Position numbers and translations under genes: made by a program
Shown here: one piece after another, positions 1 through 64,000 of the stretch
Position numbering within the stretch: the stretch's first letter is position 1
Layout: the number at the start of each line of letters is the position of its first letter
The notes under the pieces: model-generated
What the model was told of the DNA's origin: nothing
Seen by the model: only the letters and a program-made list of their open reading frames with translations
The model's database searches: none
From: Streptomyces sp. MRC013
Lineage (GTDB): Bacteria; Actinomycetota; Actinomycetes; Streptomycetales; Streptomycetaceae
Length of the DNA: 64,000 nucleotides
Direction: 5' to 3'
Assembly: GCF_023614235.1 (NCBI RefSeq)
Contig: NZ_CP094264.1
Location: 3,906,001 to 3,970,000, forward strand

Positions 1-977
1 GCTATCCAGTCCTCGGCACCCCGCATGGCCCACACCCGCGCCCGCGTACCGAGTGCCGCCGCGCTCTCGGCCCGCATGCCGGGACTGCCGGCCACGGCGA
101 TGTCGGTGACCCGCCCGGGCAGCCGGCGCGCGGCGAGCCCGCACACCACGGAGCCGTAGCTGTGGCAGAAGAGGGAGACGCGCGATCCGGCGGGCAGCAC
201 GCGGACCAGGGAGACCAGTCGCGCGGCCCCCTCGACGGCGAGCCGCCCGGTCGCCGCGTCCATCCCGACGCCGCTCGGCGCGGTGTAGTCGGCCCAGGCG
301 ATGACCGCGGTCCGCACGCCGGGCGCCGCCTCGCGCTCCGCGGCGTACAGGGATTTCGCCATTCCGTACGGGGCCGTGTACCGGCGGGCGGTCTTCTCGA
401 AGGTGAGTAGGTGCGTGTCGACGCCCGGCACGACCACCGAGACCCGCTCGGCGCGCTCGAGGTCGCCGAACACCTCCGCCACCCGGCCCTGCCCCGAGGG
501 GTCGAACGCGAGGATCCGGCGCCCGCCGGACAGGAGCGAGGAGAACCTGTGCGCCCGGCGCGCGGCCTCCTGACGACCGTCGGCGGAGAGCCGGCGGTCG
601 GCGGCGCGGGCGCGGTCGGCGGCGAGGGCGCGGCGGAGCGCCTGCCGGTTGGCGAGGTACCGCAGGATCACCGGTGCCCCGGCGAGGTTGCCGACGACGA
701 GCGGGTGCCTCCGGGCGAGCCGCACGCGCTGCGCCGGTGTGAGGGAGGCGAAGAAAGCGGTCACGGCCGCCGACGGTGACGCGGGGTCGGGAAGCGTGCG
801 GCCGCCGATCCGGTCGGCGCGCCACGACTCCGCTGCCGCGCTCCACGAGTCCGGTGGTGCGACGCGTACGCGGTGCGGGCCGGTCCAGCCCGTCGTCGCG
901 AGGAGGACGAGGACCACCGCGAGGGCCGACAGGGCCCGCCAGACGGTGAACGAGGGGGAGGCGATGGTGGGAGTCAC
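1..977 (-). CDS. DUF1023-type alpha/beta hydrolase, partial (3' end off window)
   Basis: Probable membrane-anchored or secreted alpha/beta hydrolase of the actinobacterial DUF1023 family; substrate unknown. The frame opens at GTG 977 (MTPTIASPSF), with an AAGGTG ribosome site about 10 nt upstream, and stays open to the window edge, so the C-terminus is missing. Residues about 9-28 form one hydrophobic segment (a signal anchor or signal peptide). The rest shows the family layout: a long N-terminal part containing NLAGAPVILRYLANRQ, then VVVPGVDTHL, and the nucleophile elbow FCHSYG around residue 275. The catalytic Asp/His would lie beyond the window. Product family is fairly sure, function is not. 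Confidence 0.75.
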   Translation of the reverse strand, partial: MTPTIASPSFTVWRALSALAVVLVLLATTGWTGPHRVRVAPPDSWSAAAESWRADRIGGRTLPDPASPSAAVTAFFASLTPAQRVRLARRHPLVVGNLAGAPVILRYLANRQALRRALAADRARAADRRLSADGRQEAARRAHRFSSLLSGGRRILAFDPSGQGRVAEVFGDLERAERVSVVVPGVDTHLLTFEKTARRYTAPYGMAKSLYAAEREAAPGVRTAVIAWADYTAPSGVGMDAATGRLAVEGAARLVSLVRVLPAGSRVSLFCHSYGSVVCGLAARRLPGRVTDIAVAGSPGMRAESAAALGTRARVWAMRGAEDWI

Positions 978-1128
978 TACGAGACACCTTAGGAGAGACC
1001 GCGCGGCCCCCACGCCAGGTGTGACGCAGATCATGGTTTGTGGTGCGCAACGAGGAAGGAGGGGATGCCCCCGCAGGTCGGGACCGTCCATCGCGGGCGA
1101 CGGGGGCGGCGGTCAGGCCCCGCCCTCC

Positions 1129-1540
1129 ACTACGGGAGGCCTGTTCTCCGTGACGTTCTGCAACGCCCCGACGGAGTTGCCGGGTGTGGCCGGCGGTCCG
1201 CAGCGGACCGTCATGCAGGTCGGCGGCCTGGGTACGGCGGTGCCCGGCGCCGCGATGTCCGCCGAGGTCGGCTCCGACTTCCCGGGCGACCGGAAGGACG
1301 GGGGCCTCCCGGTGCCGCCCGCGCCCGGACCGGAGCAGGCGGCGGAGTTCGGCACCGTTCTCCGGGGACCCGCCGAGGGCCCGGGGATGACGCCGGGCGC
1401 CCTGGACGCGATCACCGGGGTCGTCCACGACACGTTCACGTCCGGCATGGGAGCTCGGCCTCACCGCCGCCGGTGTCGTGGCGCTCGCCGCGGCCCTGGT
1501 CGCGACCTTGACCAAGCGCAGTGCCGACGGCCGGGGCCGG
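1129..1540 (+). pseudogene. Remnant of the C-terminal end of a DHA2-type MFS transporter
   Basis: No intact gene is present, but two frames read together match the tail of a drug/proton antiporter: VAGGPQRTVMQVGGLGTAV, then VMSAEV-like GAAMSAEVGSDFPGD, then MTPGALDAITGVVHDTF in one frame, continuing after a frameshift near 1448 as ELGLTAAGVVALAAALVATLTK in the next. The final piece is a typical last membrane helix followed by a basic tail. The N-terminal helices are absent and no start is visible, so this is a decayed fragment. Family assignment rests on remembered DHA2 tails. Confidence 0.6.
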
Positions 1541-1759
1541 CGGGGGCGGCGACCACATCCGACCGGCGGCACGGCCGGAACCCGGGGCCGCGGGCCCCGG
1601 CGCCTTCCTGGTGCCGGGGCCCGCGGCATGTCCACCCGAAGCCTCTTCCCTCACCCGTCCGAGTGGATCGAGCCGGGACCTCTTCCCTCCTGCGGTCACA
1701 CAACGTCAGGCTTGGGGCAGACATCGATACGGAGTGTCACGAATCGGGGGTTGATCCAC

Positions 1760-2149
1760 ATGCGCACGTTCTCAAGGCCCTTCTCCACCGCCGCGCTCGG
1801 GATGGCCGCGATCACCGTCGCCGCCCTGTCCACCTGCGCCCCGCCCGCCGACGCCGCGCCTCCCGCCCTCGGTCCGTGCGACAGCGGACAGCTCTGCCTG
1901 TGGGGGCGGGAGGGGTTCAAGGGCGAGCGGCGGACACACGAGCTGGCGACCACGGACGTCGACAGCTGCGTCGCGCTCCCCGCCGGCACCGCGGCGGCGG
2001 CGCTCGCCAACCGCACGGGGCGCCCCGTCACCACCTACCAGTCCGCCACCTGCGGGGAGACCGGGGAGTTCGAGACGTACCCGGGCAGCGGCACATGGGT
2101 GCCACGCTCGCCCTACCAGGTGAGGGCCTTCAAGATCTGGGAGAACTGA
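1760..2149 (+). CDS. Small secreted protein, peptidase-inhibitor I36-like
   Basis: 129-residue exported protein. ATG 1760 is preceded by GGGG about 9 nt upstream. Residues 1-30 are a Sec signal peptide (Arg near the N-terminus, hydrophobic core, cut after PADA-A). The mature part has four cysteines and the CDSGQLCLWGREGFKG pattern followed by TYQSATCGETG and a terminal FKIWEN, as in the small secreted crystallin-like/I36 family (SMPI-type metalloprotease inhibitors) common in Streptomyces. It stands alone between a pseudogene and the convergent aceE. Inhibitor activity is inferred from family only. Confidence 0.75.
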   Translation: MRTFSRPFSTAALGMAAITVAALSTCAPPADAAPPALGPCDSGQLCLWGREGFKGERRTHELATTDVDSCVALPAGTAAAALANRTGRPVTTYQSATCGETGEFETYPGSGTWVPRSPYQVRAFKIWEN

Positions 2150-2244
2150 TGCCGGGCCCGCACCGCCGGCCGCCCCGTGCGCCGCACCCTGGGGGAGGGC
2201 CGGGGGACGGGGCGCCGGAACGCCCCGTCCCCCGGTGGCGTACC

Positions 2245-4991
2245 TTAGGCGTCGCCGCCCGCCGGACCCGGATCGGCCGCCGACACATCCAGCAGCCGGT
2301 AGCGGTCCACCGCCTGCTTCGGCGCGGAACGGTCCACCTTCCCCAGTCGCGCCAGCTCCGTCAGCACGCCCAGCACGATCGACTGCGCGTCGATGTGGAA
2401 GTGCCGACGGGCAGCGCCGCGCGTGTCCGCGAAGCCGAAGCCGTCCGCACCGAGCGAGTTGTACGGACCAGGCACCCAGCGCGAGATCTGGTCCGGGACC
2501 GACCGCATCCAGTCGGAGACGGCCAGGAAGGGGCCCTCGGCAGCCGACAGCTTCCGCGTCACGTACGGAACGCGGGCCTCCTCGTCGGGATGCAGCAGGT
2601 TGTACTCCTCGGCCTCCACCGCGTCGCGGCGCAGCTCGTTCCAGGACGTCACCGACCACACGTCCGCGCGGACGTCCCACTCCTCGGCCAGGATCCGCTG
2701 CGCCTCCACGGCCCAGGGGACGGCCACGCCGGACGCCATGATCTGCGCCGGCACCGAGCCGGCCCCGCCGGTGCGGAACAGGTGGACGCCCCTGACGATG
2801 CCGTCCACATCGACGTCCGCCGGCTCCGCCGGGTGCTGGATCGGCTCGTTGTAGACCGTCAGGTAGTAGAAGACGTCCTCTCCGTGAGGGTGCTCCTGCG
2901 ACGAGCCGTACATCCGCCGCAGCCCGTCCTTGACGATGTGCGCGATCTCGTACCCGAAGGCCGGGTCGTAGGCGACGCACGCCGGGTTGGTGGAGGCCAG
3001 CAGATGGGAGTGGCCGTCCGCGTGCTGCAGGCCCTCACCGGTGAGCGTCGTCCGGCCGGCGGTCGCACCCAGCACGAAGCCGCGCGCCAGCTGGTCGGCC
3101 ATCTGCCAGAACTGGTCACCGGTCCGCTGGAAACCGAACATCGAGTAGAAGACGTACACGGGGATGAGCGGTTCGCCGTGCGTGGCGTACGCCGACCCGG
3201 CCGCGATCAGCGACGCCGTGCAGCCCGCCTCCGAGATGCCGTCGTGCAGCATCTGCCCGGTCGGCGACTCCTTGTACGCGAGCAGCAGCTCCCGGTCCAC
3301 CGACTCGTACTGCTGGCCCAGCGGGTTGTAGATCTTGGCGCTCGGGAAGAACGAGTCCATACCGAAGGTCCGGTACTCGTCGGGCGCGATCAGCACGAAC
3401 CGCTTGCCGATCTCCTTGTCCCGCATCAGGTCCTTCAGCAGCCGCACGAACGCCATCGTCGTCGCGATCGACTGCTGCCCCGACCCCTTCTTCACCGCCG
3501 CGTACGCCCTGTCGTCGGGCAGCACCAGCGGCTTCGACCGCACGACCCGCGTCGGGACGTACCCGCCCAGCGCCTTGCGCCTGTCGTGCATGTACTGGAT
3601 CTCCTCCGACTCCCGGCCGGGGTGGTAGTACGGCGGCAGGCCGGACTCCAGCTCGCTGTCGGGGATCGGCAGGTGCAGGCGGTCACGGAAGCGCTTCAGG
3701 TCGTCGACCGTCAGCTTCTTCATCTGGTGCGTGGCGTTGCGGCCCTCGAAGTTCGGGCCGAGCGTCCAGCCCTTGACCGTCTGGGCCAGGATCACCGTCG
3801 GCTGGCCCTTGTGCGCCTTGGCCGCCGCGTACGCCGCGTAGATCTTCCGGTGGTCGTGGCCGCCGCGGCCCAGGTGGAGCAGCTGCCGGTCGGTCATGCC
3901 CTCGACCATCGCGCGCAGCCGGTGGTCGTCGCCGAAGAAGTGCTCCCTGATGTACGCGCCGGACTCCGTCGCGTACGTCTGGAACTGCCCGTCCGGCGTG
4001 GTGTTCATCCTGTTGACCAGGATGCCGTCGCGGTCCTGGGCGAGGAGCGGGTCCCAGGAGCGGTCCCAGATCAACTTGATCACGTTCCAGCCGGCACCCC
4101 GGAAGACCGACTCCAGCTCCTGGATGATCTTCCCGTTGCCCCGGACCGGACCGTCGAGGCGCTGGAGGTTGCAGTTGACGACGAACGTCAGGTTGTCGAG
4201 GCCCTCGCGCGCAGCCAGGGTGAGCTGGCCCAGCGACTCGGGCTCGTCCATCTCGCCGTCGCCCAGGAACGCCCACACGTGCGACCGGGACGTGTCCGCG
4301 ATGCCGCGGGCCTGCATGTACCGGTTCATCCGAGCCTGGTAGATCGCACTCAGCGGACCCAGGCCCATGGAGACCGTCGGGAACTCCCAGAAGTCCGGCA
4401 TCAGCCGGGGGTGCGGATACGACGACAGGCCGTCGGGGTACTTCGACCTCTCCTGGCGGAAGCCGTCCAGCTGCGCCTCGCTCAACCGGTCCAGGAGGAA
4501 GGCGCGGGCGTAGATGCCGGGGAGGCGTGGCCCTGGAAGAAGATCTGGTCGCCGCCGTCCCCCTCGTCCTTGCCGCGGAAGAAGTGGTTGAAGCCCACGT
4601 CGTACAGGGAGGCGGAGGAGGCGAAGGTGGCGATGTGCCCGCCGACGCCGACCCCCGGCCGCTGCGCGCGCGAGACCATGACGGCCGCGTTCCAGCGCGT
4701 CGCGTTGAGGATCCTGCGCTCGATCTCCTCGTTGCCGGGGAAGAAGGGCTCGTCCTTGGTGGCGATGGTGTTGACGTAGTCCGTGCTGCGCATCTCGGGT
4801 ACGGCCACCCGCTTCTCGCGGGCGCGCTCGATCAGGCGGAGCATCAGGTAACGAGCCCGCTCCCGCCCCCGCTCGTCGACGGCGGCGTCGAGGGAGTCGA
4901 GCCATTCCCGGGTCTCCTCCGGATCGAAGTCCGGGACCTGACTGGGAAGGCCGCCAATGATGATCGGGTTGCGATCGGATCCGGAAGCCAC
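2245..4991 (-). CDS. aceE: Pyruvate dehydrogenase E1 component (homodimeric type), single-base frameshift
   Basis: Thiamin-diphosphate E1 subunit of the pyruvate dehydrogenase complex: decarboxylates pyruvate and acetylates E2 lipoyl groups. The start is GTG 4991 ([14 protein letters not shown]) with GAAGGA 8 nt upstream. Restoring the frame gives about 915 residues, the normal AceE length. The ThDP signature [11 protein letters not shown]...[11 protein letters not shown] lies near residues 243-280. The reading frame breaks at residue about 157: after FFQGHASP the next codons should read GIYARAF, but one base is missing in the run at 4517-4522, and the protein continues perfectly in the next frame. 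Everything else is conserved, so a sequencing error is the likelier cause; if real, this copy is dead. Confidence 0.95.
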
Positions 4992-5290
4992 GCTGTTCCT
5001 TCGCTGTTCGAAGTGTCTACGGGTGATGACGTGCGGGGTGGGGTGTCGGCTTTGCGGTCGCGTAGCCACCATCGTCTACCCCGTGGGCGCCCACGTCATC
5101 TTTACCGAGAGGTAACCGGCCGCCGCCGGCCGGAGCCCCGGGGCGCGCCCCGGCGGAGCGCGGTGCGCGCAACCCCCTAAAGTGGGTCAAGAGGGGTGGC
5201 GGGTGTCATGGCCGCGGGAAGGCGGGTACCCGGAGTTGCGGCAGGACGGCCCCAAAAGTCACCGTTTCGGCGGTCTGGGTCGCCGGGTAC

Positions 5291-5319
5291 TTGCGCGATC
5301 CGTCCAGCACGTGTGGACT
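5291..5319 (+). promoter_or_regulatory. Possible promoter with an overlapping near-palindrome
   Basis: TTGCGC at 5291-5296 and TGGACT at 5314-5319 with a 17-bp spacer sit 66 bp ahead of the DUF3052 start. The spacer and -10 overlap the near-palindrome GTCCAGCACGTGTGGAC (5302-5318), which could be a regulator site. Only sequence resemblance supports this. Confidence 0.3.
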
Positions 5320-5384
5320 ACGCCCAATGCCACGCGTACGCGCGCGGCCCGAGCACTTTCCCATTCATGATCAGGAGGCAAGCC

Positions 5385-5822
5385 GTGAGCGCGACCGCGG
5401 ACCACGCGGAGGAGCGGACCAACCCGGCCGCAAGGCTGGGGTTCGAGCCCGGACAGGTGGTCCAGGAGATCGGCTACGACGACGACGTCGAGCAGGAACT
5501 CCGTGAGGACATCGAGGCTGTCATCGGCCAGGAGCTCGTCGACGAGGACTACGACGACGTCGCCGACGTCGTACTGCTGTGGTTCCGCGACGAGGACGGC
5601 GACCTCACGGACGCGCTGGTGGACGCCATCGGCCTGATTGAGGAAGGCGGCCAGATCTGGCTGATGACGCCCAAGACCGGGCGTGACGGCTACGTCGAGC
5701 CCAGCGACATCAACGAGGCCGCCCAGACCGCCGGCCTCTCCCAGACCCGGAGCATCAACGCGGGCAAGGACTGGGTCGGCAGCCGCCTGGTCAGCCCCAA
5801 GGCGGGCAAGCCCAAGCGCTGA
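5385..5822 (+). CDS. DUF3052 family protein
   Basis: 145-residue soluble acidic protein of the actinobacterial DUF3052 family. GTG 5385 is chosen because AGGAGG lies 7 nt upstream and the product then starts MSATADHAEERTNPAARLG, as in relatives. Visible conserved parts are GFEPGQVVQEIGYDDDVE, a cluster of Glu/Asp, LLWFRDEDGDLTDALVDA and IWLMTPKTGRDGYVEPSDI. It lies divergent from aceE and ahead of the peroxiredoxin gene, a core actinobacterial neighbourhood. A hairpin terminator follows. Molecular function is not known. Confidence 0.9.
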   Translation: MSATADHAEERTNPAARLGFEPGQVVQEIGYDDDVEQELREDIEAVIGQELVDEDYDDVADVVLLWFRDEDGDLTDALVDAIGLIEEGGQIWLMTPKTGRDGYVEPSDINEAAQTAGLSQTRSINAGKDWVGSRLVSPKAGKPKR

Positions 5823-5841
5823 CCGCCGGCTCCCACGGCCG

Positions 5842-5872
5842 GGGCCCCCGCCGAGTACATCGGCGGGGGCCC
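5842..5872 (+). terminator. Strong hairpin terminator after the DUF3052 gene
   Basis: Perfect 13-bp stem (5842-5854 with 5860-5872) closing a 5-nt loop, 20 nt after the stop codon. It has no T-tract, which is normal for Streptomyces. The -10-like TAGGCT (5879-5884) of the following peroxiredoxin gene comes straight after it. Confidence 0.75.
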
Positions 5873-5924
5873 GTTGCGTAGGCTGGGGCCCCAGCGATCC
5901 GCCCACCGAAGGGATGCTTCTGCC

Positions 5925-6383
5925 ATGGCGATCGAGGTCGGCACCAAGGCCCCGGACTTCGAAGTGAAGGACAACCACGGACGCACCGTGCGGCTCGGCG
6001 ACTTCCGCGGCGAGAAGAACGTCGTGCTGCTCTTCTACCCGTTCGCGTTCACCGGTGTCTGCACCGGCGAGCTGTGCGCCCTGCGGGACCAGCTGCCGCG
6101 CTTCGTCAACGAGGACACCCAGCTGCTGGCCGTCTCCAACGACTCCATCCACACCCTGCGCGTCTTCGCCGAGCAGGAGGGCCTGGAGTACCCGCTCCTG
6201 TCGGACTTCTGGCCGCACGGCGAGGTCTCCCGCGCCTACGGCGTCTTCGACGAGGAGAAGGGCTGCGCGGTCCGCGGCACCTTCATCATCGACAAGGAGG
6301 GCGTCGTGCGCTGGACGGTCGTCAACGGCCTCCCCGACGCCCGCGACCTCAACGACTACGTCAGGGCCCTCGACGCCCTCTGA
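5925..6383 (+). CDS. Peroxiredoxin, AhpE-like
   Basis: 152-residue thiol peroxidase of the AhpC/TSA fold that reduces hydrogen peroxide and organic peroxides in the cytoplasm. ATG 5925 gives MAIEVGTKAPDFEV, the usual N-terminus. The peroxidatic site is FTGVCTGELC, with Cys46 in the T-x-x-C context and a second Cys51; a later cysteine (EKGCAVRGTF) is in the family position. TAGGCT at 5879-5884 may be its -10 box. It is separated from DUF3052 by a terminator and precedes the Ter locus, so it is probably its own unit. Confidence 0.9.
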   Translation: MAIEVGTKAPDFEVKDNHGRTVRLGDFRGEKNVVLLFYPFAFTGVCTGELCALRDQLPRFVNEDTQLLAVSNDSIHTLRVFAEQEGLEYPLLSDFWPHGEVSRAYGVFDEEKGCAVRGTFIIDKEGVVRWTVVNGLPDARDLNDYVRALDAL

Positions 6384-6485
6384 TGCCGCCGGGGCACGGA
6401 GCGGCCCCTGCGGCGGCCGGGCCCCGCGCCCGCGCGTACGCCGTCCGAAACACCTGATTCATCGGTGCAAGAGCGTGCCCGGGGT

Positions 6486-6513
6486 GGGAACCCCTCACTA
6501 GGATCCAGTCGTT
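6486..6513 (+). promoter_or_regulatory. ECF-sigma-like promoter ahead of terD
   Basis: GGGAACC (6486-6492), a 17-bp spacer, then CGTT (6510-6513), 57 bp ahead of the first terD start. The same GGGAACC-N17-CGTW arrangement occurs before the aldolase gene at 11021-11048. GGGAAC/CGT boxes are typical of Streptomyces ECF sigma factors. A vegetative -10 (TAGGAT, 6499-6504) overlaps as an alternative. Confidence 0.45.
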
Positions 6514-6569
6514 GATCCGATGCCAACGCACGACGGGGGCGCTGCCCCTGGAAACCAATGGAGGGACTC

Positions 6570-7145
6570 GTGGGAGTCAGCCTCAGCAAGGGCGGCAACG
6601 TCTCGCTGACCAAGGCCGCGCCCAACCTGACCGCGGTCACGGTCGGTCTCGGCTGGGACGTCCGCACCACCACCGGTACGGACTTCGACCTGGACGCGAG
6701 CGCTCTGCTGCTGAACGCCCAGGGCAAGGTCGCCACCGACGGCAACTTCGTCTTCTTCAACAACCTGAAGAGCCCGGACGGCTCCGTCGAGCACACCGGC
6801 GACAACCTCACCGGTGAGGGCGAGGGCGACGACGAGCAGATCAAGGTCAACCTCGCGACCGTCCCGGCCGACGTCGACAAGATCGTCTTCCCGGTCTCGA
6901 TCTACGACGCCGAGACCCGCCAGCAGTCCTTCGGCCAGGTGCGCAACGCGTTCATCCGCGTCGTGAACCAGGCCGACGGCCAGGAGCTGGCCCGCTACGA
7001 CCTGAGCGAGGACGCCTCGACGGAGACGGCGATGGTCTTCGGCGAGCTGTACCGCCACGGCGCGGAGTGGAAGTTCCGCGCCATCGGTCAGGGCTACGCC
7101 TCCGGCCTGCGCGGCATCGCGCAGGACTTCGGCGTGAACGTCTGA
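6570..7145 (+). CDS. TerD family stress/tellurium-resistance protein (copy 1)
   Basis: 191 residues, the full TerD length. GTG 6570 follows GGAGGGA by 4-5 nt and gives [15 protein letters not shown]. TerD proteins bind calcium and work in a membrane-linked stress-response complex with TerC-type proteins. Visible are the acidic metal-site segments [29 protein letters not shown] and [12 protein letters not shown], and the C-terminal [15 protein letters not shown] and [14 protein letters not shown] blocks. A very similar second copy follows 138 bp downstream after a hairpin. Cargo and ligand specificity are not shown by sequence. Confidence 0.93.
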
Positions 7146-7161
7146 GTCGTACCGCAGCTCC

Positions 7162-7196
7162 GTCCGGCGCCGCACCCGTCCGGTGCGGCGCCGGAC
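7162..7196 (+). terminator. Hairpin between the two terD copies
   Basis: Perfect 14-bp stem (7162-7175 with 7183-7196) and a 7-nt loop, 16 nt after the first terD stop. It may stop or attenuate transcription into the second terD, making their expression unequal. Confidence 0.65.
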
Positions 7197-7283
7197 GCGC
7201 ACTCTCACACCGCGCGGCGCACGGGCCACCGCGCGGCACACGGACGCACGTCACGCAGCACGTCACCGGGGAGGATCATCGTC

Positions 7284-7859
7284 ATGGGCGTCACGCTCGC
7301 CAAGGGAGGCAACGTCTCCCTCTCCAAGGCCGCACCCGACCTGACCCAGGTGCTGGTCGGACTCGGCTGGGACGCGCGCTCCACCACCGGAGCGCCCTTC
7401 GACCTCGACGCCAGTGCGCTGCTCTGCCGGTCGGGCAGGGTCCTCGGCGACGAGTGGTTCGTCTTCTACAACAACCTCACCAGCCCCGACGGCTCCGTCC
7501 AGCACACCGGTGACAACCTCACCGGCGAGGGCGACGGCGACGACGAGTCCCTCGTCGTCGACCTGGGCAAGGTCCCCGCCCACTGCGACAAGATCGTCTT
7601 CCCGGTCTCGATCCACGAGGCCGACAACCGCGGCCAGACGTTCGGCCAGGTCAGCAACGCGTTCATCCGTGTCGTGAACCAGGCCGACGGCCAGGAGCTG
7701 GCCCGCTACGACCTGAGCGAGGACGCCTCGACGGAGACGGCGATGATCTTCGGCGAGCTGTACCGCTACGGCGGCGAATGGAAGTTCCGGGCCGTGGGCC
7801 AGGGGTACGCGTCCGGTCTCCGGGGCATCGCTCTAGACTTCGGGGTCAATGTTTCCTAA
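7284..7859 (+). CDS. TerD family stress/tellurium-resistance protein (copy 2)
   Basis: 191-residue paralogue of the preceding gene. ATG 7284 has GGGGAGG about 8 nt upstream. It keeps the same metal-site blocks ([35 protein letters not shown]) and its last third is nearly identical at DNA level (for example around 7660-7740 against 6950-7030), a sign of recent duplication or gene conversion. It differs by two cysteines (LLCRSG and AHCDK) not found in copy 1. The DUF475 membrane gene follows 100 bp on and probably shares its transcript. Confidence 0.93.
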
Positions 7860-7959
7860 AGCTCGTCCCAGGGTTCTTTCAAGTCCCGGCGCACTCGGCG
7901 CGGAGGAGACCCTCCCGCAGGCCTCGTCCGGGGGGACCCCCAACACGATTGGGTAGTCA

Positions 7960-9093
7960 GTGGTTCTGAAAACCTTCGGCTGGTCGTTCGCCGTCACGGC
8001 GCTCGGCCTCGCTTTCGCCGCCTGGCAGTGGGGGTGGGAGGCGTTCGGGATCGTACTGATCCTGTCGATCCTCGAGATCTCCCTCTCCTTCGACAACGCG
8101 GTCGTCAACGCCGGAATCCTCAAGAAGATGAACGCCTTCTGGCAGAAGATCTTCCTGACGATCGGCATCCTGATCGCGGTGTTCGGCATGCGGCTGGTCT
8201 TCCCGGTCGTCATCGTCGCGATCAGTGCCAAGGTCGGTCCGATCGAGGCCGTGCAGCTGGCGCTCGACAAGCCGGAGCAGTACGAGAACCTGGTCACCGA
8301 CGCGCACGCGGCCATCGCCGCCTTCGGCGGCATGTTCCTGCTGATGATCTTCCTCGACTTCGTCTTCGAGGAGCGCGAGCACAAGTGGCTGGCCTGGCTG
8401 GAGCGGCCGCTCGCCAAGCTGGGCAAGATCGACATGCTGTCGGTCTGCATCGCGCTCATCATCCTCCTCGTCACCGCGGTCACCTTCGCCACCGAGGCGC
8501 ACACCAGCACCGGCCACGCCGACAAGTCCGCCACGGTGCTGCTCTCCGGCATCGCCGGCCTGATCACCTACCTGGTCGTCGGCGGCCTGTCCGGCTACTT
8601 CGAGAACAAGCTCGAGGAAGAGGAGGAGAAGGAGCACGAGGAGGAGGAGAAGGCCAAGCAGCAGGGCAGGCAGGTCTCCGCGGTCGGCCTCGCCGGCAAG
8701 GCCGCGTTCTTCCTCTTCCTGTACCTGGAAGTCCTCGACGCCTCGTTCTCCTTCGACGGCGTCATCGGTGCCTTCGCCATCACCAACCACATCTTCTGGA
8801 TGGCGCTCGGCCTCGGCATCGGCGCCATGTACGTCCGGTCGCTCACCGTCTACCTGGTCCGCGAGGGCACGCTCGACGACTACGTCTACCTGGAGCACGG
8901 CGCCCACTACGCCATCGGCGCCCTCGCCGCGATCCTCCTGGTCACTATCGAGCACGAGATCAGCGAGGTCGTCACCGGCTCCATCGGCGTCCTCCTCATC
9001 GCCGCCTCCTTCCTCTCCTCGGTCCGCCGCAACAAGCGCGCCGGAGCGGCCGGGGGCCCCGGGGAGAGGGCCGGGGTCTCGTCCGGAGTGTGA
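7960..9093 (+). CDS. DUF475/TerC-like integral membrane protein
   Basis: 377-residue polytopic membrane protein starting at GTG 7960 (MVLKTFGWSF). TerC-superfamily proteins partner TerD proteins at the membrane and some export metal ions. The two hallmark membrane motifs are present, SLSFDNAVVNAGIL near residue 45 and ASFSFDGVIGAF near 265, each with the paired acidic residue. A long charged cytoplasmic loop (about residues 218-240, a run of Glu/Lys) separates the two halves. Its place after two terD genes supports a shared Ter complex. Metal specificity cannot be read from sequence. Confidence 0.9.
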   Translation: MVLKTFGWSFAVTALGLAFAAWQWGWEAFGIVLILSILEISLSFDNAVVNAGILKKMNAFWQKIFLTIGILIAVFGMRLVFPVVIVAISAKVGPIEAVQLALDKPEQYENLVTDAHAAIAAFGGMFLLMIFLDFVFEEREHKWLAWLERPLAKLGKIDMLSVCIALIILLVTAVTFATEAHTSTGHADKSATVLLSGIAGLITYLVVGGLSGYFENKLEEEEEKEHEEEEKAKQQGRQVSAVGLAGKAAFFLFLYLEVLDASFSFDGVIGAFAITNHIFWMALGLGIGAMYVRSLTVYLVREGTLDDYVYLEHGAHYAIGALAAILLVTIEHEISEVVTGSIGVLLIAASFLSSVRRNKRAGAAGGPGERAGVSSGV

Positions 9094-9148
9094 CGACCAC
9101 TGCATGAGACCGGGGTGTGACCACTCCGGTGATGCGGAACGCTTCTGA

Positions 9149-9180
9149 GCGGGGCGGCCGGGTGCTCCCGACCGCCCCGC
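9149..9180 (+). terminator. Hairpin terminator after the DUF475 gene
   Basis: Outer 9-bp stem (9149-9157 with 9172-9180), one mismatch, inner CGGG/CCCG stem and a TGCT loop, 56 nt after the stop codon. Confidence 0.65.
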
Positions 9181-9207
9181 CGCGCATCCGGACACCTTGG
9201 GGGTGGC

Positions 9208-9948
9208 ATGGCCTTCTGGAACATCCTGCGGCAGGACAGGGCGGCGCAGTTCGACTCGGGCGGCGTCGCGGCCCACGTGATCGGTCTGACACGGCGGCGC
9301 CCGACGGTCTCACTGACCAAGCAGGGCGCGGCGACCGGCAACCTGCGCGTCAACCTCTCGTGGAAGATGCGCACGTCCGACTTCGACAGCAGGCCCCGGC
9401 GGAGCGGGCGGCTGCTGCGGGACCCGCTGAAGTTCTTCCAGCCCGAACCGGTCCAGGCACACACCCGCGCCGTGACCAACGTCGACCTGGACATCGGGTG
9501 CCTGTACGAGCTGGCCGACGGCACCAAGGGCGTCGTCCAGCCCCTCGGCGGCTACTTCGGCGACCTCAACGACCCGCCGTACGTGAAGCTCAGCGGCGAC
9601 GACCGGTTCGGTTCGCCGTCCGGCGAGACGATCTTCGTCAACCTCGACCACCGCGACGACATCAGGCGCCTGCTGTTCTTCGTCTACATCTACGACCAGA
9701 CACCCGCCTTCGACCGCACCCACGCCATGATGACGCTCTATCCGAGCAACGGCCCGCGCATCGAGATCGAACTCGACGAGCGCGCCCCCGAAGCCCGCTC
9801 CTGCGCGGTCTTCCTGCTGGAGAACGTCAAGGGCGAACTGCTGGTGCGGCGCGAGGCGAAGTTCGTCTACGGCTTCCAGGGCGAGCTGGACCGGATGTAC
9901 GGCTGGGGCATGCAGTGGGGGCGCGGGTTCAAGGCCGGGGCGCCCTGA
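9208..9948 (+). CDS. TerA-like tellurium-resistance protein
   Basis: 246 residues starting at ATG 9208 (MAFWNILRQD). The sequence is a divergent member of the TerD/TerA superfamily: TRAVTNVDLDIGCLYELADG, FGDLNDPPYVKLSGDDRFG and NLDHRDDIRRLLFFVYIYD replace the TerD metal-site segments, and a positively charged linker (SRPRRSGRLLRD) separates a short N-terminal strand from the core. It is transcribed with the terD/DUF475 genes but after a hairpin, and is convergent with the next TerD-like gene. Probably another calcium-binding component of the complex. Confidence 0.8.
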   Translation: MAFWNILRQDRAAQFDSGGVAAHVIGLTRRRPTVSLTKQGAATGNLRVNLSWKMRTSDFDSRPRRSGRLLRDPLKFFQPEPVQAHTRAVTNVDLDIGCLYELADGTKGVVQPLGGYFGDLNDPPYVKLSGDDRFGSPSGETIFVNLDHRDDIRRLLFFVYIYDQTPAFDRTHAMMTLYPSNGPRIEIELDERAPEARSCAVFLLENVKGELLVRREAKFVYGFQGELDRMYGWGMQWGRGFKAGAP

Positions 9949-9997
9949 CGGCCGCGCCGCCACGCCCCGGGCCCCGCGCCACCTCCCCGTACGGGGC

Positions 9998-10900
9998 TCA
10001 GCGCTGGAACTGCGGGCCCATCGGCGGGAGCCGGAAGTCCGGATCCGGCACGGGCGCCCCGGCGGCCGCCGGGTGCGGGTAGCCGTAGGCGGGCTGCGAG
10101 GCGAACGGGCCGTACGGGGGCACCGGCGCGGGCTGCGGGTAGCCGTAGGCGGGCTGCGGCGTCCCGGCGTGCGGATAGCCGTACGAGGGCGGTACGGCGG
10201 GCGGGGGCGGCAGCGGGGGAGCGGCGGGGGCCGCCGCGGCGCCGGCGGGGGCGGGTATCGCCCGGGTGGCGTCCTGGGGACCCGCGCCGGGCACCGGCTC
10301 CGTGGGGCCGGCGGCCGGTCCGGCCTCCCGGGTCCCCTCCCCGGTCTCCGCCGGATCCTCCTCCACCGAGATGCCGAACGCCGTGGCCAGCCCGATCAGC
10401 CCGGTCGGATAGCCCTGCGCCACCGCGCGGAACTTCCACCCCTCGCCCCTGCGGTACAGCTCACCGCAGATCATGGCGGTCTCCTCGCCCGTCTCCGGAC
10501 GCACGTGGAACGACGCCAGGCCCTCGGCGCCCTCGCCCCCGGCGGCGTCGTACAGCACGATCCGCAGGTCCGGCACGCGGGTGAAGGTGTCGCCGTCGGA
10601 GGACGCCGCGATCACCACCTGGTCCACGGACGGCTCCAGGCCCGCCAGGTCCACCGCGACCGTGTCGGTGAGCCCCTCCGCCACGCGCTTCTTGGGCAGC
10701 CGCCGCACCGTGCCGGAGGGATGCCGGGGCTGGTTGTAGAAGACGAAGTCCTCGTCGGAACGCACCCGCCCGTCCGGACCGAGCAGCAGGGCCGAGGCGT
10801 CCACGTCGGGGACCCCCGGGCCAGGGGTCCAGCACACCACGGCCCGCACGGCCGCGACGTCGAGCGGGACGTTCGAGCCCTTCAGCATCTCGTGCGTCAT
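9998..10900 (-). CDS. TerD-like protein with a proline/tyrosine-rich tail
   Basis: 300 residues. ATG 10900 (MTHEMLKGSNVPLD) has AGGA 9 nt upstream; an ATG nine bases further up has no ribosome site. Residues 1-180 are a TerD domain (PDVDASALLLGPDGRV, FYNQPRHPSGTV, GEETAMICGELYRRG, GYPTGLIGLATAFG). Residues about 185-300 are low-complexity Pro/Ala/Tyr with repeats of the form Y-G-Y-P-x-P/H, resembling disordered adaptor tails. The gene faces the TerA-like gene and is divergent from the aldolase operon. The tail may recruit partners or mediate clustering; that is inference. Confidence 0.85.
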   Translation of the reverse strand: MTHEMLKGSNVPLDVAAVRAVVCWTPGPGVPDVDASALLLGPDGRVRSDEDFVFYNQPRHPSGTVRRLPKKRVAEGLTDTVAVDLAGLEPSVDQVVIAASSDGDTFTRVPDLRIVLYDAAGGEGAEGLASFHVRPETGEETAMICGELYRRGEGWKFRAVAQGYPTGLIGLATAFGISVEEDPAETGEGTREAGPAAGPTEPVPGAGPQDATRAIPAPAGAAAAPAAPPLPPPPAVPPSYGYPHAGTPQPAYGYPQPAPVPPYGPFASQPAYGYPHPAAAGAPVPDPDFRLPPMGPQFQR

Positions 10901-11020
10901 GCCCGTCATCCTGCCCGCCCGCCCGCCCGCGGGACAACGCGGGGGCCGGTACCGGATGCTCCGACCGCTCGGGCGGCCCCCCGGAGGCCACCTCTGCATC
11001 ATCCACCGTTCGTACGGGCG

Positions 11021-11048
11021 GGGAACCGGTGACACCTGTCCCTACGTA
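11021..11048 (+). promoter_or_regulatory. ECF-sigma-like promoter ahead of the aldolase-PRTase-HAD operon
   Basis: GGGAACC (11021-11027), 17-bp spacer, CGTA (11045-11048), 63 bp ahead of the aldolase start. It is the twin of the box at 6486-6513 before terD. TACTAT (11047-11052) could alternatively be a vegetative -10. Confidence 0.45.
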
Positions 11049-11110
11049 CTATTACCGGCCACACGTCATCAGGCCGTAGGCGGCACGCCACGGCAGTTCG
11101 GGGAATCCGC

Positions 11111-12298
11111 ATGCGTCATTTCGGGCACGTCCCGCCCGCCGCCCGGGCCGGGCTGTTCCACCGGGAGCCGTGCGTGTTCGACGGCTGCTCGCCGGCCCGC
11201 CTCCTCTCGGCCGCGCTCGGCGCCACCCTCTACAGCCCCGCCACCCGCCCCAGGCTCGCCGACGACGTGATGAAGCAGGTCGGACGCGGAGTCGTGTCCA
11301 TGGTGCTCTGCCTGGAGGACTCCATCGGCGACGGGGACGTCGAGGCCGGCGAGGAGAACCTGGTGCGCCACTTCGCGGACCTGGCCGGACGGGGCGGTGA
11401 GCCACCGCTGCTGTTCATCCGCGTCCGCGAGCCCGAGCAGATACCCGACCTGGCCCGCCGCCTCGGTCCCGCCGTGCGGCTGCTGTCCGGGTTCGTCCTG
11501 CCGAAGTTCACCGAGAAGCACGGCGCGCCCTTCCTGGAGGCCCTCGTCGCCGCGGAGGCGGAGCCCGCCACGGCGGACGCCCTCGCCGGCCGCCCCCTGT
11601 ACGCGATGCCCGTCCTGGAGTCGCCCGAGCTGCTCCACCTGGAGACCCGCGTCGACACCCTCGCCGGGATCGCCCGCTCCGTCGACGCGTACCGGGACCG
11701 GATCCTGGCCCTGCGGCTCGGCGTCACCGACTTCTGCTCCGCGTACGGGCTGCGCCGCCCGCCCGACATGACCGCGTACGACGTGCAGATCGTCGCCCAC
11801 ATCATCGCGGACGTCGTCAACGTCCTGGGCCGCGCCGACGGCAGCGGCTTCACGATCACCGGGCCGGTGTGGGAGTACTTCCGCCTCCAGGAGCGGATGT
11901 TCAAGCCGATGCTGCGCCGCAGCCCCTTCACGGAGGGCCACGCCGACGCCCTGCGCGCCGAGCTGATCGAGCACGACCTGGACGGACTGCTCCGCGAGAT
12001 CGAGCTGGACCGGGCCAACGGCCTGCTCGGCAAGACCTGCATCCACCCCTCCCACGTTCAGCCCGTGCACGCCCTGTCCGTGGTGAGCCACGAGGAGTAC
12101 AGCGACGCCCGGGACATCCTGCGCCCGGAGCGGGACGGCGGCGGCGTCCTGCGCTCCACCTACACGAACAAGATGAACGAGGTGAAGCCGCACCGGGCCT
12201 GGGCGGAGCGCACGCTCCGGCGGGCCGAGGTGTTCGGCGTCGCCAAGGCGGGCGTGGGGTTCGTCGAACTGCTCGCGGCGGGCCTGACGGTACCGTGA
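11111..12298 (+). CDS. HpcH/HpaI aldolase/citrate-lyase family protein (Ter-associated)
   Basis: 395-residue TIM-barrel enzyme of the CitE/HpcH superfamily, C-C bond lyase or synthase on a CoA-like or keto-acid substrate. ATG 11111 gives MRHFGHVPPAARAGLF. Seen are SMVLCLEDSIGDGDV (acidic metal ligand region), LLFIRVREPEQ, LPKFTEK, AMPVLESPELL (the second metal-ligand Glu) and NGLLGKTCIHPSHV near the C-terminus. The stop codon overlaps the GTG of the next gene (GTGA), so translation is coupled. This family is a known member of Ter-linked nucleoside-biosynthesis operons (Anantharaman, Iyer and Aravind). The substrate is unknown. Confidence 0.85.
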   Translation: MRHFGHVPPAARAGLFHREPCVFDGCSPARLLSAALGATLYSPATRPRLADDVMKQVGRGVVSMVLCLEDSIGDGDVEAGEENLVRHFADLAGRGGEPPLLFIRVREPEQIPDLARRLGPAVRLLSGFVLPKFTEKHGAPFLEALVAAEAEPATADALAGRPLYAMPVLESPELLHLETRVDTLAGIARSVDAYRDRILALRLGVTDFCSAYGLRRPPDMTAYDVQIVAHIIADVVNVLGRADGSGFTITGPVWEYFRLQERMFKPMLRRSPFTEGHADALRAELIEHDLDGLLREIELDRANGLLGKTCIHPSHVQPVHALSVVSHEEYSDARDILRPERDGGGVLRSTYTNKMNEVKPHRAWAERTLRRAEVFGVAKAGVGFVELLAAGLTVP

Positions 12299-14802
12299 GC
12301 GGCACCCCGCGTTCGGCAGGACACCCGTACCCCGGAGAGAAGAGGCACGTCATTCACAGCGCGGTGTGGACGGGAACATGGGTCGCCGAGCGGCTCGGCG
12401 TCGAGCTCTCCGGGCGGTGCGGCGACGACGGGGAGCTGCGCGACCTGTTGGGGCTGGCCCTGCGGAACAACAGGCGGCGGGCGCACCTGCTGGTCTCCCG
12501 CGTCCTGGGCAAGCACGTGCCGCAGAGCCCCGCCGTGGTGCGCGGCTGCGGCCACGAGCTGGGGCGCCGCGTGCGGGCGCTGCTGGGCGAGGCGGAGGCG
12601 CGGCGCGCGGTCGTCGTCGGGTACGCGGAGACGGCGACCGGCCTGGGCCACTGCGTCGCCGACGGCCTGGCCCACGCCCCGTACCTGCACTCCACGCGCC
12701 GCCCCGTGCCCGGGGTGCCCCGGGCGGCCGGGTTCGAGGAGCCGCACTCCCACCACACCTCGCACCTCCTGCTCCCCGAGGACCCCGCGCTGCTGGCCGG
12801 GCCGGGCCCGCTGGTGCTGGTCGACGACGAGTTCTCGACCGGCAACACCGTCCTGAACACCGTGCGGGCGCTGCACGGGCGCTACCCGCGCGAGCGGTAC
12901 GTGATCGTGGCGCTCGTCGACATGAGGTCGGAGGAGGACCGGGGGCGGCTCGCGAAGTTCGCCGCCGAGATCGGCGCGCGGGTGGACCTGGTGGCCCTCG
13001 CGGCGGGCACGGTGCACCTGCCCGACGGCGTCCTGGAGGCGGGCCGCGCCCTGGTGGCCGCCCACGAGACGCCGGCGCCGGCCGCCTCCGGCGACGCGGC
13101 CGCCGTACGCCGCGTGGACCTCGGCTGGCCGGCCGGACTGCCGGACGGCGGCCGCCACGGCTTCACCCCGGAGCACCGGGCACGCCTGGAGGCGGCCCTG
13201 CCGTCGATGGCGGCCCGCCTGGCGGAGGCCCTCCTCCCGGCCGGCCCGCCCGCGCCGGCCCCCGCCGGCGGCGGCGCCCCCCGCGTCCTGGTCCTCGGCT
13301 GCGAGGAGCTGATGTACGCGCCCCTCGCCCTGGCCGCCGCGCTGGAGGAACGCGCCCCCCACGCCGACGTGCGGTTCTCCACCACCACCCGCTCGCCCGT
13401 CCTCGCCGTCGACGACCCCGGCTACGCCATCCGCACCCGCCTCGTCTTCCCCGCCCACGACGACCCCGCGGACGGCCCCGGCGACCGGTACGCCTACAAC
13501 GTCGCCGGAGCCGGCTTCGACGCGGTCGCCGTCGTCGTCGACTCGGCCGCCGACACCCCCGCCCTCCACGCCCCGGACGGCCTCCTCGCCCGGCTCACCG
13601 CGCACGTCCCGCGCGTCGTGCTGGCGACCGTCCCCTCGTACGTACCGGAAAGAGCCGGCATGCTGCCCCAGCCGCTGCGCGGACCCGCGTTCTCCTCCTA
13701 CGCCCCCGACGAGGTCGGCTGGCTCCTGAAGGACCTCTCCTCCGCCGAGCTGGAGGCCCCCGTGGAGGAGCGCGAGGAGGCCGTCCAGAACGGCGGCGCC
13801 CACTACGCCGAGTCGCTCCCCGTCGAGTACCAGCCGAGCGACGAGTACCGCAGGCTCTTCCACGCCGCTCTCGACGGTTCCGCCGCCCGGATCGCCCGCG
13901 CCGTCGGCGCCGTCACCGAGACGGTGCTCGCCGAGCGGTCGCCGCGCCCCGTGCTGGTCTCCCTCGCCCGCGCCGGCACCCCCGTCGGTATACTGATGCG
14001 CCGCTGGGCCCGGTACCGCCACGGCCTGGACCTGCCGCACTACGCCGTGTCCATCGTGCGCGGCCGGGGCGTCGACGCCAACGCGCTGCGCTGGCTGCGC
14101 GCCCACCACGACCCGGCCCACGTCGTGTTCGTCGACGGCTGGACCGGCAAGGGCGCCATCGCCCGCGAGCTGGCCGCCGCCCTCGCCGGCTTCCCGGACT
14201 TCGACCCGGAGATCGCCGTACTCGCCGACCCCGGCTCCTGCGTGCGCACCCACGGCACCCGCGAGGACTTCCTCATCCCCTCCGCGTGCCTCAACTCCAC
14301 CGTCTCCGGCCTGGTCTCGCGCACGGTCCTGCGCGCCGACCTGATCGGCCCGGACGACTACCACGGCGCCAAGTTCTACCGGGAACTCGCGGACACCGAC
14401 GTGTCCGCCGCCTTCCTCGACGCGGTCTCGGGCCGCTTCGGCGAGGTCGCGGACGCCGTCGCCGAGGACACCGCCCGCCTCCTCGCCGCCGACCGCACCC
14501 CCACCTGGGAGGGGTGGGCGGCCGTCGAGCGGATCAGCGAGGAGTACGGCATCCACGACGTGAACCTCGTCAAGCCGGGCGTCGGCGAGACCACCCGGGT
14601 CCTGCTGCGCCGCGTCCCGTGGAGGGTCCTCGCCCGGCGCGGCGCCGGCCCCGACCTGGACCACGTGCGGCTGCTGGCCGCGCAGCGCGGCGTCCCGGTC
14701 GAGGAGGTCGACGGCCTGCCGTACACCTGCGTGGGGCTCGTCCACCCCGGGTACACGCGCGGCGCGACCGGCGCCGACGGGCGGGCGGTGACGGCGCCGT
14801 GA
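12295..14802 (+). CDS. Fused phosphoribosyltransferase-TRSP-StiP protease-PELOTA protein
   Basis: About 835 residues. GTG 12295 overlaps the upstream stop (GTGA); homologous-looking sequence begins only near residue 20 (HSAVWTGTWVAERLG), so a later start near 12350 is possible. Domain order: PRTase about 20-235 with PRPP loop VLVDDEFSTGNTV near 173-186; TRSP domain about 328-460 (RVLVLGCEELMYAPLAL, FSTTTRSPV); StiP cysteine-protease-like domain about 464-740 (SYAPDEVGWLLKDLS, SLARAGTPVGILM, FVDGWTGKGAI, DPGSCVRTHGTREDF); PELOTA-type RNA-binding domain about 750-825. These domains are known from Ter-linked nucleoside-type pathways, usually as separate genes. The protein probably builds and processes a ribosylated product. 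Confidence 0.85.
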   Translation: MSGTPRSAGHPYPGEKRHVIHSAVWTGTWVAERLGVELSGRCGDDGELRDLLGLALRNNRRRAHLLVSRVLGKHVPQSPAVVRGCGHELGRRVRALLGEAEARRAVVVGYAETATGLGHCVADGLAHAPYLHSTRRPVPGVPRAAGFEEPHSHHTSHLLLPEDPALLAGPGPLVLVDDEFSTGNTVLNTVRALHGRYPRERYVIVALVDMRSEEDRGRLAKFAAEIGARVDLVALAAGTVHLPDGVLEAGRALVAAHETPAPAASGDAAAVRRVDLGWPAGLPDGGRHGFTPEHRARLEAALPSMAARLAEALLPAGPPAPAPAGGGAPRVLVLGCEELMYAPLALAAALEERAPHADVRFSTTTRSPVLAVDDPGYAIRTRLVFPAHDDPADGPGDRYAYNVAGAGFDAVAVVVDSAADTPALHAPDGLLARLTAHVPRVVLATVPSYVPERAGMLPQPLRGPAFSSYAPDEVGWLLKDLSSAELEAPVEEREEAVQNGGAHYAESLPVEYQPSDEYRRLFHAALDGSAARIARAVGAVTETVLAERSPRPVLVSLARAGTPVGILMRRWARYRHGLDLPHYAVSIVRGRGVDANALRWLRAHHDPAHVVFVDGWTGKGAIARELAAALAGFPDFDPEIAVLADPGSCVRTHGTREDFLIPSACLNSTVSGLVSRTVLRADLIGPDDYHGAKFYRELADTDVSAAFLDAVSGRFGEVADAVAEDTARLLAADRTPTWEGWAAVERISEEYGIHDVNLVKPGVGETTRVLLRRVPWRVLARRGAGPDLDHVRLLAAQRGVPVEEVDGLPYTCVGLVHPGYTRGATGADGRAVTAP

Positions 14803-15635
14803 CCGCCCCGACCGCGCTGGTCGCGAGCGACCTCGACCGCACCCTCGTCTACTCCGCGGCCGCGCTCGCCCTGACCGCCCCCGACGCCGAGGCACCGCGC
14901 CTGCTCTGCGTGGAGGTGTACCAGGGCAAGCCGCTGTCGTACGTCACCGAGGCGGCCGCCGGACTGCTCGGCGAGCTCGCCCGCACGGCCGCCTTCACAC
15001 CGGTCACCACCCGGACGCGGGAGCAGTACCGGCGCATCCGGCTGCCGTGCCCCACCCCCCGGTACGCGATCTGCGCCAATGGCGGCCACCTGCTGGTCGA
15101 CGGCGAGCCGGACCGCGACTGGCGGGCGGCCGTCGCGGCGCGCCTCGCCGACGAGTGCGCCACGCTCGACGAGGTGCGGGCGCACCTGCTGGCCGCCGCG
15201 GACCCGGCGTGGCTGCTGAAGGAGCGGGTCGCGGAGGACCTCTTCGCCTACCTCGTCGTGGAGCGGTCCCTGCTGCCCGACGGCTGGCTGGCGGAGCTGT
15301 CCGACTGGGCCGGCTCCCGGGGCTGGACGGTCTCCCTGCAGGGCCGCAAGGTGTACGCGGTGCCGAAGCCGCTGACGAAGAGCGCGGCGGTACGGGAGGT
15401 GGCGCGGCGCACCGGCGCCCGCACCGTCCTCGCGGCCGGCGACTCGCTGCTCGACGCGGACCTGCTGCTGGCCGCCGACCGGGCGTGGCGGCCCGGGCAC
15501 GGCGAACTGGCCGACACGGGCTGGCACGCCGGCAACGTGGAGGTGCTCGCCGACCGGGGCGTCGCGGCGGGGGAGGAGATCCTGCGCCGGTTCCTGGCGG
15601 CGGCCCGGACGGCGACGGGGGCGGCGGGGGCTTGA
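14799..15635 (+). CDS. HAD-superfamily phosphatase of the Ter-linked operon
   Basis: 278-residue HAD phosphohydrolase. GTG 14799 overlaps the preceding stop (GTGA), showing translational coupling. Motif I is SDLDRTLV (Asp11, Asp13), motif II TTRTREQ near 65, motif III Lys in PLTKSAAV, and motif IV GDSLLDADLLLAAD near 210. The cap between motifs II and III carries CANGGHLLVDGEPDRDW, as in sucrose-phosphatase/phosphomannomutase-like HADs. Third gene of the operon; it probably dephosphorylates the product made by the aldolase and PRTase steps. Substrate unknown. Confidence 0.85.
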   Translation: MTAPTALVASDLDRTLVYSAAALALTAPDAEAPRLLCVEVYQGKPLSYVTEAAAGLLGELARTAAFTPVTTRTREQYRRIRLPCPTPRYAICANGGHLLVDGEPDRDWRAAVAARLADECATLDEVRAHLLAAADPAWLLKERVAEDLFAYLVVERSLLPDGWLAELSDWAGSRGWTVSLQGRKVYAVPKPLTKSAAVREVARRTGARTVLAAGDSLLDADLLLAADRAWRPGHGELADTGWHAGNVEVLADRGVAAGEEILRRFLAAARTATGAAGA

Positions 15636-16006
15636 CGGGGGGCTTCGCGCGGGGCCCGGTCCCGGGCGGGGTGCCGGCCCCGGGCACCGGGTGGGGCGTC
15701 GGGTGCGGGTGGGGCGTCGGCTCCGGGCACCGGGTGGGGCGTCGGCTCCGCGCGGGGCTTTGACCTCGGGCGGGGCGTCGGCGGCGGGTGGGGCTTTGAC
15801 CTCGGGCGGGGCGTCGGCGGCGGGTGGGTCGTCGGTTTCGGGGAGGCGTCGGGGGCGCCGCGCGGGGGCGCCCGCCGGGCGGAGGACGGCGCCCCGGCCC
15901 GGACGGACCCGGGAACGCGCGGGCGGACCCGGGACCTCAGGCCCGGGGGCGCACGGGCGGACCCGTCGCCGACGGATCCGGGACCGGCGCCTCCGGGGCG
16001 TGGCCG
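15636..16006. repeat. Gene-free stretch with 36-bp tandem repeat and G-rich repeats
   Basis: No gene seen. Two exact 36-bp tandem copies occupy 15757-15792 and 15793-15828 (beginning GCTTTGACCTCGGGC). Just upstream, CCGGGCACCGGGTGGGGCG recurs at about 15680 and 15723. The repeats are G-rich on the plus strand and could fold into hairpins or quadruplexes. Confidence 0.7.
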
Positions 16007-16228
16007 TCAGCCGCAGCAGCCGCCTCCGCAGCAGCCCCCGCCCCCGCCACCGCCCGAGGCCCCGGCCGGGGCCGCGGGGGCGGTACCTCCGACCGCGACG
16101 GTCGACAGCAGCTTCACGGTGTCCCCGTGTCCGGCGGGACAGGCGGCGGGCGCGGAGGACTCCGCCATGGGACGGCTCAGTTCGAACGTGTCGCCGCAGG
16201 TGCGGCAGCGGTACTCGTAGCGAGGCAT
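16007..16228 (-). CDS. FmdB-family zinc-ribbon protein
   Basis: 73-residue protein starting at ATG 16228 (MPRYEYRCRTCGDTFEL), the standard FmdB start; an in-frame ATG two codons earlier is less likely. The zinc ribbon has CRTCG and the second knuckle C-P-A-G-H; the C-terminus is a Gly/Cys tail (GGGGGGGCCGGGCCG). Such proteins are called putative regulators, but their role is unproven. It stands alone downstream of the coiled-coil gene and on the same strand, 44 bp away. Confidence 0.8.
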   Translation of the reverse strand: MPRYEYRCRTCGDTFELSRPMAESSAPAACPAGHGDTVKLLSTVAVGGTAPAAPAGASGGGGGGGCCGGGCCG

Positions 16229-16271
16229 ACCCACAGGTTAACGACTCCGGGCAGCGGCGGGCCCGGCGGTT

Positions 16272-17669
16272 TCAGCCGGCACGCCCCGGCGGACCGCCCC
16301 CGCGCTCCTCGCGGATCCGCTCCACCACCCGCGCGACCGACGCCCGCACGGCCTCCGTCTCGGTCAGGAAGTGCCAGTAGTCGGGATGCCGCCCCTCCAG
16401 GTCGCCGGCCGCCCGGTCGAGGCGGGCGACCGCGTCGTCGAGGGGCCCGGCGTGTCGGGGGTCCGGGGTGTGGCGGCCCTCCATGGCGAACCGCTGGGCG
16501 TCCCGGATGGCGAAGCGGGTCCGCTCGATCTCCCGCCGCGGGTCCTCGGACACGGCGTCCAGCCGCCGGAGCCGCTCCCCGGCGGCCGACACGGCCTCGT
16601 CCGCCGCGTTCAGCAGCGCCCGCACCGTTCCCAGCAGCGCCGTCGCGTCCGCCCACCGCTGCTCGTCCCGGGCCCGCCCCGCCTCGGCGAGCCTCTCCTC
16701 CGCCCGCCGCACGCTCTCCGCGGCCCGTGCCGGCACCGGCTGGAGGTCCTGCCAGCAGGCGGCGCTGAACCGGCGCCGCAGCTCGCTCAGCACGGGTTCC
16801 ACCGAGGCGGCCCGGTGGGCGAGGGCCTGCGCGCGCGTCCGGAGGGACACCAGCCGCCGGTCCGTCTCGGCGGCCCGCTCCGGCAGCCGCTCCGCCTCGG
16901 CCCGCACGGCTTCGGCCTCGCGCAGCACGCGGTCGGCGCGCTGGAGGGTCGGTGCGACACCGTGCCGCCCCGCACCCTCGTTGAGCCTGGTCAGCTCGGG
17001 CGCGAGGGCGGCGAGCCGCGCGGCCTGGTCGTCGGCGCGCAGCCCCGAACCGCGTACGGCGTCCAGCGCGCCGCTCGCCGCGAGCAGCGCCGCGCGGGCC
17101 CGCTCGACCGCCGGGGCGAGCCGCGCCAGTTGCGTCTCGGCCGTGGCGAGGAGCGGTGCGATCCGTTCCTCGAACCGCTCCAGTTCGTCCCGGGCCCGCA
17201 CCAGCTCCTCCCTGACGCGGACCAGGTCCCCGCGGGCGCGGGCCGCCGTGGCGGCGTCGAGGTCGGCCCGGTCCAGGTCGTAGCCGTCGACGGCCTCGAT
17301 GTACGACCGGCTGGCCTCGTCGATGCGCCGCCCCAGCGCCGCGAACTCCGCGGCGGCCCGGCCCGCCGCGGGCGACCCGTCGACCGCGGCGATCGTCTCG
17401 ACGGAGATCCGCAGGTCCCGCTGTGCGGTGTCCAGTTCGTAGAACGCGGCGGCCGCGTCGTCCTTCGCGGCCTGCGCCTCGGCCCGCTGGCCCTCGGTGC
17501 GTCCGCCGCCGAACCAGCGCCGCGCCCCGCCTCCGGCGAACGTCCCCGCCGCGGCGAGCACCCCGGCCGAGACGGCGGCGAGCAGGGGCAGGGACAGCAG
17601 CACCGGGGGCAGCAGCGCCAGGGCGAGCGCGTCCCCCGCGTACCGCCGTGCGCCGCGTGTCCCCGTCAC
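16272..17669 (-). CDS. Membrane-anchored coiled-coil protein of unknown function
   Basis: 465 residues. GTG 17669 is preceded by GGGGAG 7 nt upstream. Residues about 15-47 make two adjacent hydrophobic segments (LALALLPPVLLSLPLL and VSAGVLAAAGTFAGG). The remainder is almost entirely Ala/Glu/Arg-rich helix with heptad-like spacing (for example VREELVRARDELERFEERI), expected to form a long cytoplasmic coiled coil. The C-terminus (PDYWHFLTETEAVRASV) is conserved-looking. No enzymatic motif is seen. It might be a scaffold or chaperone-like protein next to the tRNA-Val locus. Confidence 0.75.
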   Translation of the reverse strand: MTGTRGARRYAGDALALALLPPVLLSLPLLAAVSAGVLAAAGTFAGGGARRWFGGGRTEGQRAEAQAAKDDAAAAFYELDTAQRDLRISVETIAAVDGSPAAGRAAAEFAALGRRIDEASRSYIEAVDGYDLDRADLDAATAARARGDLVRVREELVRARDELERFEERIAPLLATAETQLARLAPAVERARAALLAASGALDAVRGSGLRADDQAARLAALAPELTRLNEGAGRHGVAPTLQRADRVLREAEAVRAEAERLPERAAETDRRLVSLRTRAQALAHRAASVEPVLSELRRRFSAACWQDLQPVPARAAESVRRAEERLAEAGRARDEQRWADATALLGTVRALLNAADEAVSAAGERLRRLDAVSEDPRREIERTRFAIRDAQRFAMEGRHTPDPRHAGPLDDAVARLDRAAGDLEGRHPDYWHFLTETEAVRASVARVVERIREERGGGPPGRAG

Positions 17670-18125
17670 ATCCGCTCCCCGTGCCGTGCGTGTCCGAGTT
17701 GGCCCGGTCCATTCTCCCACCGGTACGACGAACGGGAGGGCGGCCCGGTTCGCGGCACGGACCGCCGCCCCGCCGCTCCCACCGGACGGGAGCGGCTCCC
17801 GTCCGACGGCCCCCCGGCGCTCCGGCCGCCCCGCCGCCCCCGCCGCCCCCGGTGTGCCCGGCGCCCCCGGCACCCCGGTGTGCCCGCCGTCCCGCCTCAC
17901 AGCGCCTCACCGCCCCCGCACCCCCCGCACCCCCGCACCCCCGTGGGCCCGGACACCGGACCCGCCGTGCCCGGGGAGCGGACGGCGCGACGGCCGGGAC
18001 GCCGTACGCCCCGGACGACCATCCGGGGCGGAAGCCGCTGCGGCGCACTCACACCGCGCATACGCCTCCCCGCCCCGCGGCCGGGTCACCCGCCGCCCGG
18101 GGACGGAGGGCCCCGCGGCGGTGGT
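17670..18125. other. Gene-free stretch upstream of tRNA-Val
   Basis: About 450 bp of C-rich DNA; no frame shows conserved protein features. It holds the upstream region of the coiled-coil gene and, at its right edge, the tRNA promoter. Confidence 0.6.
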
Positions 18126-18156
18126 TTGCGGACCCCACCCGTGGGCCATGTACGCT
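18126..18156 (+). promoter_or_regulatory. Probable promoter of tRNA-Val
   Basis: TTGCGG (18126-18131) and TACGCT (18151-18156) with a 19-bp spacer end 15 bp before the tRNA. This resembles vegetative Streptomyces tRNA promoters. Confidence 0.5.
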
Positions 18157-18171
18157 GTTGCCCCGCTCCGA

Positions 18172-18243
18172 GGGTGCGTAGCTCAGGGGTAGAGCGCTGC
18201 TCTTACAAAGCAGATGTCGGCGGTTCGAACCCGTCCGCGCCCA
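18172..18243 (+). tRNA. tRNA-Val (anticodon UAC)
   Basis: 72-nt cloverleaf: acceptor GGGTGCG/CGCGCCC with one G-U pair at position 4, D stem GCTC/GAGC, anticodon stem CTGCT/AGCAG with loop CTTACAA (anticodon TAC, Val GUA codons), T arm GGCGG-TTCGAAC-CCGTC, discriminator A, no encoded CCA. Its 3' half from 18202 is the left attachment repeat of the integrated element, so the current 3' end is element-derived and still makes a complete tRNA. Confidence 0.93.
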
Positions 18244-18244
18244 C
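18202..18244 (+). repeat. attL
   Basis: 43-bp copy of the tRNA-Val anticodon-loop-to-3'-end segment. It matches 27977-28019 with a single difference in the T loop (C here, A at attR: TTCGAAC against TTCGAAA). Confidence 0.92.
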
Positions 18245-18264
18245 TTGATCGGCAGTACGCCGAA

Positions 18265-18302
18265 GGCCCAGGTCATCCGGGAGTTTTCCGGAGTCCTGGG
18301 CC
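18265..18302. terminator. Hairpin between attL and the integrase gene
   Basis: 8-bp outer stem (18265-18272 with 18295-18302) plus inner TCCGG/CCGGA stem around a GAGTTTT-containing loop. It can end the tRNA transcript from the left and the leftward integrase transcript from the right. Confidence 0.65.
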
Positions 18303-18340
18303 CTGTTCGTTTCCCCGCCGTCACGGGGCGGAGGAGGCGC

Positions 18341-18358
18341 CGTGCCACTCACGTGCCA
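18341..18358. repeat. Candidate integrase arm sites, left
   Basis: CGTGCCA at 18341-18347 and again at 18352-18358, an 11-bp period (one helical turn). The same pair with the same spacing occurs near attR at 27844-27861, as expected for integrase arm-type binding sites. Confidence 0.5.
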
Positions 18359-18382
18359 TATCGGGTCCACAACGAGTCCACA

Positions 18383-19501
18383 TCACCCGTCTTGATCGCG
18401 GGTCCTCCTGATCTGACGGTCGACGTGGTCGGCGATCTCCTGGTCACGACCGTTGACCAGATGCTGATAGATCAGCGCGGCCCGCACCGACGAGTGCCCC
18501 ATCCGGTGCATCAGCTCCCGCGTGGTCGCGCCACCGGTGGCCGCCAGGGTGTTGCCCGTGTGCCGCAGGTCGTGGAAGTGCACGTCACTCAGACCGGCGG
18601 AGGCGAGAGCGCGCAGCCAGATGCGGCGGAAGTTGTTGCGGCGCAGCATGCCGCCGCGGGGACCGACGAAGACCAGGCCGTTGCGGCCGGCCTCCGAGTA
18701 CTCGGACAGGTGGGCTTGCAGCTCCTCGACCAGCGAGGCCGGGAACACGACCGTACGGATGCCCGCCGCGCTTTTCGGCGTCTTGATCAGCAGGCCGTCC
18801 GTGCGCGTCTCGGCGGCAGCCCGGCGGACGGAGACGACGCGGCGTTCCAGGTCGACGTCATGCCGCTGGAGTGCGGCCAGCTCCCCGAACCGCAGCGACG
18901 TGAAGGCGGCGAGCAGGATCAACGCTCGGTAGCGCTCGGGGACGACGTCGGCGAGCCGGAACACCTCGGCGACCGTGAGGAAAGGACGCTCAGCCGTCTT
19001 CGTGGCACCGGCGCCCTTGATCCGGCACGGATTGCGTTGGATCAGTCCGTCGTCAACCGCCGTGTTCATGATCGCCCGAAGGATCTGGTACGCCTTCGCC
19101 GCGGTCGCTTCCCCTACACCGCTGTCGAGAAGGCCGGCACGCCAACGCCGGATCTGCGGTGTGCTGATGTCGCCCACGTTGATGTTGCGGAACGTCGGCA
19201 GGATGTGCAGCCGCAGTGCACTGCCGTTGCGCTCCCGTGTGGTCGCTGCGTAGTCGCGCTCCTTGAACCAGGCGTCGGCGTACGCCCCGAAGGGGACCTT
19301 GTCGTCCGGATTCTGCCAACGGCCCTCGATGATCTCGGCTTCCTTGCGGACCAGCCATCGGTCAGCGTCCGTCTGCGTCCCAAAGGTCTGGGGTGCCGCG
19401 CGGAGCAGCCCGTCAGGGTCTCGATAGCGCGCCTGAAAGCGTCCGGACGGCAGCTTGCGAACCGAGCCGAAACGCCGTTTCCTGCCCTTGCCGTTCGCCA
19501 T
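18383..19501 (-). CDS. int: Site-specific tyrosine recombinase (AICE integrase)
   Basis: 372 residues, full length for the family. ATG 19501 overlaps the excisionase stop by one base (TGATG). An N-terminal arm-binding part (RRFGSVRKLPSGRFQARYRDPDG) and a SAM-like core-binding domain are followed by the catalytic domain with Arg in TSLRFGELAAL (about 203), HDLRHTGNT (about 311) and the H-x-x-[7]-Y box GHSSVRAALIYQH (Tyr about 345). It inserts and, with Xis, excises the element at tRNA-Val. It lies immediately inside attL, as in pSAM2. Confidence 0.95.
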   Translation of the reverse strand: MANGKGRKRRFGSVRKLPSGRFQARYRDPDGLLRAAPQTFGTQTDADRWLVRKEAEIIEGRWQNPDDKVPFGAYADAWFKERDYAATTRERNGSALRLHILPTFRNINVGDISTPQIRRWRAGLLDSGVGEATAAKAYQILRAIMNTAVDDGLIQRNPCRIKGAGATKTAERPFLTVAEVFRLADVVPERYRALILLAAFTSLRFGELAALQRHDVDLERRVVSVRRAAAETRTDGLLIKTPKSAAGIRTVVFPASLVEELQAHLSEYSEAGRNGLVFVGPRGGMLRRNNFRRIWLRALASAGLSDVHFHDLRHTGNTLAATGGATTRELMHRMGHSSVRAALIYQHLVNGRDQEIADHVDRQIRRTRDQDG

Positions 19502-19716
19502 CAGGCCACCGCCCTGTACGCCGTCTCACGACCCGACGAAATCGGTGACACGGTGTTCGCCAGGACGAATGACTCCAAGGCATTTTCCGGAATGCGCACA
19601 TGACGGCCGACCTTGACGAACACGATGCGACGTTCGGCGATCAAGCGTCGCGGGAAGCGTTCCGTCGTCCCGAGGTACTCGGCGACTTCGGCAACGCTCA
19701 GCAGCCGGTCCTTCAT
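19501..19716 (-). CDS. xis: Excisionase (MerR-like winged HTH)
   Basis: 71 residues: MKDRLLSVAEVAEYLGTTERF begins an excisionase-type helix-turn-helix (residues about 5-25), then ERRIVFVKVGRHVRIPENAL forms the wing that ends in a helix. It overlaps rep (ATGA) at its start and int at its stop, so rep, xis and int are co-translated, the usual AICE arrangement. It bends attachment-site DNA and directs Int toward excision. Confidence 0.9.
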   Translation of the reverse strand: MKDRLLSVAEVAEYLGTTERFPRRLIAERRIVFVKVGRHVRIPENALESFVLANTVSPISSGRETAYRAVA

Positions 19717-21104
19717 GCTGCGGCTCCTTCCAGGTCGAGTTCGGCGCGGATTTCGCGGGCGGTTTCGCGGTTGTGTTGGAGGTCGCGGCGGATGGTGGCG
19801 GCGAGCCAGGACTCTCCGGGGGTGTGGCCGTGGCCGGCGTAGGTCCAGTGGGCGACGACGAGCGTGGTTGCTTCGGGGTGGTCGTCGGGGTCGGGCAGGC
19901 CGAGGGCGGCGCGTTGTTCGGCGGCGCGGTAGTCGGCGCGGGTCTGGCGCAGGGCGGTGAGGGTGGTGGAGTAGCGGCGGGACTTGGTGGAGAAGTGGCC
20001 GCGGAAGCCGAGCATGTGGGCCCAGTCGCGTAGCTTGCGGTCGGGGTACAGCGGGTGGAGGTCGAGGCAGGCTTCGATCAGGCGCCGGGGATGCTCCGGC
20101 ACACCGAGCAGGTCGAGGGCTTCCTTGTTGCCGATGCGGTGGTCGACGGTGCCGGTGGTCTCCGCGGCTTTGGTGGCGTACTTGGCGACGTAGGAGGCGA
20201 CGGCCTGTTCGTTGATCTCCTCGCCGTCGCCGAAGGCGCCGATGGGCTGGATGTCGAGCTGGGTGCCCCAGCGCAGCGTCCGGGCGGGTTGGTTCCCGGC
20301 GTCGGGGACGTCGACGTGGACGCGGGCGGCGGCGGCCCGGGTGGCGTCGGTGAGCAGGTTGAGCGTCGCCCAGGCAGGCGGCGGTGTGTCGGGTCCGTCG
20401 GGGCCGTCGAAGCGGATCACGGCGTGGAAGTGGACGGCGCCACGTTTCTGGTACTCGGCGACCTTGCCGAAGGAGACCCGGGAGGCTTCACGGGCGGCCT
20501 TTTGGGTGAGGCCGGCGCGGCGGGCGATCTCGCGGCGGAGGTAGATCGTGAAGTAGCGCCACAGCTCGGAGGCGTGGTTGTTCCACAGCACCGCGCCCGC
20601 GTAGTCGTACGTCGCCGGGTCGAGCGCGGTGCCCAGTTCGGGGGCGTCTTCGGCGTGGCGGGTGCCGCAGGCGCAGGGGCGGTTTCCGGGCCGGTTGTGG
20701 ACGGGGCCGAAGGAAGGGGCGGTGAGGGTGGCGAAGACCCGCGGGTGGTCGCGCACGGTGTCGGGGGTGCCCTTGGCGGGGTCGCCGACGAGTCCGGCGC
20801 GGATCAGGTGGTAGGTGTCGCCGGCGTAGGTCCAGGCGCAGGCCGGGCAGCGCGAGGCGCGGCGGTTGCCGCAGGCCACGCGGAGGCGTCCGCCGGGTTC
20901 GGTGTCGGTGGAGTAGTGATGCAGAACCTGACCCGTGGCGGCATCCCGGGTAATGGTCTGGCCCTGGAGGTGGATGGGGGCGGCGCATCCACCGGTGCGG
21001 CGGATCTGGTCTTGGAGGCGGTCGAAGCCGGGGGACCCGGCCAGCCTCACCACGTCGGCGAGGGTGGCCGGGTCCAGGCCCGCCGCGGTGGCGGGGTTGC
21101 TCAC
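19713..21104 (-). CDS. AICE replication initiator (RepSA-like)
   Basis: 463 residues. GTG 21104 follows a strong GGAAGGAGG. The N-terminal half has a zinc-binding cluster (CGNRRASRCPACAWTYAGD, then CACGTRHAED). The rolling-circle HUH signature is visible as FHAVIRFDGPDG preceded by KRGAVHFHAV, and YVAKYATKAAE carries the candidate catalytic tyrosine around 285-295. It nicks the double-strand origin and starts rolling-circle replication of the excised circle. Stop and start overlap with xis downstream and the 56-residue gene upstream. Confidence 0.88.
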   Translation of the reverse strand: MSNPATAAGLDPATLADVVRLAGSPGFDRLQDQIRRTGGCAAPIHLQGQTITRDAATGQVLHHYSTDTEPGGRLRVACGNRRASRCPACAWTYAGDTYHLIRAGLVGDPAKGTPDTVRDHPRVFATLTAPSFGPVHNRPGNRPCACGTRHAEDAPELGTALDPATYDYAGAVLWNNHASELWRYFTIYLRREIARRAGLTQKAAREASRVSFGKVAEYQKRGAVHFHAVIRFDGPDGPDTPPPAWATLNLLTDATRAAAARVHVDVPDAGNQPARTLRWGTQLDIQPIGAFGDGEEINEQAVASYVAKYATKAAETTGTVDHRIGNKEALDLLGVPEHPRRLIEACLDLHPLYPDRKLRDWAHMLGFRGHFSTKSRRYSTTLTALRQTRADYRAAEQRAALGLPDPDDHPEATTLVVAHWTYAGHGHTPGESWLAATIRRDLQHNRETAREIRAELDLEGAAA

Positions 21105-21271
21105 GCGTTGTCCTCCTTCCGGGGGTGGGTGTCGTTCCACTGCTCGGCGCAGACCTTGTGGACGGGCTTGCCGCGGTCGGAGCGCAAGGGGGTGGGCCGG
21201 GTGCAGATCACGCAGGGCTTGTCGCCGGAGTGGTCGTAGTGGTCGGCGGAGCGCCAGTTCAACAGGGCCAT
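21101..21271 (-). CDS. Small AICE protein with Cys/His motif (56 aa)
   Basis: ATG 21271 gives MALLNWRSADHYDHSG; the stop overlaps the GTG of rep (GTGA), so the pair is coupled. CVICTRPTPLRSDRGKPVHK followed by VC holds C-x-x-C and H-x-x-C, a possible single zinc site. It is found only by its place in the transfer operon; function unknown. Confidence 0.7.
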   Translation of the reverse strand: MALLNWRSADHYDHSGDKPCVICTRPTPLRSDRGKPVHKVCAEQWNDTHPRKEDNA

Positions 21272-21276
21272 GGCGG

Positions 21277-21459
21277 TCACTTCCCGACGTGAACGCGGAC
21301 GGCGGCGGGGGTGGTGCGGCCGGTGCCCCGGCAGGTGGGGCAGGCGACGCGGAGGGTGGCGCGGGAGCCGTCGGCCGCCTGAAGGCCGGTGGTGATGGTG
21401 GCGGTGGCGAAGCCGTCGCAGTCGCGGCACACGCGCGACGCCGGGGTGTGCTGAGGCAT
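21277..21459 (-). CDS. Small DnaJ-type zinc-finger protein (60 aa)
   Basis: ATG 21459 (MPQHTPASRVCRDCDGFA) has GGGAG upstream. Two C-x-x-C pairs (CRDC and CPTCRGTGRT) resemble half of a DnaJ zinc finger. Five bases separate it from the next gene, in the same leftward operon. Such proteins are frequent in Streptomyces integrative elements; role unknown. Confidence 0.7.
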   Translation of the reverse strand: MPQHTPASRVCRDCDGFATATITTGLQAADGSRATLRVACPTCRGTGRTTPAAVRVHVGK

Positions 21460-21554
21460 GATGGGGTCTCCCTTTCGGGTCCGGTGGATCTGGAAGTGGC
21501 CCAGGCGCCCCGGGGCGGCGGAAGTTTGGCGACCGAGGCCGCCCCGGGGGCCGC

Positions 21555-21797
21555 TCAACGGCGGCGCCAAGTGCGGCGCGGCGGGTTGATGGGCGGGAGC
21601 GCGTCGTACGCTTCCTGGCCGTGCTGGAACGAGGCGGCGTCCGCATCGGTCTGAGCGGTGTTGGTGTACTCGCGGCCGATGCGGCGCATGGTCTTGCGGT
21701 CGCCGTGGCGGCGGGCGATGGCGAACTCACGGCCCATCTCGGCCATGGCCGGGTTCGCCGGGGTCTCGCTGTCCTTCTTGCGGTTGAACAGGCCCAT
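21555..21797 (-). CDS. Hypothetical AICE protein (80 aa)
   Basis: MGLFNRKKDSETPANP leads into a charged helical segment (AEMGREFAIARRHGDRKTMR) and a Pro/Arg-rich end. No known domain. It shares the leftward operon with the Spd-like gene 12 bp upstream. Confidence 0.65.
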   Translation of the reverse strand: MGLFNRKKDSETPANPAMAEMGREFAIARRHGDRKTMRRIGREYTNTAQTDADAASFQHGQEAYDALPPINPPRRTWRRR

Positions 21798-21809
21798 GAC
21801 GGGTTCCTT

Positions 21810-22115
21810 TCAGCGGTGGTTGTTGTCCTTCAGGAGCAGGCGCAGCACGACGGCGACCAAGGCGACCGAAGCCGCGGTGACGGCGACCGCCAGGAGCGTG
21901 GAGACCAGGACCGTGCCGACGACGAGGACGGCGGCGGTGCCGGTGGCGACGGCGGCGGGCGTGATCTGAACCGTGGCGCGCGACGGCGGCAGGGCCGGGG
22001 TAGGCGGCACCGCGGCCGGGGCGGGAACGGCCGACGGAGTCGCGGTGGCGCCGGTCGGCTGGAGCGGGACGGGCGCGGTGGCGGTGTCGGGCGGCGGGTA
22101 CTTCGGGGTGAACAC
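21810..22115 (-). CDS. Spread-type membrane protein (SpdA/SpdB-like)
   Basis: 101 residues from GTG 22115 (MFTPKYPPPD). A proline-rich N-terminal half of about 45 residues precedes two hydrophobic helices (AAVLVVGTVLVSTLLAV and SVALVAVVLRLLL), ending in a short charged tail. Small membrane Spd proteins assist plasmid spread through the mycelium after transfer. Assigned by size, topology and place in the operon. Confidence 0.7.
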   Translation of the reverse strand: MFTPKYPPPDTATAPVPLQPTGATATPSAVPAPAAVPPTPALPPSRATVQITPAAVATGTAAVLVVGTVLVSTLLAVAVTAASVALVAVVLRLLLKDNNHR

Positions 22116-22127
22116 GGCTTGTCTCCT

Positions 22128-22316
22128 TCAGGCGTTGCAGCGGTGGGTACGGGCGGCGAGTTCGGCGGCGGGCCGGTTGTGGTAGTCGGCGGAGAAGTCG
22201 CAGCCGGGGGCGGTGCACACGGCCGTGTGCTTGGTCCGCCCGCGGCCGTCGTAGTGACTGCCGACCCGGACCGGGCCGATGCGGATCACGTCGTAGAAGC
22301 GGTTCGGACGCGCCAT
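22128..22316 (-). CDS. Mobile-element transfer protein (62 aa)
   Basis: ATG 22316 gives MARPNRFYDVIRIGPVRVG, the typical start of a short family called mobile element transfer proteins in Streptomyces. It has HTAVCTAPGCDFSADYHN, with a C-x(4)-C pair, and ends THRCNA, a likely small zinc finger. It lies between two other small transfer genes. Confidence 0.75.
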   Translation of the reverse strand: MARPNRFYDVIRIGPVRVGSHYDGRGRTKHTAVCTAPGCDFSADYHNRPAAELAARTHRCNA

Positions 22317-22321
22317 GGCGG

Positions 22322-22498
22322 TCAGACCTTGCCGACGAAGTCGTCGGCGTGGTCGGTGAGCCACTGCCTGATTTCGGGGTGCTCATCCTCGGTGGCCCGG
22401 TTGATGGCTGCCTCCGCGATGGCGACGGCTTCCACGAGCTGGTTGTTGCGGGTCAGTTCGGCCGAGCGCTCCAGGGCGCAGCGGATGGACGGACGCAT
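22322..22498 (-). CDS. Hypothetical AICE protein (58 aa)
   Basis: MRPSIRCALERSAELTRNN continues as an all-helical acidic protein (VEAVAIAEAAINRATEDEH). It sits five bases ahead of the mobile-element transfer gene and 16 bases after the DUF2637 gene. No domain recognised. Confidence 0.65.
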   Translation of the reverse strand: MRPSIRCALERSAELTRNNQLVEAVAIAEAAINRATEDEHPEIRQWLTDHADDFVGKV

Positions 22499-22514
22499 AG
22501 TGCGGTTCTCCTGT

Positions 22515-23222
<708 letters not shown>

Positions 23223-23299
23223 GATTCACCTCCTTTCAGACATGGCAGGGGTAGGGACCTGGCGCGAGATACGGCCGCGCCGACCGTCGAACAAGGGGG

Positions 23300-24645
23300 T
23301 TAGTCGGTGACGGGCACCGGCTTGACCAGCGGCACGGCATCGGCCGCCGGCGCGGCGGAGACGATCGGCCGGTAGGGGACCAGGGCCGCAAGGCGCGGGG
23401 TCAGGTCCGCGTACCGGGCGCAGATCGCGGCGACCTTGGCCGCGCTCAGCTCGGGGGTACGGATGCGGGACCAGCCGCCGGAGGAGTCACCGGCCACCGC
23501 AACACCGGGCCGGTCCGGCGGGATCGCGGTCACCGCCATGACCGCATCAGGGGCGATATCGCCAAGGCCCATGTCGGCGGTCTGCTTGTCGTTGACCCGG
23601 TGCACGACCCGCCCGGTGAGCTGGGCGCGCAGCGTGGTGGCGCCCTTGCCGAGGTCCGAGCCGAAGCGCTGGCCGCACACCTCCAGGAAGATGCCGGCCG
23701 CACGAGCCATCTGACCCATGCGGATCATCTGCATGACCATCCGGTCCCGGCGTTCCTCATCCTTCTTCCCCGCCACGAGAAACAGCTCCGCCACCTCATC
23801 CACCAGGACCACGACCGGCACCGGCCGCACCCGCTCGGGCAGCGCCCACACATCGGCCGCGCCATGCTCGCTGAGCAGGTCGAAACGCGCTTCCATCTCG
23901 CCCACCAGCGCATCCAGCACCCCGGACGCTTCCTCGGGGGTAATGGCCAGGGCCGACAGGCGGGGCGCGTATCCGCGCTGCTCGACCCCGCGCTTGCAGT
24001 CGATCCCCACCAGCGCCACCGGCAACCGGGCCAGCCCGGCGACGAGGTTGCGCTGATACATCGACTTGCCCGACTGGTTCGCCCCCAGCGTCAGCGCGTG
24101 CGGCACCTTCAGGTAGTCCCGCACGAACGCCGTACCGTCCTCCCGCAGCGCCACCGGCACCCTCATCGACCCCGAGGGGAGACGGCGCGGCATCTTCACC
24201 CGCCGCAGCACGTCATAGCCCGTCATCCGCAGCTCGACGAACCCCGGCCGGGTCTCCACCACGTTCACCGAGTGCACCCCCAGGCATGCCGCAGCCGCTC
24301 AGAGGCCGCCACCACATCCGCAGGCTCAAGACCGGCCGGAAGACGCAGCGTGACCCGCATCCCGGTCGCCGAGCCCCGCACGCGCCGGATCTTCGGCGGC
24401 ACCGGCTGAACGTCCGCGCGGCGGGCGACGGTGCGGACCATGAACGCCCGCAGACGCGACGGCTGCACCGTCAACCCGCACACGTCCATCGTCGAGCGGT
24501 ACGTCACCGCGAACCGCACCCGCGCCACCGGCAGACCCACCAGCGACCAGAACACCCGCGGCGCCCGGACCCTCGCGTAGCCCAGACCACCACCGGCACC
24601 GGCCAGCGGAAGGCCGACCTCCCATAACGTCGACAGGTCCGACAC
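23300..24645 (-). CDS. FtsK/SpoIIIE-type DNA translocase (TraSA-like), split by a one-base frameshift
   Basis: Single-protein conjugation pump that moves double-stranded DNA between hyphae. Two frames are needed: GTG 24645 to stop 24265 (126 aa, MSDLSTLWEVGLPLAG, ends RHAWGCTR), and from GTG 24277 onward (325 aa). Together they give about 450 residues, the normal length, and the join RHAWG+VHSVNVVETRPG matches the family if the C-run at 24277-24281 had one more base. Walker A GANQSGKS and Walker B VVVLVDEVAEL are in the second part, with LRAQLTGRVVHRVND further on. The second frame could reinitiate at its overlapping GTG, so function is not excluded. Confidence 0.88.
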
Positions 24646-24647
24646 GA

Positions 24648-24980
24648 TCAGGCACCCACCGGCGTGATGGCGACCGCGCGGAACGAGATCCCGTGCCGCG
24701 TCTGCCCGTTGAACGTGTTCTCCCAGTCCCGCGCCTTCAGCCCGATCACCGTCACCGGCATCCCCGGCGTCAGCCCCTCCGGGATACCGGTCTCCGGGAC
24801 GGTCACCTGGTACAGGTTCCCCTCACCCTCGTCCGAGATCAGCAGGCCCACCGTGGACAGACCCGCACCGGTCTCCCGGTCCACCGCCCGCTCACCGGTC
24901 TGCTTGTTCACCAGCTTCGGCACCGGAGCCGTGGCCACGAACACCACGGCAGTCGACGTGTCCACCTTGAACGACGGCAT
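24648..24980 (-). CDS. SCO3933-type regulatory protein of the AICE
   Basis: 110 residues from ATG 24980 with AAAGGAG 8 nt upstream. MPSFKVDTSTAVVFVATAPVPK begins a beta-rich OB-like protein (VNKQTGERAVDRETGAG, GMPVTVIGLKARDWE). This short family is always the first gene of the transfer operon in such elements and is called a regulatory protein, though direct evidence is thin. It is the first gene downstream of the operator-controlled promoter at 25050-25078; traSA starts inside its stop region. Confidence 0.75.
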   Translation of the reverse strand: MPSFKVDTSTAVVFVATAPVPKLVNKQTGERAVDRETGAGLSTVGLLISDEGEGNLYQVTVPETGIPEGLTPGMPVTVIGLKARDWENTFNGQTRHGISFRAVAITPVGA

Positions 24981-25015
24981 GATCTCTCCTTTGAGATGGC
25001 AGGAAGGGTCTAGAC

Positions 25016-25078
25016 GACCAACTTGGCTATCCCCGTTGGTCATGTCTCCAAGTTAGAAGACATGGCTAGCCATGTCAA
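25016..25078 (-). promoter_or_regulatory. Promoter of the leftward transfer operon with two operator-like repeats
   Basis: Reading leftward, TTGACA (25078-25073), a 17-bp spacer and TAACTT (25055-25050) form a near-consensus promoter. The perfect 18-bp palindrome GACATGGCTAGCCATGTC (25059-25076) covers the spacer and most of the -35. Just downstream lies a second inverted repeat, GACCAAC (25016-25022) and GTTGGTC (25035-25041). The likely ligand is the divergently encoded GntR/KorSA-like protein. Confidence 0.75.
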
Positions 25079-25132
25079 CAACATGACTGCCGTGACTGTC
25101 TTGCTAGAGGCGACTCGCCTACCATCAACCTC

Positions 25133-25999
25133 ATGACCTTTGTCCCCGAGCCCCTCGACCCAGACGACGACCGAGCACCCTACGAGCAGGTGGCCAGCAG
25201 TCTTGGAGCCGCCATCCGGACCCGTCGACTGGCCCCTGGTGAAAAGCTCCCGTCCCATAAGGAGCTGACGGAGCTGTACGGCTTCGCACGGGCGACGATC
25301 CAGCGCGCGTTGCGGGATCTCGAAGATGAGGGACTTGTGGTCTCCCGCAAAGGCAGCGGGGTCTACGTCCGCAACCGGACGGAAAGGCCGGCGGGGCTAC
25401 GGCCCTATGTCGAGCAGGCTTTCGCGAAGGACCACGTCACCATCGACTTCGCCGGGTTCTCCAGCGAGACCTTGCATGGTGCACTGCAAGAACCACTTGA
25501 CAAGATCCGCATCGGAAGGCTGACCCCGTCAAGCATCACCATGCGGATACTCGTTCCGGACATGTCGGTACCGCAGGCCGCCCCGGTACGGATGGCGGAC
25601 GGAGCGGACGACAAGCGGTTGCGAGACCGTATGCACGACATCATGGTCGGCTACACCCGCAGCATTCGGGACGCGATTACCGAGCTGGAGCACCTGGGGT
25701 TGGTTGCCGAGACCCGGATCAACGTCCGTGTCCACAGCGGCACGCAGTTCTTCAAGCTGTACGTGATTAACGGCGAAGACGCGTTTTTCGGGTACTACCC
25801 GATCCGCCCCAACAAGGTCGTCGCCCAAGGCGAGACGATCGAAATCTACGACCTTGTGGGCAAGGACACGACGCTCTTCCACCACTCGATCAACGATGGC
25901 GAGTCCTCCAGCGGGGCCCAGCAGGTCCAGCAGGCCGGCATGTGGTTCAACAGCGTCTGGGAGACGATCGGAAGGGACTTCGACCTTGACGCACGATGA
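25133..25999 (+). CDS. GntR-family transcriptional repressor (KorSA-like)
   Basis: 288 residues from ATG 25133. Residues 15-80 are the GntR winged HTH (APYEQVASSLGAAIRTRRL, LPSHKELTELYGFARATI, LEDEGLVVSRKGSGVYVR). The C-terminal 200 residues (MHDIMVGYTRSIRDAITEL, FFGYYPIRPNKVVAQG, KDTTLFHHSINDG) form a distinct ligand or dimerisation domain, larger than in KorSA of pSAM2. It is divergent from the transfer operon and very likely binds the palindrome in between. Its end overlaps the HAD gene, so regulator and HAD form one operon. Base composition is less GC-rich than the chromosome. Confidence 0.85.
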   Translation: MTFVPEPLDPDDDRAPYEQVASSLGAAIRTRRLAPGEKLPSHKELTELYGFARATIQRALRDLEDEGLVVSRKGSGVYVRNRTERPAGLRPYVEQAFAKDHVTIDFAGFSSETLHGALQEPLDKIRIGRLTPSSITMRILVPDMSVPQAAPVRMADGADDKRLRDRMHDIMVGYTRSIRDAITELEHLGLVAETRINVRVHSGTQFFKLYVINGEDAFFGYYPIRPNKVVAQGETIEIYDLVGKDTTLFHHSINDGESSSGAQQVQQAGMWFNSVWETIGRDFDLDAR

Positions 26000-26678
26000 C
26001 CGACTCCCGGAGGTCCTCGCCAACGCAGGCGTGATCTTCTTCGACTTCGACGGGCCTGTGTGCGACGTGTTCGCCGGGCTCCCCGCTTCCGAAGTCGCCA
26101 AACAGCTCACCGTGCTCTTGGCTACCAAGGACGCAGCCGCGGGCGCGAAGGCCGCCGAGACCGACGACCCGATCGAGGTTCTGCGCATCGCACACGAGGC
26201 CGACGCAGAGTTGGGCCAGGAAGTGGAGGCGGCTTTGACGGCGGCGGAGGTGGAAGCCGTCGCGGTGGCTGGCCCGCCGACGCCGGGAGCAGCGGAAGCC
26301 CTCCAAGCCGTGAAATCCTCGGGCCGGGCAGTGGCGGTGGTGAGCAACAACTCTGCCGAGTGCGTCCAGCGCTTCCTGAAAACCCACGGACTGGAAGGGT
26401 ACGTCGTGCGGATCGTCGGCCGACCGGCCGGGCAACCCCACCTGATGAAGCCCAACCCGTTCCCACTCATCACAGCGGCCGAGCAGATGCATATGGACGT
26501 CACGAACTGCACCCTGATCGGTGACTCGCTCACAGACATCCAGGCTGCCCACGCAACCGGGACGACAGCCATCGGCTACGTCAACAAGCCCCACAAGGCC
26601 GACCTCTTCGCGGAAGCGCAAGCCGACGCCATCACGGACGACATGCACGCCATCGCCAACGCACTCACCACGGCGTAG
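25986..26678 (+). CDS. HAD-superfamily hydrolase-like protein coupled to the GntR gene
   Basis: 230 residues. Start TTG 25986 (MTHDDRLPEVLANAG) is inside the GntR gene, with GGAAGGG 10 nt upstream; no ATG or GTG gives the motif-complete product. HAD motif I is FFDFDGPVCDVF (Asp20, Asp22), motif II VSNNSAE near 118, motif III Lys in LMKPNPFP near 157, motif IV GDSLTDIQAAH near 178. It resembles phosphoglycolate-phosphatase-type HADs. A truncated relative lies outside attR (28475-28995), so it is a recurrent cargo of this element type. Substrate unknown. Confidence 0.82.
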   Translation: MTHDDRLPEVLANAGVIFFDFDGPVCDVFAGLPASEVAKQLTVLLATKDAAAGAKAAETDDPIEVLRIAHEADAELGQEVEAALTAAEVEAVAVAGPPTPGAAEALQAVKSSGRAVAVVSNNSAECVQRFLKTHGLEGYVVRIVGRPAGQPHLMKPNPFPLITAAEQMHMDVTNCTLIGDSLTDIQAAHATGTTAIGYVNKPHKADLFAEAQADAITDDMHAIANALTTA

Positions 26679-26734
26679 CCGAAGAGCAGCGGAGACCTGT
26701 TACAGGTTTCTCTACCTCATCAAGCCCCGGCTGC

Positions 26735-26801
26735 GCTCCGCTCCGCCGGGCGGGCTCCCGGCTCCGCTCCGCGCGACGCTCCTGCCTCCGGCCCGCTCCG
26801 C
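26735..26801. repeat. Cluster of five GCTCCGC heptamers
   Basis: GCTCCGC starts at 26735, 26740, 26761, 26766 and 26795, two pairs with a 5-bp offset and one single. Clustered short direct repeats are the recognition sites of TraB-type translocases in Streptomyces plasmids, so this is a candidate clt-like site; the assignment is inference. Confidence 0.5.
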
Positions 26802-26969
26802 GCGGGCTGCGCCGACGCCCGCCCACAGGTGGACAGGGCCGAAGGCCATGAGCCGAGCACCGTCCGCACAGTCACGGTCAAAGCCTGATGCCTCCGGCGG
26901 GGGATCGGCCGGCACCGGGATGGCGGGGGCGCCGTCCCCGGCTGCGGGTCCGTAAGGGCGTGCGTGGGG

Positions 26970-27121
26970 AGCTTCCATCCCGTCCGCCGTCGACCCAGGC
27001 AGAGCCGAGCAGACACGGCACCGGGCGTCCAGGTCGTTCGTCCAGTTGGGCGCTCCACCTGGACGCCCGGCACCGCGCCCGCTCCACGGTGTGTGGGTCG
27101 ACGGCGGACGGGATGGAAGCT
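26970..27121. repeat. Large inverted repeat (28-bp perfect arms plus inner arms)
   Basis: The arm at 26970-26997 is the exact reverse complement of 27094-27121 (28 bp). Inside, CCGGGCGTCCAGGT (about 27022-27035) pairs with ACCTGGACGCCCGG (27057-27070) around a 21- to 22-nt loop. Together they can extrude a two-part cruciform or single-strand hairpin of about 150 nt, as at single-strand origins or oriT-like sites of rolling-circle replicons. Confidence 0.8.
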
Positions 27122-27317
27122 GGGGGGGTGGGTTGAGATCCACGAGCAGTCCGACGCGCCGGAAGCGTACGGATCCTGATCGGTCACCCAAGGCTGCTAG
27201 GCCGATCCCGTCAGCGATCGGTAGCCGAAAAAGCGCGCAGGTATCCCTACATGTAGTGGTTGCATGGTCCGACACGCCCACAAGTTGTGGTCTGTATAAC
27301 CCATTTAGGTCACTGGG

Positions 27318-27396
27318 GCGCTATGCTTCTCGATAGCGCGAAAGACCCCAGTTCAGAAGGACTGACGCGGGGTCGGTGCCTGCTCGAACTGGGGTC
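27318..27396. other. Two hairpins upstream of the YjzC-like gene
   Basis: GCGCTAT/ATAGCGC (27318-27324 and 27333-27339, 8-nt loop) is followed by GACCCCAGTTC/GAACTGGGGTC (27344-27354 and 27386-27396, 31-nt loop). They could be a terminator or a structured leader of the small gene at 27502. Confidence 0.5.
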
Positions 27397-27501
27397 GTGA
27401 TGCGTTCCTAGGCGCCCAACGACCCTACATGGTTCCGCTCTTTGCTCAGAAGGGCGGGGTCGACATCGAGTGGTATCCAGCTCGAAAGGTAGGTGATCAG
27501 G

Positions 27502-27669
27502 ATGGCCAAGAAGCTTACGCCGGGTACGCCAGCACCGAAGTCGGGGCAGTACAAGGTCCCCGGTTCTAAGACCGAGGTCACGGCCGTGAAGGGTAAGCCC
27601 CTTCCGCCGACGCCCAAGGCCGGTCAGGGTTACAAGCTTGTCGACCCGACCAAGCACAAGGGCAAGTGA
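27502..27669 (+). CDS. YjzC-like small protein (55 aa)
   Basis: ATG 27502 with AGGTGAT about 8 nt upstream gives MAKKLTPGTPAPKSGQYK, ending LVDPTKHKGK. The pattern P-G-x-x-A-P-x-S-G-x-Y, then TEVTAVKGKPLPPTP and a basic end, matches the small YjzC-type family of Bacillus and Streptomyces. It is lysine-rich and much less GC-rich than its surroundings (AAG codons), consistent with element cargo. A clean hairpin terminator follows 6 nt after the stop. Function unknown. Confidence 0.75.
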   Translation: MAKKLTPGTPAPKSGQYKVPGSKTEVTAVKGKPLPPTPKAGQGYKLVDPTKHKGK

Positions 27670-27675
27670 TAGGCC

Positions 27676-27702
27676 GGGGCAGACTCCTCGGGGGTCTGCC
27701 CC
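27676..27702 (+). terminator. Terminator of the YjzC-like gene
   Basis: Perfect 9-bp stem GGGGCAGAC (27676-27684) with GTCTGCCCC (27694-27702) and a 9-nt loop, followed by TTG. Confidence 0.8.
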
Positions 27703-27843
27703 TTGCCTTGCGTTGCGGTGCAGCAAGGAAGTACAGCAACCAGGTTGCCCGCAGGACGCCGCGGAGGGTTGCCATAGGGCTGTGGGCCAGGCCGGATGAC
27801 TTCAGTGACCGCCCCGCTCGTAGTTCGCATCGGGAGGTTCAGC

Positions 27844-27861
27844 CGTGCCAGATCCGTGCCA
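27844..27861. repeat. Candidate integrase arm sites, right
   Basis: CGTGCCA at 27844-27850 and 27855-27861 (the larger repeat is CGTGCCAGATC), with the same 11-bp period as the pair inside attL at 18341-18358. Confidence 0.5.
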
Positions 27862-27976
27862 GATCGAGCGGTCAGCCACGGTCAACCGGAGGGCGTGGCG
27901 GTGCCGGTGCTGTATCGGCAGCCGGGATCCTCAAATGGCGGATGACCAGGGAGGCGTGTCCGCCGGGGGCGCCAGG

Positions 27977-28019
27977 CTTACAAAGCAGATGTCGGCGGTT
28001 CGAAACCGTCCGCGCCCAC
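27977..28019 (+). repeat. attR
   Basis: 43-bp copy of the tRNA-Val 3' segment, differing from attL only at the last T-loop base (A instead of C). No tRNA 5' half precedes it, so it marks the right edge of the element and the displaced original tRNA end. Confidence 0.92.
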
Positions 28020-28025
28020 CAGCGC

Positions 28026-28059
28026 AAAGGCCCCCGGTCGATCACGACTGGGGGCCTTT
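28026..28059 (+). terminator. Displaced tRNA-Val terminator
   Basis: AAAGGCCCCC-GGTCG (28026-28040) pairs with CGACT-GGGGGCCTTT (28045-28059), one G-T pair, 4-nt loop, seven bases after attR. It was probably the terminator of the tRNA before insertion. Confidence 0.75.
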
Positions 28060-28089
28060 GACATCCACATCCGACATCAACGGTGCCGG

Positions 28090-28452
28090 TCACCGGCGGC
28101 CGGGGCGCCTCCTGAGCAGCCGGTCCATGTGGCTGACGGCCTCACGCTGCGTGTCCTGCACGACGTGGGTGTACACGTTCATGGTCACGGCGATCTGGCT
28201 GTGACCGAGGATCTCCATGACGACGCGGGGCGCGACCCCGGCGGCGGTCAGCCGGTCGTCGCGTTCACCGGAATCCACCTCGACCTGACGGACCCAGCCG
28301 CGCAGGGCCTCCTTGTGGATGCCCAGGTCCTTCGCGACATGCGCGATCGGACAGCCAGTGGCGCGGACCTGGCGGACAGCCCTCTCGCGGAACTGTCCGG
28401 GTATGTGCGTGGTGCTGGCACTGCTCGTGGTTCTCCTTCGGGTCAGGGTCAC
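28090..28452 (-). pseudogene. Chimeric remnant: IS3-type OrfA fragment joined to integrase C-terminus
   Basis: The 120-codon frame has two unrelated halves. Codons about 16-69 (PGQFRERAVRQVRATGCPI, DLGIHKEALRGWVRQ) are the HTH part of an IS3-family OrfA. Codons 70-120 (APRVVMEILGHSQIAVTMN, VYTHV) are the last 50 residues of a tyrosine recombinase, including the H-S-x(8)-Y box. The junction is near 28245. Neither half can work. The integrase part lies in the same orientation and distance from attR as the live integrase from attL, so it looks like the leftover of an older element. Confidence 0.75.
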
Positions 28453-28474
28453 AAGCCTGGCTTCAGGGACTCCA

Positions 28475-28995
28475 CGAAATCAGGGTCAACTCAAAGTGCT
28501 GCGCCTGGCGCACGCGGCGGACGTCGACCTCGGGCACGAGGTGGAACGCGCACTGACGGTGGCCGAGGTGGAGGCGGTCGCGGTGGCGGGAGCCCCCACG
28601 CTGGGAGGGGGGCGGCGCTGAGGGCGGCGAGGGAGGCGGGGCGGCGGGTCGCGGTCGTCAACAACAACTCGGCGGAGTGCGTCCGGGCGTACCTCGACCG
28701 GCATGACCTCTCCGCGTACGTGCTGGAGGTGGTGGGTCGGGCCGAGCACCGGCCGGACCTGATGAAGCCGAATCCGCATCCCCTCATCACCGCGGCCGAG
28801 AGCCTCGGCGTGGACGTGACGCGCTGCGTGCTCATCGGGAACTCGACCACCGACGTCCAGGCCGCGCACGCCGTCGGCGCCGTCGCGATCGGCTACGCCG
28901 ACAGGGCCGACAGGGCCGAGCCGTTCGCCGCGGCCGGGGCCGACGTCGTCATCCGGAGCATGCAGGCCGTCGTGGACACCCTGGAGCCCGAGTAG
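28475..28995 (+). pseudogene. Truncated copy of the AICE HAD gene
   Basis: Codon for codon it follows the HAD protein at 25986: LRLAHAADVDLGHEVERAL and VAEVEAVAVAGAPTLG in one frame, then after a one-base break at the G-run 28607-28612, ALRAAREAGRRVAVVNNNS, LMKPNPHPLITAAESLG and LIGNSTTDVQAAHAVG to a normal stop. The N-terminal third with the catalytic D-x-D motif is missing, replaced by the IS3/integrase junction region. The sequence is more GC-rich than the AICE copy, so it has been longer in this genome. Confidence 0.8.
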
Positions 28996-29253
28996 GCCGC
29001 CAGGGGCCTCCATCTGATCAAGGCACCCGCTGTGCGCGGCACGGTGGTCGGCTCAGAGGTGGTGGAGGGGGTCTCCCCCATGACCGGGGCGGTCGGCTCC
29101 GTGGTGTCAGGCGGCTTCTTCGGGGTGACTCGAAGAGCAGGGATTCAACCTCGTGCCGGGTGAGGTGGGGCCGTGGGCTGCTCGGCGTGCCGTCGGCGCG
29201 GGGGCGTGGTCACTCGTCCTGCGGCGACTTTCGGTTGAGGTCGCTTCGTCGGG

Positions 29254-29559
29254 CTATTCCTGGATCGGCAGGTCCGGGTGGGTGAACACGAAGACCACGT
29301 AGGCGACGGCCGCCCCCGTGCCCAGGGCCGAAAGGACGAGAGCGGTCACGGGGGCGGTGCGGCTGGTGTTCAGCCTCGACGCGGTGCGGAGCTCGACGCA
29401 GCCCCGCACCAGGCCGGTGAGGCCGAGAGGGAGGGCGAGGAGCCAGACGAGTACCCAGAAGGGGCAGCAGAACCAGAAGGCGACGGAGAGCCCCCCGAAG
29501 ATCATGGCTCGGCTCGGTCGCTGGGGTTCACCGCCGGGCTGGTCGACCGCGCCGCTCAC
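29254..29559 (-). CDS. Small two-helix membrane protein (DUF4190-like)
   Basis: 101 residues. GTG 29559 overlaps the stop of the DUF4262 gene (GTGA). After a polar start (MSGAVDQPGGEPQRPSRAM) come two hydrophobic hairpins: SVAFWFCCPFWVLVWLLALPLGLTG cut by charged residues, and VTALVLSALGTGAAVAYVVFVF. This is the layout of DUF4190-type proteins. Function unknown. Confidence 0.7.
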   Translation of the reverse strand: MSGAVDQPGGEPQRPSRAMIFGGLSVAFWFCCPFWVLVWLLALPLGLTGLVRGCVELRTASRLNTSRTAPVTALVLSALGTGAAVAYVVFVFTHPDLPIQE

Positions 29560-30095
29560 GCCTCGGTCCACGGGCCGGTGGACTCGCCCTTCGGGATCCA
29601 GAACAGTGGCTGGCTCGTGCGGCAGCACTCGTCCGCCTCCTCGTCCCAGGGGAACCGCCCGGCCCTGTCCGGCCACAACAGCTGGGTGATCGGCAGGGGC
29701 GGAGCCTGGTAGAAGTCGACGCCCGCGCCGAAGAAGACGAGGTACCAGCTGGGGCGGACGGGCCGGACGGTCACCTCGTAGCCGTGGAGGACGTCTCCCC
29801 GGCGCTGGTCGGGTTCTAGCGGGACGCCGTCCCGGACGCCCGCGGCGGCGCTGTTCACCACGCGCATCGCGGTCGGGGAGGGCAGGCCGAACACGCTGAC
29901 CTCGGGGCTGCGCAGGGTGTGCCAGAGGCCGATGGAGCAGCCCCAGTCGCCTGGGGAGTCGCCGCCGGCCACGCCCACGACGTGCCAGCCGAACTCCGTG
30001 ACGTTTCCGGCTATGCGGCTGTCGCGCTCCTCCCACGCCGGGCCGCCCCGTTCGGCCGGGGTGCAGAGGAGGCAGAAGCACGGGGACTCGTTCAT
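29556..30095 (-). CDS. DUF4262 domain protein
   Basis: 179 residues from ATG 30095. MNESPCFCLLCTP opens with a Cys-rich knuckle; GWHVVGVAGGDSPGDWGCSI, GLWHTLRSPEVSVFGLP and FFGAGVDFYQAPPLPITQL are the DUF4262 core, a small family often found near toxin or nucleotide-handling genes. It is translationally coupled to the membrane protein downstream. Role unknown. Confidence 0.8.
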   Translation of the reverse strand: MNESPCFCLLCTPAERGGPAWEERDSRIAGNVTEFGWHVVGVAGGDSPGDWGCSIGLWHTLRSPEVSVFGLPSPTAMRVVNSAAAGVRDGVPLEPDQRRGDVLHGYEVTVRPVRPSWYLVFFGAGVDFYQAPPLPITQLLWPDRAGRFPWDEEADECCRTSQPLFWIPKGESTGPWTEA

Positions 30096-30238
30096 CCGGG
30101 GGAGGGTAGCCGGTGACCCTGTACGGCCCCAATCGGTCCGCTGGCGCCCCGGCCCCGACGGTGCCGGGTGGTCCGCGGCGGGTTCCCCGCCGTGCCGGGT
30201 GGGCGGGCCGGGTAAGCCTCGCCCCGAGGGGTGGTTCC

Positions 30239-30415
30239 GTGCGGGGACTCGGGGCCGTGTTCGTCGGCGGGGCCGTGCTCGTCGCCCTGCTCGCCGTATT
30301 GATCGTTCCCGCCTGGGCGCGGGCGCGGGCGCGGGTGACCGCGATCCGGCTGGAGGGGGCGCGGGAGGCCCGGCGGCGGGGCGGTGGTGGTCAGGCCGCC
30401 GGGGAGCGGTGGTAG
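30239..30415 (+). CDS. Possible small single-pass membrane protein (58 aa)
   Basis: From GTG 30239 (MRGLGAVFVGG) with GAGGGG about 8 nt upstream; one clear helix (GAVLVALLAVLIVPAW) followed by a basic tail. It overlaps the end of the convergent DUF2087 gene by 25 bases. Only topology and the ribosome site support it; no family recognised. Confidence 0.45.
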   Translation: MRGLGAVFVGGAVLVALLAVLIVPAWARARARVTAIRLEGAREARRRGGGGQAAGERW

Positions 30416-30669
30416 GCGGCGCCGTCCCGGGTGCGGGTCAGGTGGCCCGAGACGACCAGGTGGCGGCGGAGGGCGGAGCAGTCCGGGTGGACGGTGCGCA
30501 GCGCTTCGTTGACCTCGGGCTCCGTGTAGGTGCGGCCGTGTTCGAAGAGGGTCTGCGCCAGGTGGGCCAGCAACTGCTCGCGGCGGGCCGGTCTGCGGGG
30601 GACGGCGGTGAGGCGGCCTTCGCCGTCGAAGAGGGCGGACACGCTGTGCGGCGTACGGTGCTCCGGCAT
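30391..30669 (-). CDS. DUF2087 protein
   Basis: 92 residues from ATG 30669 (MPEHRTPHSVSALFDGEG) with GAGG 10 nt upstream. SALFDGEGRLTAVPRRPARR, YTEPEVNEALRTVHPDCSAL and LRRHLVVSGHLTR match the DUF2087 winged-helix-like domain, elsewhere fused to DNA-binding domains. Probably a nucleic-acid-associated regulator; partner unknown. Confidence 0.8.
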   Translation of the reverse strand: MPEHRTPHSVSALFDGEGRLTAVPRRPARREQLLAHLAQTLFEHGRTYTEPEVNEALRTVHPDCSALRRHLVVSGHLTRTRDGAAYHRSPAA

Positions 30670-30736
30670 GGCGGGAAGCCTCACAGACGGTGCGCCCGCT
30701 TCGCAACGGGTTTGCCCGGCCGCCTCGTCGGCGGGG

Positions 30737-31672
30737 TCACAGGGTCCAGAACGGGCCCGAGACCGAGCGGTGCAGGAGGCGGACCGGGCGGTTGTCGGAC
30801 GTTCGCGCGCGGACCATGAAGCGCAGGTGGCGGCCGGCTCCCGTGTCGGCCGTGCAGGTGAACTGGTGGCCGCCCGCCCCGTACGCCCGCACCGGCAGAT
30901 GCAGGGAGCGGTCGCCGCCGTTCCCGTCCGTGGTGTAGAAGCGGCCCTCGACCACCGTGTCCGCCGGGGTGTCGTCCCCGAACAGCAGGTGGACGGTGGT
31001 GTGGTGGCGTACCGGCCCCACCAGCAGGACCGCGGTGCGGAAGGAGAGTCCGGCCCAGTTGCCGGACGTGAGCTCCATGTCGGCGGCGTTGGACTCGTTC
31101 AGCATGTCGGGCACGGGGTCCTCCTCGGAGGGTACGGGCGCCGTCTGGTCGTCGGCGCGTTTCACGATCCCGGGGAACACGACCTTGCGGAACTGGTCCA
31201 CGCGCGCGTCCCCCGGGCACGCGGTGCCACCCGCCGACCAGGCGGAGTGCAGGCGGTGGTAGCCGTAGCCGGGGTCGTCGTGGCTGCGGCAGATCCGCAG
31301 GGGCAGGCCGTGCCGCTGGTGCAGCCACACCCCCAGCCGGATCAGCTGCTCGACCTGCTCGTCCGTCCACGGGTCGGTGTGCTTCAGGTTGGACGCCGTC
31401 TCGACGGACACCGCGCCGGTGCCGTCGGGGCGCCGGTTGGCCGTGTAGTTGGCGTCGGCGCGCGTCTCCGTGCCGATGTACTGGGCGAGGTCGCCCGCGT
31501 ACCCGAGCCCGAAGTGCGACTCGAGCGAGCTGGACTTCCAGTACTCGTAGAGCCGCTGCGCGGTCCACGGTGCGGCGAGGCTGTGCAGGATGAACTGCGT
31601 CGGCCTGATAGCGGGTTGCTGATCGCTCTCGGGCTGGAGCTCCAGCTTCCTCGCGAACGGGCACCAAGCCAT
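30737..31672 (-). CDS. N-acetylmuramoyl-L-alanine amidase (Amidase_2 / PGRP fold)
   Basis: 311 residues. ATG 31672 has AAGGAGG 9 nt upstream. No signal peptide is seen. Residues 20-170 are a T7-lysozyme-like amidase: zinc-ligand His in TQFILHSLAAP, the GLGYAGDLAQYIGTE strand, CRSHDDPGYGYH and the third-ligand region TACPGDARVDQF. Residues about 190-311 are a beta-rich carbohydrate-type domain (HHTTVHLLFGDDTPADTV). Cleaves the stem peptide from peptidoglycan. Cytoplasmic form may act by lysis or be carried by another route. Confidence 0.85.
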   Translation of the reverse strand: MAWCPFARKLELQPESDQQPAIRPTQFILHSLAAPWTAQRLYEYWKSSSLESHFGLGYAGDLAQYIGTETRADANYTANRRPDGTGAVSVETASNLKHTDPWTDEQVEQLIRLGVWLHQRHGLPLRICRSHDDPGYGYHRLHSAWSAGGTACPGDARVDQFRKVVFPGIVKRADDQTAPVPSEEDPVPDMLNESNAADMELTSGNWAGLSFRTAVLLVGPVRHHTTVHLLFGDDTPADTVVEGRFYTTDGNGGDRSLHLPVRAYGAGGHQFTCTADTGAGRHLRFMVRARTSDNRPVRLLHRSVSGPFWTL

Positions 31673-32252
31673 CGGGGTGCCTCCTTCTGACTCGAGTACG
31701 TCTTCTGGGGGGCGTCCGGCTCCGGCTGCGCCTCCACGCGCTCGGCCCCGGACACCGGGCCATGCGTCTCCTCCTCGGGGCGTGGGGTGCCTCGTGCGCG
31801 GCGGGCGGTGCGGGCACCTGACAGTGAGGTGCCCGGTGCGGGGACCCGTCACTCGGCGCGGCGCGCACTCGCCGGGGACGAGCGGGGCGGACGAACCCCA
31901 ACCGCCCCACGGGGCAGGCTGGTTCCCGTACGCGTCCTCCCGCCCCGTCCCGTCGCGGGCCCGGTGGTACGGAACGACCGCTCCGTGTCGCCGGTCCGTC
32001 CCGTGCCGGTCCGCTCCGTGTCGCAGGGCCCTACCGCGCCGGTCCGGGACGCACCGGTCCGCGCCGCGCCCGCCGCGTCCACCGCCGATCGCGCGGGCGC
32101 CGCCCCCGCCGCGCCCGGCGGCCACGGCGCCCACCGGGGCGGCGCCGTCGGAGCCCGGCGGCGGCCGTGCGGGGTGCCCGGGGCGGACCTAGACTGGCGA
32201 ATGCCCGACATGCCCGAAAAACCCCTCACGGGGCTCGGAAGGGAGTGGTCCC
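31673..32252. other. Gene-free stretch upstream of the amidase and bL37 genes
   Basis: About 570 bp with no credible gene. It contains a GGGCACCT/AGGTGCCC hairpin (31812-31834) and two CCGCTCCGTGTCG-like copies (about 31979 and 32013). TAGACT at 32190-32195 is a probable -10 box for bL37. Confidence 0.55.
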
Positions 32253-32327
32253 ATGTCGAAGCGCGGCAACAAGCGGCGTGCCCGCAGGGGCAAGAGGGCC
32301 AACCACGGCAAGCGGCCCAACGCCTGA
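32253..32327 (+). CDS. Ribosomal protein bL37 (24 aa)
   Basis: Very short gene: ATG 32253, stop TGA 32325-32327, with GGAAGGGAG 8 nt upstream. The product begins MSKRGNKRRARRGKRANHG and ends KRPNA, the almost purely basic sequence of the actinobacterial large-subunit protein bL37, seen in mycobacterial ribosome structures next to 23S rRNA. The -10-like TAGACT lies 58 bp upstream. It is convergent with the flavoprotein gene (13-bp gap). Confidence 0.93.
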   Translation: MSKRGNKRRARRGKRANHGKRPNA

Positions 32328-32339
32328 CCTCCGGAGCGC

Positions 32340-32897
32340 TCACCGGGCCCGGTACGCCGCCTCCACCGCGTCCAGGGCCGGCGCCCAGGGGAAGTGGTCC
32401 GGCCGGTCGGGGCCGGACGGGTCCGGGAGGTGCCCGCCCTCGCCGTGCAGCACCGCCACGCCCGCCGCCCGCAGGGTCTCCACCGACCGGTCGAACTGCG
32501 GGTGGCGTGCGTACGCGGCGTTCGCGCACGGCACCGCGACGACCGGCAGGCCCCTGCCGACGGCCTCCGCCGCGACGCCCACCACGAGGTTGCCGGTCAG
32601 GCCGAGCGCCCACGCGTTCACCGTGTTGAACGTCGCCGGGGCGAACAGCAGCGCGTCGGCCGGGGGCCAGACGTCCGGGTCGCCGGGGCGTTCGTACGCG
32701 CTGCGCACCGGGTGCCCGGTCAGCACGGCCAGCCCGTCGAGGCTCGGCTCCAGCCAGCGCGCGGCGCTCGGCGTCAGCCCCAGGCAGACGTCCCAGCCAC
32801 GCGCCTGTGCGTCCTCGACCACCCTCGCCACGTCGAACACCGGGGGAGCGGCGGAGCAGAACAGATACAGGGTCCTCGCTTCGATCATGGAGTTCAT
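32340..32897 (-). CDS. Flavoprotein (HFCD/phosphopantothenoylcysteine decarboxylase-like)
   Basis: 185 residues from ATG 32897, or 182 from ATG 32888; neither has a good ribosome site. ARTLYLFCSAAPPVFDV is the FMN-phosphate-binding strand-loop, LLFAPATFNTVNAWALGL contains the P-A-T-x-N-T motif, and VPVVAVPCANAAYARHP carries the second motif. A lone HFCD protein of this kind is probably a flavin-dependent decarboxylase of a cysteinyl group; substrate unknown. Confidence 0.8.
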   Translation of the reverse strand: MNSMIEARTLYLFCSAAPPVFDVARVVEDAQARGWDVCLGLTPSAARWLEPSLDGLAVLTGHPVRSAYERPGDPDVWPPADALLFAPATFNTVNAWALGLTGNLVVGVAAEAVGRGLPVVAVPCANAAYARHPQFDRSVETLRAAGVAVLHGEGGHLPDPSGPDRPDHFPWAPALDAVEAAYRAR

Positions 32898-33179
32898 CTG
32901 ATCACACGCCGTACGGGTGCCTCCCGGCGGTGGGGAGACGTCCGCACCGCTCGGCCGGACGGGGAACGCCGTGTGCCGCGGCGTCAGGACCCTCCGTCCG
33001 CCGGCGCTCCGCGGGGAGGCCGCCGAGGACGACATCCCCGCCGCCCTCCGGCGCGGGCGCGAGGCCCCCGGGTTCCGGACGTCCGCCGCGCACGACCGGG
33101 AGGGGCGAGCGCGCCGTCGCCGGGGCGGCCGGGGCGACGCGGCGGCCGCCCGACGGGCCGGAGGCGCGCGGTGCCCCCG

Positions 33180-33797
33180 TCAGGAGGCCGGTGCCGGAGC
33201 GGGCGCCGGACGCCGCACCAGGTACGCCGCGAGGCTTCCCGCCAGGAACAGGGCGAGCACCGACACCGCCGCGCTGAGCCAGGTCGCGCCCAGCCACTGC
33301 CCGCCGAAGTAGCCCAGGCCCACGCTGTACGAGGCCCACGCCACCCCCGCCAGGACCGACCAGGGCACGAACTCGCGCGCCCGGCGCCGCGCCGCCCCCG
33401 CCCCCAGGGACACCACGGACCGTCCGGCCGGGGCGAACCGGGCGATGACCACGAGGGCGCCGCCGCCCCTGCCGAGGGCCGCGCCGAGCCGCTCCCGCGC
33501 GGTGGTCAGGCGCCGCGAGCGGGCGATGGCCTGGTCGAGACGGGGCCCGCCGCGCCAGGCGAGGCGGTACGCGACCAGGTCGCCGAGGACCGAGGCGGAC
33601 GCCGCGCACAGGGCGAGGGCGACGAGCGAGACCCCGCCGGGGGCGGCCGTCGCGGTCGCCGCGGTCGCCGCCGTCGCCGCCGAGATCAGCAGGACGCCGC
33701 TGGGCAGCACCGGGAGGAACACGTCCAGCACCACGGAGGTGGCCACCGCCGCGTAAATCCAGGGGCTGCCGGCCAGCCACCGCACGCTCTCCAGCAC
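33180..33797 (-). CDS. DedA family membrane protein
   Basis: 205 residues from GTG 33797. Hydrophobic helices enclose DVFLPVLPSGVLLISAATA, then the DedA signature (SASVLGDLVAYRLAWRGG, ALVVIARFAPAGRSVVSLGAG) with the Arg of R-F-x-P-x-G-R and a C-terminal helix pair. DedA proteins are thought to flip phospholipids or undecaprenyl phosphate using the proton motive force. Confidence 0.85.
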   Translation of the reverse strand: MLESVRWLAGSPWIYAAVATSVVLDVFLPVLPSGVLLISAATAATAATATAAPGGVSLVALALCAASASVLGDLVAYRLAWRGGPRLDQAIARSRRLTTARERLGAALGRGGGALVVIARFAPAGRSVVSLGAGAARRRAREFVPWSVLAGVAWASYSVGLGYFGGQWLGATWLSAAVSVLALFLAGSLAAYLVRRPAPAPAPAS

Positions 33798-33898
33798 CCC
33801 GACCCCCGCTCGCTGCCGACAAATGCGGAACAGCGTACGCCCCGCACGTCAGCGGGTGCACGGAGGGCGGCCGGAGGGCCGCCCGCCCCGGCCGCGCG

Positions 33899-35587
33899 TC
33901 ACCCGGAGCCGACGCCCGACGCCCGCTCGACGGCCGGTTCCCGCCCCCACGCCCGCTCGTGCACCTTCACCAGCTCCCGCTCGCCGCGCGCCCGTTCCAG
34001 CCGCAGCAGGGCCGTCCGCCCGTGGAGCGTCAGCGTCATCAGCTGGTTGCCGAACCACGGCCCGCCCGTCCGGGTCCAGCCGGTCCCGGCGGCGCCCACC
34101 CGGCCGTGCCGGGCCAGCGCCCGCCCGAGCCACCGCCCCGCGCGGCTCCAGCCGAACCGGAAGCCGAGCCGCAGGGCGTACGGGATGCGCTGGTGGACCG
34201 GTGAGCAGGTCAGCTGCAGTACCCGCGAGGCGGTCGGCAGGTCCGGTTCCGCCACGTACGCGTGGTGCACGTCCCCCGACAGCACCGACACCGTCGCCGG
34301 GGCGTCCGGGCCCTCGGCCGCGTCGGCCAGCAGTCCCGTCAGCCACGCGAACGACTCCGGGAAGGCCGCCCAGTGCTCCAGGTCGGAGCGGCGGCGCAGC
34401 GACTCGCCGACCCGCGCCCAGCGCTCGCCGCGGTCGCCCCGGCACAGCGCGGCGTTCCACCGCTCGGCGTCGTGCACCAGCGGCGGCAGCAGCCACGGCA
34501 GGGAGCTGCCGATCAACAGGTGGTCCCGGCCCGCGCGGCCCTCCAGCACCTGCTGGCCCACCCAGCGGGCGTCCTCCTCGCCGAGCATGGCCCGCTTCTG
34601 CTCGTCCAGCACGCGGCCCGCCCGGGTGTCCACCATCACCAGCCGCGTCCGGCCGAGGTCCCGCCGGTAGCTCCAGCGCACCCGCGCCGGGTCGGCGTCC
34701 GCCTCGGCGGCGAACCGGCGCAGCGCCGCCGTGCCGTCGGGGGCCGCGCGCACCCGGGCGTACAGCGGGTCGGCGGCCAGTTCGGCGGGGGAGAGGTTGC
34801 CCAGGTGCTGGTGCACCCAGTACGCCATCAGGCCGCTCAGCAGCCGCTCGCGCCACCAGGGCGCGGCGCGCATCCGGGACAGCCACGCCGCGCTGGTGTT
34901 CCAGTCGTCGATCACGTCGTGGTCGTCGAAGATCATCATGCTGGGGACGGTGGAGAGGAGCCAGCGCACCCCGGGGTCGAGCCAGGACTCGTAGTAGAGG
35001 CGGGTGTACTCCTCGTAGTCCGCCACCTGCGCGCCGGGCGGTTCGGCCAGGTCGCGGCGGCCGGCCAGCCAGCGCCTGGTCGCCTCGGACGGCTTGTCCG
35101 CGTACACCTGGTCGCCCAGCAGGAGCAGCACGTCGGGGCGTTCGGCGGCCGGGTCGGCGGCCAGCCGGGCGGCGAGCGCGCCGAGGGCGTCCGGCCCGGC
35201 CGGCCGCCTGCCCTCCGCGCCCGCCGCCGCCCAGCGGCAGGAGCCGAACGTCACGCGCAGCGGCCCGCGGGGGTCGTCGGGGGTGGTGAGGGTGCTCGGC
35301 GGGAACGGCGAGTCCGGCGGCGGCCAGACGGGCCGGCCGTCGAGCAGCACCTCGTAGGCCGTGGTGGCGCCCGGCGTCAGGCCGGTCACCGGGACGACCG
35401 CGTAGTGGTGCCCGGCGATCGCGAACGTCCGGGCCCGTCCCCCGGCCCCGTCCGCGCACCGCACCTCGGCGGTGCGCGGCCCGTCGGCCTCGATCCACAC
35501 GGTCGCCGCCGGGTGGCGCGGGGTGCCGTCGGCGTCCGGCCACTCCACGTACCTCAGCAGCGGCCCCAGCCGCAGTCCGGCGTCCAC
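33899..35587 (-). CDS. PhoD-like alkaline phosphatase/phosphodiesterase
   Basis: 562 residues from GTG 35587; no signal peptide, so unlike classic Tat-exported PhoD it is probably cytoplasmic. An N-terminal Fn3-like part (ATVWIEADGPRTAEV) precedes the metallophosphatase core: FGSCRWAAAG, LLLLGDQVYADKP, MMIFDDHDVIDDWN and SVLSGDVHHAYVAEP supply the metal ligands. The C-terminal part (PYALRLGFRFGWSRAG) is a subfamily feature. Releases phosphate from esters, possibly stored or cell-wall phosphate. Confidence 0.88.
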   Translation of the reverse strand: MDAGLRLGPLLRYVEWPDADGTPRHPAATVWIEADGPRTAEVRCADGAGGRARTFAIAGHHYAVVPVTGLTPGATTAYEVLLDGRPVWPPPDSPFPPSTLTTPDDPRGPLRVTFGSCRWAAAGAEGRRPAGPDALGALAARLAADPAAERPDVLLLLGDQVYADKPSEATRRWLAGRRDLAEPPGAQVADYEEYTRLYYESWLDPGVRWLLSTVPSMMIFDDHDVIDDWNTSAAWLSRMRAAPWWRERLLSGLMAYWVHQHLGNLSPAELAADPLYARVRAAPDGTAALRRFAAEADADPARVRWSYRRDLGRTRLVMVDTRAGRVLDEQKRAMLGEEDARWVGQQVLEGRAGRDHLLIGSSLPWLLPPLVHDAERWNAALCRGDRGERWARVGESLRRRSDLEHWAAFPESFAWLTGLLADAAEGPDAPATVSVLSGDVHHAYVAEPDLPTASRVLQLTCSPVHQRIPYALRLGFRFGWSRAGRWLGRALARHGRVGAAGTGWTRTGGPWFGNQLMTLTLHGRTALLRLERARGERELVKVHERAWGREPAVERASGVGSG

Positions 35588-35715
35588 GAGTCGGTCCTCC
35601 TCGGTCGTCCCGCCCGTGCGGTGCGGGGTCCGTACCGTACGGAGTGCCCGGAGGGGGTTCCCGGTTCCGCCGGACGCCGGCGGTGAGGTGACGTTTCGTC
35701 AGGAGCGGCCGTCCG

Positions 35716-36375
35716 TCAGGAACAGCCGTTCAGCACCGACTGGAGGGCGCTCTTCTCGGCGGAGTCCACCGAGAGGCCCCAGTGGTGCTTCACGTGCACC
35801 CACATGCGGGCGTAGGTGCAGTGGTACGCGGTGCGCGAGGGCATCCACTCGGCCGGGTCCTGGTCGCCCTTGGCCTGGTTGACGTCGTCCGTGACGGCGA
35901 TGAGCTGCGGCCGCGTCAGGTCGTTGGCGAAGGAGCGGCGCTGCGTGGTGGTCCAGGAGCTCGCACCGGAGCGCCAGGCCTCGGCGAGCGGGACGACGTG
36001 GTCGATGTCGAGGTCGGAGGCGGCGTACCAGGTGGCGCCGTCGTACTCGGAGTACCAGCGGCCGCCGGTCGCCGCGCAGGTGGAGTCCTGGACGACGTTC
36101 ACGCCGTCGCGCTCGAGGACGACCTCGCGGGTGTTGCAGGCGTCGTACTGGGTGATCCAGTGCGGGAACAGGTCGCGGCTGTAGCCGGTGGAGGAGCCCT
36201 CCGCGCGGACCGCGAGCTGGCCGAGGTAGGTGCGCGCGGTGGCGGCGCTGACGGGGGTGGGCGGGGCCGCCTGCGCCGTGGGCGCGGTGGCCAGCAGGCC
36301 GGTGACCGCGAGGGCGGCCGTCGTGGCGAACGCGGCGAGGCGACGCATCGGTCGACGCGCGTAGATACGGGGCAT
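35716..36375 (-). CDS. Secreted HNH nuclease (DUF1524-type)
   Basis: 219 residues. ATG 36375 has AAGGGAG 7 nt upstream. Residues 1-37 are a signal peptide (RRPMRR, hydrophobic AALAVTGLLATAP, cut at AQA-A). The nuclease core is LDIDHVVPLAEAWRSGA, FANDLTRPQLIAVTDDVNQ and AKGDQDPAEWMP, with the D-H / N / K-x-D residues of the HNH fold; two Cys pairs suit extracellular folding. Digests external DNA for nutrients or defence. Confidence 0.88.
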   Translation of the reverse strand: MPRIYARRPMRRLAAFATTAALAVTGLLATAPTAQAAPPTPVSAATARTYLGQLAVRAEGSSTGYSRDLFPHWITQYDACNTREVVLERDGVNVVQDSTCAATGGRWYSEYDGATWYAASDLDIDHVVPLAEAWRSGASSWTTTQRRSFANDLTRPQLIAVTDDVNQAKGDQDPAEWMPSRTAYHCTYARMWVHVKHHWGLSVDSAEKSALQSVLNGCS

Positions 36376-36561
36376 GTCAACTCCCTTGGACGGCTGGGGC
36401 GTTGCGGGCGCCCGGACGGGCGGCCCGCTCATGCTGATGGCGCCGGATGTCCTGGAGGCGGGCGCCGGGTAACAGGGTGACGACATGAACACGTCACATC
36501 AAGGTCCGTGTCCACTTCCCGACACCCCGACAGGCGGCCCCCGCGGGCCTAGGGTTGGTGT

Positions 36562-37350
36562 GTGCTGCTGCCGGTCGACCTCGTCTTCGGTGCCGTCCTC
36601 GCCCTCCTGCTCGCCGCCGCGGCGGCCGTCGTCGCCGTCGCCCGGCTGCGCCCGCCCCGCGAGACCGCCGTCGCGGGGGTGCGCGCGGCGGCGCAGCTCG
36701 CGGCCGTCTCGCTGGTGATCGGCTGGGCGGTCCGCCACGCACTGCTGCTGCCGCTCTTCCTGCTGGTGATGTACGGGGTCGCGGTGCGGACCGCCGGGCG
36801 CCGCCTCACCCGCAACCGCACCTGGTGGTGGGCGGCCGCCCCGGTGGGCGCCGGGGTCGCCCCGGTCGTCGCGGCGCTGCTGCTCACCGGGCTCGTGCCG
36901 GTCGAGGGCATCGCGCTGATCCCGGTGACCGGCATCCTCGTCGGCGGGGCGCTCACCGCCACCGTCCTCGGCGGGCGGCGCGCCCTGGACGAGCTCGCCG
37001 CCCGCCGCGGCGAGGTCGAGGCCGGCCTCGCGCTCGGACTGCTGCCGAGGGAGGCCCGGCTGGAGGTGGCGCGGACGGCGGCGGCCGACGCGCTGCTGCC
37101 CGGGCTCGACCAGACCAGGACCGTGGGCCTCGTCACACTGCCGGGCGCGTTCGTCGGGATGCTGCTGGGCGGGGCGTCGCCGCTGCTCGCCGGGGCCGTG
37201 CAGCTGTTCGTGCTGGTCGCGCTGATGGCCGTGCAGGCGGTCGCGGTCGCGGTGGTGCTGGAGCTGGTCGCGAGGGGGCTGCTGCACCGGGAGGAGGGCC
37301 CCGGCCGGCGTCGCGTACCCTGGACGGAGCAGAAGGGGAGTAGCTCCTAG
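36562..37350 (+). CDS. FetB/YbbM-type ABC permease (UPF0014)
   Basis: 262 residues from GTG 36562. TAGGGT at 36550-36555 lies 7 bp before the start, so the mRNA is probably leaderless. Seven hydrophobic helices and the UPF0014 pattern (VRAAAQLAAVSLVIGW, VRTAGRRL, GMLLGGASPLLAGAVQL, DQTRTVGLVTLPGAF) are visible. The partner FetA ATPase is not adjacent. FetAB in E. coli concerns iron homeostasis. The last codons (about 37332-37350) form the start of the manganese riboswitch of the next gene. Confidence 0.85.
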   Translation: MLLPVDLVFGAVLALLLAAAAAVVAVARLRPPRETAVAGVRAAAQLAAVSLVIGWAVRHALLLPLFLLVMYGVAVRTAGRRLTRNRTWWWAAAPVGAGVAPVVAALLLTGLVPVEGIALIPVTGILVGGALTATVLGGRRALDELAARRGEVEAGLALGLLPREARLEVARTAAADALLPGLDQTRTVGLVTLPGAFVGMLLGGASPLLAGAVQLFVLVALMAVQAVAVAVVLELVARGLLHREEGPGRRRVPWTEQKGSSS

Positions 37351-37505
37351 CCGGACCGTCGACATACTGCCGGGCCCCGTGCCCGGCCGGCGCCCGGAGG
37401 CGGACCCCGTGGGGGACCGCCAGCGAGACCTTCGGCATCAGCAGGATCCATGTACCCATGGCCCTGCCGTGCCGGAGCGACCCCCGAAACGCGCGAGCGA
37501 AGGTC
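37332..37505 (+). promoter_or_regulatory. yybP-ykoY manganese riboswitch
   Basis: Hallmark pieces: GAAGGGGAGTAGC at 37332-37344 and GCGAGACCTTC at 37423-37433, which pair as P1 (GAAGG with CCTTC) and carry the conserved GGGGAGTA and GCGAGACC loops. The P1 3' strand can instead pair with CGAAGGTC at 37498-37505, giving a switch before the ribosome site GAGGAAC. It precedes a TMEM165/GDT1 cation exporter, a known target class for this riboswitch, and begins inside the coding end of the upstream gene. Confidence 0.85.
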
Positions 37506-37546
37506 CCCCGGTCCGGCCGCGGCCCGACCGATTGAGGAACCAGCCC

Positions 37547-38131
37547 GTGCTCAGCTTCACGATCGTGGCGATCACCTTCGGTGTCGTCTTCCTGGCCGAA
37601 CTCCCCGACAAGACCGCCCTCGCCGGCCTCGTGCTGGGCACCCGCTACCGGGCGTCGTACGTCTTCGCGGGGGTGGCCGCCGCCTTCGCGGTCCACGTCG
37701 CGCTCGCCGTCGCGGCGGGCAGCGTCCTCACCCTGCTGCCGCACCGGCTGGTGCAGGCCTTCGTCGGCGTGCTGTTCCTCGCCGGCGCGGCGATGCTGCT
37801 GCTGAAGAAGGACGACGACGGGGACGAGGAGATCAGGGCCCCCGCCGACCAGTCGTTCTGGAAGGTCTCCGGGGCGGGCTTCATGCTGATCCTCGTCGCG
37901 GAGTTCGGCGACCTCACGCAGATCATGACCGCGAACCTGGCCGCCCGCTACGACGACCCCCTCTCCGTCGGCCTCGGCGCGGTCCTCGCCCTCTGGGCGG
38001 TCGCCGGACTGGGCATCGTCGGCGGGCGGACGCTCATGAGGTACGTGCCGCTGCGGCTGATCACGAAGGTGGCGGCGGGCCTGATGCTGGCCCTGGCCGG
38101 CTTCAGCCTGTACGAGGCGCTGACCGGCTGA
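37547..38131 (+). CDS. TMEM165/GDT1-family Mn2+ (Ca2+) exporter
   Basis: 194 residues from GTG 37547, GAGGAAC 7 nt upstream. Six helices carry the two family motifs: FLAELPDKTALAGLVLG near residue 15 and VAEFGDLTQIMTANLAARY near 123 (E-L/F-P/G-D-K/L-T/S). A charged loop KKDDDGDEE separates the halves. Exports manganese under excess; control by the riboswitch directly upstream supports this. Confidence 0.92.
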   Translation: MLSFTIVAITFGVVFLAELPDKTALAGLVLGTRYRASYVFAGVAAAFAVHVALAVAAGSVLTLLPHRLVQAFVGVLFLAGAAMLLLKKDDDGDEEIRAPADQSFWKVSGAGFMLILVAEFGDLTQIMTANLAARYDDPLSVGLGAVLALWAVAGLGIVGGRTLMRYVPLRLITKVAAGLMLALAGFSLYEALTG

Positions 38132-38170
38132 CCGGCTGACCGGCTGACCGGCTGACCGGTCGACCGGCTG
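38121..38170. repeat. Octamer tandem repeat ACCGGCTG
   Basis: Five perfect and one or two imperfect copies of an 8-bp unit run from the last codons of the exporter gene into the spacer. A simple repeat prone to slippage. Confidence 0.85.
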
Positions 38171-38440
38171 GGGCGGCTTGGGCCGGCCGGGTCGGTTGTC
38201 CGGCCTGGTCAGGTCGGATCGGTTGTCCGGCCGGACCGGTCGGGTCGGATGTCCGGCCGGGGGTTGCGGGGTGCCACGTCCACGCCGGACGGGGCGCCGG
38301 GAAGGGCGGACGCCGTGGCCGTACCGGCGGACGACGCGCCGGGCGGGGCCGTGCGCCGGGCGGGGCCGTGCGCCGGGCGGGAGCGCCGGCGGGCCCGCCC
38401 CGGTCCCGCACGGTACGGGGCGGGACGGGGCGGGCGGCGC

Positions 38441-38496
38441 GACCCCGATCCCGATCCCGACCCCGCCCCCGACCCCGATCCCGATCCCGATCCCGC
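38441..38496. repeat. CCCGAT/CCCGAC hexamer repeats
   Basis: About nine CCCGAT, CCCGAC or CCCGCC units in a row just beyond the end of the zinc-ribbon/peptidoglycan-binding gene. The whole spacer 38171-38528 is low-complexity and shows no gene. Confidence 0.8.
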
Positions 38497-38528
38497 GGGA
38501 CGGTGCCGTCCGGTGCGGCGGCCGCCGC

Positions 38529-39863
38529 TCAGCCGGCGCCGAAGGTCTCGGCCTCCAGCGACTTCCTGGTGGCGGGACCGTAGACGCCGGACGGGTCGGC
38601 GGTGATCCCGCGGTACGCCTGGTACCGGGCGACGGCCCGTTCGACGTTCTTGTCGTAGCGGCCGTTCATCGCGTTGCGGTACAGGCCGAGCTGGCGCAGC
38701 CGGTACTGGAGCTCCAGCACCTCCCTGCCGCGGTCGCCGCGGCGCAGGGTCGGACCGTCCTCCTGCGGCCGGCCGGGGGCCGTCGCGGACGGTCCCGGAC
38801 CGTCGGGCCGGGGCCGCGCCGGGACGGTCGTCCGCGGCCCCGGGCGCCCCGTCGCGGTCGGGTCCGCGGGTGCCCCGGTCTCCGCGGGGGCCGGAGCGCC
38901 CGACGGGGACGCGGCGGACGCGGCCGACGGCGGGGCGGACGGGGCACGGGAGACGGGCGAGGCGGTCCGCGAGGGCGCCGTGCTCCCCTCGGGCGCCGGG
39001 CGGGCCGGGCCGGTCGGCCACGGGGGCTCGCTCAGCGCCGGGCCGGGCGCCACCCGGTCGGCCGTACCGCCGCCGTCGAAGAGGCCGCCCACCAACGCCG
39101 CCGCGCCGGCCACCGCCACGACCGCCACCACCACGGCGGCGACCACGCCCGGCCGCCGCCCGCTCCCGCGCCGGCGCGAGCGGCGCGGTCCCGGCGTGAC
39201 GTCCACGCGCTGCGCCCCGTCCGTGCCGCCTGTGCCGTCCGTGCCCGCCGTGTAGCCCGCGTCGGCGGGGCCCGCCGCGTACCCCGCGCCTGCCGCGTAC
39301 CCCGCATCGGTGGAACCCGCGGCGTGCCCCACGTGCCCGGCGCCCGCCGTACCCGCGTCCGCGTCCGCAGGCCCTGTGCCCGTTGCACCCGCGTCAGCCG
39401 CGTCCGCCGTATCCGCGCCTGCCGCCCTCGCGTCCGCCGTACCCGCGTCCGTAGGCCCCGCGTGCGCCGCCCCCGTGCCCGTTGCGTCCGCGTGCGCCGC
39501 CCCCGTGCCCGCGCCCGCCGTGCCGGCCCCGAGGTGCAGCGGCATCGTCGACTCCACGTCCGGCTCCGCCGGCCGGGCACCGGGCGCCGGGGCCGCCTCC
39601 AGCGGGAGCGGCGCCCCCGCGCCCGGGGCGGTCCCCGCCGGGGGCTCCTGGGCCGCTGCGCCGGGCGCCTGCGGACCGGGGACCGCGCCGGCCCCCGGAC
39701 GCGGACCCGGGGGGCCGGACGGCGGCTGGAGGTTCACGTACGGGCGTATCCGCGGAGGTTCGGACGGGCCCGGGCGCCTGGCGCCCCCCGCCCCACCGCA
39801 GGCGCAGCCGGCGGCCTGCGGCGCCGCGGGCGTACCGCACTCAGGACAGACCGTTTCGGCCAC
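38529..39863 (-). CDS. Zinc-ribbon membrane protein with peptidoglycan-binding domain
   Basis: 444 residues from ATG 39863. Residues 1-25 are a zinc ribbon (CPECG and CACGG). Residues 30-220 are disordered Ala/Gly/Pro/Thr with many short repeats (GTGAAHA, AGYAAG types). A basic patch RRSRRRGSGRRPG leads into one membrane helix (about 233-253). Outside lies a Pro/Ser/Ala linker and then a C-terminal PG_binding_1 domain (LRRGDRGREVLELQYRLRQ, YGPATRKSLE). It would link a cytoplasmic sensor-like ribbon to the wall. Function unknown. Confidence 0.8.
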   Translation of the reverse strand: MAETVCPECGTPAAPQAAGCACGGAGGARRPGPSEPPRIRPYVNLQPPSGPPGPRPGAGAVPGPQAPGAAAQEPPAGTAPGAGAPLPLEAAPAPGARPAEPDVESTMPLHLGAGTAGAGTGAAHADATGTGAAHAGPTDAGTADARAAGADTADAADAGATGTGPADADAGTAGAGHVGHAAGSTDAGYAAGAGYAAGPADAGYTAGTDGTGGTDGAQRVDVTPGPRRSRRRGSGRRPGVVAAVVVAVVAVAGAAALVGGLFDGGGTADRVAPGPALSEPPWPTGPARPAPEGSTAPSRTASPVSRAPSAPPSAASAASPSGAPAPAETGAPADPTATGRPGPRTTVPARPRPDGPGPSATAPGRPQEDGPTLRRGDRGREVLELQYRLRQLGLYRNAMNGRYDKNVERAVARYQAYRGITADPSGVYGPATRKSLEAETFGAG

Positions 39864-40027
39864 TGTGGGTCCTCCCTAGAGGTTCTGCCGACTGGATCCC
39901 GCCCCCCGGGAACTGGCAGCGATTATGCAGCCCCGAGTGATCCTCCCGGCATCCCGGACCGCTCTCGGCAGGCCACAACGGGCCGGACCGCCCACGATGG
40001 ATGGTGCAGACAGTGAGGGAGGAGCCC

Positions 40028-42076
40028 ATGACGCGGCCACTCGGCACCCCGGCCACCGCTCCCGCCCCCGGGGCGGGGTACGACCGGCGCGCGGTCCTGG
40101 TGCCCATCGGGGCGCTGCTGCTGGGCATGCTGCTCGCCGCGCTCGACCAGACCATCGTGTCGACCGCCCTGCCGACGATCGTCAGCGAGCTCGGCGGCAT
40201 GGACCACCTGTCATGGGTGGTCACCGCCTACCTGCTCGCCTCCACCGCCGCCACACCGCTGTGGGGCAAACTCGGCGACCAGTACGGGCGCAAGAAGCTC
40301 TTCCAGGCGGCGATCGTCCTCTTCCTCCTCGGCTCGGTGCTGTGCGGCGTCGCGCGGGACATGCCGCAGCTCATCGCCTACCGCGCCGTGCAGGGCCTGG
40401 GCGGCGGCGGGCTCATGGTGCTGTCCATGGCGATCGTCGGCGACCTCGTCCCGCCCCGGGACCGCGGCCGCTACCAGGGGGTCTTCGGCGCCGTCTTCGG
40501 CGTGACCAGCGTCCTCGGACCGCTCCTCGGCGGCGTCTTCACCGAGCACCTCACCTGGCGCTGGGTGTTCTACGTCAACGTGCCCGTCGGGATCGTCGCC
40601 CTCTTCGTCGTCGCCGCCGCCCTGCACGTCCCGGTCCGCCGCACCCCCCACTCCATCGACTACCTCGGCACGTTCCTGATCGCCTCGGTCGCCGCCTGCC
40701 TGGTGCTCGTCGCCTCCCTCGGCGGCACCACCTGGCCGTGGGCCTCCGCCCCGGTCGTCGGACTCGCCGCCCTCGGCGCCGTGCTGACCGCGGCGTTCGT
40801 GCGCGCCGAACGGCGCGCCGCCGAGCCCGTGCTGCCGCTGCGGCTGTTCCGGATCCGCACCTTCACGCTCGTCTGCGCCATCAGCTTCGTCATCGGCTTC
40901 GCGATGTTCGGCGCCATGACCTACCTGCCGACGTTCCTCCAGGTCGTCCAGGGCGTCAGCCCCACCGTGTCCGGCGTCCACATGCTGCCGATGGTGCTCG
41001 GCATCCTGCTCACCTCCACCGCGTCCGGGCAGGTCGTCAGCCGCACCGGCCGGTGGAAGGTCTTCCCCGTCGCCGGCACCGCGCTCACCGCCGTGGGCCT
41101 GCTGCTCCTGCACCGGCTGGAGGTGTCCAGTCCGACGTGGGAGACGAGCCTGTACTTCTTCGTCTTCGGCGCCGGCCTCGGCCTGGTCATGCAGGTCCTG
41201 GTGCTGGTCGCGCAGAACGCCGTCGGCTACGAGGACCTGGGCGTCGCCACCTCCGGCACCACCTTCTTCCGCTCCATCGGCGCCTCCTTCGGCGTGGCCG
41301 TCTTCGGCACGGTCTTCACCGGCCGCCTCACCGGCAAACTGGAGGCCGCCCTCGCCGGGCGGGACGCCCCGCCCGGCGCCGACGCGCAGGGGATCGCCGC
41401 CGACCCGCGCGCCATCGCCGAACTGCCGCCCGCCCTGCGCCCGACCGTGCTCGAGGCGTACTCCACCTCCATCACGGACGTCTTCCTGTACGCGTCACCC
41501 GTGGTCCTGCTCGCCTTCGCCGTCGCCTGGCTGCTGCGCGAGGACCGGCTGCGCGGCTCGGTCACCGCACCCGACCCGAGCGAGACCTTCGCCTCCAACC
41601 CCGTCGAGCGCTCCTCGTACGAGGAGGTCGCCCGCGCCCTGTCCGTGCTCGGCTCCCGCGAGGGCCGCAAGGCCGTGTACGAGAGGGTCACCGCCCGCGC
41701 GGGGACGGACCTGCTGCCCGCGTCCGGCTGGCTGCTGCTGCGCATCCGCCGCCACGGGACCGTGGAGCCGGGGCGGCTCGCCGAGGACGCCTCCCTGCCG
41801 CTCAGGGTCGTCACGGAGGCGGCCAGGCAGGTGGAGGAGCGGGGACTGGCCCGCCGCGAGGGGCTCCAGATGGTCCTCACCGACCGGGGGGTGGAGGTGG
41901 CGGCCCGGTTGGCGCACGCCCGCGAGGAGTCCCTCGCCGAGCTGCTCGGCGACTGGTGGGGGCCGGACCGGCCGACCGACCTCGCCCGGCTGGTGGAGGA
42001 ACTGACCGCCGAGTTGTCCGGCTCGCACCGGGAGTGCCCCGGCGCGGGGCGGCCGGTCCAGCGCCGCCGGACCTGA
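40028..42076 (+). CDS. DHA2-type MFS efflux transporter with C-terminal winged-helix-like tail
   Basis: 682 residues from ATG 40028 with GGGAGGAG 5 nt upstream. Fourteen helices in the first 515 residues: ALDQTIVSTALPTIVSEL (motif D1), GKLGDQYGRKKLF (motif A), QGLGGGGLMVLSMAIVGDL and FGVTSVLGPLLGGVFTEH (motif C). Residues about 530-680 are soluble (EEVARALSVLGSREGRKAV, LRIRRHGTVEPGRLAEDA, MVLTDRGVEVAARLAHARE) and resemble a MarR-like winged helix. Expected to export drugs by proton antiport; the tail may sense or regulate. Confidence 0.85.
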   Translation: MTRPLGTPATAPAPGAGYDRRAVLVPIGALLLGMLLAALDQTIVSTALPTIVSELGGMDHLSWVVTAYLLASTAATPLWGKLGDQYGRKKLFQAAIVLFLLGSVLCGVARDMPQLIAYRAVQGLGGGGLMVLSMAIVGDLVPPRDRGRYQGVFGAVFGVTSVLGPLLGGVFTEHLTWRWVFYVNVPVGIVALFVVAAALHVPVRRTPHSIDYLGTFLIASVAACLVLVASLGGTTWPWASAPVVGLAALGAVLTAAFVRAERRAAEPVLPLRLFRIRTFTLVCAISFVIGFAMFGAMTYLPTFLQVVQGVSPTVSGVHMLPMVLGILLTSTASGQVVSRTGRWKVFPVAGTALTAVGLLLLHRLEVSSPTWETSLYFFVFGAGLGLVMQVLVLVAQNAVGYEDLGVATSGTTFFRSIGASFGVAVFGTVFTGRLTGKLEAALAGRDAPPGADAQGIAADPRAIAELPPALRPTVLEAYSTSITDVFLYASPVVLLAFAVAWLLREDRLRGSVTAPDPSETFASNPVERSSYEEVARALSVLGSREGRKAVYERVTARAGTDLLPASGWLLLRIRRHGTVEPGRLAEDASLPLRVVTEAARQVEERGLARREGLQMVLTDRGVEVAARLAHAREESLAELLGDWWGPDRPTDLARLVEELTAELSGSHRECPGAGRPVQRRRT

Positions 42077-42413
42077 GGACTGCCCTGCAACCGCTGGTCA
42101 CAGAGGAGACGATCTCGATGTGGCCGATGGAATCGCGGTGCCGGAATCGCCCTGGACGGCTCCGTTCACCGGGTTGAGCCCACGGCAGCCCGGCAAGCCG
42201 ATCAACGCGCTGCGCCGGAGGGCGCGGACCCGGTCCGCAAGGGGGCCGGCCCTGGAGCCTCCCGCCGGAGGACCGGGTGTCGCCGACCACCGCGTACCGG
42301 AGGCGGGCGGTCTCGTCCCGGTCCCGGCGGGCGGCACAGGTGGAGGGGGTTTCGCAGCAGGTGGGCCCAGCGGGCCTGGACGGCGGGGCTTTTGCCCCAT
42401 CGGTCTGAGCCGG

Positions 42414-43110
42414 TCAGATGCAGGGTGGGGACGGCCTGGACGAGGCAGGCGATACGGCCTGGACGAGGCAGGTGATCCGGGTGGTCGAGCACCGGAGCTT
42501 GCGGAGGAGCCGCCAGGACTTGAGGGTGGCGATGGCCTGCTCGACGAGGGTGCGGATCTGCGCGTGGGACCGGTCCACCGCCTGCTGGCCGGTGGGGAGG
42601 GTCTCCCACCGCCCGCGGTACGGGGTGCGGGCCGTGCCGCCGGCGCCTCGGTAGCCCTTGTCGGCCCGGCACGGGACGCCGGCCTCGGCGAGGGTGTCGG
42701 CGATGCCGTGTGCGCGAGCCGCGCGGACGTCGTGGACGGTACCGGGCAGGGCCGGTGAGGCCCCCAGCGGCCGGCCGGAGGGATCGGCGAGGACCCGCAC
42801 CTTCGTCCCGCGCCTCTTGTGCTTGCCGGAGTAGGAGGGCCGGTCCGCGGCGATGCGGTCGATCGGCGGGAGCGTGCCGTCCAGGAGCGGGTACGCCTTC
42901 GCCGCCGCGGGCGCCTGTCGGCGGCGGCCAGGGTGGGTGCGAGGGTGGCCGGGAGAGCGACGGCCTCGGTGACGTAGCGGTGTGCGGTCGTGGTCCCGAT
43001 GCCGAATCCGGCCGCAAGCCGGGCATAGGTGTGTCCCACCCGTAGGTGGGCGAGCGTGAGGAGAGCCTGGCGGCCGGCGCTCAGCCGCCGCCGACGGGAG
43101 CCGATCGCAC
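42414..43110 (-). pseudogene. Broken IS5-family transposase
   Basis: Two frames needed: RRHRRAIGSRRRRLSAGRQ, LLTLAHLRVGHTYARLAAG and TTTAHRYVTEAV (HTH part) in one; AYPLLDGTLPPIDRIAADR, YSGKHKRRGTKVRVLAD, PGTVHDVRAARAHG and ADKGYRGAGG (DDE part) in the next, with one base missing near 42905. Near the C-terminus a 23-bp direct duplication (42431-42453 and 42454-42476) shifts the frame again after RITCLVQAV. Terminal inverted repeats were not made out. Confidence 0.8.
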
Positions 43111-43382
43111 GGCGGTGCCGCCGTGGTTCCTGAGCGGGGGAGCGAGGGGCAGAGCTGGACACGTCGACGCCGGACGGGCAAACAGCACGTGAAACCTCTG
43201 ATGGAGACGGTTCTCTTGGTCGAAAACCCGTCTACCAGGGGCTTCACTACGTTGTCACCCCGACTGCCGAGCTCTGCCCCCGGGTGGGAAAGAGATCACC
43301 GATCATCCGGAACGTCCGTCCAGCGGGCGCCGGGGCCGGGCGGCTCACCTCGGGACCGGTACCCCGGGCGGGCCGCCGGGAG

Positions 43383-43883
43383 TCAGCGCAGCTCCCTGCC
43401 GTACCAGACCTCCATGTACGGGCCCTCGCAGTACGGGGGGATCTCCCGGTAGCCGTGGCGCGCGTACAGGGCGCGGGCCTCGACCAGATCCAGGCGCGTG
43501 TTCAGCACCGTGCGCCGCGCTCCCAGCTCGGCGGCGGCCGCCTCCAGGGAGGCCAGCAGCAGCCCGGCGCCGCCCGTTCCGCGGTACGCGTGCCGGACGA
43601 AGACCCGGGTCAGCTCGGCCCGTTCGGCGTCCAGCAGCAGCACCCCGCCGCAGGCCGCGGGAGTCCCCCCGCACCTGCCCACCAGGAACCGCCCGGTCGG
43701 TGCCGCCAGGGCCTCCACGCCGTCGCCGGCCAGCCCCTCGTCGACCTCCCGGGCCGTGGCGGGGCGGCGCCAGTAGCGGCTGGCCACGTCGTGGTAGTAG
43801 TCGCGGCGCAGCGCGGTGGCGTCCTCGGTGTCGTACCGTTCGGCGCGTATGTCCCAGCCCGTGGGCGGGTCGGTCGTCGTCAC
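43383..43883 (-). CDS. GNAT-family N-acetyltransferase
   Basis: 166 residues. MTTTDPPTGWDIRAERYDTE begins the fold; VFVRHAYRGTGGAGLLLASL is the acetyl-CoA pyrophosphate loop (R-x-x-G-x-G/A), followed by ALYARHGYREIPPYCEGPY, the usual last strands. Six bases separate it from the O-methyltransferase gene on the same strand, so they are probably co-transcribed. Acceptor unknown. Confidence 0.88.
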   Translation of the reverse strand: MTTTDPPTGWDIRAERYDTEDATALRRDYYHDVASRYWRRPATAREVDEGLAGDGVEALAAPTGRFLVGRCGGTPAACGGVLLLDAERAELTRVFVRHAYRGTGGAGLLLASLEAAAAELGARRTVLNTRLDLVEARALYARHGYREIPPYCEGPYMEVWYGRELR

Positions 43884-43888
43884 GGCCT

Positions 43889-44575
43889 CTAGGACACCAC
43901 CCGGGCGACGAGCATCCCGTCGTAGCCCTTCGCGCCGACCGTCTGGAACGCCGTCGCGTCCAGCCGGGGGTCGCGCGCGACGAGGTCGAACATCTCACGG
44001 GTGCCGCGGATCGCCTCGTCGGCCGGCGCCTCGTCGACGATCCTGCCGCCGCGCACCACGTTGTCGACGACGATCACGCTGCCCGGACGGGTCAGGCGCA
44101 GCGCCCACTCCACGTAGTGCGGGTTGTTCTTCTTGTCCGCGTCGACGAAGACCAGGTCGAAGGGGCCGGCGCCCTCCGCCTCCAGCCTCGCCAGCGTGTC
44201 CAGGGCGGCACCCGTGCGGACCTCCGCCACCTGGTCGAGGCCGGCGCGGGCCAGGTTGAGCCGGGCGACCTCGGCGTGCGCGGGATCGTACTCCAGCGAG
44301 ACCAGCCGGCCGTCCGGGGGGAGCGCCCGGGCCAGCCAGATGGTGCTGTACCCACCGAGCGTGCCGATCTCCAGGATCGAGCGGGCGCCCTGGACGCGGG
44401 CCAGCAGGTGCAGCAGCTTGCCCTGGTTGGGGGCGACCGCGATCCTCGGCAGACCCGCCTCGTCGCTCGCGGTGAGCGCGGCGGTCAGCGCCTCGTCGGC
44501 GGGGGCGAGCAGGTCGGTGACGTACGCGTCGACGGCGCTCCACCGCGCCTGGGGGTCGTCAGTGTGCTGGTTCAT
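43889..44575 (-). CDS. Class I O-methyltransferase (COMT/YrrM type)
   Basis: 228 residues from ATG 44575; a start at 44596 is possible, with no ribosome site at either. SAM motif I is ILEIGTLGGYSTIWLARAL near residue 70; the metal/catechol site is VFVDADKKNNPHYVEWAL and VVDNVVRGGRIVDE. This is the divalent-metal O-methyltransferase family acting on catechol-like hydroxyls. Upstream partner of the GNAT gene. Confidence 0.9.
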   Translation of the reverse strand: MNQHTDDPQARWSAVDAYVTDLLAPADEALTAALTASDEAGLPRIAVAPNQGKLLHLLARVQGARSILEIGTLGGYSTIWLARALPPDGRLVSLEYDPAHAEVARLNLARAGLDQVAEVRTGAALDTLARLEAEGAGPFDLVFVDADKKNNPHYVEWALRLTRPGSVIVVDNVVRGGRIVDEAPADEAIRGTREMFDLVARDPRLDATAFQTVGAKGYDGMLVARVVS

Positions 44576-44684
44576 GGTCAGGAACGTAACCGACATCGGC
44601 GGCCGGCGGGACCGGTCGCGGGCCCCGGAGCGCCGGGACCCCCGGTGGACGGGGCCACCGGGGGTCCTGAAGGGCAGTCGCCGC

Positions 44685-45089
44685 TCAGTACCAGTGGTTG
44701 GCCTGCCAGAACCGCCAGGCGTCGCACGGGCTGCCGTAACGGTCGTTCATGTAGTCGAGGCCCCACTCGATCTGGGTGGCCGGGTTGGTCTTCCAGTCCG
44801 AGCCGGCGGACGCCATCTTCGACGCCGGCAGGGCCTGGACCAGGCCGTACGCGCCGGACGAGGCGTTGGTGGCGGTGTGGTCCCAGCCGGACTCGCGCTC
44901 CACGATCTCGCTGAAGCACGTGTACTGGCCGGCCGGGACCATCTTCCGGGCGACGGCCTGCGCCGAGTCGGGCGCGGCCGAGGCCGGGGCGGTCGCGGTC
45001 ATCACCGCGCCCGAGGCACCCAGCAGCACGGCGGCGGCGACGGCGGACTTGCTGCGGACGGGGAGACGGCTGGCGGAGGAGCGGAACAC
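44685..45089 (-). CDS. Secreted transglycosylase-like (SLT/Rpf-type) protein
   Basis: 134 residues from GTG 45089 with GAGG about 8 nt upstream. Signal peptide to about residue 38 (VRSKSAVAAAVLLGASG, cut after ASA-A). The mature domain has CFSEIVERESGWDHTATN (catalytic Glu), SSGAYGLVQALPASKMASAG and WGLDYMNDRYGSPCDAWRF with a Cys pair, ending WQANHWY. This is the short lysozyme-like transglycosylase of Streptomyces that opens peptidoglycan during growth. Confidence 0.88.
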   Translation of the reverse strand: MFRSSASRLPVRSKSAVAAAVLLGASGAVMTATAPASAAPDSAQAVARKMVPAGQYTCFSEIVERESGWDHTATNASSGAYGLVQALPASKMASAGSDWKTNPATQIEWGLDYMNDRYGSPCDAWRFWQANHWY

Positions 45090-45732
45090 GTAAGGGACCT
45101 CACGTCGGGGACAGGGCTGCCGCGGGCACGCCGGAACCGGCCCGGGGGCACCCGGCGGTTCGGGGAGGCCTGCCATGGGGCACCGGGGCGGGACCACGGG
45201 GGCCGCGCCGCCGTCGGTGCCCGGCGACGTCGTCCACCAAAGCAGTGCCGCGGGGTCCTGGCAATGCCCCCCGGGTACGACGCGCGACCGGAGAACGGAC
45301 CCGGCCCGGGGGCCGCTCCGCGACGGCCGCGCAGGTCACGGCGGGGGAGCGGCCCTTCTCCGGACCCGGGAGATCCACTAGGTGACGTCGTATGTGACGC
45401 GGACCCTGTGGGGCGCCTCACCCCGGAATGCCCCAGATAGGGCTTTTCGCGGCCTTCGTATGTGGTTCGGACCACACGGCACACCCACCGGAACGCGCGC
45501 GGCGGGACCTTCGCACCGTCGATCCGACGGCCGGTGCCGGCGCCCCGGCCTCCCCCGTCCCGGCCTTCCGGACACCCGCCCCCGCGCCCCCGGCCTCCCC
45601 CGTCCCCGGCCTCCCGGACGCCCGCCCCCGCACCCCCGGCCTTCCGCACCCCGCGCCCCCGGCCTCCGCGCCCCGGGGTGATGCGCCCGGCGCTCCGGGG
45701 CCCGGCCGCTTCACGGAGCGCCCCGGCCTCCC
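45090..45732. repeat. Long gene-free stretch with C-rich tandem repeats
   Basis: No gene seen in 640 bp. At 45546-45590 and 45591-45636 are two 45- to 46-bp imperfect tandem copies (starting CGGCCTCCCCCGTCC), followed by shorter derivatives to about 45680. The left part is the leader of the transglycosylase gene; a c-di-AMP riboswitch was looked for there and not convincingly found. Confidence 0.6.
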
Positions 45733-46356
45733 CTACCGCTCTCCGGAGCGCCCCCGGCCCTCCTCGGGGCCGTCGATCAGCCGGCACGCCGTCTCGATGT
45801 CCAGCCGCACCTGCGCGACCGACGCCCGCCCGGACAGCCAGGCCACCAGCGCCGAGTGCCAGGTGTGCTCGATGACGCGGACCGCCGCCAGCTGCTCCGG
45901 CGTCGGGTGCTCCAGCCGCATGGCGTCCAGGACGATCGCCGTCGTCCGCCGCGACACGGCGTCCACCTCCGCGCTCACGCTCCGGTCGGCGAAGGTCAGC
46001 GCCCGTACCATCGCGTCCGCCAGCTGGGGCTCCCGCTGCAGTGAGCGGAACGCCCGCATCAGCGTCTCGGCGACCCGCTCCGCGGGACCCTCCCCGGCCG
46101 GCGGCCGCTTGCGCAGCGCCGCGTGGAGGCCGTCGAGCCGGTCCTGCATCGCGGCCACCAGCAGGTGGACCTTGGAGGGGAAGTAGCGGTACAGCGTGCC
46201 CAGGGCGACCTGTGCCGCCTCGGCGACCTCCCGCATCTGCACGGCGTCGAAGCCGCCGCGGCCCGCCAGCCGCGCGCTGGCGTGGAGGATGCGGCGGCGG
46301 CGCGCCTCCTGCCGCTCGGTCAGGGGGGTCGGCGCCGGCCTGCCTTCCGCTGTCAT
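45733..46356 (-). CDS. TetR-family repressor, KstR-like
   Basis: 207 residues from ATG 46356. The HTH is ILHASARLAGRGGFDAVQM, REVAEAAQVALGTLYRYFP, SKVHLLVAAM, nearly the mycobacterial KstR sequence. The ligand domain keeps LMRAFRSLQREPQLADAMV, RALTFADRSVSAEVD and HSALVAWLSGRASVAQV, also as in KstR, which binds a steroid- or acyl-CoA and represses lipid catabolism. A perfect KstR-type operator lies at 46555-46568 on its upstream side, at the promoter of the divergent operon. The inducer in this genome is unknown. Confidence 0.88.
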   Translation of the reverse strand: MTAEGRPAPTPLTERQEARRRRILHASARLAGRGGFDAVQMREVAEAAQVALGTLYRYFPSKVHLLVAAMQDRLDGLHAALRKRPPAGEGPAERVAETLMRAFRSLQREPQLADAMVRALTFADRSVSAEVDAVSRRTTAIVLDAMRLEHPTPEQLAAVRVIEHTWHSALVAWLSGRASVAQVRLDIETACRLIDGPEEGRGRSGER

Positions 46357-46554
46357 AGGTCCCCGTCGATCCGTGTGTCGGACGTTTCCGTGCCGCCCGT
46401 GTGTCGGACGTTTCCGCGCCGCCGTCTTCCGTGCCGTGGTGCGCGACAGTATGGCCGGGCCCCCGCCGTGGTGCGAATCACCCCGGCCACCCCTCCCGCG
46501 GGTGCTACCTGCCGGTAGATTCGAGGCTCCCCGAGCGTCGAGAACGATCAACTC

Positions 46555-46572
46555 TGAAACTTGTTCTAGATT
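46555..46572 (+). promoter_or_regulatory. KstR-type operator over the -10 of the glycosyltransferase operon
   Basis: TGAAACTTGTTCTA (46555-46568) fits TNNAACNNGTTNNA exactly. It overlaps TAGATT (46567-46572), a good -10 box, about 51 bp before the glycosyltransferase start. Binding there would block the rightward operon and probably the repressor's own gene. Confidence 0.7.
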
Positions 46573-46622
46573 AACGCGACCGGTTACGCTCCGCCGGGAC
46601 GCAGGGATGGAAGGGGCCGCGA

Positions 46623-47942
46623 GTGACCGCTGAGGCCGTAGCAGCAGGCCCGGGCGCGGGCGTGGCAGCCGACGGGGAACGCCCGTTGCGCATCGCCCTC
46701 CTCACGTACAAGGGGAACCCGTTCTGCGGCGGCCAGGGCGTCTACGTACGGCACCTCTCCCGCGAGCTGGCACGCCTCGGCCACACCGTCGAGGTGATCG
46801 GATCCCAGCCGTACCCGGTCCTCGACGCGGTCGGCGAGGGGGTCGCGTTCACCGAGCTGCCCAGCCTCGACCTGTACCGGCAGCCCGACCCGTTCCGCAC
46901 CCCGGGGCGCGACGAGTACCGCGACTGGATCGACGCCCTCGAGGTCGCCACCATGCGGACCGGCGGCTTCCCCGAGCCGCTCACGTTCTCCCTGCGCGCC
47001 CGGCGCCTCCTGTCCTCCCGCCGCGGCGACTTCGACGTCGTCCACGACAACCAGACCCTCGGCTACGGCCTCCTCGCCCCGCTCGGCGCGCCGCTGGTCA
47101 CCACCGTCCACCACCCCATCACCGTCGACCGGCGGCTGGAGCTGGACGCCGCCCGCGACTGGAAGCGCCGCGCCTCCGTCCGCCGCTGGTACGCCTTCAC
47201 CCGCATGCAGGGGCGCGTCGCGCGCCGCCTGCCGTCGATCCTCACCGTCTCCGGCTCGTCCCGCCGGGAGATCGTCGAGCACCTGGGCGTGCGCCCCGAG
47301 CGCGTCCACGTCGTCCCCATCGGCGCCGACACGGACCTGTGGTCCCCCGACCCGTCCGTCGCCGAGGTGCCCGGCCGCATCGTCACCACCTCCAGCGCCG
47401 ACGTCCCCCTCAAGGGCCTCGTGCACCTGGTCGAGGCGCTCGCCGAGCTGCGCGCCGAGGTGCCCGGCGCCCACCTGGTCGTCGTCGGCAGGCGCGCCGA
47501 GGACGGCCCCGTCGCCCGCGCCATCGAGCGGTACGGCCTCGACGGCGCGGTCCGGTTCGTCAAGGGCGTCAGCGACGCCGAGCTCGTCGACCTGGTGCGC
47601 GGCGCCCAGGTCGCCTGCGTCCCCTCCCTCTACGAGGGGTTCTCGCTCCCGGCCGCCGAGGCCATGGCCACCGGCACACCCCTCGTCGCCACCACCGGCG
47701 GTGCCATCCCGGAGGTCGCCGGGCCGGACGGCGAGACGTGCCTGGCCGTACCACCCGGCGACGCCGGCGCCCTGGCCGCCGCGCTCGGCCGCCTCCTCGG
47801 CCCCGGCGGCGCCGGGCTGCGGGCCCGCCTCGGCGCCGCCGGGCGCGCCCGGGTCCTGGCCCGCTTCACCTGGGCCCGCGCCGCACAGGGCACCGCGGAG
47901 CACTACCGCGAGGCCGTCGCCGCGCACGGAGCGCGCCGGTGA
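46623..47942 (+). CDS. Family 4 glycosyltransferase
   Basis: 439 residues from GTG 46623 with GGAAGGGG 8 nt upstream. GT-B fold: N-terminal LLTYKGNPFCGGQGVYVRHL (donor loop G-G-x-x-x-Y), VTTVHHPITVDRRL acceptor side, then IGADTDLWSPD, SSADVPLKGLVHLVEALAE and VPSLYEGFSLPAAEAMATG, the E-x(7)-E retaining signature. First gene of the KstR-controlled operon with a methyltransferase and a cyclase-fold protein. Its acceptor may be a lipid or terpenoid; not shown. Confidence 0.9.
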   Translation: MTAEAVAAGPGAGVAADGERPLRIALLTYKGNPFCGGQGVYVRHLSRELARLGHTVEVIGSQPYPVLDAVGEGVAFTELPSLDLYRQPDPFRTPGRDEYRDWIDALEVATMRTGGFPEPLTFSLRARRLLSSRRGDFDVVHDNQTLGYGLLAPLGAPLVTTVHHPITVDRRLELDAARDWKRRASVRRWYAFTRMQGRVARRLPSILTVSGSSRREIVEHLGVRPERVHVVPIGADTDLWSPDPSVAEVPGRIVTTSSADVPLKGLVHLVEALAELRAEVPGAHLVVVGRRAEDGPVARAIERYGLDGAVRFVKGVSDAELVDLVRGAQVACVPSLYEGFSLPAAEAMATGTPLVATTGGAIPEVAGPDGETCLAVPPGDAGALAAALGRLLGPGGAGLRARLGAAGRARVLARFTWARAAQGTAEHYREAVAAHGARR

Positions 47943-47981
47943 CGACCGCGCCCCGGGCGCACCGGAGCCCGGTGCCGCCCG

Positions 47982-48059
47982 CCGCGCGCGGAGCCCGCCG
48001 CGGGCCACCGCCCACTGGCAGTGGGCGGACTCCGGGCCCTCCGCGCGCGGAGCCCGCCG
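47982..48059. repeat. 19-bp direct repeats flanking a 21-bp palindrome
   Basis: CCGCGCGCGGAGCCCGCCG occurs at 47982-48000 and 48041-48059. Between them CCGCCCACTG-G-CAGTGGGCGG (48008-48028) is a perfect palindrome. It sits in the 190-bp gap between glycosyltransferase and methyltransferase genes. Confidence 0.8.
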
Positions 48060-48133
48060 ATGACGACGACCGCCACCCCCTCGTACCCCCGCCCCCCGCC
48101 CCCCGCCACGGACCGTGAAAGCAGGCCCCGCAC

Positions 48134-48868
48134 GTGTTGACCGTCGACTTCACCCGCTTCCCGCTCGCCCCCGGCGACCGCGTGCTCGACCTGGGATGCG
48201 GCGCCGGGCGGCACGCGTTCGAGTGCTACCGGCGCGGAGCGCGGGTCGTGGCCCTCGACCGGAACGGCGAGGAGGTCCGCGAGGTCGCCAAGTGGTTCGC
48301 CGCGATGGAGGAGGCCGGTGAGGCACCGGCCGGCGCCACCGCCACCGCGGTGGAGGGCGACGCCCTCGGGCTGCCGTTCCCCGACGCCTCGTTCGACGTG
48401 GTGATCGTCTCCGAGGTGATGGAGCACGTCCCCGACGACGAGGGCCTCCTCGCCGAGATGGTCCGGGTCCTCAAGCCGGGCGGCCGCATCGCCGTCACCG
48501 TCCCCCGCCACGGGCCGGAGAAGATCTGCTGGGCGCTGTCCGACGCCTACCACGAGGTCGAGGGCGGCCACATCCGCATCTACCGGGCCGACGAGCTCCT
48601 CGGCAAGGTCCGCGCGGCCGGCCTCCGCCCGTACGGCACCCACCACGCGCACGCCCTGCACTCCCCGTACTGGTGGCTGAAGTGCGCGTTCGGCGTCGAC
48701 AACGACGAGGCGCTGCCCGTCCGCGCGTACCACAGACTGCTGGTCTGGGACATCATGAAGAAACCCCTCGCCACCCGCCTCGCCGAACGGGTGCTCAACC
48801 CGGTCCTCGGCAAGAGCTTCGTGGTGTACGCGACCAAGCCCCACCTCCCGGCGGACGCCGCGCTGTGA
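48134..48868 (+). CDS. Class I SAM-dependent methyltransferase
   Basis: 244 residues from GTG 48134 (MLTVDFTRFPLAPGDRVLD). SAM motif I VLDLGCGAGRHAFECYRRG, motif II FDVVIVSEVMEHVPDDE and motif III RVLKPGGRIAVTVPRHG are plain. The C-terminal part (HALHSPYWWLKCAFGVDND, LVWDIMKKPLATRLAERV) is peculiar to this operon type and rich in aromatics, suggesting a lipid-like substrate. The next gene overlaps its stop (GTGA). Confidence 0.9.
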   Translation: MLTVDFTRFPLAPGDRVLDLGCGAGRHAFECYRRGARVVALDRNGEEVREVAKWFAAMEEAGEAPAGATATAVEGDALGLPFPDASFDVVIVSEVMEHVPDDEGLLAEMVRVLKPGGRIAVTVPRHGPEKICWALSDAYHEVEGGHIRIYRADELLGKVRAAGLRPYGTHHAHALHSPYWWLKCAFGVDNDEALPVRAYHRLLVWDIMKKPLATRLAERVLNPVLGKSFVVYATKPHLPADAAL

Positions 48869-49935
48869 CGCCGCCCGAGCGCACCGAACACCTCGTCCTG
48901 CCCGGCGTGCTGACCGCCGGGCAGGCCGCCGAGACCGTCGCCGGCATCCTCGCCGTCCAGCACGACAGCGGCGCCATCCCCTGGTTCCGCGGCCACCACC
49001 TCGACCCGTGGGACCACACCGAGGCCGCCATGGCCCTCGACGCCGCCGGTGAGCACGACGCCGCCGCCCGGGCCTACGACTGGCTCGCCCGCCACCAGAA
49101 CGCCGACGGCTCCTGGTACGCCGCCTACCACGACGGCGACGCCGGCCGGCCGACGAACCTCGCCCGCGAGACCAACTTCTGCGCGTACGCGGCGGTCGGC
49201 GTCTGGCACCACTACCTGGCCACCGGCGACGAGGCGTTCCTCGACCGCATGTGGCCCGCCGTCCGCGCCGCCGTCGGATTCGTCCTCGCCCTCCAGCAGC
49301 CCGGCGGGCAGATCGGCTGGAAGCGGGAGGCGGACGGCACGCCCGTCACCGACGCCCTGCTCACCGGCAGCTCCTCCATCCACCACGCCCTGCGCTGCGC
49401 CCTCGCCGTCGCCGAGCACCGCGAGGAGCCTCAGCCGGACTGGGAGCTCGCCGCAGGCGCCCTCGCCCACGCCGTCGCCCGCCACCCGGAGCGGTTCCTC
49501 GACAAGAGCTGCTACTCGATGGACTGGTACTACCCGGTCCTCGGCGGCGCCGTCACCGGAGCCGCGGCGAAGGAGCGCATCGAGAGCCGCTGGGACGAGT
49601 TCGTCGTCCCCGGCCTCGGCGTGCGCTGCGTCGCCCCCAACCCGTGGGTCACCGGCGGCGAGAGCTGCGAACTCGCCCTCACCCTCTGGGCGATGGGGGA
49701 GTCCGACCGGGCCGTGGACGTCCTCCGCTCCATCGGCCACCTGCGCGCCGAGGGCGGCCTGTACTGGACCGGGTACGTCTTCGAGGGCGACCGCGCCGTC
49801 TGGCCCGCGGAACTCACCACCTGGACGGCGGGCTCGCTGCTCCTGGCGGTCGCCGCGCTCGGCGGCGACGAGGCGACGGCGGCCGTGTTCGGCGGCGAGC
49901 GCCTGCCGGCCGGCCTCGCGCCGGACTGCTGCTGA
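48865..49935 (+). CDS. Prenyltransferase/squalene-cyclase-fold (alpha/alpha) protein
   Basis: 356 residues from GTG 48865, overlapping the methyltransferase stop. Helical repeats with QW-like motifs: AILAVQHDSGAIPWFRGHH, WLARHQNADGSWYAAYHDG, VLALQQPGGQIGWKREADG and HLRAEGGLYWTGYVFEGDR, typical of alpha/alpha-barrel terpenoid or protein-prenyl transferase folds. No D-x-D-D acid is seen. Third gene of the KstR-controlled operon; a helper in modifying a lipid or terpenoid is plausible. Confidence 0.78.
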   Translation: MTPPERTEHLVLPGVLTAGQAAETVAGILAVQHDSGAIPWFRGHHLDPWDHTEAAMALDAAGEHDAAARAYDWLARHQNADGSWYAAYHDGDAGRPTNLARETNFCAYAAVGVWHHYLATGDEAFLDRMWPAVRAAVGFVLALQQPGGQIGWKREADGTPVTDALLTGSSSIHHALRCALAVAEHREEPQPDWELAAGALAHAVARHPERFLDKSCYSMDWYYPVLGGAVTGAAAKERIESRWDEFVVPGLGVRCVAPNPWVTGGESCELALTLWAMGESDRAVDVLRSIGHLRAEGGLYWTGYVFEGDRAVWPAELTTWTAGSLLLAVAALGGDEATAAVFGGERLPAGLAPDCC

Positions 49936-49955
49936 CCCCGCGGGGGCGCGGCCAC

Positions 49956-50005
49956 GCGAACGGGCCCGCACACCGCCTTCCGGCGCGGTGTGCGGGCCCG
50001 TTCGC
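49956..50005. terminator. Bidirectional terminator with 21-bp perfect stem
   Basis: Arms 49956-49976 and 49985-50005 are exact reverse complements around an 8-nt loop. It lies between two convergent genes and can serve both. Confidence 0.9.
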
Positions 50006-50017
50006 GGCGGCGGCGGG

Positions 50018-50860
50018 TCAGCCGCGCTGGATGCCCGTCGTGTCCTGCAGGACGCCGCGGCGGCCGTCCTGCGTCTGCGCGACCAGGGCCGCGCCACGCT
50101 GCTCCACGGCCAGGTACCAGGTGCCCGGCGCCAGTTCGGCGATCGGCGTCGGCGAGCCGTCCTCGGCGTACAGCGGCCGCGCCACCGGCACGGCGAACCA
50201 GAACGGGGCGAAGTCGCCGGCCGGCGCGCCCTGCTGGGCCGCGGCGGGGGCGCCCTGCTGCTCCGGCTGCGGCTGCGGATGATGCAGTTCCGCCGGGCCC
50301 GGCTGCGGGTGGCCGCCCGCCGGGTAGCCGTAGCCGCCCGTACCGCCGGGCTGGACGCCCGGGTAGCCGTAGCCGGCACCGCCCGTCGCGCCCGGCTGGA
50401 CGCCGTAGGGCTGGGGGGCCTGCGGGCGCGGAGCGCTCATCAGCGGCGCCTTCAGGGCCGGGACGAGCGGGGAGGCCACCGCGGCCGCGGCGAGCACGAT
50501 GCTGGCGAGCAGGCCGAGGATCATGCCGGCGCCCGCGGAGTGCCAGTCGATGATCGTCCAGAAGGCCGTCCACAGCGCGAAGACGGTGAAGGCGACGCCG
50601 AACTGCCCCAGGTCGAGTCCGGCCACCCTGCGGCCGGGCATGGTCCGCGCCAGGATGATCAGCGCCGCGCCGATGACGCCCGCGAGGAACATGCTCATCA
50701 ACAGGCCCAGCGTGTCCCAGGCGTTGGGCGTGTCGTAGTTCGAGCAGTCATGCCCGGTGGGGCAGTCGACGCTGCTCAGGCCGAGGAACGAGGCGATGAA
50801 CAGCACCACCGCTGCTCCGATCACCACGCCATCGCCTCGAGTGAGGGAGCGGATGTTCAC
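50018..50860 (-). CDS. DUF5336-like four-helix membrane protein with Gly/Pro-rich tail
   Basis: 280 residues from GTG 50860 with AAGGA 8 nt upstream. Four helices within residues 12-135 (GVVIGAAVVLFIASFLGL, LLMSMFLAGVIGAALIILA, FTVFALWTAFWTIIDW, MILGLLASIVLAAAAVASP). A Pro/Gly/Tyr-rich stretch (GYGYPGVQPGG repeats) is followed by a small soluble C-terminal domain (APGTWYLAVEQRGAALVAQ). No enzymatic motif. Function unknown. Confidence 0.75.
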   Translation of the reverse strand: MNIRSLTRGDGVVIGAAVVLFIASFLGLSSVDCPTGHDCSNYDTPNAWDTLGLLMSMFLAGVIGAALIILARTMPGRRVAGLDLGQFGVAFTVFALWTAFWTIIDWHSAGAGMILGLLASIVLAAAAVASPLVPALKAPLMSAPRPQAPQPYGVQPGATGGAGYGYPGVQPGGTGGYGYPAGGHPQPGPAELHHPQPQPEQQGAPAAAQQGAPAGDFAPFWFAVPVARPLYAEDGSPTPIAELAPGTWYLAVEQRGAALVAQTQDGRRGVLQDTTGIQRG

Positions 50861-50952
50861 GTGAGAAGTCCTTCGTCGGTTCGTGTCGTCTCGGGTGGCG
50901 CGAAACACGGGGGGCGCCCCATCGTACGGACGAATGTATCGTCCGCACGGCC

Positions 50953-51861
50953 CTACCCCAGCAGGTAGGTGCTGATCCCGTTCGCGATGGCTTGGGCGGC
51001 CTTCTGTCGCCATGCGGGGTCGGACAGCGAGGCGGCGTCTTGTGGGTGGCGCATGTTGCCGCATTCGATGAACACCTTGGGCGCGGTCGACAGGTTCAGT
51101 CCGCCGAGGTCTTCGCGTACGACCAGCCCCGTACCGTCGCCGAGGTAGTCGGCCGGGGTGGAGCCGGTCGTCCGGGTGAACTCGGCCGCGATGTGCTGTC
51201 CGAGTCTGCGTGAGGGGGCGACGATCGGTGCCGTGTCGGCTGTACCTGCTTTGACCAGGCCCGGGACGATCACGTGGTGGCCTCGGCCGCCGGTGGTCGA
51301 TCCGTCGGCGTGGATGGAGACGACGGCGTGGGCGCCTCTGCCGTCGTCTGCTTCGTTGCCGATGCGGGCGCGTTGGTCGATGCACGGGCCGAAGGGTCGG
51401 TCGGCGTCGTGGGTCAGTCGTACCGTCGCTCCCAGGCGTCGGAGGATCGTGCGGAGCCGGTGGGAGACGTCGAGGGTGAACGCGGCCTCGGTGTAGCCGT
51501 CCCGGGTGGAAGTGCCGGTGGTGTCGCACTCCTTGTGGTTGGTCCCGATGTCCACCTTCTCGTTGATTTCCGAGGGGTGTTGAAAGTTCCCCGGATTGTG
51601 ACCCGGGTCGATCACGACCACCCGGCCGGCGAGCGGCGCGGACACGGGCGCACCGGTCGGAGCGGGCCTACCGGCCGGGCCGGACACACGGGTCGGAGCG
51701 GGGTCGCCACCGGGGGCGCGGCCGTCCTCGGGCGGCCCGCCGGACACCGCCCCCGTGACGGCCCGCCCACCGGCGAGCAGGGCGGCCGCGGCGAGCGGCA
51801 CGGCGGCCGTCAGGGCGGCCCTCCGGAGGCGGGTGCGCTTCCGCGCGTCGTCGTCGTCCAC
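50953..51861 (-). CDS. Secreted N-acetylmuramoyl-L-alanine amidase (Amidase_3)
   Basis: 302 residues from GTG 51861. Residues 1-40 form a signal peptide or anchor (RKRTRLRRAALTAAVPLAA). The catalytic domain has VVIDPGHNPGNFQHPSEIN (first zinc His), DGYTEAAFTLDVSHRL (Glu), VSIHADGSTTGGRGHHV (second His) and FIECGNMRHPQDAASL (catalytic Glu). Cleaves peptidoglycan stem peptides, probably in cell division or spore development. Confidence 0.92.
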   Translation of the reverse strand: MDDDDARKRTRLRRAALTAAVPLAAAALLAGGRAVTGAVSGGPPEDGRAPGGDPAPTRVSGPAGRPAPTGAPVSAPLAGRVVVIDPGHNPGNFQHPSEINEKVDIGTNHKECDTTGTSTRDGYTEAAFTLDVSHRLRTILRRLGATVRLTHDADRPFGPCIDQRARIGNEADDGRGAHAVVSIHADGSTTGGRGHHVIVPGLVKAGTADTAPIVAPSRRLGQHIAAEFTRTTGSTPADYLGDGTGLVVREDLGGLNLSTAPKVFIECGNMRHPQDAASLSDPAWRQKAAQAIANGISTYLLG

Positions 51862-51871
51862 GCGGGTGAGC

Positions 51872-55477
<3,606 letters not shown>

Positions 55478-55488
55478 CCGGCGTTCCC

Positions 55489-55580
55489 GGGACCCCCGCG
55501 CCATGCGCCCCGGGACCCCCGCGCCATGCGCCCCGGGACCCCCGCGCCATGCGCCCCGGGACCCCCGCGCCATGCGCCCC
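55489..55580. repeat. Four tandem 23-bp repeats
   Basis: Four exact copies of a 23-bp unit (starting GGGACCCCCGCGCC) at 55489, 55512, 55535 and 55558. Each holds GCGC-CAT-GCGC, able to form a small hairpin. They lie 11 bp after the GNAT stop and before a hairpin terminator. Confidence 0.9.
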
Positions 55581-55589
55581 GGGAACGCC

Positions 55590-55620
55590 GAGGGCCGCCC
55601 CGGAACCCGGGGCGGCCCTC
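55590..55620. terminator. 14-bp hairpin terminator
   Basis: 55590-55603 pairs perfectly with 55607-55620 around the 3-nt loop AAC, between the convergent GNAT gene and propeller-like gene. Confidence 0.8.
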
Positions 55621-55811
55621 CTCCCGTCCTGCGGCGGCGGGCGTTACGCCACGCCGCCCTCACCGGGCTCCCTGCGGTGGCGGCCGTGCGGCCGCGCCGA
55701 GGTGTCCTCCGACGGCGCCGGGCCCCCGCGGTGCTTTCCGGAGCCGCCGGCGTCCCCGTGCGCCCGCGTCGCCTGGGTCGTGTCGGTGCTGGCTTCAGGC
55801 ATGTGGTGAAG

Positions 55812-57007
55812 TCACCCCGTAATGATCGCTGTTCTCTTGCGACCCGTGAGTCTAATGGGGCATCGCACGCCCCCTGAGGGGCGCCTGCTGCAAGGGCACC
55901 GGCCGGCACACCGCCGCGCCGCCCGGGGCGTGGCGCCCTCCTCCGCCCGCGGGGACCCGGGCGCCGGAGGGGGCGCCTCCGGCCCCGGCGCGGCCGCCGC
56001 CCCCTCGACGCGCGCCAGTCCGCACGGCACCCAGGCGTTCGCGTACGGCAGCGCCAGGGCCCCGTCCCGCGTCCACCGCCCGGCGCCCGGGAACCAGCCT
56101 TCCGGCGCGGGGAGTTGCAGCAGGCGCCGCGCCGAAGGACGCCACACCCCCACCCGGCTCCCGGCCGCCGTGTCGACGCGCAGCGCCACCGCGCACGCCT
56201 CCGGCGTCAGCACCTGCCCGGACTGCACCGCGAACGGCGTCAGCACCGCGTCCACCGATCGCAGGGACTCCGGGAACCGCACCGGCCGGGTGCTGCCCAG
56301 CACCCCCAGCCGAGCCGTTCGCGCCCCGGCGACGGCGCGTCCGAGCGGATCAGCAGCAGCCCGCTGTCCGGGTCGGCCAGGACCAGCCGGTCCCGGCTCC
56401 CCTCCGTGAGCTGCAGCAGGGGCGTGACCTCCCCGCCCCGCCACAGGTCCACCGCGACGGTCTTCACCGGGCCGCCGTCCGCCGTCCGGTCCAGCGCGAG
56501 CAGCCGCCCGTCCCGGTCCAGCCACACCCCGCCCGAGCAGTGGCCCCGGACCTCGGCGACGTGCTCCGGCCCGCGGACGCCGCCCGCCACCCGCCAGACA
56601 CGCGTCGAACGCCCGCCCACCGCCAGCGCGTACGCGCCCACCCCGTCCGGGGCGGGCGGCAGTAGCCGCACCGACTCCGCCTCGACCGCCCCGAGCGGCA
56701 GCTCGCCCGTCTGCGGGCCCGTCGGGTACAGCAGCGAGAACGCGCACCTCCCGGAGACCCTGCGGGCGATGAGCACCCGGCCGTCCGCGAGCGGCAGCAG
56801 TTGGGCGTGCGGGTCCTCGGGCTGCCCGAGCGGCAGCGGTACGGCGTACGGCTCCGGCCCGTCGAGCGTCCAGCGCTCGGGGAACAGCGCTTCGCCGTCG
56901 CCGGCCAGCCGGGCCGCGTAGGAGCCGTCCGCGGCGATCGTGAACCCCGTTCCGCCGGCCGCGGCGCCGCCGTTCCGGGGGGTGGCCGCGATGGCACAGG
57001 CTGTCAT
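55812..57007 (-). CDS. Beta-propeller-like hypothetical protein, one-base frameshift
   Basis: ATG 57007 (MTACAIAATPRNGGAA) has GGAGGTGA 7 nt upstream. Repeated strand patterns (GRVLIARRVSGRCAFSLLY, STRVWRVAGGVRGPEHVAE, DRDGRLLALDRTADGGPV, DSGLLLIRSD) suggest a beta-propeller of about 380-390 residues. The frame breaks at 56324-56327, where one G/C is missing (DAPSPG then ARTARLGVLGSTRPVRF in the next frame, QSGQVLTPEACAVALRVD). Near the end a third frame (VCRPVPLQQAPLRG, stop 55852) reads more naturally, so a second indel around 55900-55950 is possible. Function unknown. Confidence 0.65.
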
Positions 57008-57628
57008 GGTTCGTCACCTCCGGCCACCGACGCTAGTTTTCACATCTCCACCCGAACGGTGCGAGACCGTCTGTTTCACACATAAGGGTGGCCCTCCCGG
57101 GGTTCGCCTGTGACGAAGGGGGCCGGTGTGCTGGCCGGGGCCCCGGAGGCGACCCGGTCGGAGCCGGGACCCGGCGCCCCGCGCGCCACGCCCCGCGCGC
57201 CACGCCCCGCCCCGCCACGCCCCGCCGGGGACGGGAACGGGAACGGGGACAGGAACGGGGACGGGAACGGGGAGGAGACGGGGCGGGGGAGCAGGGCGGG
57301 AGGCCGCCGGCCGGACGGCGGACGCCCCGGACGGGACCCGGTGCCCCGCCTCGTCCGGCCGCGTGGGCGTCCCGCCTCGTCCGGCCGCGTGGGTGCCCCG
57401 CCTCGTCCGGCCGTCCGGCCGCGTGGGCGTCCGACCGGGCCGGACCGGGGCGCCCGACGAGCGTCCCGGCGGGGCGCCCGGTGAGCATCCCGGCGGGGCG
57501 CGCGGGACCGGTCGCCCGCCGCCCGCCCCGGCGCGGGCCCGCCGTCCGCCGTCCGGTCCGCCCCGGGGCGGGGGGCGGCACCCACCGGGGCGGTCGCGCC
57601 CGTTGGGGTTGCGGGTAGCCTTGGGGGC
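57008..57628. repeat. Gene-free stretch with GGGAAC and 26-bp repeats
   Basis: No gene seen in 620 bp. 57225-57285 is a run of GGGAAC/GGGGAC hexamers; 57346-57430 has three imperfect copies of a 26-bp unit (starting CCGCCTCGTCCGG) at 57346, 57372 and 57398. TAGCCT at 57615-57620 is a likely -10 for the leaderless-looking NIF3 gene. Confidence 0.65.
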
Positions 57629-58467
57629 GTGCCACGCCTCACCGAAGTCCTCGCCGAGCTCGACGCCCTCTGGCCCCCGAGCGGGCCGAAGGGTGGGACG
57701 CCGTCGGCACGGTCTGCGGCGACCCCGACGCCGAGGTCGACCGGGTCCTCTTCGCCGTCGACCCCGTCCGGGAGGTCGCCGAGGAGGCGGTCCGGATCGG
57801 CGCGCAGCTCGTCGTCACCCACCACCCCCTCTACCTCCGCGGGACGACGACCGTCGCGGCCTCCCACTTCAAGGGGCGCGTCGTGCACACCCTCATCAAG
57901 CACGACATCGCCCTGCACGTCGCGCACACCAACGCCGACACCGCGGACCCCGGCGTCTCCGACGCCCTCGCGGGCGCTCTCGGGCTGCGCGTGCTCGGCC
58001 CCCTCGTACCCGACGACGGCCTCGGCCGGATCTGCGAGGTGGACCCCCCGGAGACCCTCCGCGCCTTCGCCGCCCGCGCCGCCGAGCGGCTGCCCGCCAC
58101 CGCCCAGGGCGTCCGCGTCGCGGGCGACCTCGACGCGACGGTCCGCAGGGTCGCCGTCAGCGGCGGCTCCGGCGACGGCCTGTTCGACGCCGTGCGCGCG
58201 GCGGGCGTCGACGCGTTCCTCACCGCCGACCTGCGCCACCACCCGGCCTCCGAGGCCGTCCAGCACTCCCCGGTCGGCCTCGTCGACGCGGCCCACTGGG
58301 CCACCGAGTGGCCCTGGTGCGAACTGGCCGCCGCCCAGCTCGACGAGATCTCCGACCGGCACGGCTGGAACCTGCGGGTGCACGTCTCGAAGACGGTCAC
58401 CGACCCGTGGGCAGCCCACCACACGTCCCCCTCCGCTCACCACACCTCCCCTGGAGCCCCCAACTGA
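57629..58467 (+). CDS. NIF3-like protein (GTP cyclohydrolase I type 2 family), one-base frameshift
   Basis: From GTG 57629: MPRLTEVLAELDALWPP, then the C-run 57674-57678 lacks one base and the protein resumes as GWDAVGTVCGDPDAEVDRV, VVTHHPLYLRGTTTVA, GRVVHTLIKHDIALHVAHT and NADTADPGVSDALAGALG to stop 58467 (about 280 residues restored). T-H-H-P and A-H-T-N-x-D are the di-metal ligands of the NIF3 fold. Three-gene overlap with the zinc-ribbon and RNase H genes, a conserved actinobacterial set. Role uncertain. Confidence 0.88.
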
Positions 58468-59207
58468 ACGCCGCGCCCGCCGACCAGATCCGACTCCTCG
58501 ACGTCCAGGCCCTCGACACGCGCCTGTCGCAGCTCGCCCACAAGCGCAGGACCCTGCCCGAGCACGCCGAGATCGAGTCGCTGACCCGGGACCTCGCCCA
58601 GCTGCGGGACCTGCTCGTCGCCGCGCAGACGGAGGAGGGCGACTGCGCCCGTGAGCAGAAGAAGGCGGAGCAGGACGTGGACCAGGTCCGCCAGCGCGCG
58701 GTCCGCGACCAGCAGCGGCTCGACTCGGGCGCCGTCACCTCCCCGAAGGACCTGGAGAGCCTCCAGAAGGAGCTCGTCTCCCTGTCCAAGCGCCAGGGCG
58801 ACCTGGAGGACGTCGTCCTGGAGGTCATGGAGCGCCGCGAGTCCGCGCAGGAGCGGGTGGAGGAGCTGACCGGCCGGGTCGCCTCCGTCCAGGCGAAGGT
58901 CGACGACGCGACGGCCCGCCGCGACCGGGCGCAGGGCGAGCTGGACGCCGAGGCGGCGGCGGTCGCCAAGGAGCGGGAGCTGGTGGCCGGTTCCGTGTCG
59001 GCGGACCTGATGAGGCTGTACGAGAAGATCCGCGGCCAGCAGGGCGGGGTGGGCGCGGCCCGCCTGTACCAGCGCCGCTGCGAGGGCTGCCACATCGAGC
59101 TGAACATCACCGAGCTGAACGACGTCCGGTCCGCCGCGGCCGACGCCGTCGTGCGGTGCGAGAACTGCCGCCGCGTCCTGGTCCGCACGGCGGAGTCCGG
59201 CCTGTAA
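58464..59207 (+). CDS. Coiled-coil zinc-ribbon protein (CT398/C4-type), apparent CTG start
   Basis: 247 residues. The conserved N-terminus NAAPADQIRLLDVQALDTRL starts right after CTG 58464, which overlaps the NIF3 stop (CTGA); no ATG or GTG fits, and CTGGAG lies 8 nt upstream. A long coiled coil (about 20-185: LPEHAEIESLTRDLAQL, SPKDLESLQKELVSLSKRQ) leads to the zinc ribbon CEGCHIELNITELNDV and CENCRRVLVRTAE. This family may handle RNA or DNA; it is always next to the RNase H/phosphatase gene. Confidence 0.9.
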   Translation: MNAAPADQIRLLDVQALDTRLSQLAHKRRTLPEHAEIESLTRDLAQLRDLLVAAQTEEGDCAREQKKAEQDVDQVRQRAVRDQQRLDSGAVTSPKDLESLQKELVSLSKRQGDLEDVVLEVMERRESAQERVEELTGRVASVQAKVDDATARRDRAQGELDAEAAAVAKERELVAGSVSADLMRLYEKIRGQQGGVGAARLYQRRCEGCHIELNITELNDVRSAAADAVVRCENCRRVLVRTAESGL

Positions 59208-60751
59208 TGAGCGGTGGGTCGCGGCTGCGCGAGCTGATCGTCGAGGCCGACGGCGGCTCGCGGGGCAACCCGGGCCCCGCCGGGTACGGTGCGGTGGTCC
59301 TGGACCCGGTGTCGGGCGAGGCCCTGGCGGAGGCGGCCGAGTACATCGGCGTGGCCACCAACAACGTCGCCGAGTACAAGGGCCTCCTCGCCGGGCTGCG
59401 CGCCGCCCGCGAACTGGCGCCGGACGCGTCGGTGCGGGTGCGGATGGACTCCAAGCTGGTCGTCGAGCAGATGTCCGGACGCTGGAGGATCAAGCACCCG
59501 GACATGAAGCCGCTCGCCGCGGAGGCCGCCCGCGTCTTCCCGCCGGGGCGGGTCTCGTACGAGTGGATCCCGCGCGAGCGCAACAAGCACGCGGACCGCC
59601 TCGCCAACGAGGCGATGGACGCGGGCCGCGAGGGCCGGCGGTGGCGGCCGTCCACGTCCCGCGCCGCCCTCGGCGAGGGTGCGGCCCGTGTGGTCGGCGA
59701 CGCGGCGGCGGGCGCGGCGAGGGCCCGCGCGGCCCTGGCCCGCACGGCGAAGCCGACCGGGGTGGAGCCCCCCGCGCCGGCCGCGCGGCCGGGTGGGGCC
59801 GGTGCGGACCGTCCGGCGCCCGGCGGCACCGCACCGTCCGGCACGACCGCCGCCCGCGGGACCGCCGCGTCCCACGGGGACGTCGCGCCGCACGGGTCCG
59901 CCGTGCCGCAGGAGTCCGCCGCCCTCGCCGGGGAGTACGCCGTGCCCGCCGGAGGGGCCGCCGTGCCGGGCGGGGCCGCCGCACCCGTCGGGGACTCCGC
60001 CGCGTCCGGCGCCCCGCAGCCCGGCGACAGTCCCTCCCCGGCCGCCGCCGCGCCCGCGCCCTCCGCCGGTGGCGGGGCCGCGGCGACGCCCGCCACGCCG
60101 TCCGTGGGATGGGCCGCGCCCGCCGATCTCGGGGCGCCCGCCACCTTCGTCCTACTGCGGCACGGGGAGACCGCGCTCACACCGGAGAAGCGGTTCTCCG
60201 GCAGCGGCGGCACGGACCCCGAACTGTCGCCCGCCGGACGCCGCCAGGCCGAAGCCGCCGCGGCCGCCCTCGCCGCGCGCGGCACCGTGCAGGAGGTCGT
60301 CTCCTCCCCGCTGCTGCGCTGCCGCCAGACCGCGCTCACCGTCGCCGGACGCCTGGGCCTCGACGTGCGGATCGAGGACGGGCTGCGCGAGACGGACTTC
60401 GGGGCGTGGGAGGGCCTGACCTTCGCCGAGGTCCGGGAGCGCTACCCGGACGACCTGGACGCCTGGCTCGCCTCCCCGAAGGCCGCGCCTCCGGGCGGCG
60501 AGTCGTTCGCGGCCGTGTCCCGCCGGGTCGCCGCCGTCCGGGACCGGCTGACGGAGCGCTACGCGGGCCGCACGGTCCTGCTGGTGACCCACGTGACGCC
60601 GATCAAGACGCTGGTGCGGCTGGCGCTGGGCGCCCCGCCGGAGGCGCTGTTCCGGATGGAGCTGTCCGCCGCGTCCGTCTCGGCGGTGGCGTACTACCGG
60701 GACGGCAACGCCTCGGTACGGCTCCTCAACGACACGTCGCACCTGCGCTGA
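59207..60751 (+). CDS. Bifunctional RNase H / histidine phosphatase (CobC-like)
   Basis: 514 residues; ATG 59207 overlaps the upstream stop by one base (TAATG). Residues 8-140 are RNase HI (IVEADGGSRGNPGPAGYGA, TNNVAEYKGLLAGL, VRMDSKLVVEQM, ERNKHADRLANEAMD; D-E-D-D). Residues about 150-310 are a Pro/Ala/Gly-rich linker, long for the family. Residues 315-514 are a histidine phosphatase (VLLRHGETALTPEKRFSG, SPLLRCRQTAL, LRETDFGAWEGLTF, LLVTHVTPIKTLV) that dephosphorylates a small ester such as alpha-ribazole phosphate. Confidence 0.95.
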   Translation: MSGGSRLRELIVEADGGSRGNPGPAGYGAVVLDPVSGEALAEAAEYIGVATNNVAEYKGLLAGLRAARELAPDASVRVRMDSKLVVEQMSGRWRIKHPDMKPLAAEAARVFPPGRVSYEWIPRERNKHADRLANEAMDAGREGRRWRPSTSRAALGEGAARVVGDAAAGAARARAALARTAKPTGVEPPAPAARPGGAGADRPAPGGTAPSGTTAARGTAASHGDVAPHGSAVPQESAALAGEYAVPAGGAAVPGGAAAPVGDSAASGAPQPGDSPSPAAAAPAPSAGGGAAATPATPSVGWAAPADLGAPATFVLLRHGETALTPEKRFSGSGGTDPELSPAGRRQAEAAAAALAARGTVQEVVSSPLLRCRQTALTVAGRLGLDVRIEDGLRETDFGAWEGLTFAEVRERYPDDLDAWLASPKAAPPGGESFAAVSRRVAAVRDRLTERYAGRTVLLVTHVTPIKTLVRLALGAPPEALFRMELSAASVSAVAYYRDGNASVRLLNDTSHLR

Positions 60752-61218
60752 CCCGTTCGCGGGGCCGCCCGGCGGCACGGCGTCGGCGGCGCCCTCACCG
60801 GCCGCCGCGGGCCGTACGGGCGCGGACGGCGGTGACTCCGACCCGGTGCCCGCCGCCCGGCCCCGTCCCGGCCCGCCCCGGCACCGGCCCGCCCCGGCAC
60901 CGGCCTTGCCCGACCCGCCCCGACCCGCCCCGGCCCTGCCCTGCCCCGTCCCGGCCGCCCTCTGCGACGGCCCCGGTTCCGCCCCGGTCCCGGCCCCGCC
61001 CGGCCCACCCCTGCACCGCCCCGGCCTGTCCGTGCACAGCACCGCCCCGTCCCGGCCGCCCTCTGCGACGGCCCCGGTTCCGGCACCGCACCGCCACCGT
61101 CCGCGACGGCCGCCGCCCCGCCGCCCGCCCGGTCGCCGTTCGCCCCCGCACCGCCCCGCCCCACCGTCCGCGACGGCCGTCGGGCGCCCCGCCGAGGCCC
61201 GCCCGGCGGCCGTGCCCC
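60752..61218. repeat. Gene-free spacer with 39-bp direct repeat
   Basis: No gene seen. A 39-bp block (starting GCCCCGTCCCGGCC) is repeated exactly at 60943-60981 and 61044-61082, 101 bp apart. CCCGCCCCGGCACCGG also occurs twice near 60873-60905. The whole spacer is C-rich low-complexity. Confidence 0.75.
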
Positions 61219-62001
61219 TCAGTGGACCTCGTCCACGAGCACGTCCAGCGACCACGCCCTCCCGGCCCGTTCCGGCGCCTCGCACTCCACCGCGTACCCG
61301 AGGTCCCGCAGCGCCTCCACCAGCTCGGCCGGGGTTCCCGGCGCCGCGCCGGCCTCCAGCAGGGCGCGCACCATCCGGCCCTTCGTCGCCTTGTTGAAGT
61401 GGCTGACCACCTTCCGGGTCGGCGCGTGCAGCACCCGCACCGTCGCCGTGCGCTCCGCCAGGTCGCCCCCCGGCCTCCACGCCGACGCGTACGCCGCCGA
61501 CCGCAGGTCCAGCACCGGCCCCTCCCCGGCCACCTCGGGCACGACCTCCGCCATCGGCCCGCGCCAGTACGCGCCGAGCGCCCCCAGCCCCGGCAGCCGC
61601 ACCCCCATCGAGCAGCGGTACGAGGGGATGGGGTCGTCGATCCGCACCGCGCCCCACAGCCCGGAGAACACCAGCAGCGACGACTCCGCCCGCCTCCGCG
61701 CCGCCGCGTCCAGCGTCGCCAGGCCCAGCGCGTCGTACAGGACGCCCGTGTACACCTCGCCGGCCGGGCGGGCCCCGGCGGTCCGCAGCGCGGCGTTCTT
61801 CGCGACCTCGCCGCGCAGCCCCTCGCTCAGCCCGAGCACCTCACGCGCCTTCTCCCCGTCGGCGGCGCACAGCTCGACCAGCTCCGCGAGCACGGCGGCC
61901 CGCGCCTCCGCCAGCCCCGGCAGGGACAGCGCGTCCGGCTCCAGCGGCGCGCCGCGCCCCGAGGCGGCCTTGCCCTCCGAGGGCGGCAACAGCACGAGCA
62001 C
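61219..62001 (-). CDS. yaaA: YaaA family peroxide-stress protein
   Basis: 260 residues from GTG 62001 (MLVLLPPSEGKAASG) with GAGGAGA 6 nt upstream. LLPPSEGKA, YTGVLYDALGLATLDA, LLVFSGLWGAVRIDDPIP, YRCSMGVRLPGLGALGAYW and KVVSHFNKATKGRMVRALL are the family signature. YaaA limits free iron and DNA damage during peroxide stress in E. coli and binds DNA; same role is inferred here. Confidence 0.93.
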   Translation of the reverse strand: MLVLLPPSEGKAASGRGAPLEPDALSLPGLAEARAAVLAELVELCAADGEKAREVLGLSEGLRGEVAKNAALRTAGARPAGEVYTGVLYDALGLATLDAAARRRAESSLLVFSGLWGAVRIDDPIPSYRCSMGVRLPGLGALGAYWRGPMAEVVPEVAGEGPVLDLRSAAYASAWRPGGDLAERTATVRVLHAPTRKVVSHFNKATKGRMVRALLEAGAAPGTPAELVEALRDLGYAVECEAPERAGRAWSLDVLVDEVH

Positions 62002-62296
62002 GGTGGTTCTCCTCACATGCGGACGACGGCGGGGCACGGCCCCGGGCCAGCGTACAAAGTGCCGCACGGCGCCCCGCGTCCTGCGCCCGGCGCGGGCCCC
62101 GCCGCAGGCTCCGCTTGACCGGGGCCGCCGAGGAGCGGCCCGCGCCGCCGTACGACGCCGGCCGCGCCCGCGAGGAGCCGGGGCCGGGCGGGACGGCGAC
62201 CCGGCCGCCGGCACCGTGCACCCGGAGGCCCCGGCCGCGGCGCCCCGGCCGGAGGAGCGGGGGTGCCGCCGCCGGGGGAGCGGCCGGACGTACGGC

Positions 62297-63112
62297 TCAC
62301 ACGGCCGTGTCCGGGGCGGGGGAAGGCGCTGTTCGCGCCCGCCTGAGCGCGGCGTACAGCGCTCGCGGCTCGTCGGCGTGGAACCGCACGACGCGCACCG
62401 GGCGCCGTTTGCCGAGCAGGCCCACGGCCTCGACGGGCTCCGCCAGTTCCAGGACGAGGGAGGTCTGCCCGCCGACCTTGAGGTTCAGTTCGCCGTCGGC
62501 CTTCCCGTGGGTGAACAGCGACTGGTGCCGCACGGTGGCGATGGAGCCGAGCGGTACGGCGAGGTCCACGTGGCAGCCCTGCCGCAGCCGCAGCACCCGT
62601 CCGTCCAGCAGGTGCGGCCGGGTGACGGAGGCGGCGTGCACGCCCAGCACGAACAGCACCGTGTACACGTCGAGGAGCAGGAACACCTCGTGCACCACGG
62701 GCACGTCCCACAGCAGCCAGGACATCCCGACGGCCTCGACGGCGCACACGAACGCGAAGCCGTACATGAGCGCGGCCTGGTCGCGGGCGTGCCCGAACGC
62801 CTCGGCGCCCCCGTGCACCCCGTGCCGCCGCCGCCCCGCCCACCGCACCAGGCTCACCATCAGGCCCAGCTCGTGCCCGGCGAGCCGTACGACGGGCTCC
62901 GGCACCACCTCGTACAGCGCCTCGCGCGGCGGGAGGCCGTCGCGGCGGGCCCGCCGGTAGACGAGGGCGCCCAGCAGCAGGGCGACGGCGACCACCAGCT
63001 CCACCGCGTGCAGCAGGAGCGCGGGCACCGGCACCTCGGCGACGAGGCAGACGGCGAGCACGGCCTCCGCGGGCAGCACGGCGTACCCGAGCGCCCTCGG
63101 CAGCCACTTCAC
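62297..63112 (-). CDS. Integral membrane protein coupled to a MerR gene
   Basis: 271 residues. GTG 63112 overlaps the MerR stop (GTGA). Five or so helices (LGYAVLPAEAVLAVCLVAE, LLLHAVELVVAVALLLGAL, ALMYGFAFVCAVEAVGMSW, LLLDVYTVLFVLGVHAAS) surround a cytoplasmic loop, and the C-terminal 90 residues (LAVPLGSIATVRHQSL, LVGGQ-like LNLKVGGQTSLVLELAEP) form a PH-like beta domain. Probably the target or signalling partner of the MerR regulator. Function unknown. Confidence 0.78.
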   Translation of the reverse strand: MKWLPRALGYAVLPAEAVLAVCLVAEVPVPALLLHAVELVVAVALLLGALVYRRARRDGLPPREALYEVVPEPVVRLAGHELGLMVSLVRWAGRRRHGVHGGAEAFGHARDQAALMYGFAFVCAVEAVGMSWLLWDVPVVHEVFLLLDVYTVLFVLGVHAASVTRPHLLDGRVLRLRQGCHVDLAVPLGSIATVRHQSLFTHGKADGELNLKVGGQTSLVLELAEPVEAVGLLGKRRPVRVVRFHADEPRALYAALRRARTAPSPAPDTAV

Positions 63113-64000
63113 CGCCCCTCCTCCGTCCGCCCGCCCCGGCCCGCGCCGGGCGCCCGGTCCGCGTCCGGCGCCCGGTCCGCGTCCCCGGCCGGGTCGGCGT
63201 CCGGCGCCCGGCCCGCCCGCTCGGCGGCGAGGCGGAGGGCCCGCCGGACCACCTCGGCCTGGGCGGGTGAGAACTCCGTCAGGAACGCCCCCTCGAAGCC
63301 GCCGCCCGCACTCCACGTGCCCGGTCCGGCCTCGGCCACCCGCTCGGCCACCTCGTCGGGCAGCAGCTCCACCAGCAGCGACGCGACGGGACCCACGCGC
63401 GGGTCGTCGGCCCCGGCACCGTCCAGCTCGTCGAGCCGCGCGTACAGGTCGTAGGCCCGCTCCATCGCCTCCGGGGAGGCGACCGCGCCCTGCATGGCGG
63501 CGACCATCCGCCGCCCCTCCTCGCCGGCGAACGAGGAGTCCATCAGGGCGAGCAGCTCCCGGTCGAGCGCCGCCATCCTGGGTTCGGGCCCGGCGCGCCC
63601 GGCGCTGACCCGCGCCATGTCCGCGAACAGCGCGGCCAGCTCCGGGGAGACCGGCCCCTCGGCGGGCAGCCGCCCCTCGCGGGCCTGTTCCAGCAGCTCC
63701 GCGAGCCGCTCCCGTCGCGCCCGCACCCCGGCCTCCTGCCGGGCCAGGTCGTCGTCCAGTTCCTCCAGCACCTCGACCAGCTCCCGTCCGGCGTCGTCAG
63801 CGAGCACGTCCCGCACCTCGTCCAGGGACAGGCCCAGTTCGGTCAGCCGCCGCACCCGCACCAGCAGGATGGCGTCCCGCAGGGCGTACTCGCGGTAGCC
63901 GTTGCCGAGACGGGGCGGTTCGGGCAGCAGCCCGATGTGGTGGTAGTGCCGTACGGCCCGCGTGCTCACGCCGGCGAGCCGGGCGATCTCTCCGATCCTC
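63109..64000 (-). CDS. MerR-family regulator, partial (5' end off window)
   Basis: Open to the window edge at 64000. The HTH reads RIGEIARLAGVSTRAVRHY, HHIGLLPEPPRLGNGYREY, then LTELGLSLDEVRDVLADDA and a coiled coil (ELVEVLEELDDDLARQEAG). The C-terminal 170 residues are a TipAS/transcription-activator-type helical domain (ELLALMDSSFAGEEGRRMV, MERAYDLYARLDEL) followed by an Asp/Arg/Ala-rich tail. It controls its own operon with the membrane gene, presumably. A few N-terminal residues lie outside the window. Confidence 0.88.
   Translation of the reverse strand, partial: RIGEIARLAGVSTRAVRHYHHIGLLPEPPRLGNGYREYALRDAILLVRVRRLTELGLSLDEVRDVLADDAGRELVEVLEELDDDLARQEAGVRARRERLAELLEQAREGRLPAEGPVSPELAALFADMARVSAGRAGPEPRMAALDRELLALMDSSFAGEEGRRMVAAMQGAVASPEAMERAYDLYARLDELDGAGADDPRVGPVASLLVELLPDEVAERVAEAGPGTWSAGGGFEGAFLTEFSPAQAEVVRRALRLAAERAGRAPDADPAGDADRAPDADRAPGAGRGGRTEEGR

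Follow-up and report, generated by a model that had tools for sequence, protein, structure and literature searches.

A tRNA-Val(TAC) gene of Streptomyces is followed by a mobile element bounded by two direct repeats, and beyond the right-hand repeat (attR) lie pieces of an integrase gene and of a HAD hydrolase gene. The question raised by this locus is whether these pieces are what is left of another element at the same tRNA and, if so, which of the two arrived first. The window, that is, the whole stretch of DNA analysed, is 64 kb long (positions 3906001–3970000) and belongs to a 5.33-Mb single-contig genome (G000). The inner element, with integrase IntA, is referred to as A, the other AICE type, with integrase IntB, as B, and the HAD remnant right of attR as HAD2 (Table 1).

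Table 1. Features of the tRNA-Val(TAC) locus, in coordinates of the window.
Feature	Position	Strand	Evidence or remark
tRNA-Val(TAC), integration target	18172–18244	+	ARAGORN
attL, 43-bp core within tRNA 3′ end	18202–18244	+	Direct repeat
IntA, tyrosine integrase	18383–19501	−	PF00589, E 1.5e-21; 94% to the G249 integrase at the same tRNA
Small HTH protein, probable excisionase	19501–19716	−	HTH_17, E 1.7e-11; sits between int and rep
Replication initiator RepSA	19713–21140 (ORF limits, start codon unsettled)	−	PF20199, E 1.1e-155; NF041486 above cut-off
FtsK/SpoIIIE-type tra, frameshift near 24265–24278	23300–24645	−	PF01580 on the larger piece
GntR regulator	25133–25999	+	PF00392, E 2.5e-20; 97% to G249
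HAD hydrolase of A	25986–26678	+	PF13419, E 3.5e-18; 83% to G249
Middle att (attR of A, attL of old B)	27977–28019	+	Direct repeat
Left end of old B element	28020–28089	none	Similar hairpin and tail adjoin att in B elements
IntB C-terminal fragment, last 52 codons	28090–28251	−	88% to G021 IntB residues 332–383
Putative deletion junction, where int and IS matches overlap	28239–28251	none	int ends at 28251; IS starts at 28233–28248, mostly 28239
IS3-type element end with orfA start	28239–28493	−	78–89% to copies in 11 other loci; PF01527
HAD2, pseudogene probably of the old element, 5′ part cut by IS, frameshift near 28600	28494–28995	+	Homology
Right flank	29252–33035	none	Partial matches to the S. 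noursei sequence beyond tRNA-Val
Two genes, VTT/DedA-type, then a large gene	33180–35587	−	Downstream of tRNA-Val in many relatives

The inner element and its repeats

Element A was observed directly with both of its att copies. The two 43-bp copies differ by one mismatch, and a search for a 19-base att core, with up to three mismatches allowed, gave exactly two hits across the window (mean of 0.04 in shuffled sequences). Judged by its set of Int, HTH, RepSA, FtsK-Tra, GntR and HAD genes, the inner element is a pSAM2-type AICE: it has an integrase and an att repeat in the tRNA 3′ end, as well as a RepSA initiator, and its FtsK/TraB-type translocase gene is present, though split by a frameshift. 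pSAM2 has an FtsK-type Tra and a tyrosine integrase that acts in a tRNA 3′ end; the resemblance, to which RepSA of the inner element adds, is one of gene types. An A-type cousin occupies the same tRNA in G249, measures 11.4 kb from att to att and shares the integrase at 94%, Rep at 83% and HAD at 83%.

The tra gene occupies two frames in the window, against one open reading frame in G021 and one continuous match in G249. The break is visible in the DNA alignment with G249, and intact copies exist in relatives; the frameshift may be real or may be an assembly error. Homopolymers lie close to this break, as they do to the HAD2 frameshift. Because tra is frameshifted, the description of the inner element as live is in doubt, and it may be less than fully so.

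The T-loop of the tRNA in the window reads TTCGAAC (18230), that of the middle att TTCGAAA (28005), and the majority of relatives, though not every one, have the latter form; the tRNA of G008 likewise has C. The changed tRNA end may have been brought by the inner element, or the tRNA may have mutated later.

A probable second element right of attR

The sequence directly right of the middle att (28020–28251) resembles the integrase end of B elements, at 82% for G021, 86% for G309, 81% for G121 and 80% for G019, the integrase of which is itself a fragment; over the B loci compared at tRNA-Val, identity to the whole or most of this sequence ranges from 71 to 87%. Thus the left end of B, with integrase codons, is observed directly, and an AICE-type integrase (28090–28251) lies beside the att in the old element. 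Att-bounded B elements that encode an integrase, Rep and Tra are present at tRNA-Val in G021, G018, G121, G122, G309 and G253. Within G000 no complete B-type integrase was found, and Rep and Tra queries gave no match right of attR in the window, consistent with a deletion.

Two stacked generations of related elements, the older being an AICE of the same family, had been proposed in the preliminary description. The match of 28020–28251 to the integrase end of att-bounded B elements supports a further AICE at this tRNA as the source of the right-hand fragments. The relatedness does not extend to the integrases: IntA and IntB are only ~25% identical over 381 aa (the fragment and IntA, 30% over 40 aa), which rules out one integrase family for both elements, and two integrase lineages therefore share one 43-bp target. 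Nor was an outer att found. The middle att separates A from B as a direct repeat, and a third copy, for which a search right of 28995 had been suggested, was not found in the window: pattern searches across its whole length recovered no copies beyond the two already known; in local alignments, scores over 28031–34000 were no better than those of shuffles, and the best score over 34000–64000 was 25, a value taken without a length-matched shuffle control.

Other parts of that description held. The integrase C-terminus right of attR does point leftward, ending near 28251 and not at 28245; an IS3-type end does mark the deletion, lying between the integrase fragment and HAD2; the truncated HAD gene does run to 28995; and the fragments are arranged and oriented as in an intact element. 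Att-bounded B elements occupy this tRNA-Val in six or more other genomes. An additional feature of HAD2 had been missed. Its similarity to the HAD gene of A falls in two different frames, at 73% across 37 aa and at 54.5% across 110 aa; it is therefore frameshifted besides being truncated at the 5′ end.

The transposase N-terminus matches PF01527 above cut-off, and its best NCBIfam match, to the IS3 family, is far below cut-off. Copies of the IS in 11 other loci match parts of 28233–28511 at 78–89%, most of them from 28239 (the alignment holds 12 loci, the first being the window itself). They suggest an IS tip at about 28493, and HAD sequence begins at 28494, so that the IS end abuts HAD directly. 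At its other side, the integrase and IS matches overlap by ~12 bp, and in this overlap the window departs from either one at one to a few bases. The gap would be accounted for most simply by a single deletion running from the IS into the integrase gene. A 120-aa open reading frame joins the OrfA N-terminus in frame to the Int C-terminus, a fusion that probably arose by chance.

A terminator-like hairpin was read by eye at about 28026–28059. Since a near-identical hairpin also follows the outermost att examined in G121, G210, G277 and G290, it is possibly the native tRNA terminator. Recognizing a B remnant from the hairpin alone (28020–28064) was dropped, as some loci have a like hairpin on their native side, and only matches reaching integrase codons were counted as B. 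In the window and in L196, L203, L204 and L206, the att copies are adjoined by a hairpin immediately beyond the tRNA 3′ end; from this arrangement, an integrating element may rebuild not only the end of the tRNA but also its terminator.

The outer end of the old element probably lies between 28996 and ~29252, because stretches of the flank beyond match the sequence that follows tRNA-Val in S. noursei (29258–29501 and, inverted, 32251–32878, the latter being 32344–32878 for strain B-3066). The GC content of the remnant is 0.705, as against 0.77 for each flank; the inner element has 0.69. The distance from the tRNA to the DedA-type gene is 14.9 kb in the window, 1.1–14.6 kb (median 4.2 kb) at 56 loci without a detected integrase, duplicates included, and 4.3–16.9 kb at 10 loci with one.

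Within this flank, the genes at 29254–29556 and 30737–32134 were provisionally labelled DUF4190 and AbfB, the VTT/DedA-type gene DedA and a further gene PhoD; Pfam assigns no family to the first, Amidase_2 to the second and VTT to the DedA-type gene. The flavoprotein segment (32251–32907) lies in the opposite orientation to that in G249, G025, G006, G290 and S. noursei. It is separated from the 29254–29556 gene by the DUF4262 and Amidase_2 genes (29556–32134), for which no match at E ≤ 1e-4 was found in the other tRNA-Val loci examined. A relative of the 29254–29556 gene sits between att copies in G077, and this gene may therefore once have lain in an array.

Order of insertion and alternative readings

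We consider it probable that two AICEs are stacked at tRNA-Val(TAC), the decayed B having come first and A having been inserted later. A B-type AICE would have integrated into the 43-bp tRNA 3′ end, after which an IS3-type element would have inserted into its HAD gene. The middle of B would then have been removed by a deletion from the IS to the integrase gene, via a short shared sequence, which left the integrase C-terminus, the IS end and the remainder of HAD, with the outer att lost. Finally, an A-type AICE would have integrated at the rebuilt tRNA end, pushing the B remnant outward.

The place of A, between the tRNA and B, would suit a later arrival of A, but the order of these events cannot be fixed from position alone, because B entering the attR of A gives the same layout, and the nearly intact middle att is a possible target for such an entry. 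It is nevertheless decidedly unlikely that A came first and that B, arriving later in its attR, decayed fast, since B is far more decayed (its central part and its outer att are gone) than A, in which one frameshift was found, in tra. This difference in decay is the sole argument for B before A.

The account of two stacked AICEs takes HAD2 to have once been part of B. This combination is known from G115, where a B-type integrase (77%) occurs with GntR (96%) and HAD (84%) beside tRNA-Arg(cct), and on that ground a Rep-Tra-GntR-HAD backbone may be common to A and the old element. At tRNA-Val, a B integrase and GntR are joined in G212 by a distantly related HAD (42%), and G212 is the only HAD carrier among the B elements read there, in the stretch examined. 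In the B elements of G018, G063, G122 and G309 at tRNA-Val, GntR is accompanied by a Nudix gene instead of HAD. These elements, the missing outer att and the att arrays, three to five copies long, in G024 (four), G030 (three, counting the next stretch), G104 and G077 would fit three layers, with the integrase remnant from B, HAD2 from a third AICE further out and a deletion that crossed the att between them. We regard this as unlikely, as the order can be reached in fewer steps by one IS insertion and one deletion, and a B-type integrase with GntR and HAD does exist in G115 and G212.

Alternatively, HAD2 could be a native chromosomal gene, with only the integrase piece being mobile. Among 26 HAD loci, 11 have neither Rep nor Tra in the stretch examined (the stretch of L151 is too short to tell), and forcing HAD2 among nine non-AICE HADs was not rejected (AU test, P value=0.119), which is not decisive. 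Yet the family is sparse, with matches at E ≤ 1e-25 in 25 of 295 genus members (G000 included), and the best match to HAD2 in 40 stretches around tRNA-Val in relatives reaches only 36% over 69 aa. Moreover, eight of the nine nearest kin of HAD2 outside G000 (E ≤ 1e-42, 392 genomes) stand beside rep, the ninth being a decayed GntR-HAD pair ~280 bp from a tRNA-Arg. In the HAD tree (29 rows), HAD2 groups with 14 of 15 AICE-borne genes (support 89/86, not starred), apart from the nine non-AICE genus rows; the fifteenth, the HAD of G212, falls outside both groups. A native origin of HAD2 is thus very improbable.

The GntR-HAD pair and the tRNA-Val site in other Streptomyces

GntR adjoins HAD at 24 of the 26 loci by the GntR query, and at L138 and L151 it was met only by the GntRB query, at a distance. 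Rep or Tra is also present at 14 of the 26, with an integrase at 11 of those 14. The pair travels with the RepSA backbone, among elements of different integrases and different tRNA genes, a mobility which hints at a possible role of HAD on behalf of the element, with exclusion as one example. In pSAM2, according to part of a published account, Pif is a Nudix protein that prevents redundant exchange (PMC3218068). The inner element differs in having GntR followed by a HAD hydrolase. Because HAD stands where several B elements have Nudix, the domain of Pif, one might speculate by analogy that it acts like Pif. The fuller conjecture, that HAD beside GntR replaces the Nudix immunity factor and excludes related elements, so that loss of the old HAD through the IS would have let a second HAD-carrying AICE in, is highly doubtful.

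HAD copy number was uninformative as a signal of exclusion: one copy is present in 24 of the 25 matching genomes and two in G000, one of them broken, and about one double is expected by chance (26 copies, 295 genomes). In the literature searched, which covered few subscription papers, none joined AICE, haloacid dehalogenase, Streptomyces and integrase. At L142, L143 and L157–L163, GntR (80–85%) and HAD occur with no rep or tra in the 18–20 kb examined, and their HADs form a tree group of their own (89/69); loci of this kind are perhaps a second, chromosomal home of the pair.

The same site is used by A and B elements elsewhere. Among 80 named loci, picked by the left-hand gene of the window and all from Streptomyces, the tRNA is accompanied by a whole or partial B-type integrase in nine and by an A-type one in six, counts that cover up to 10 kb past the left-hand gene. 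B-type integrases at E ≤ 1e-100 are present in 78 of 295 genus members, at tRNA-Val and other sites. The tRNA region was detected at E ≤ 1e-10 in 44 of 61 genomes (G000 included), and from 36 of the 43 others the tRNA-Val locus was taken (L039–L074), some stretches being short; nine of these 36 hold at least two att copies within the stretch examined. A second att copy was found at 27 of 127 loci with a full tRNA, a partly chosen set that includes duplicates and loci picked for their B integrases. Given these multiple att copies and the A and B integrases beside the tRNA in relatives, tRNA-Val(TAC) is a hot spot at which elements are often stacked. It emerges as a busy Streptomyces landing site for at least two distant integrase lineages, where older remnants persist beside newer elements.

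Layering of elements at one tRNA is already known and ordinary in Streptomyces, and the present locus is a fresh example of published AICE accretion. The sections of a study of a Streptomyces rhizosphere population that bear on it describe several AICEs and an ancient remnant at one tRNA-Arg, between direct repeats, with integrases of 39–88% identity, as well as AICE decay and, in a tRNA-Val gene, AICEs with 46-nt repeats (PMC9513070). AICEs with different integrases and a remnant at one tRNA are common to that tRNA-Arg accretion, as described in those sections, and to the present locus, which differs in its tRNA-Val(TAC) target, integrases of ~25% identity, lack of a detected outer repeat and IS3-type end. 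Likewise, two AICEs with integrases of different subfamilies, Sav3708 and Sav3728, share one tRNA-Arg in S. avermitilis; the portion of the source that deals with them describes tandem AICEs (PMC3218068), whereas here the outer one is a ~1-kb remnant. In G077, five att copies are present at tRNA-Val over two stretches (L208 and L209), together with two B-type integrases, at 64 and 84%.
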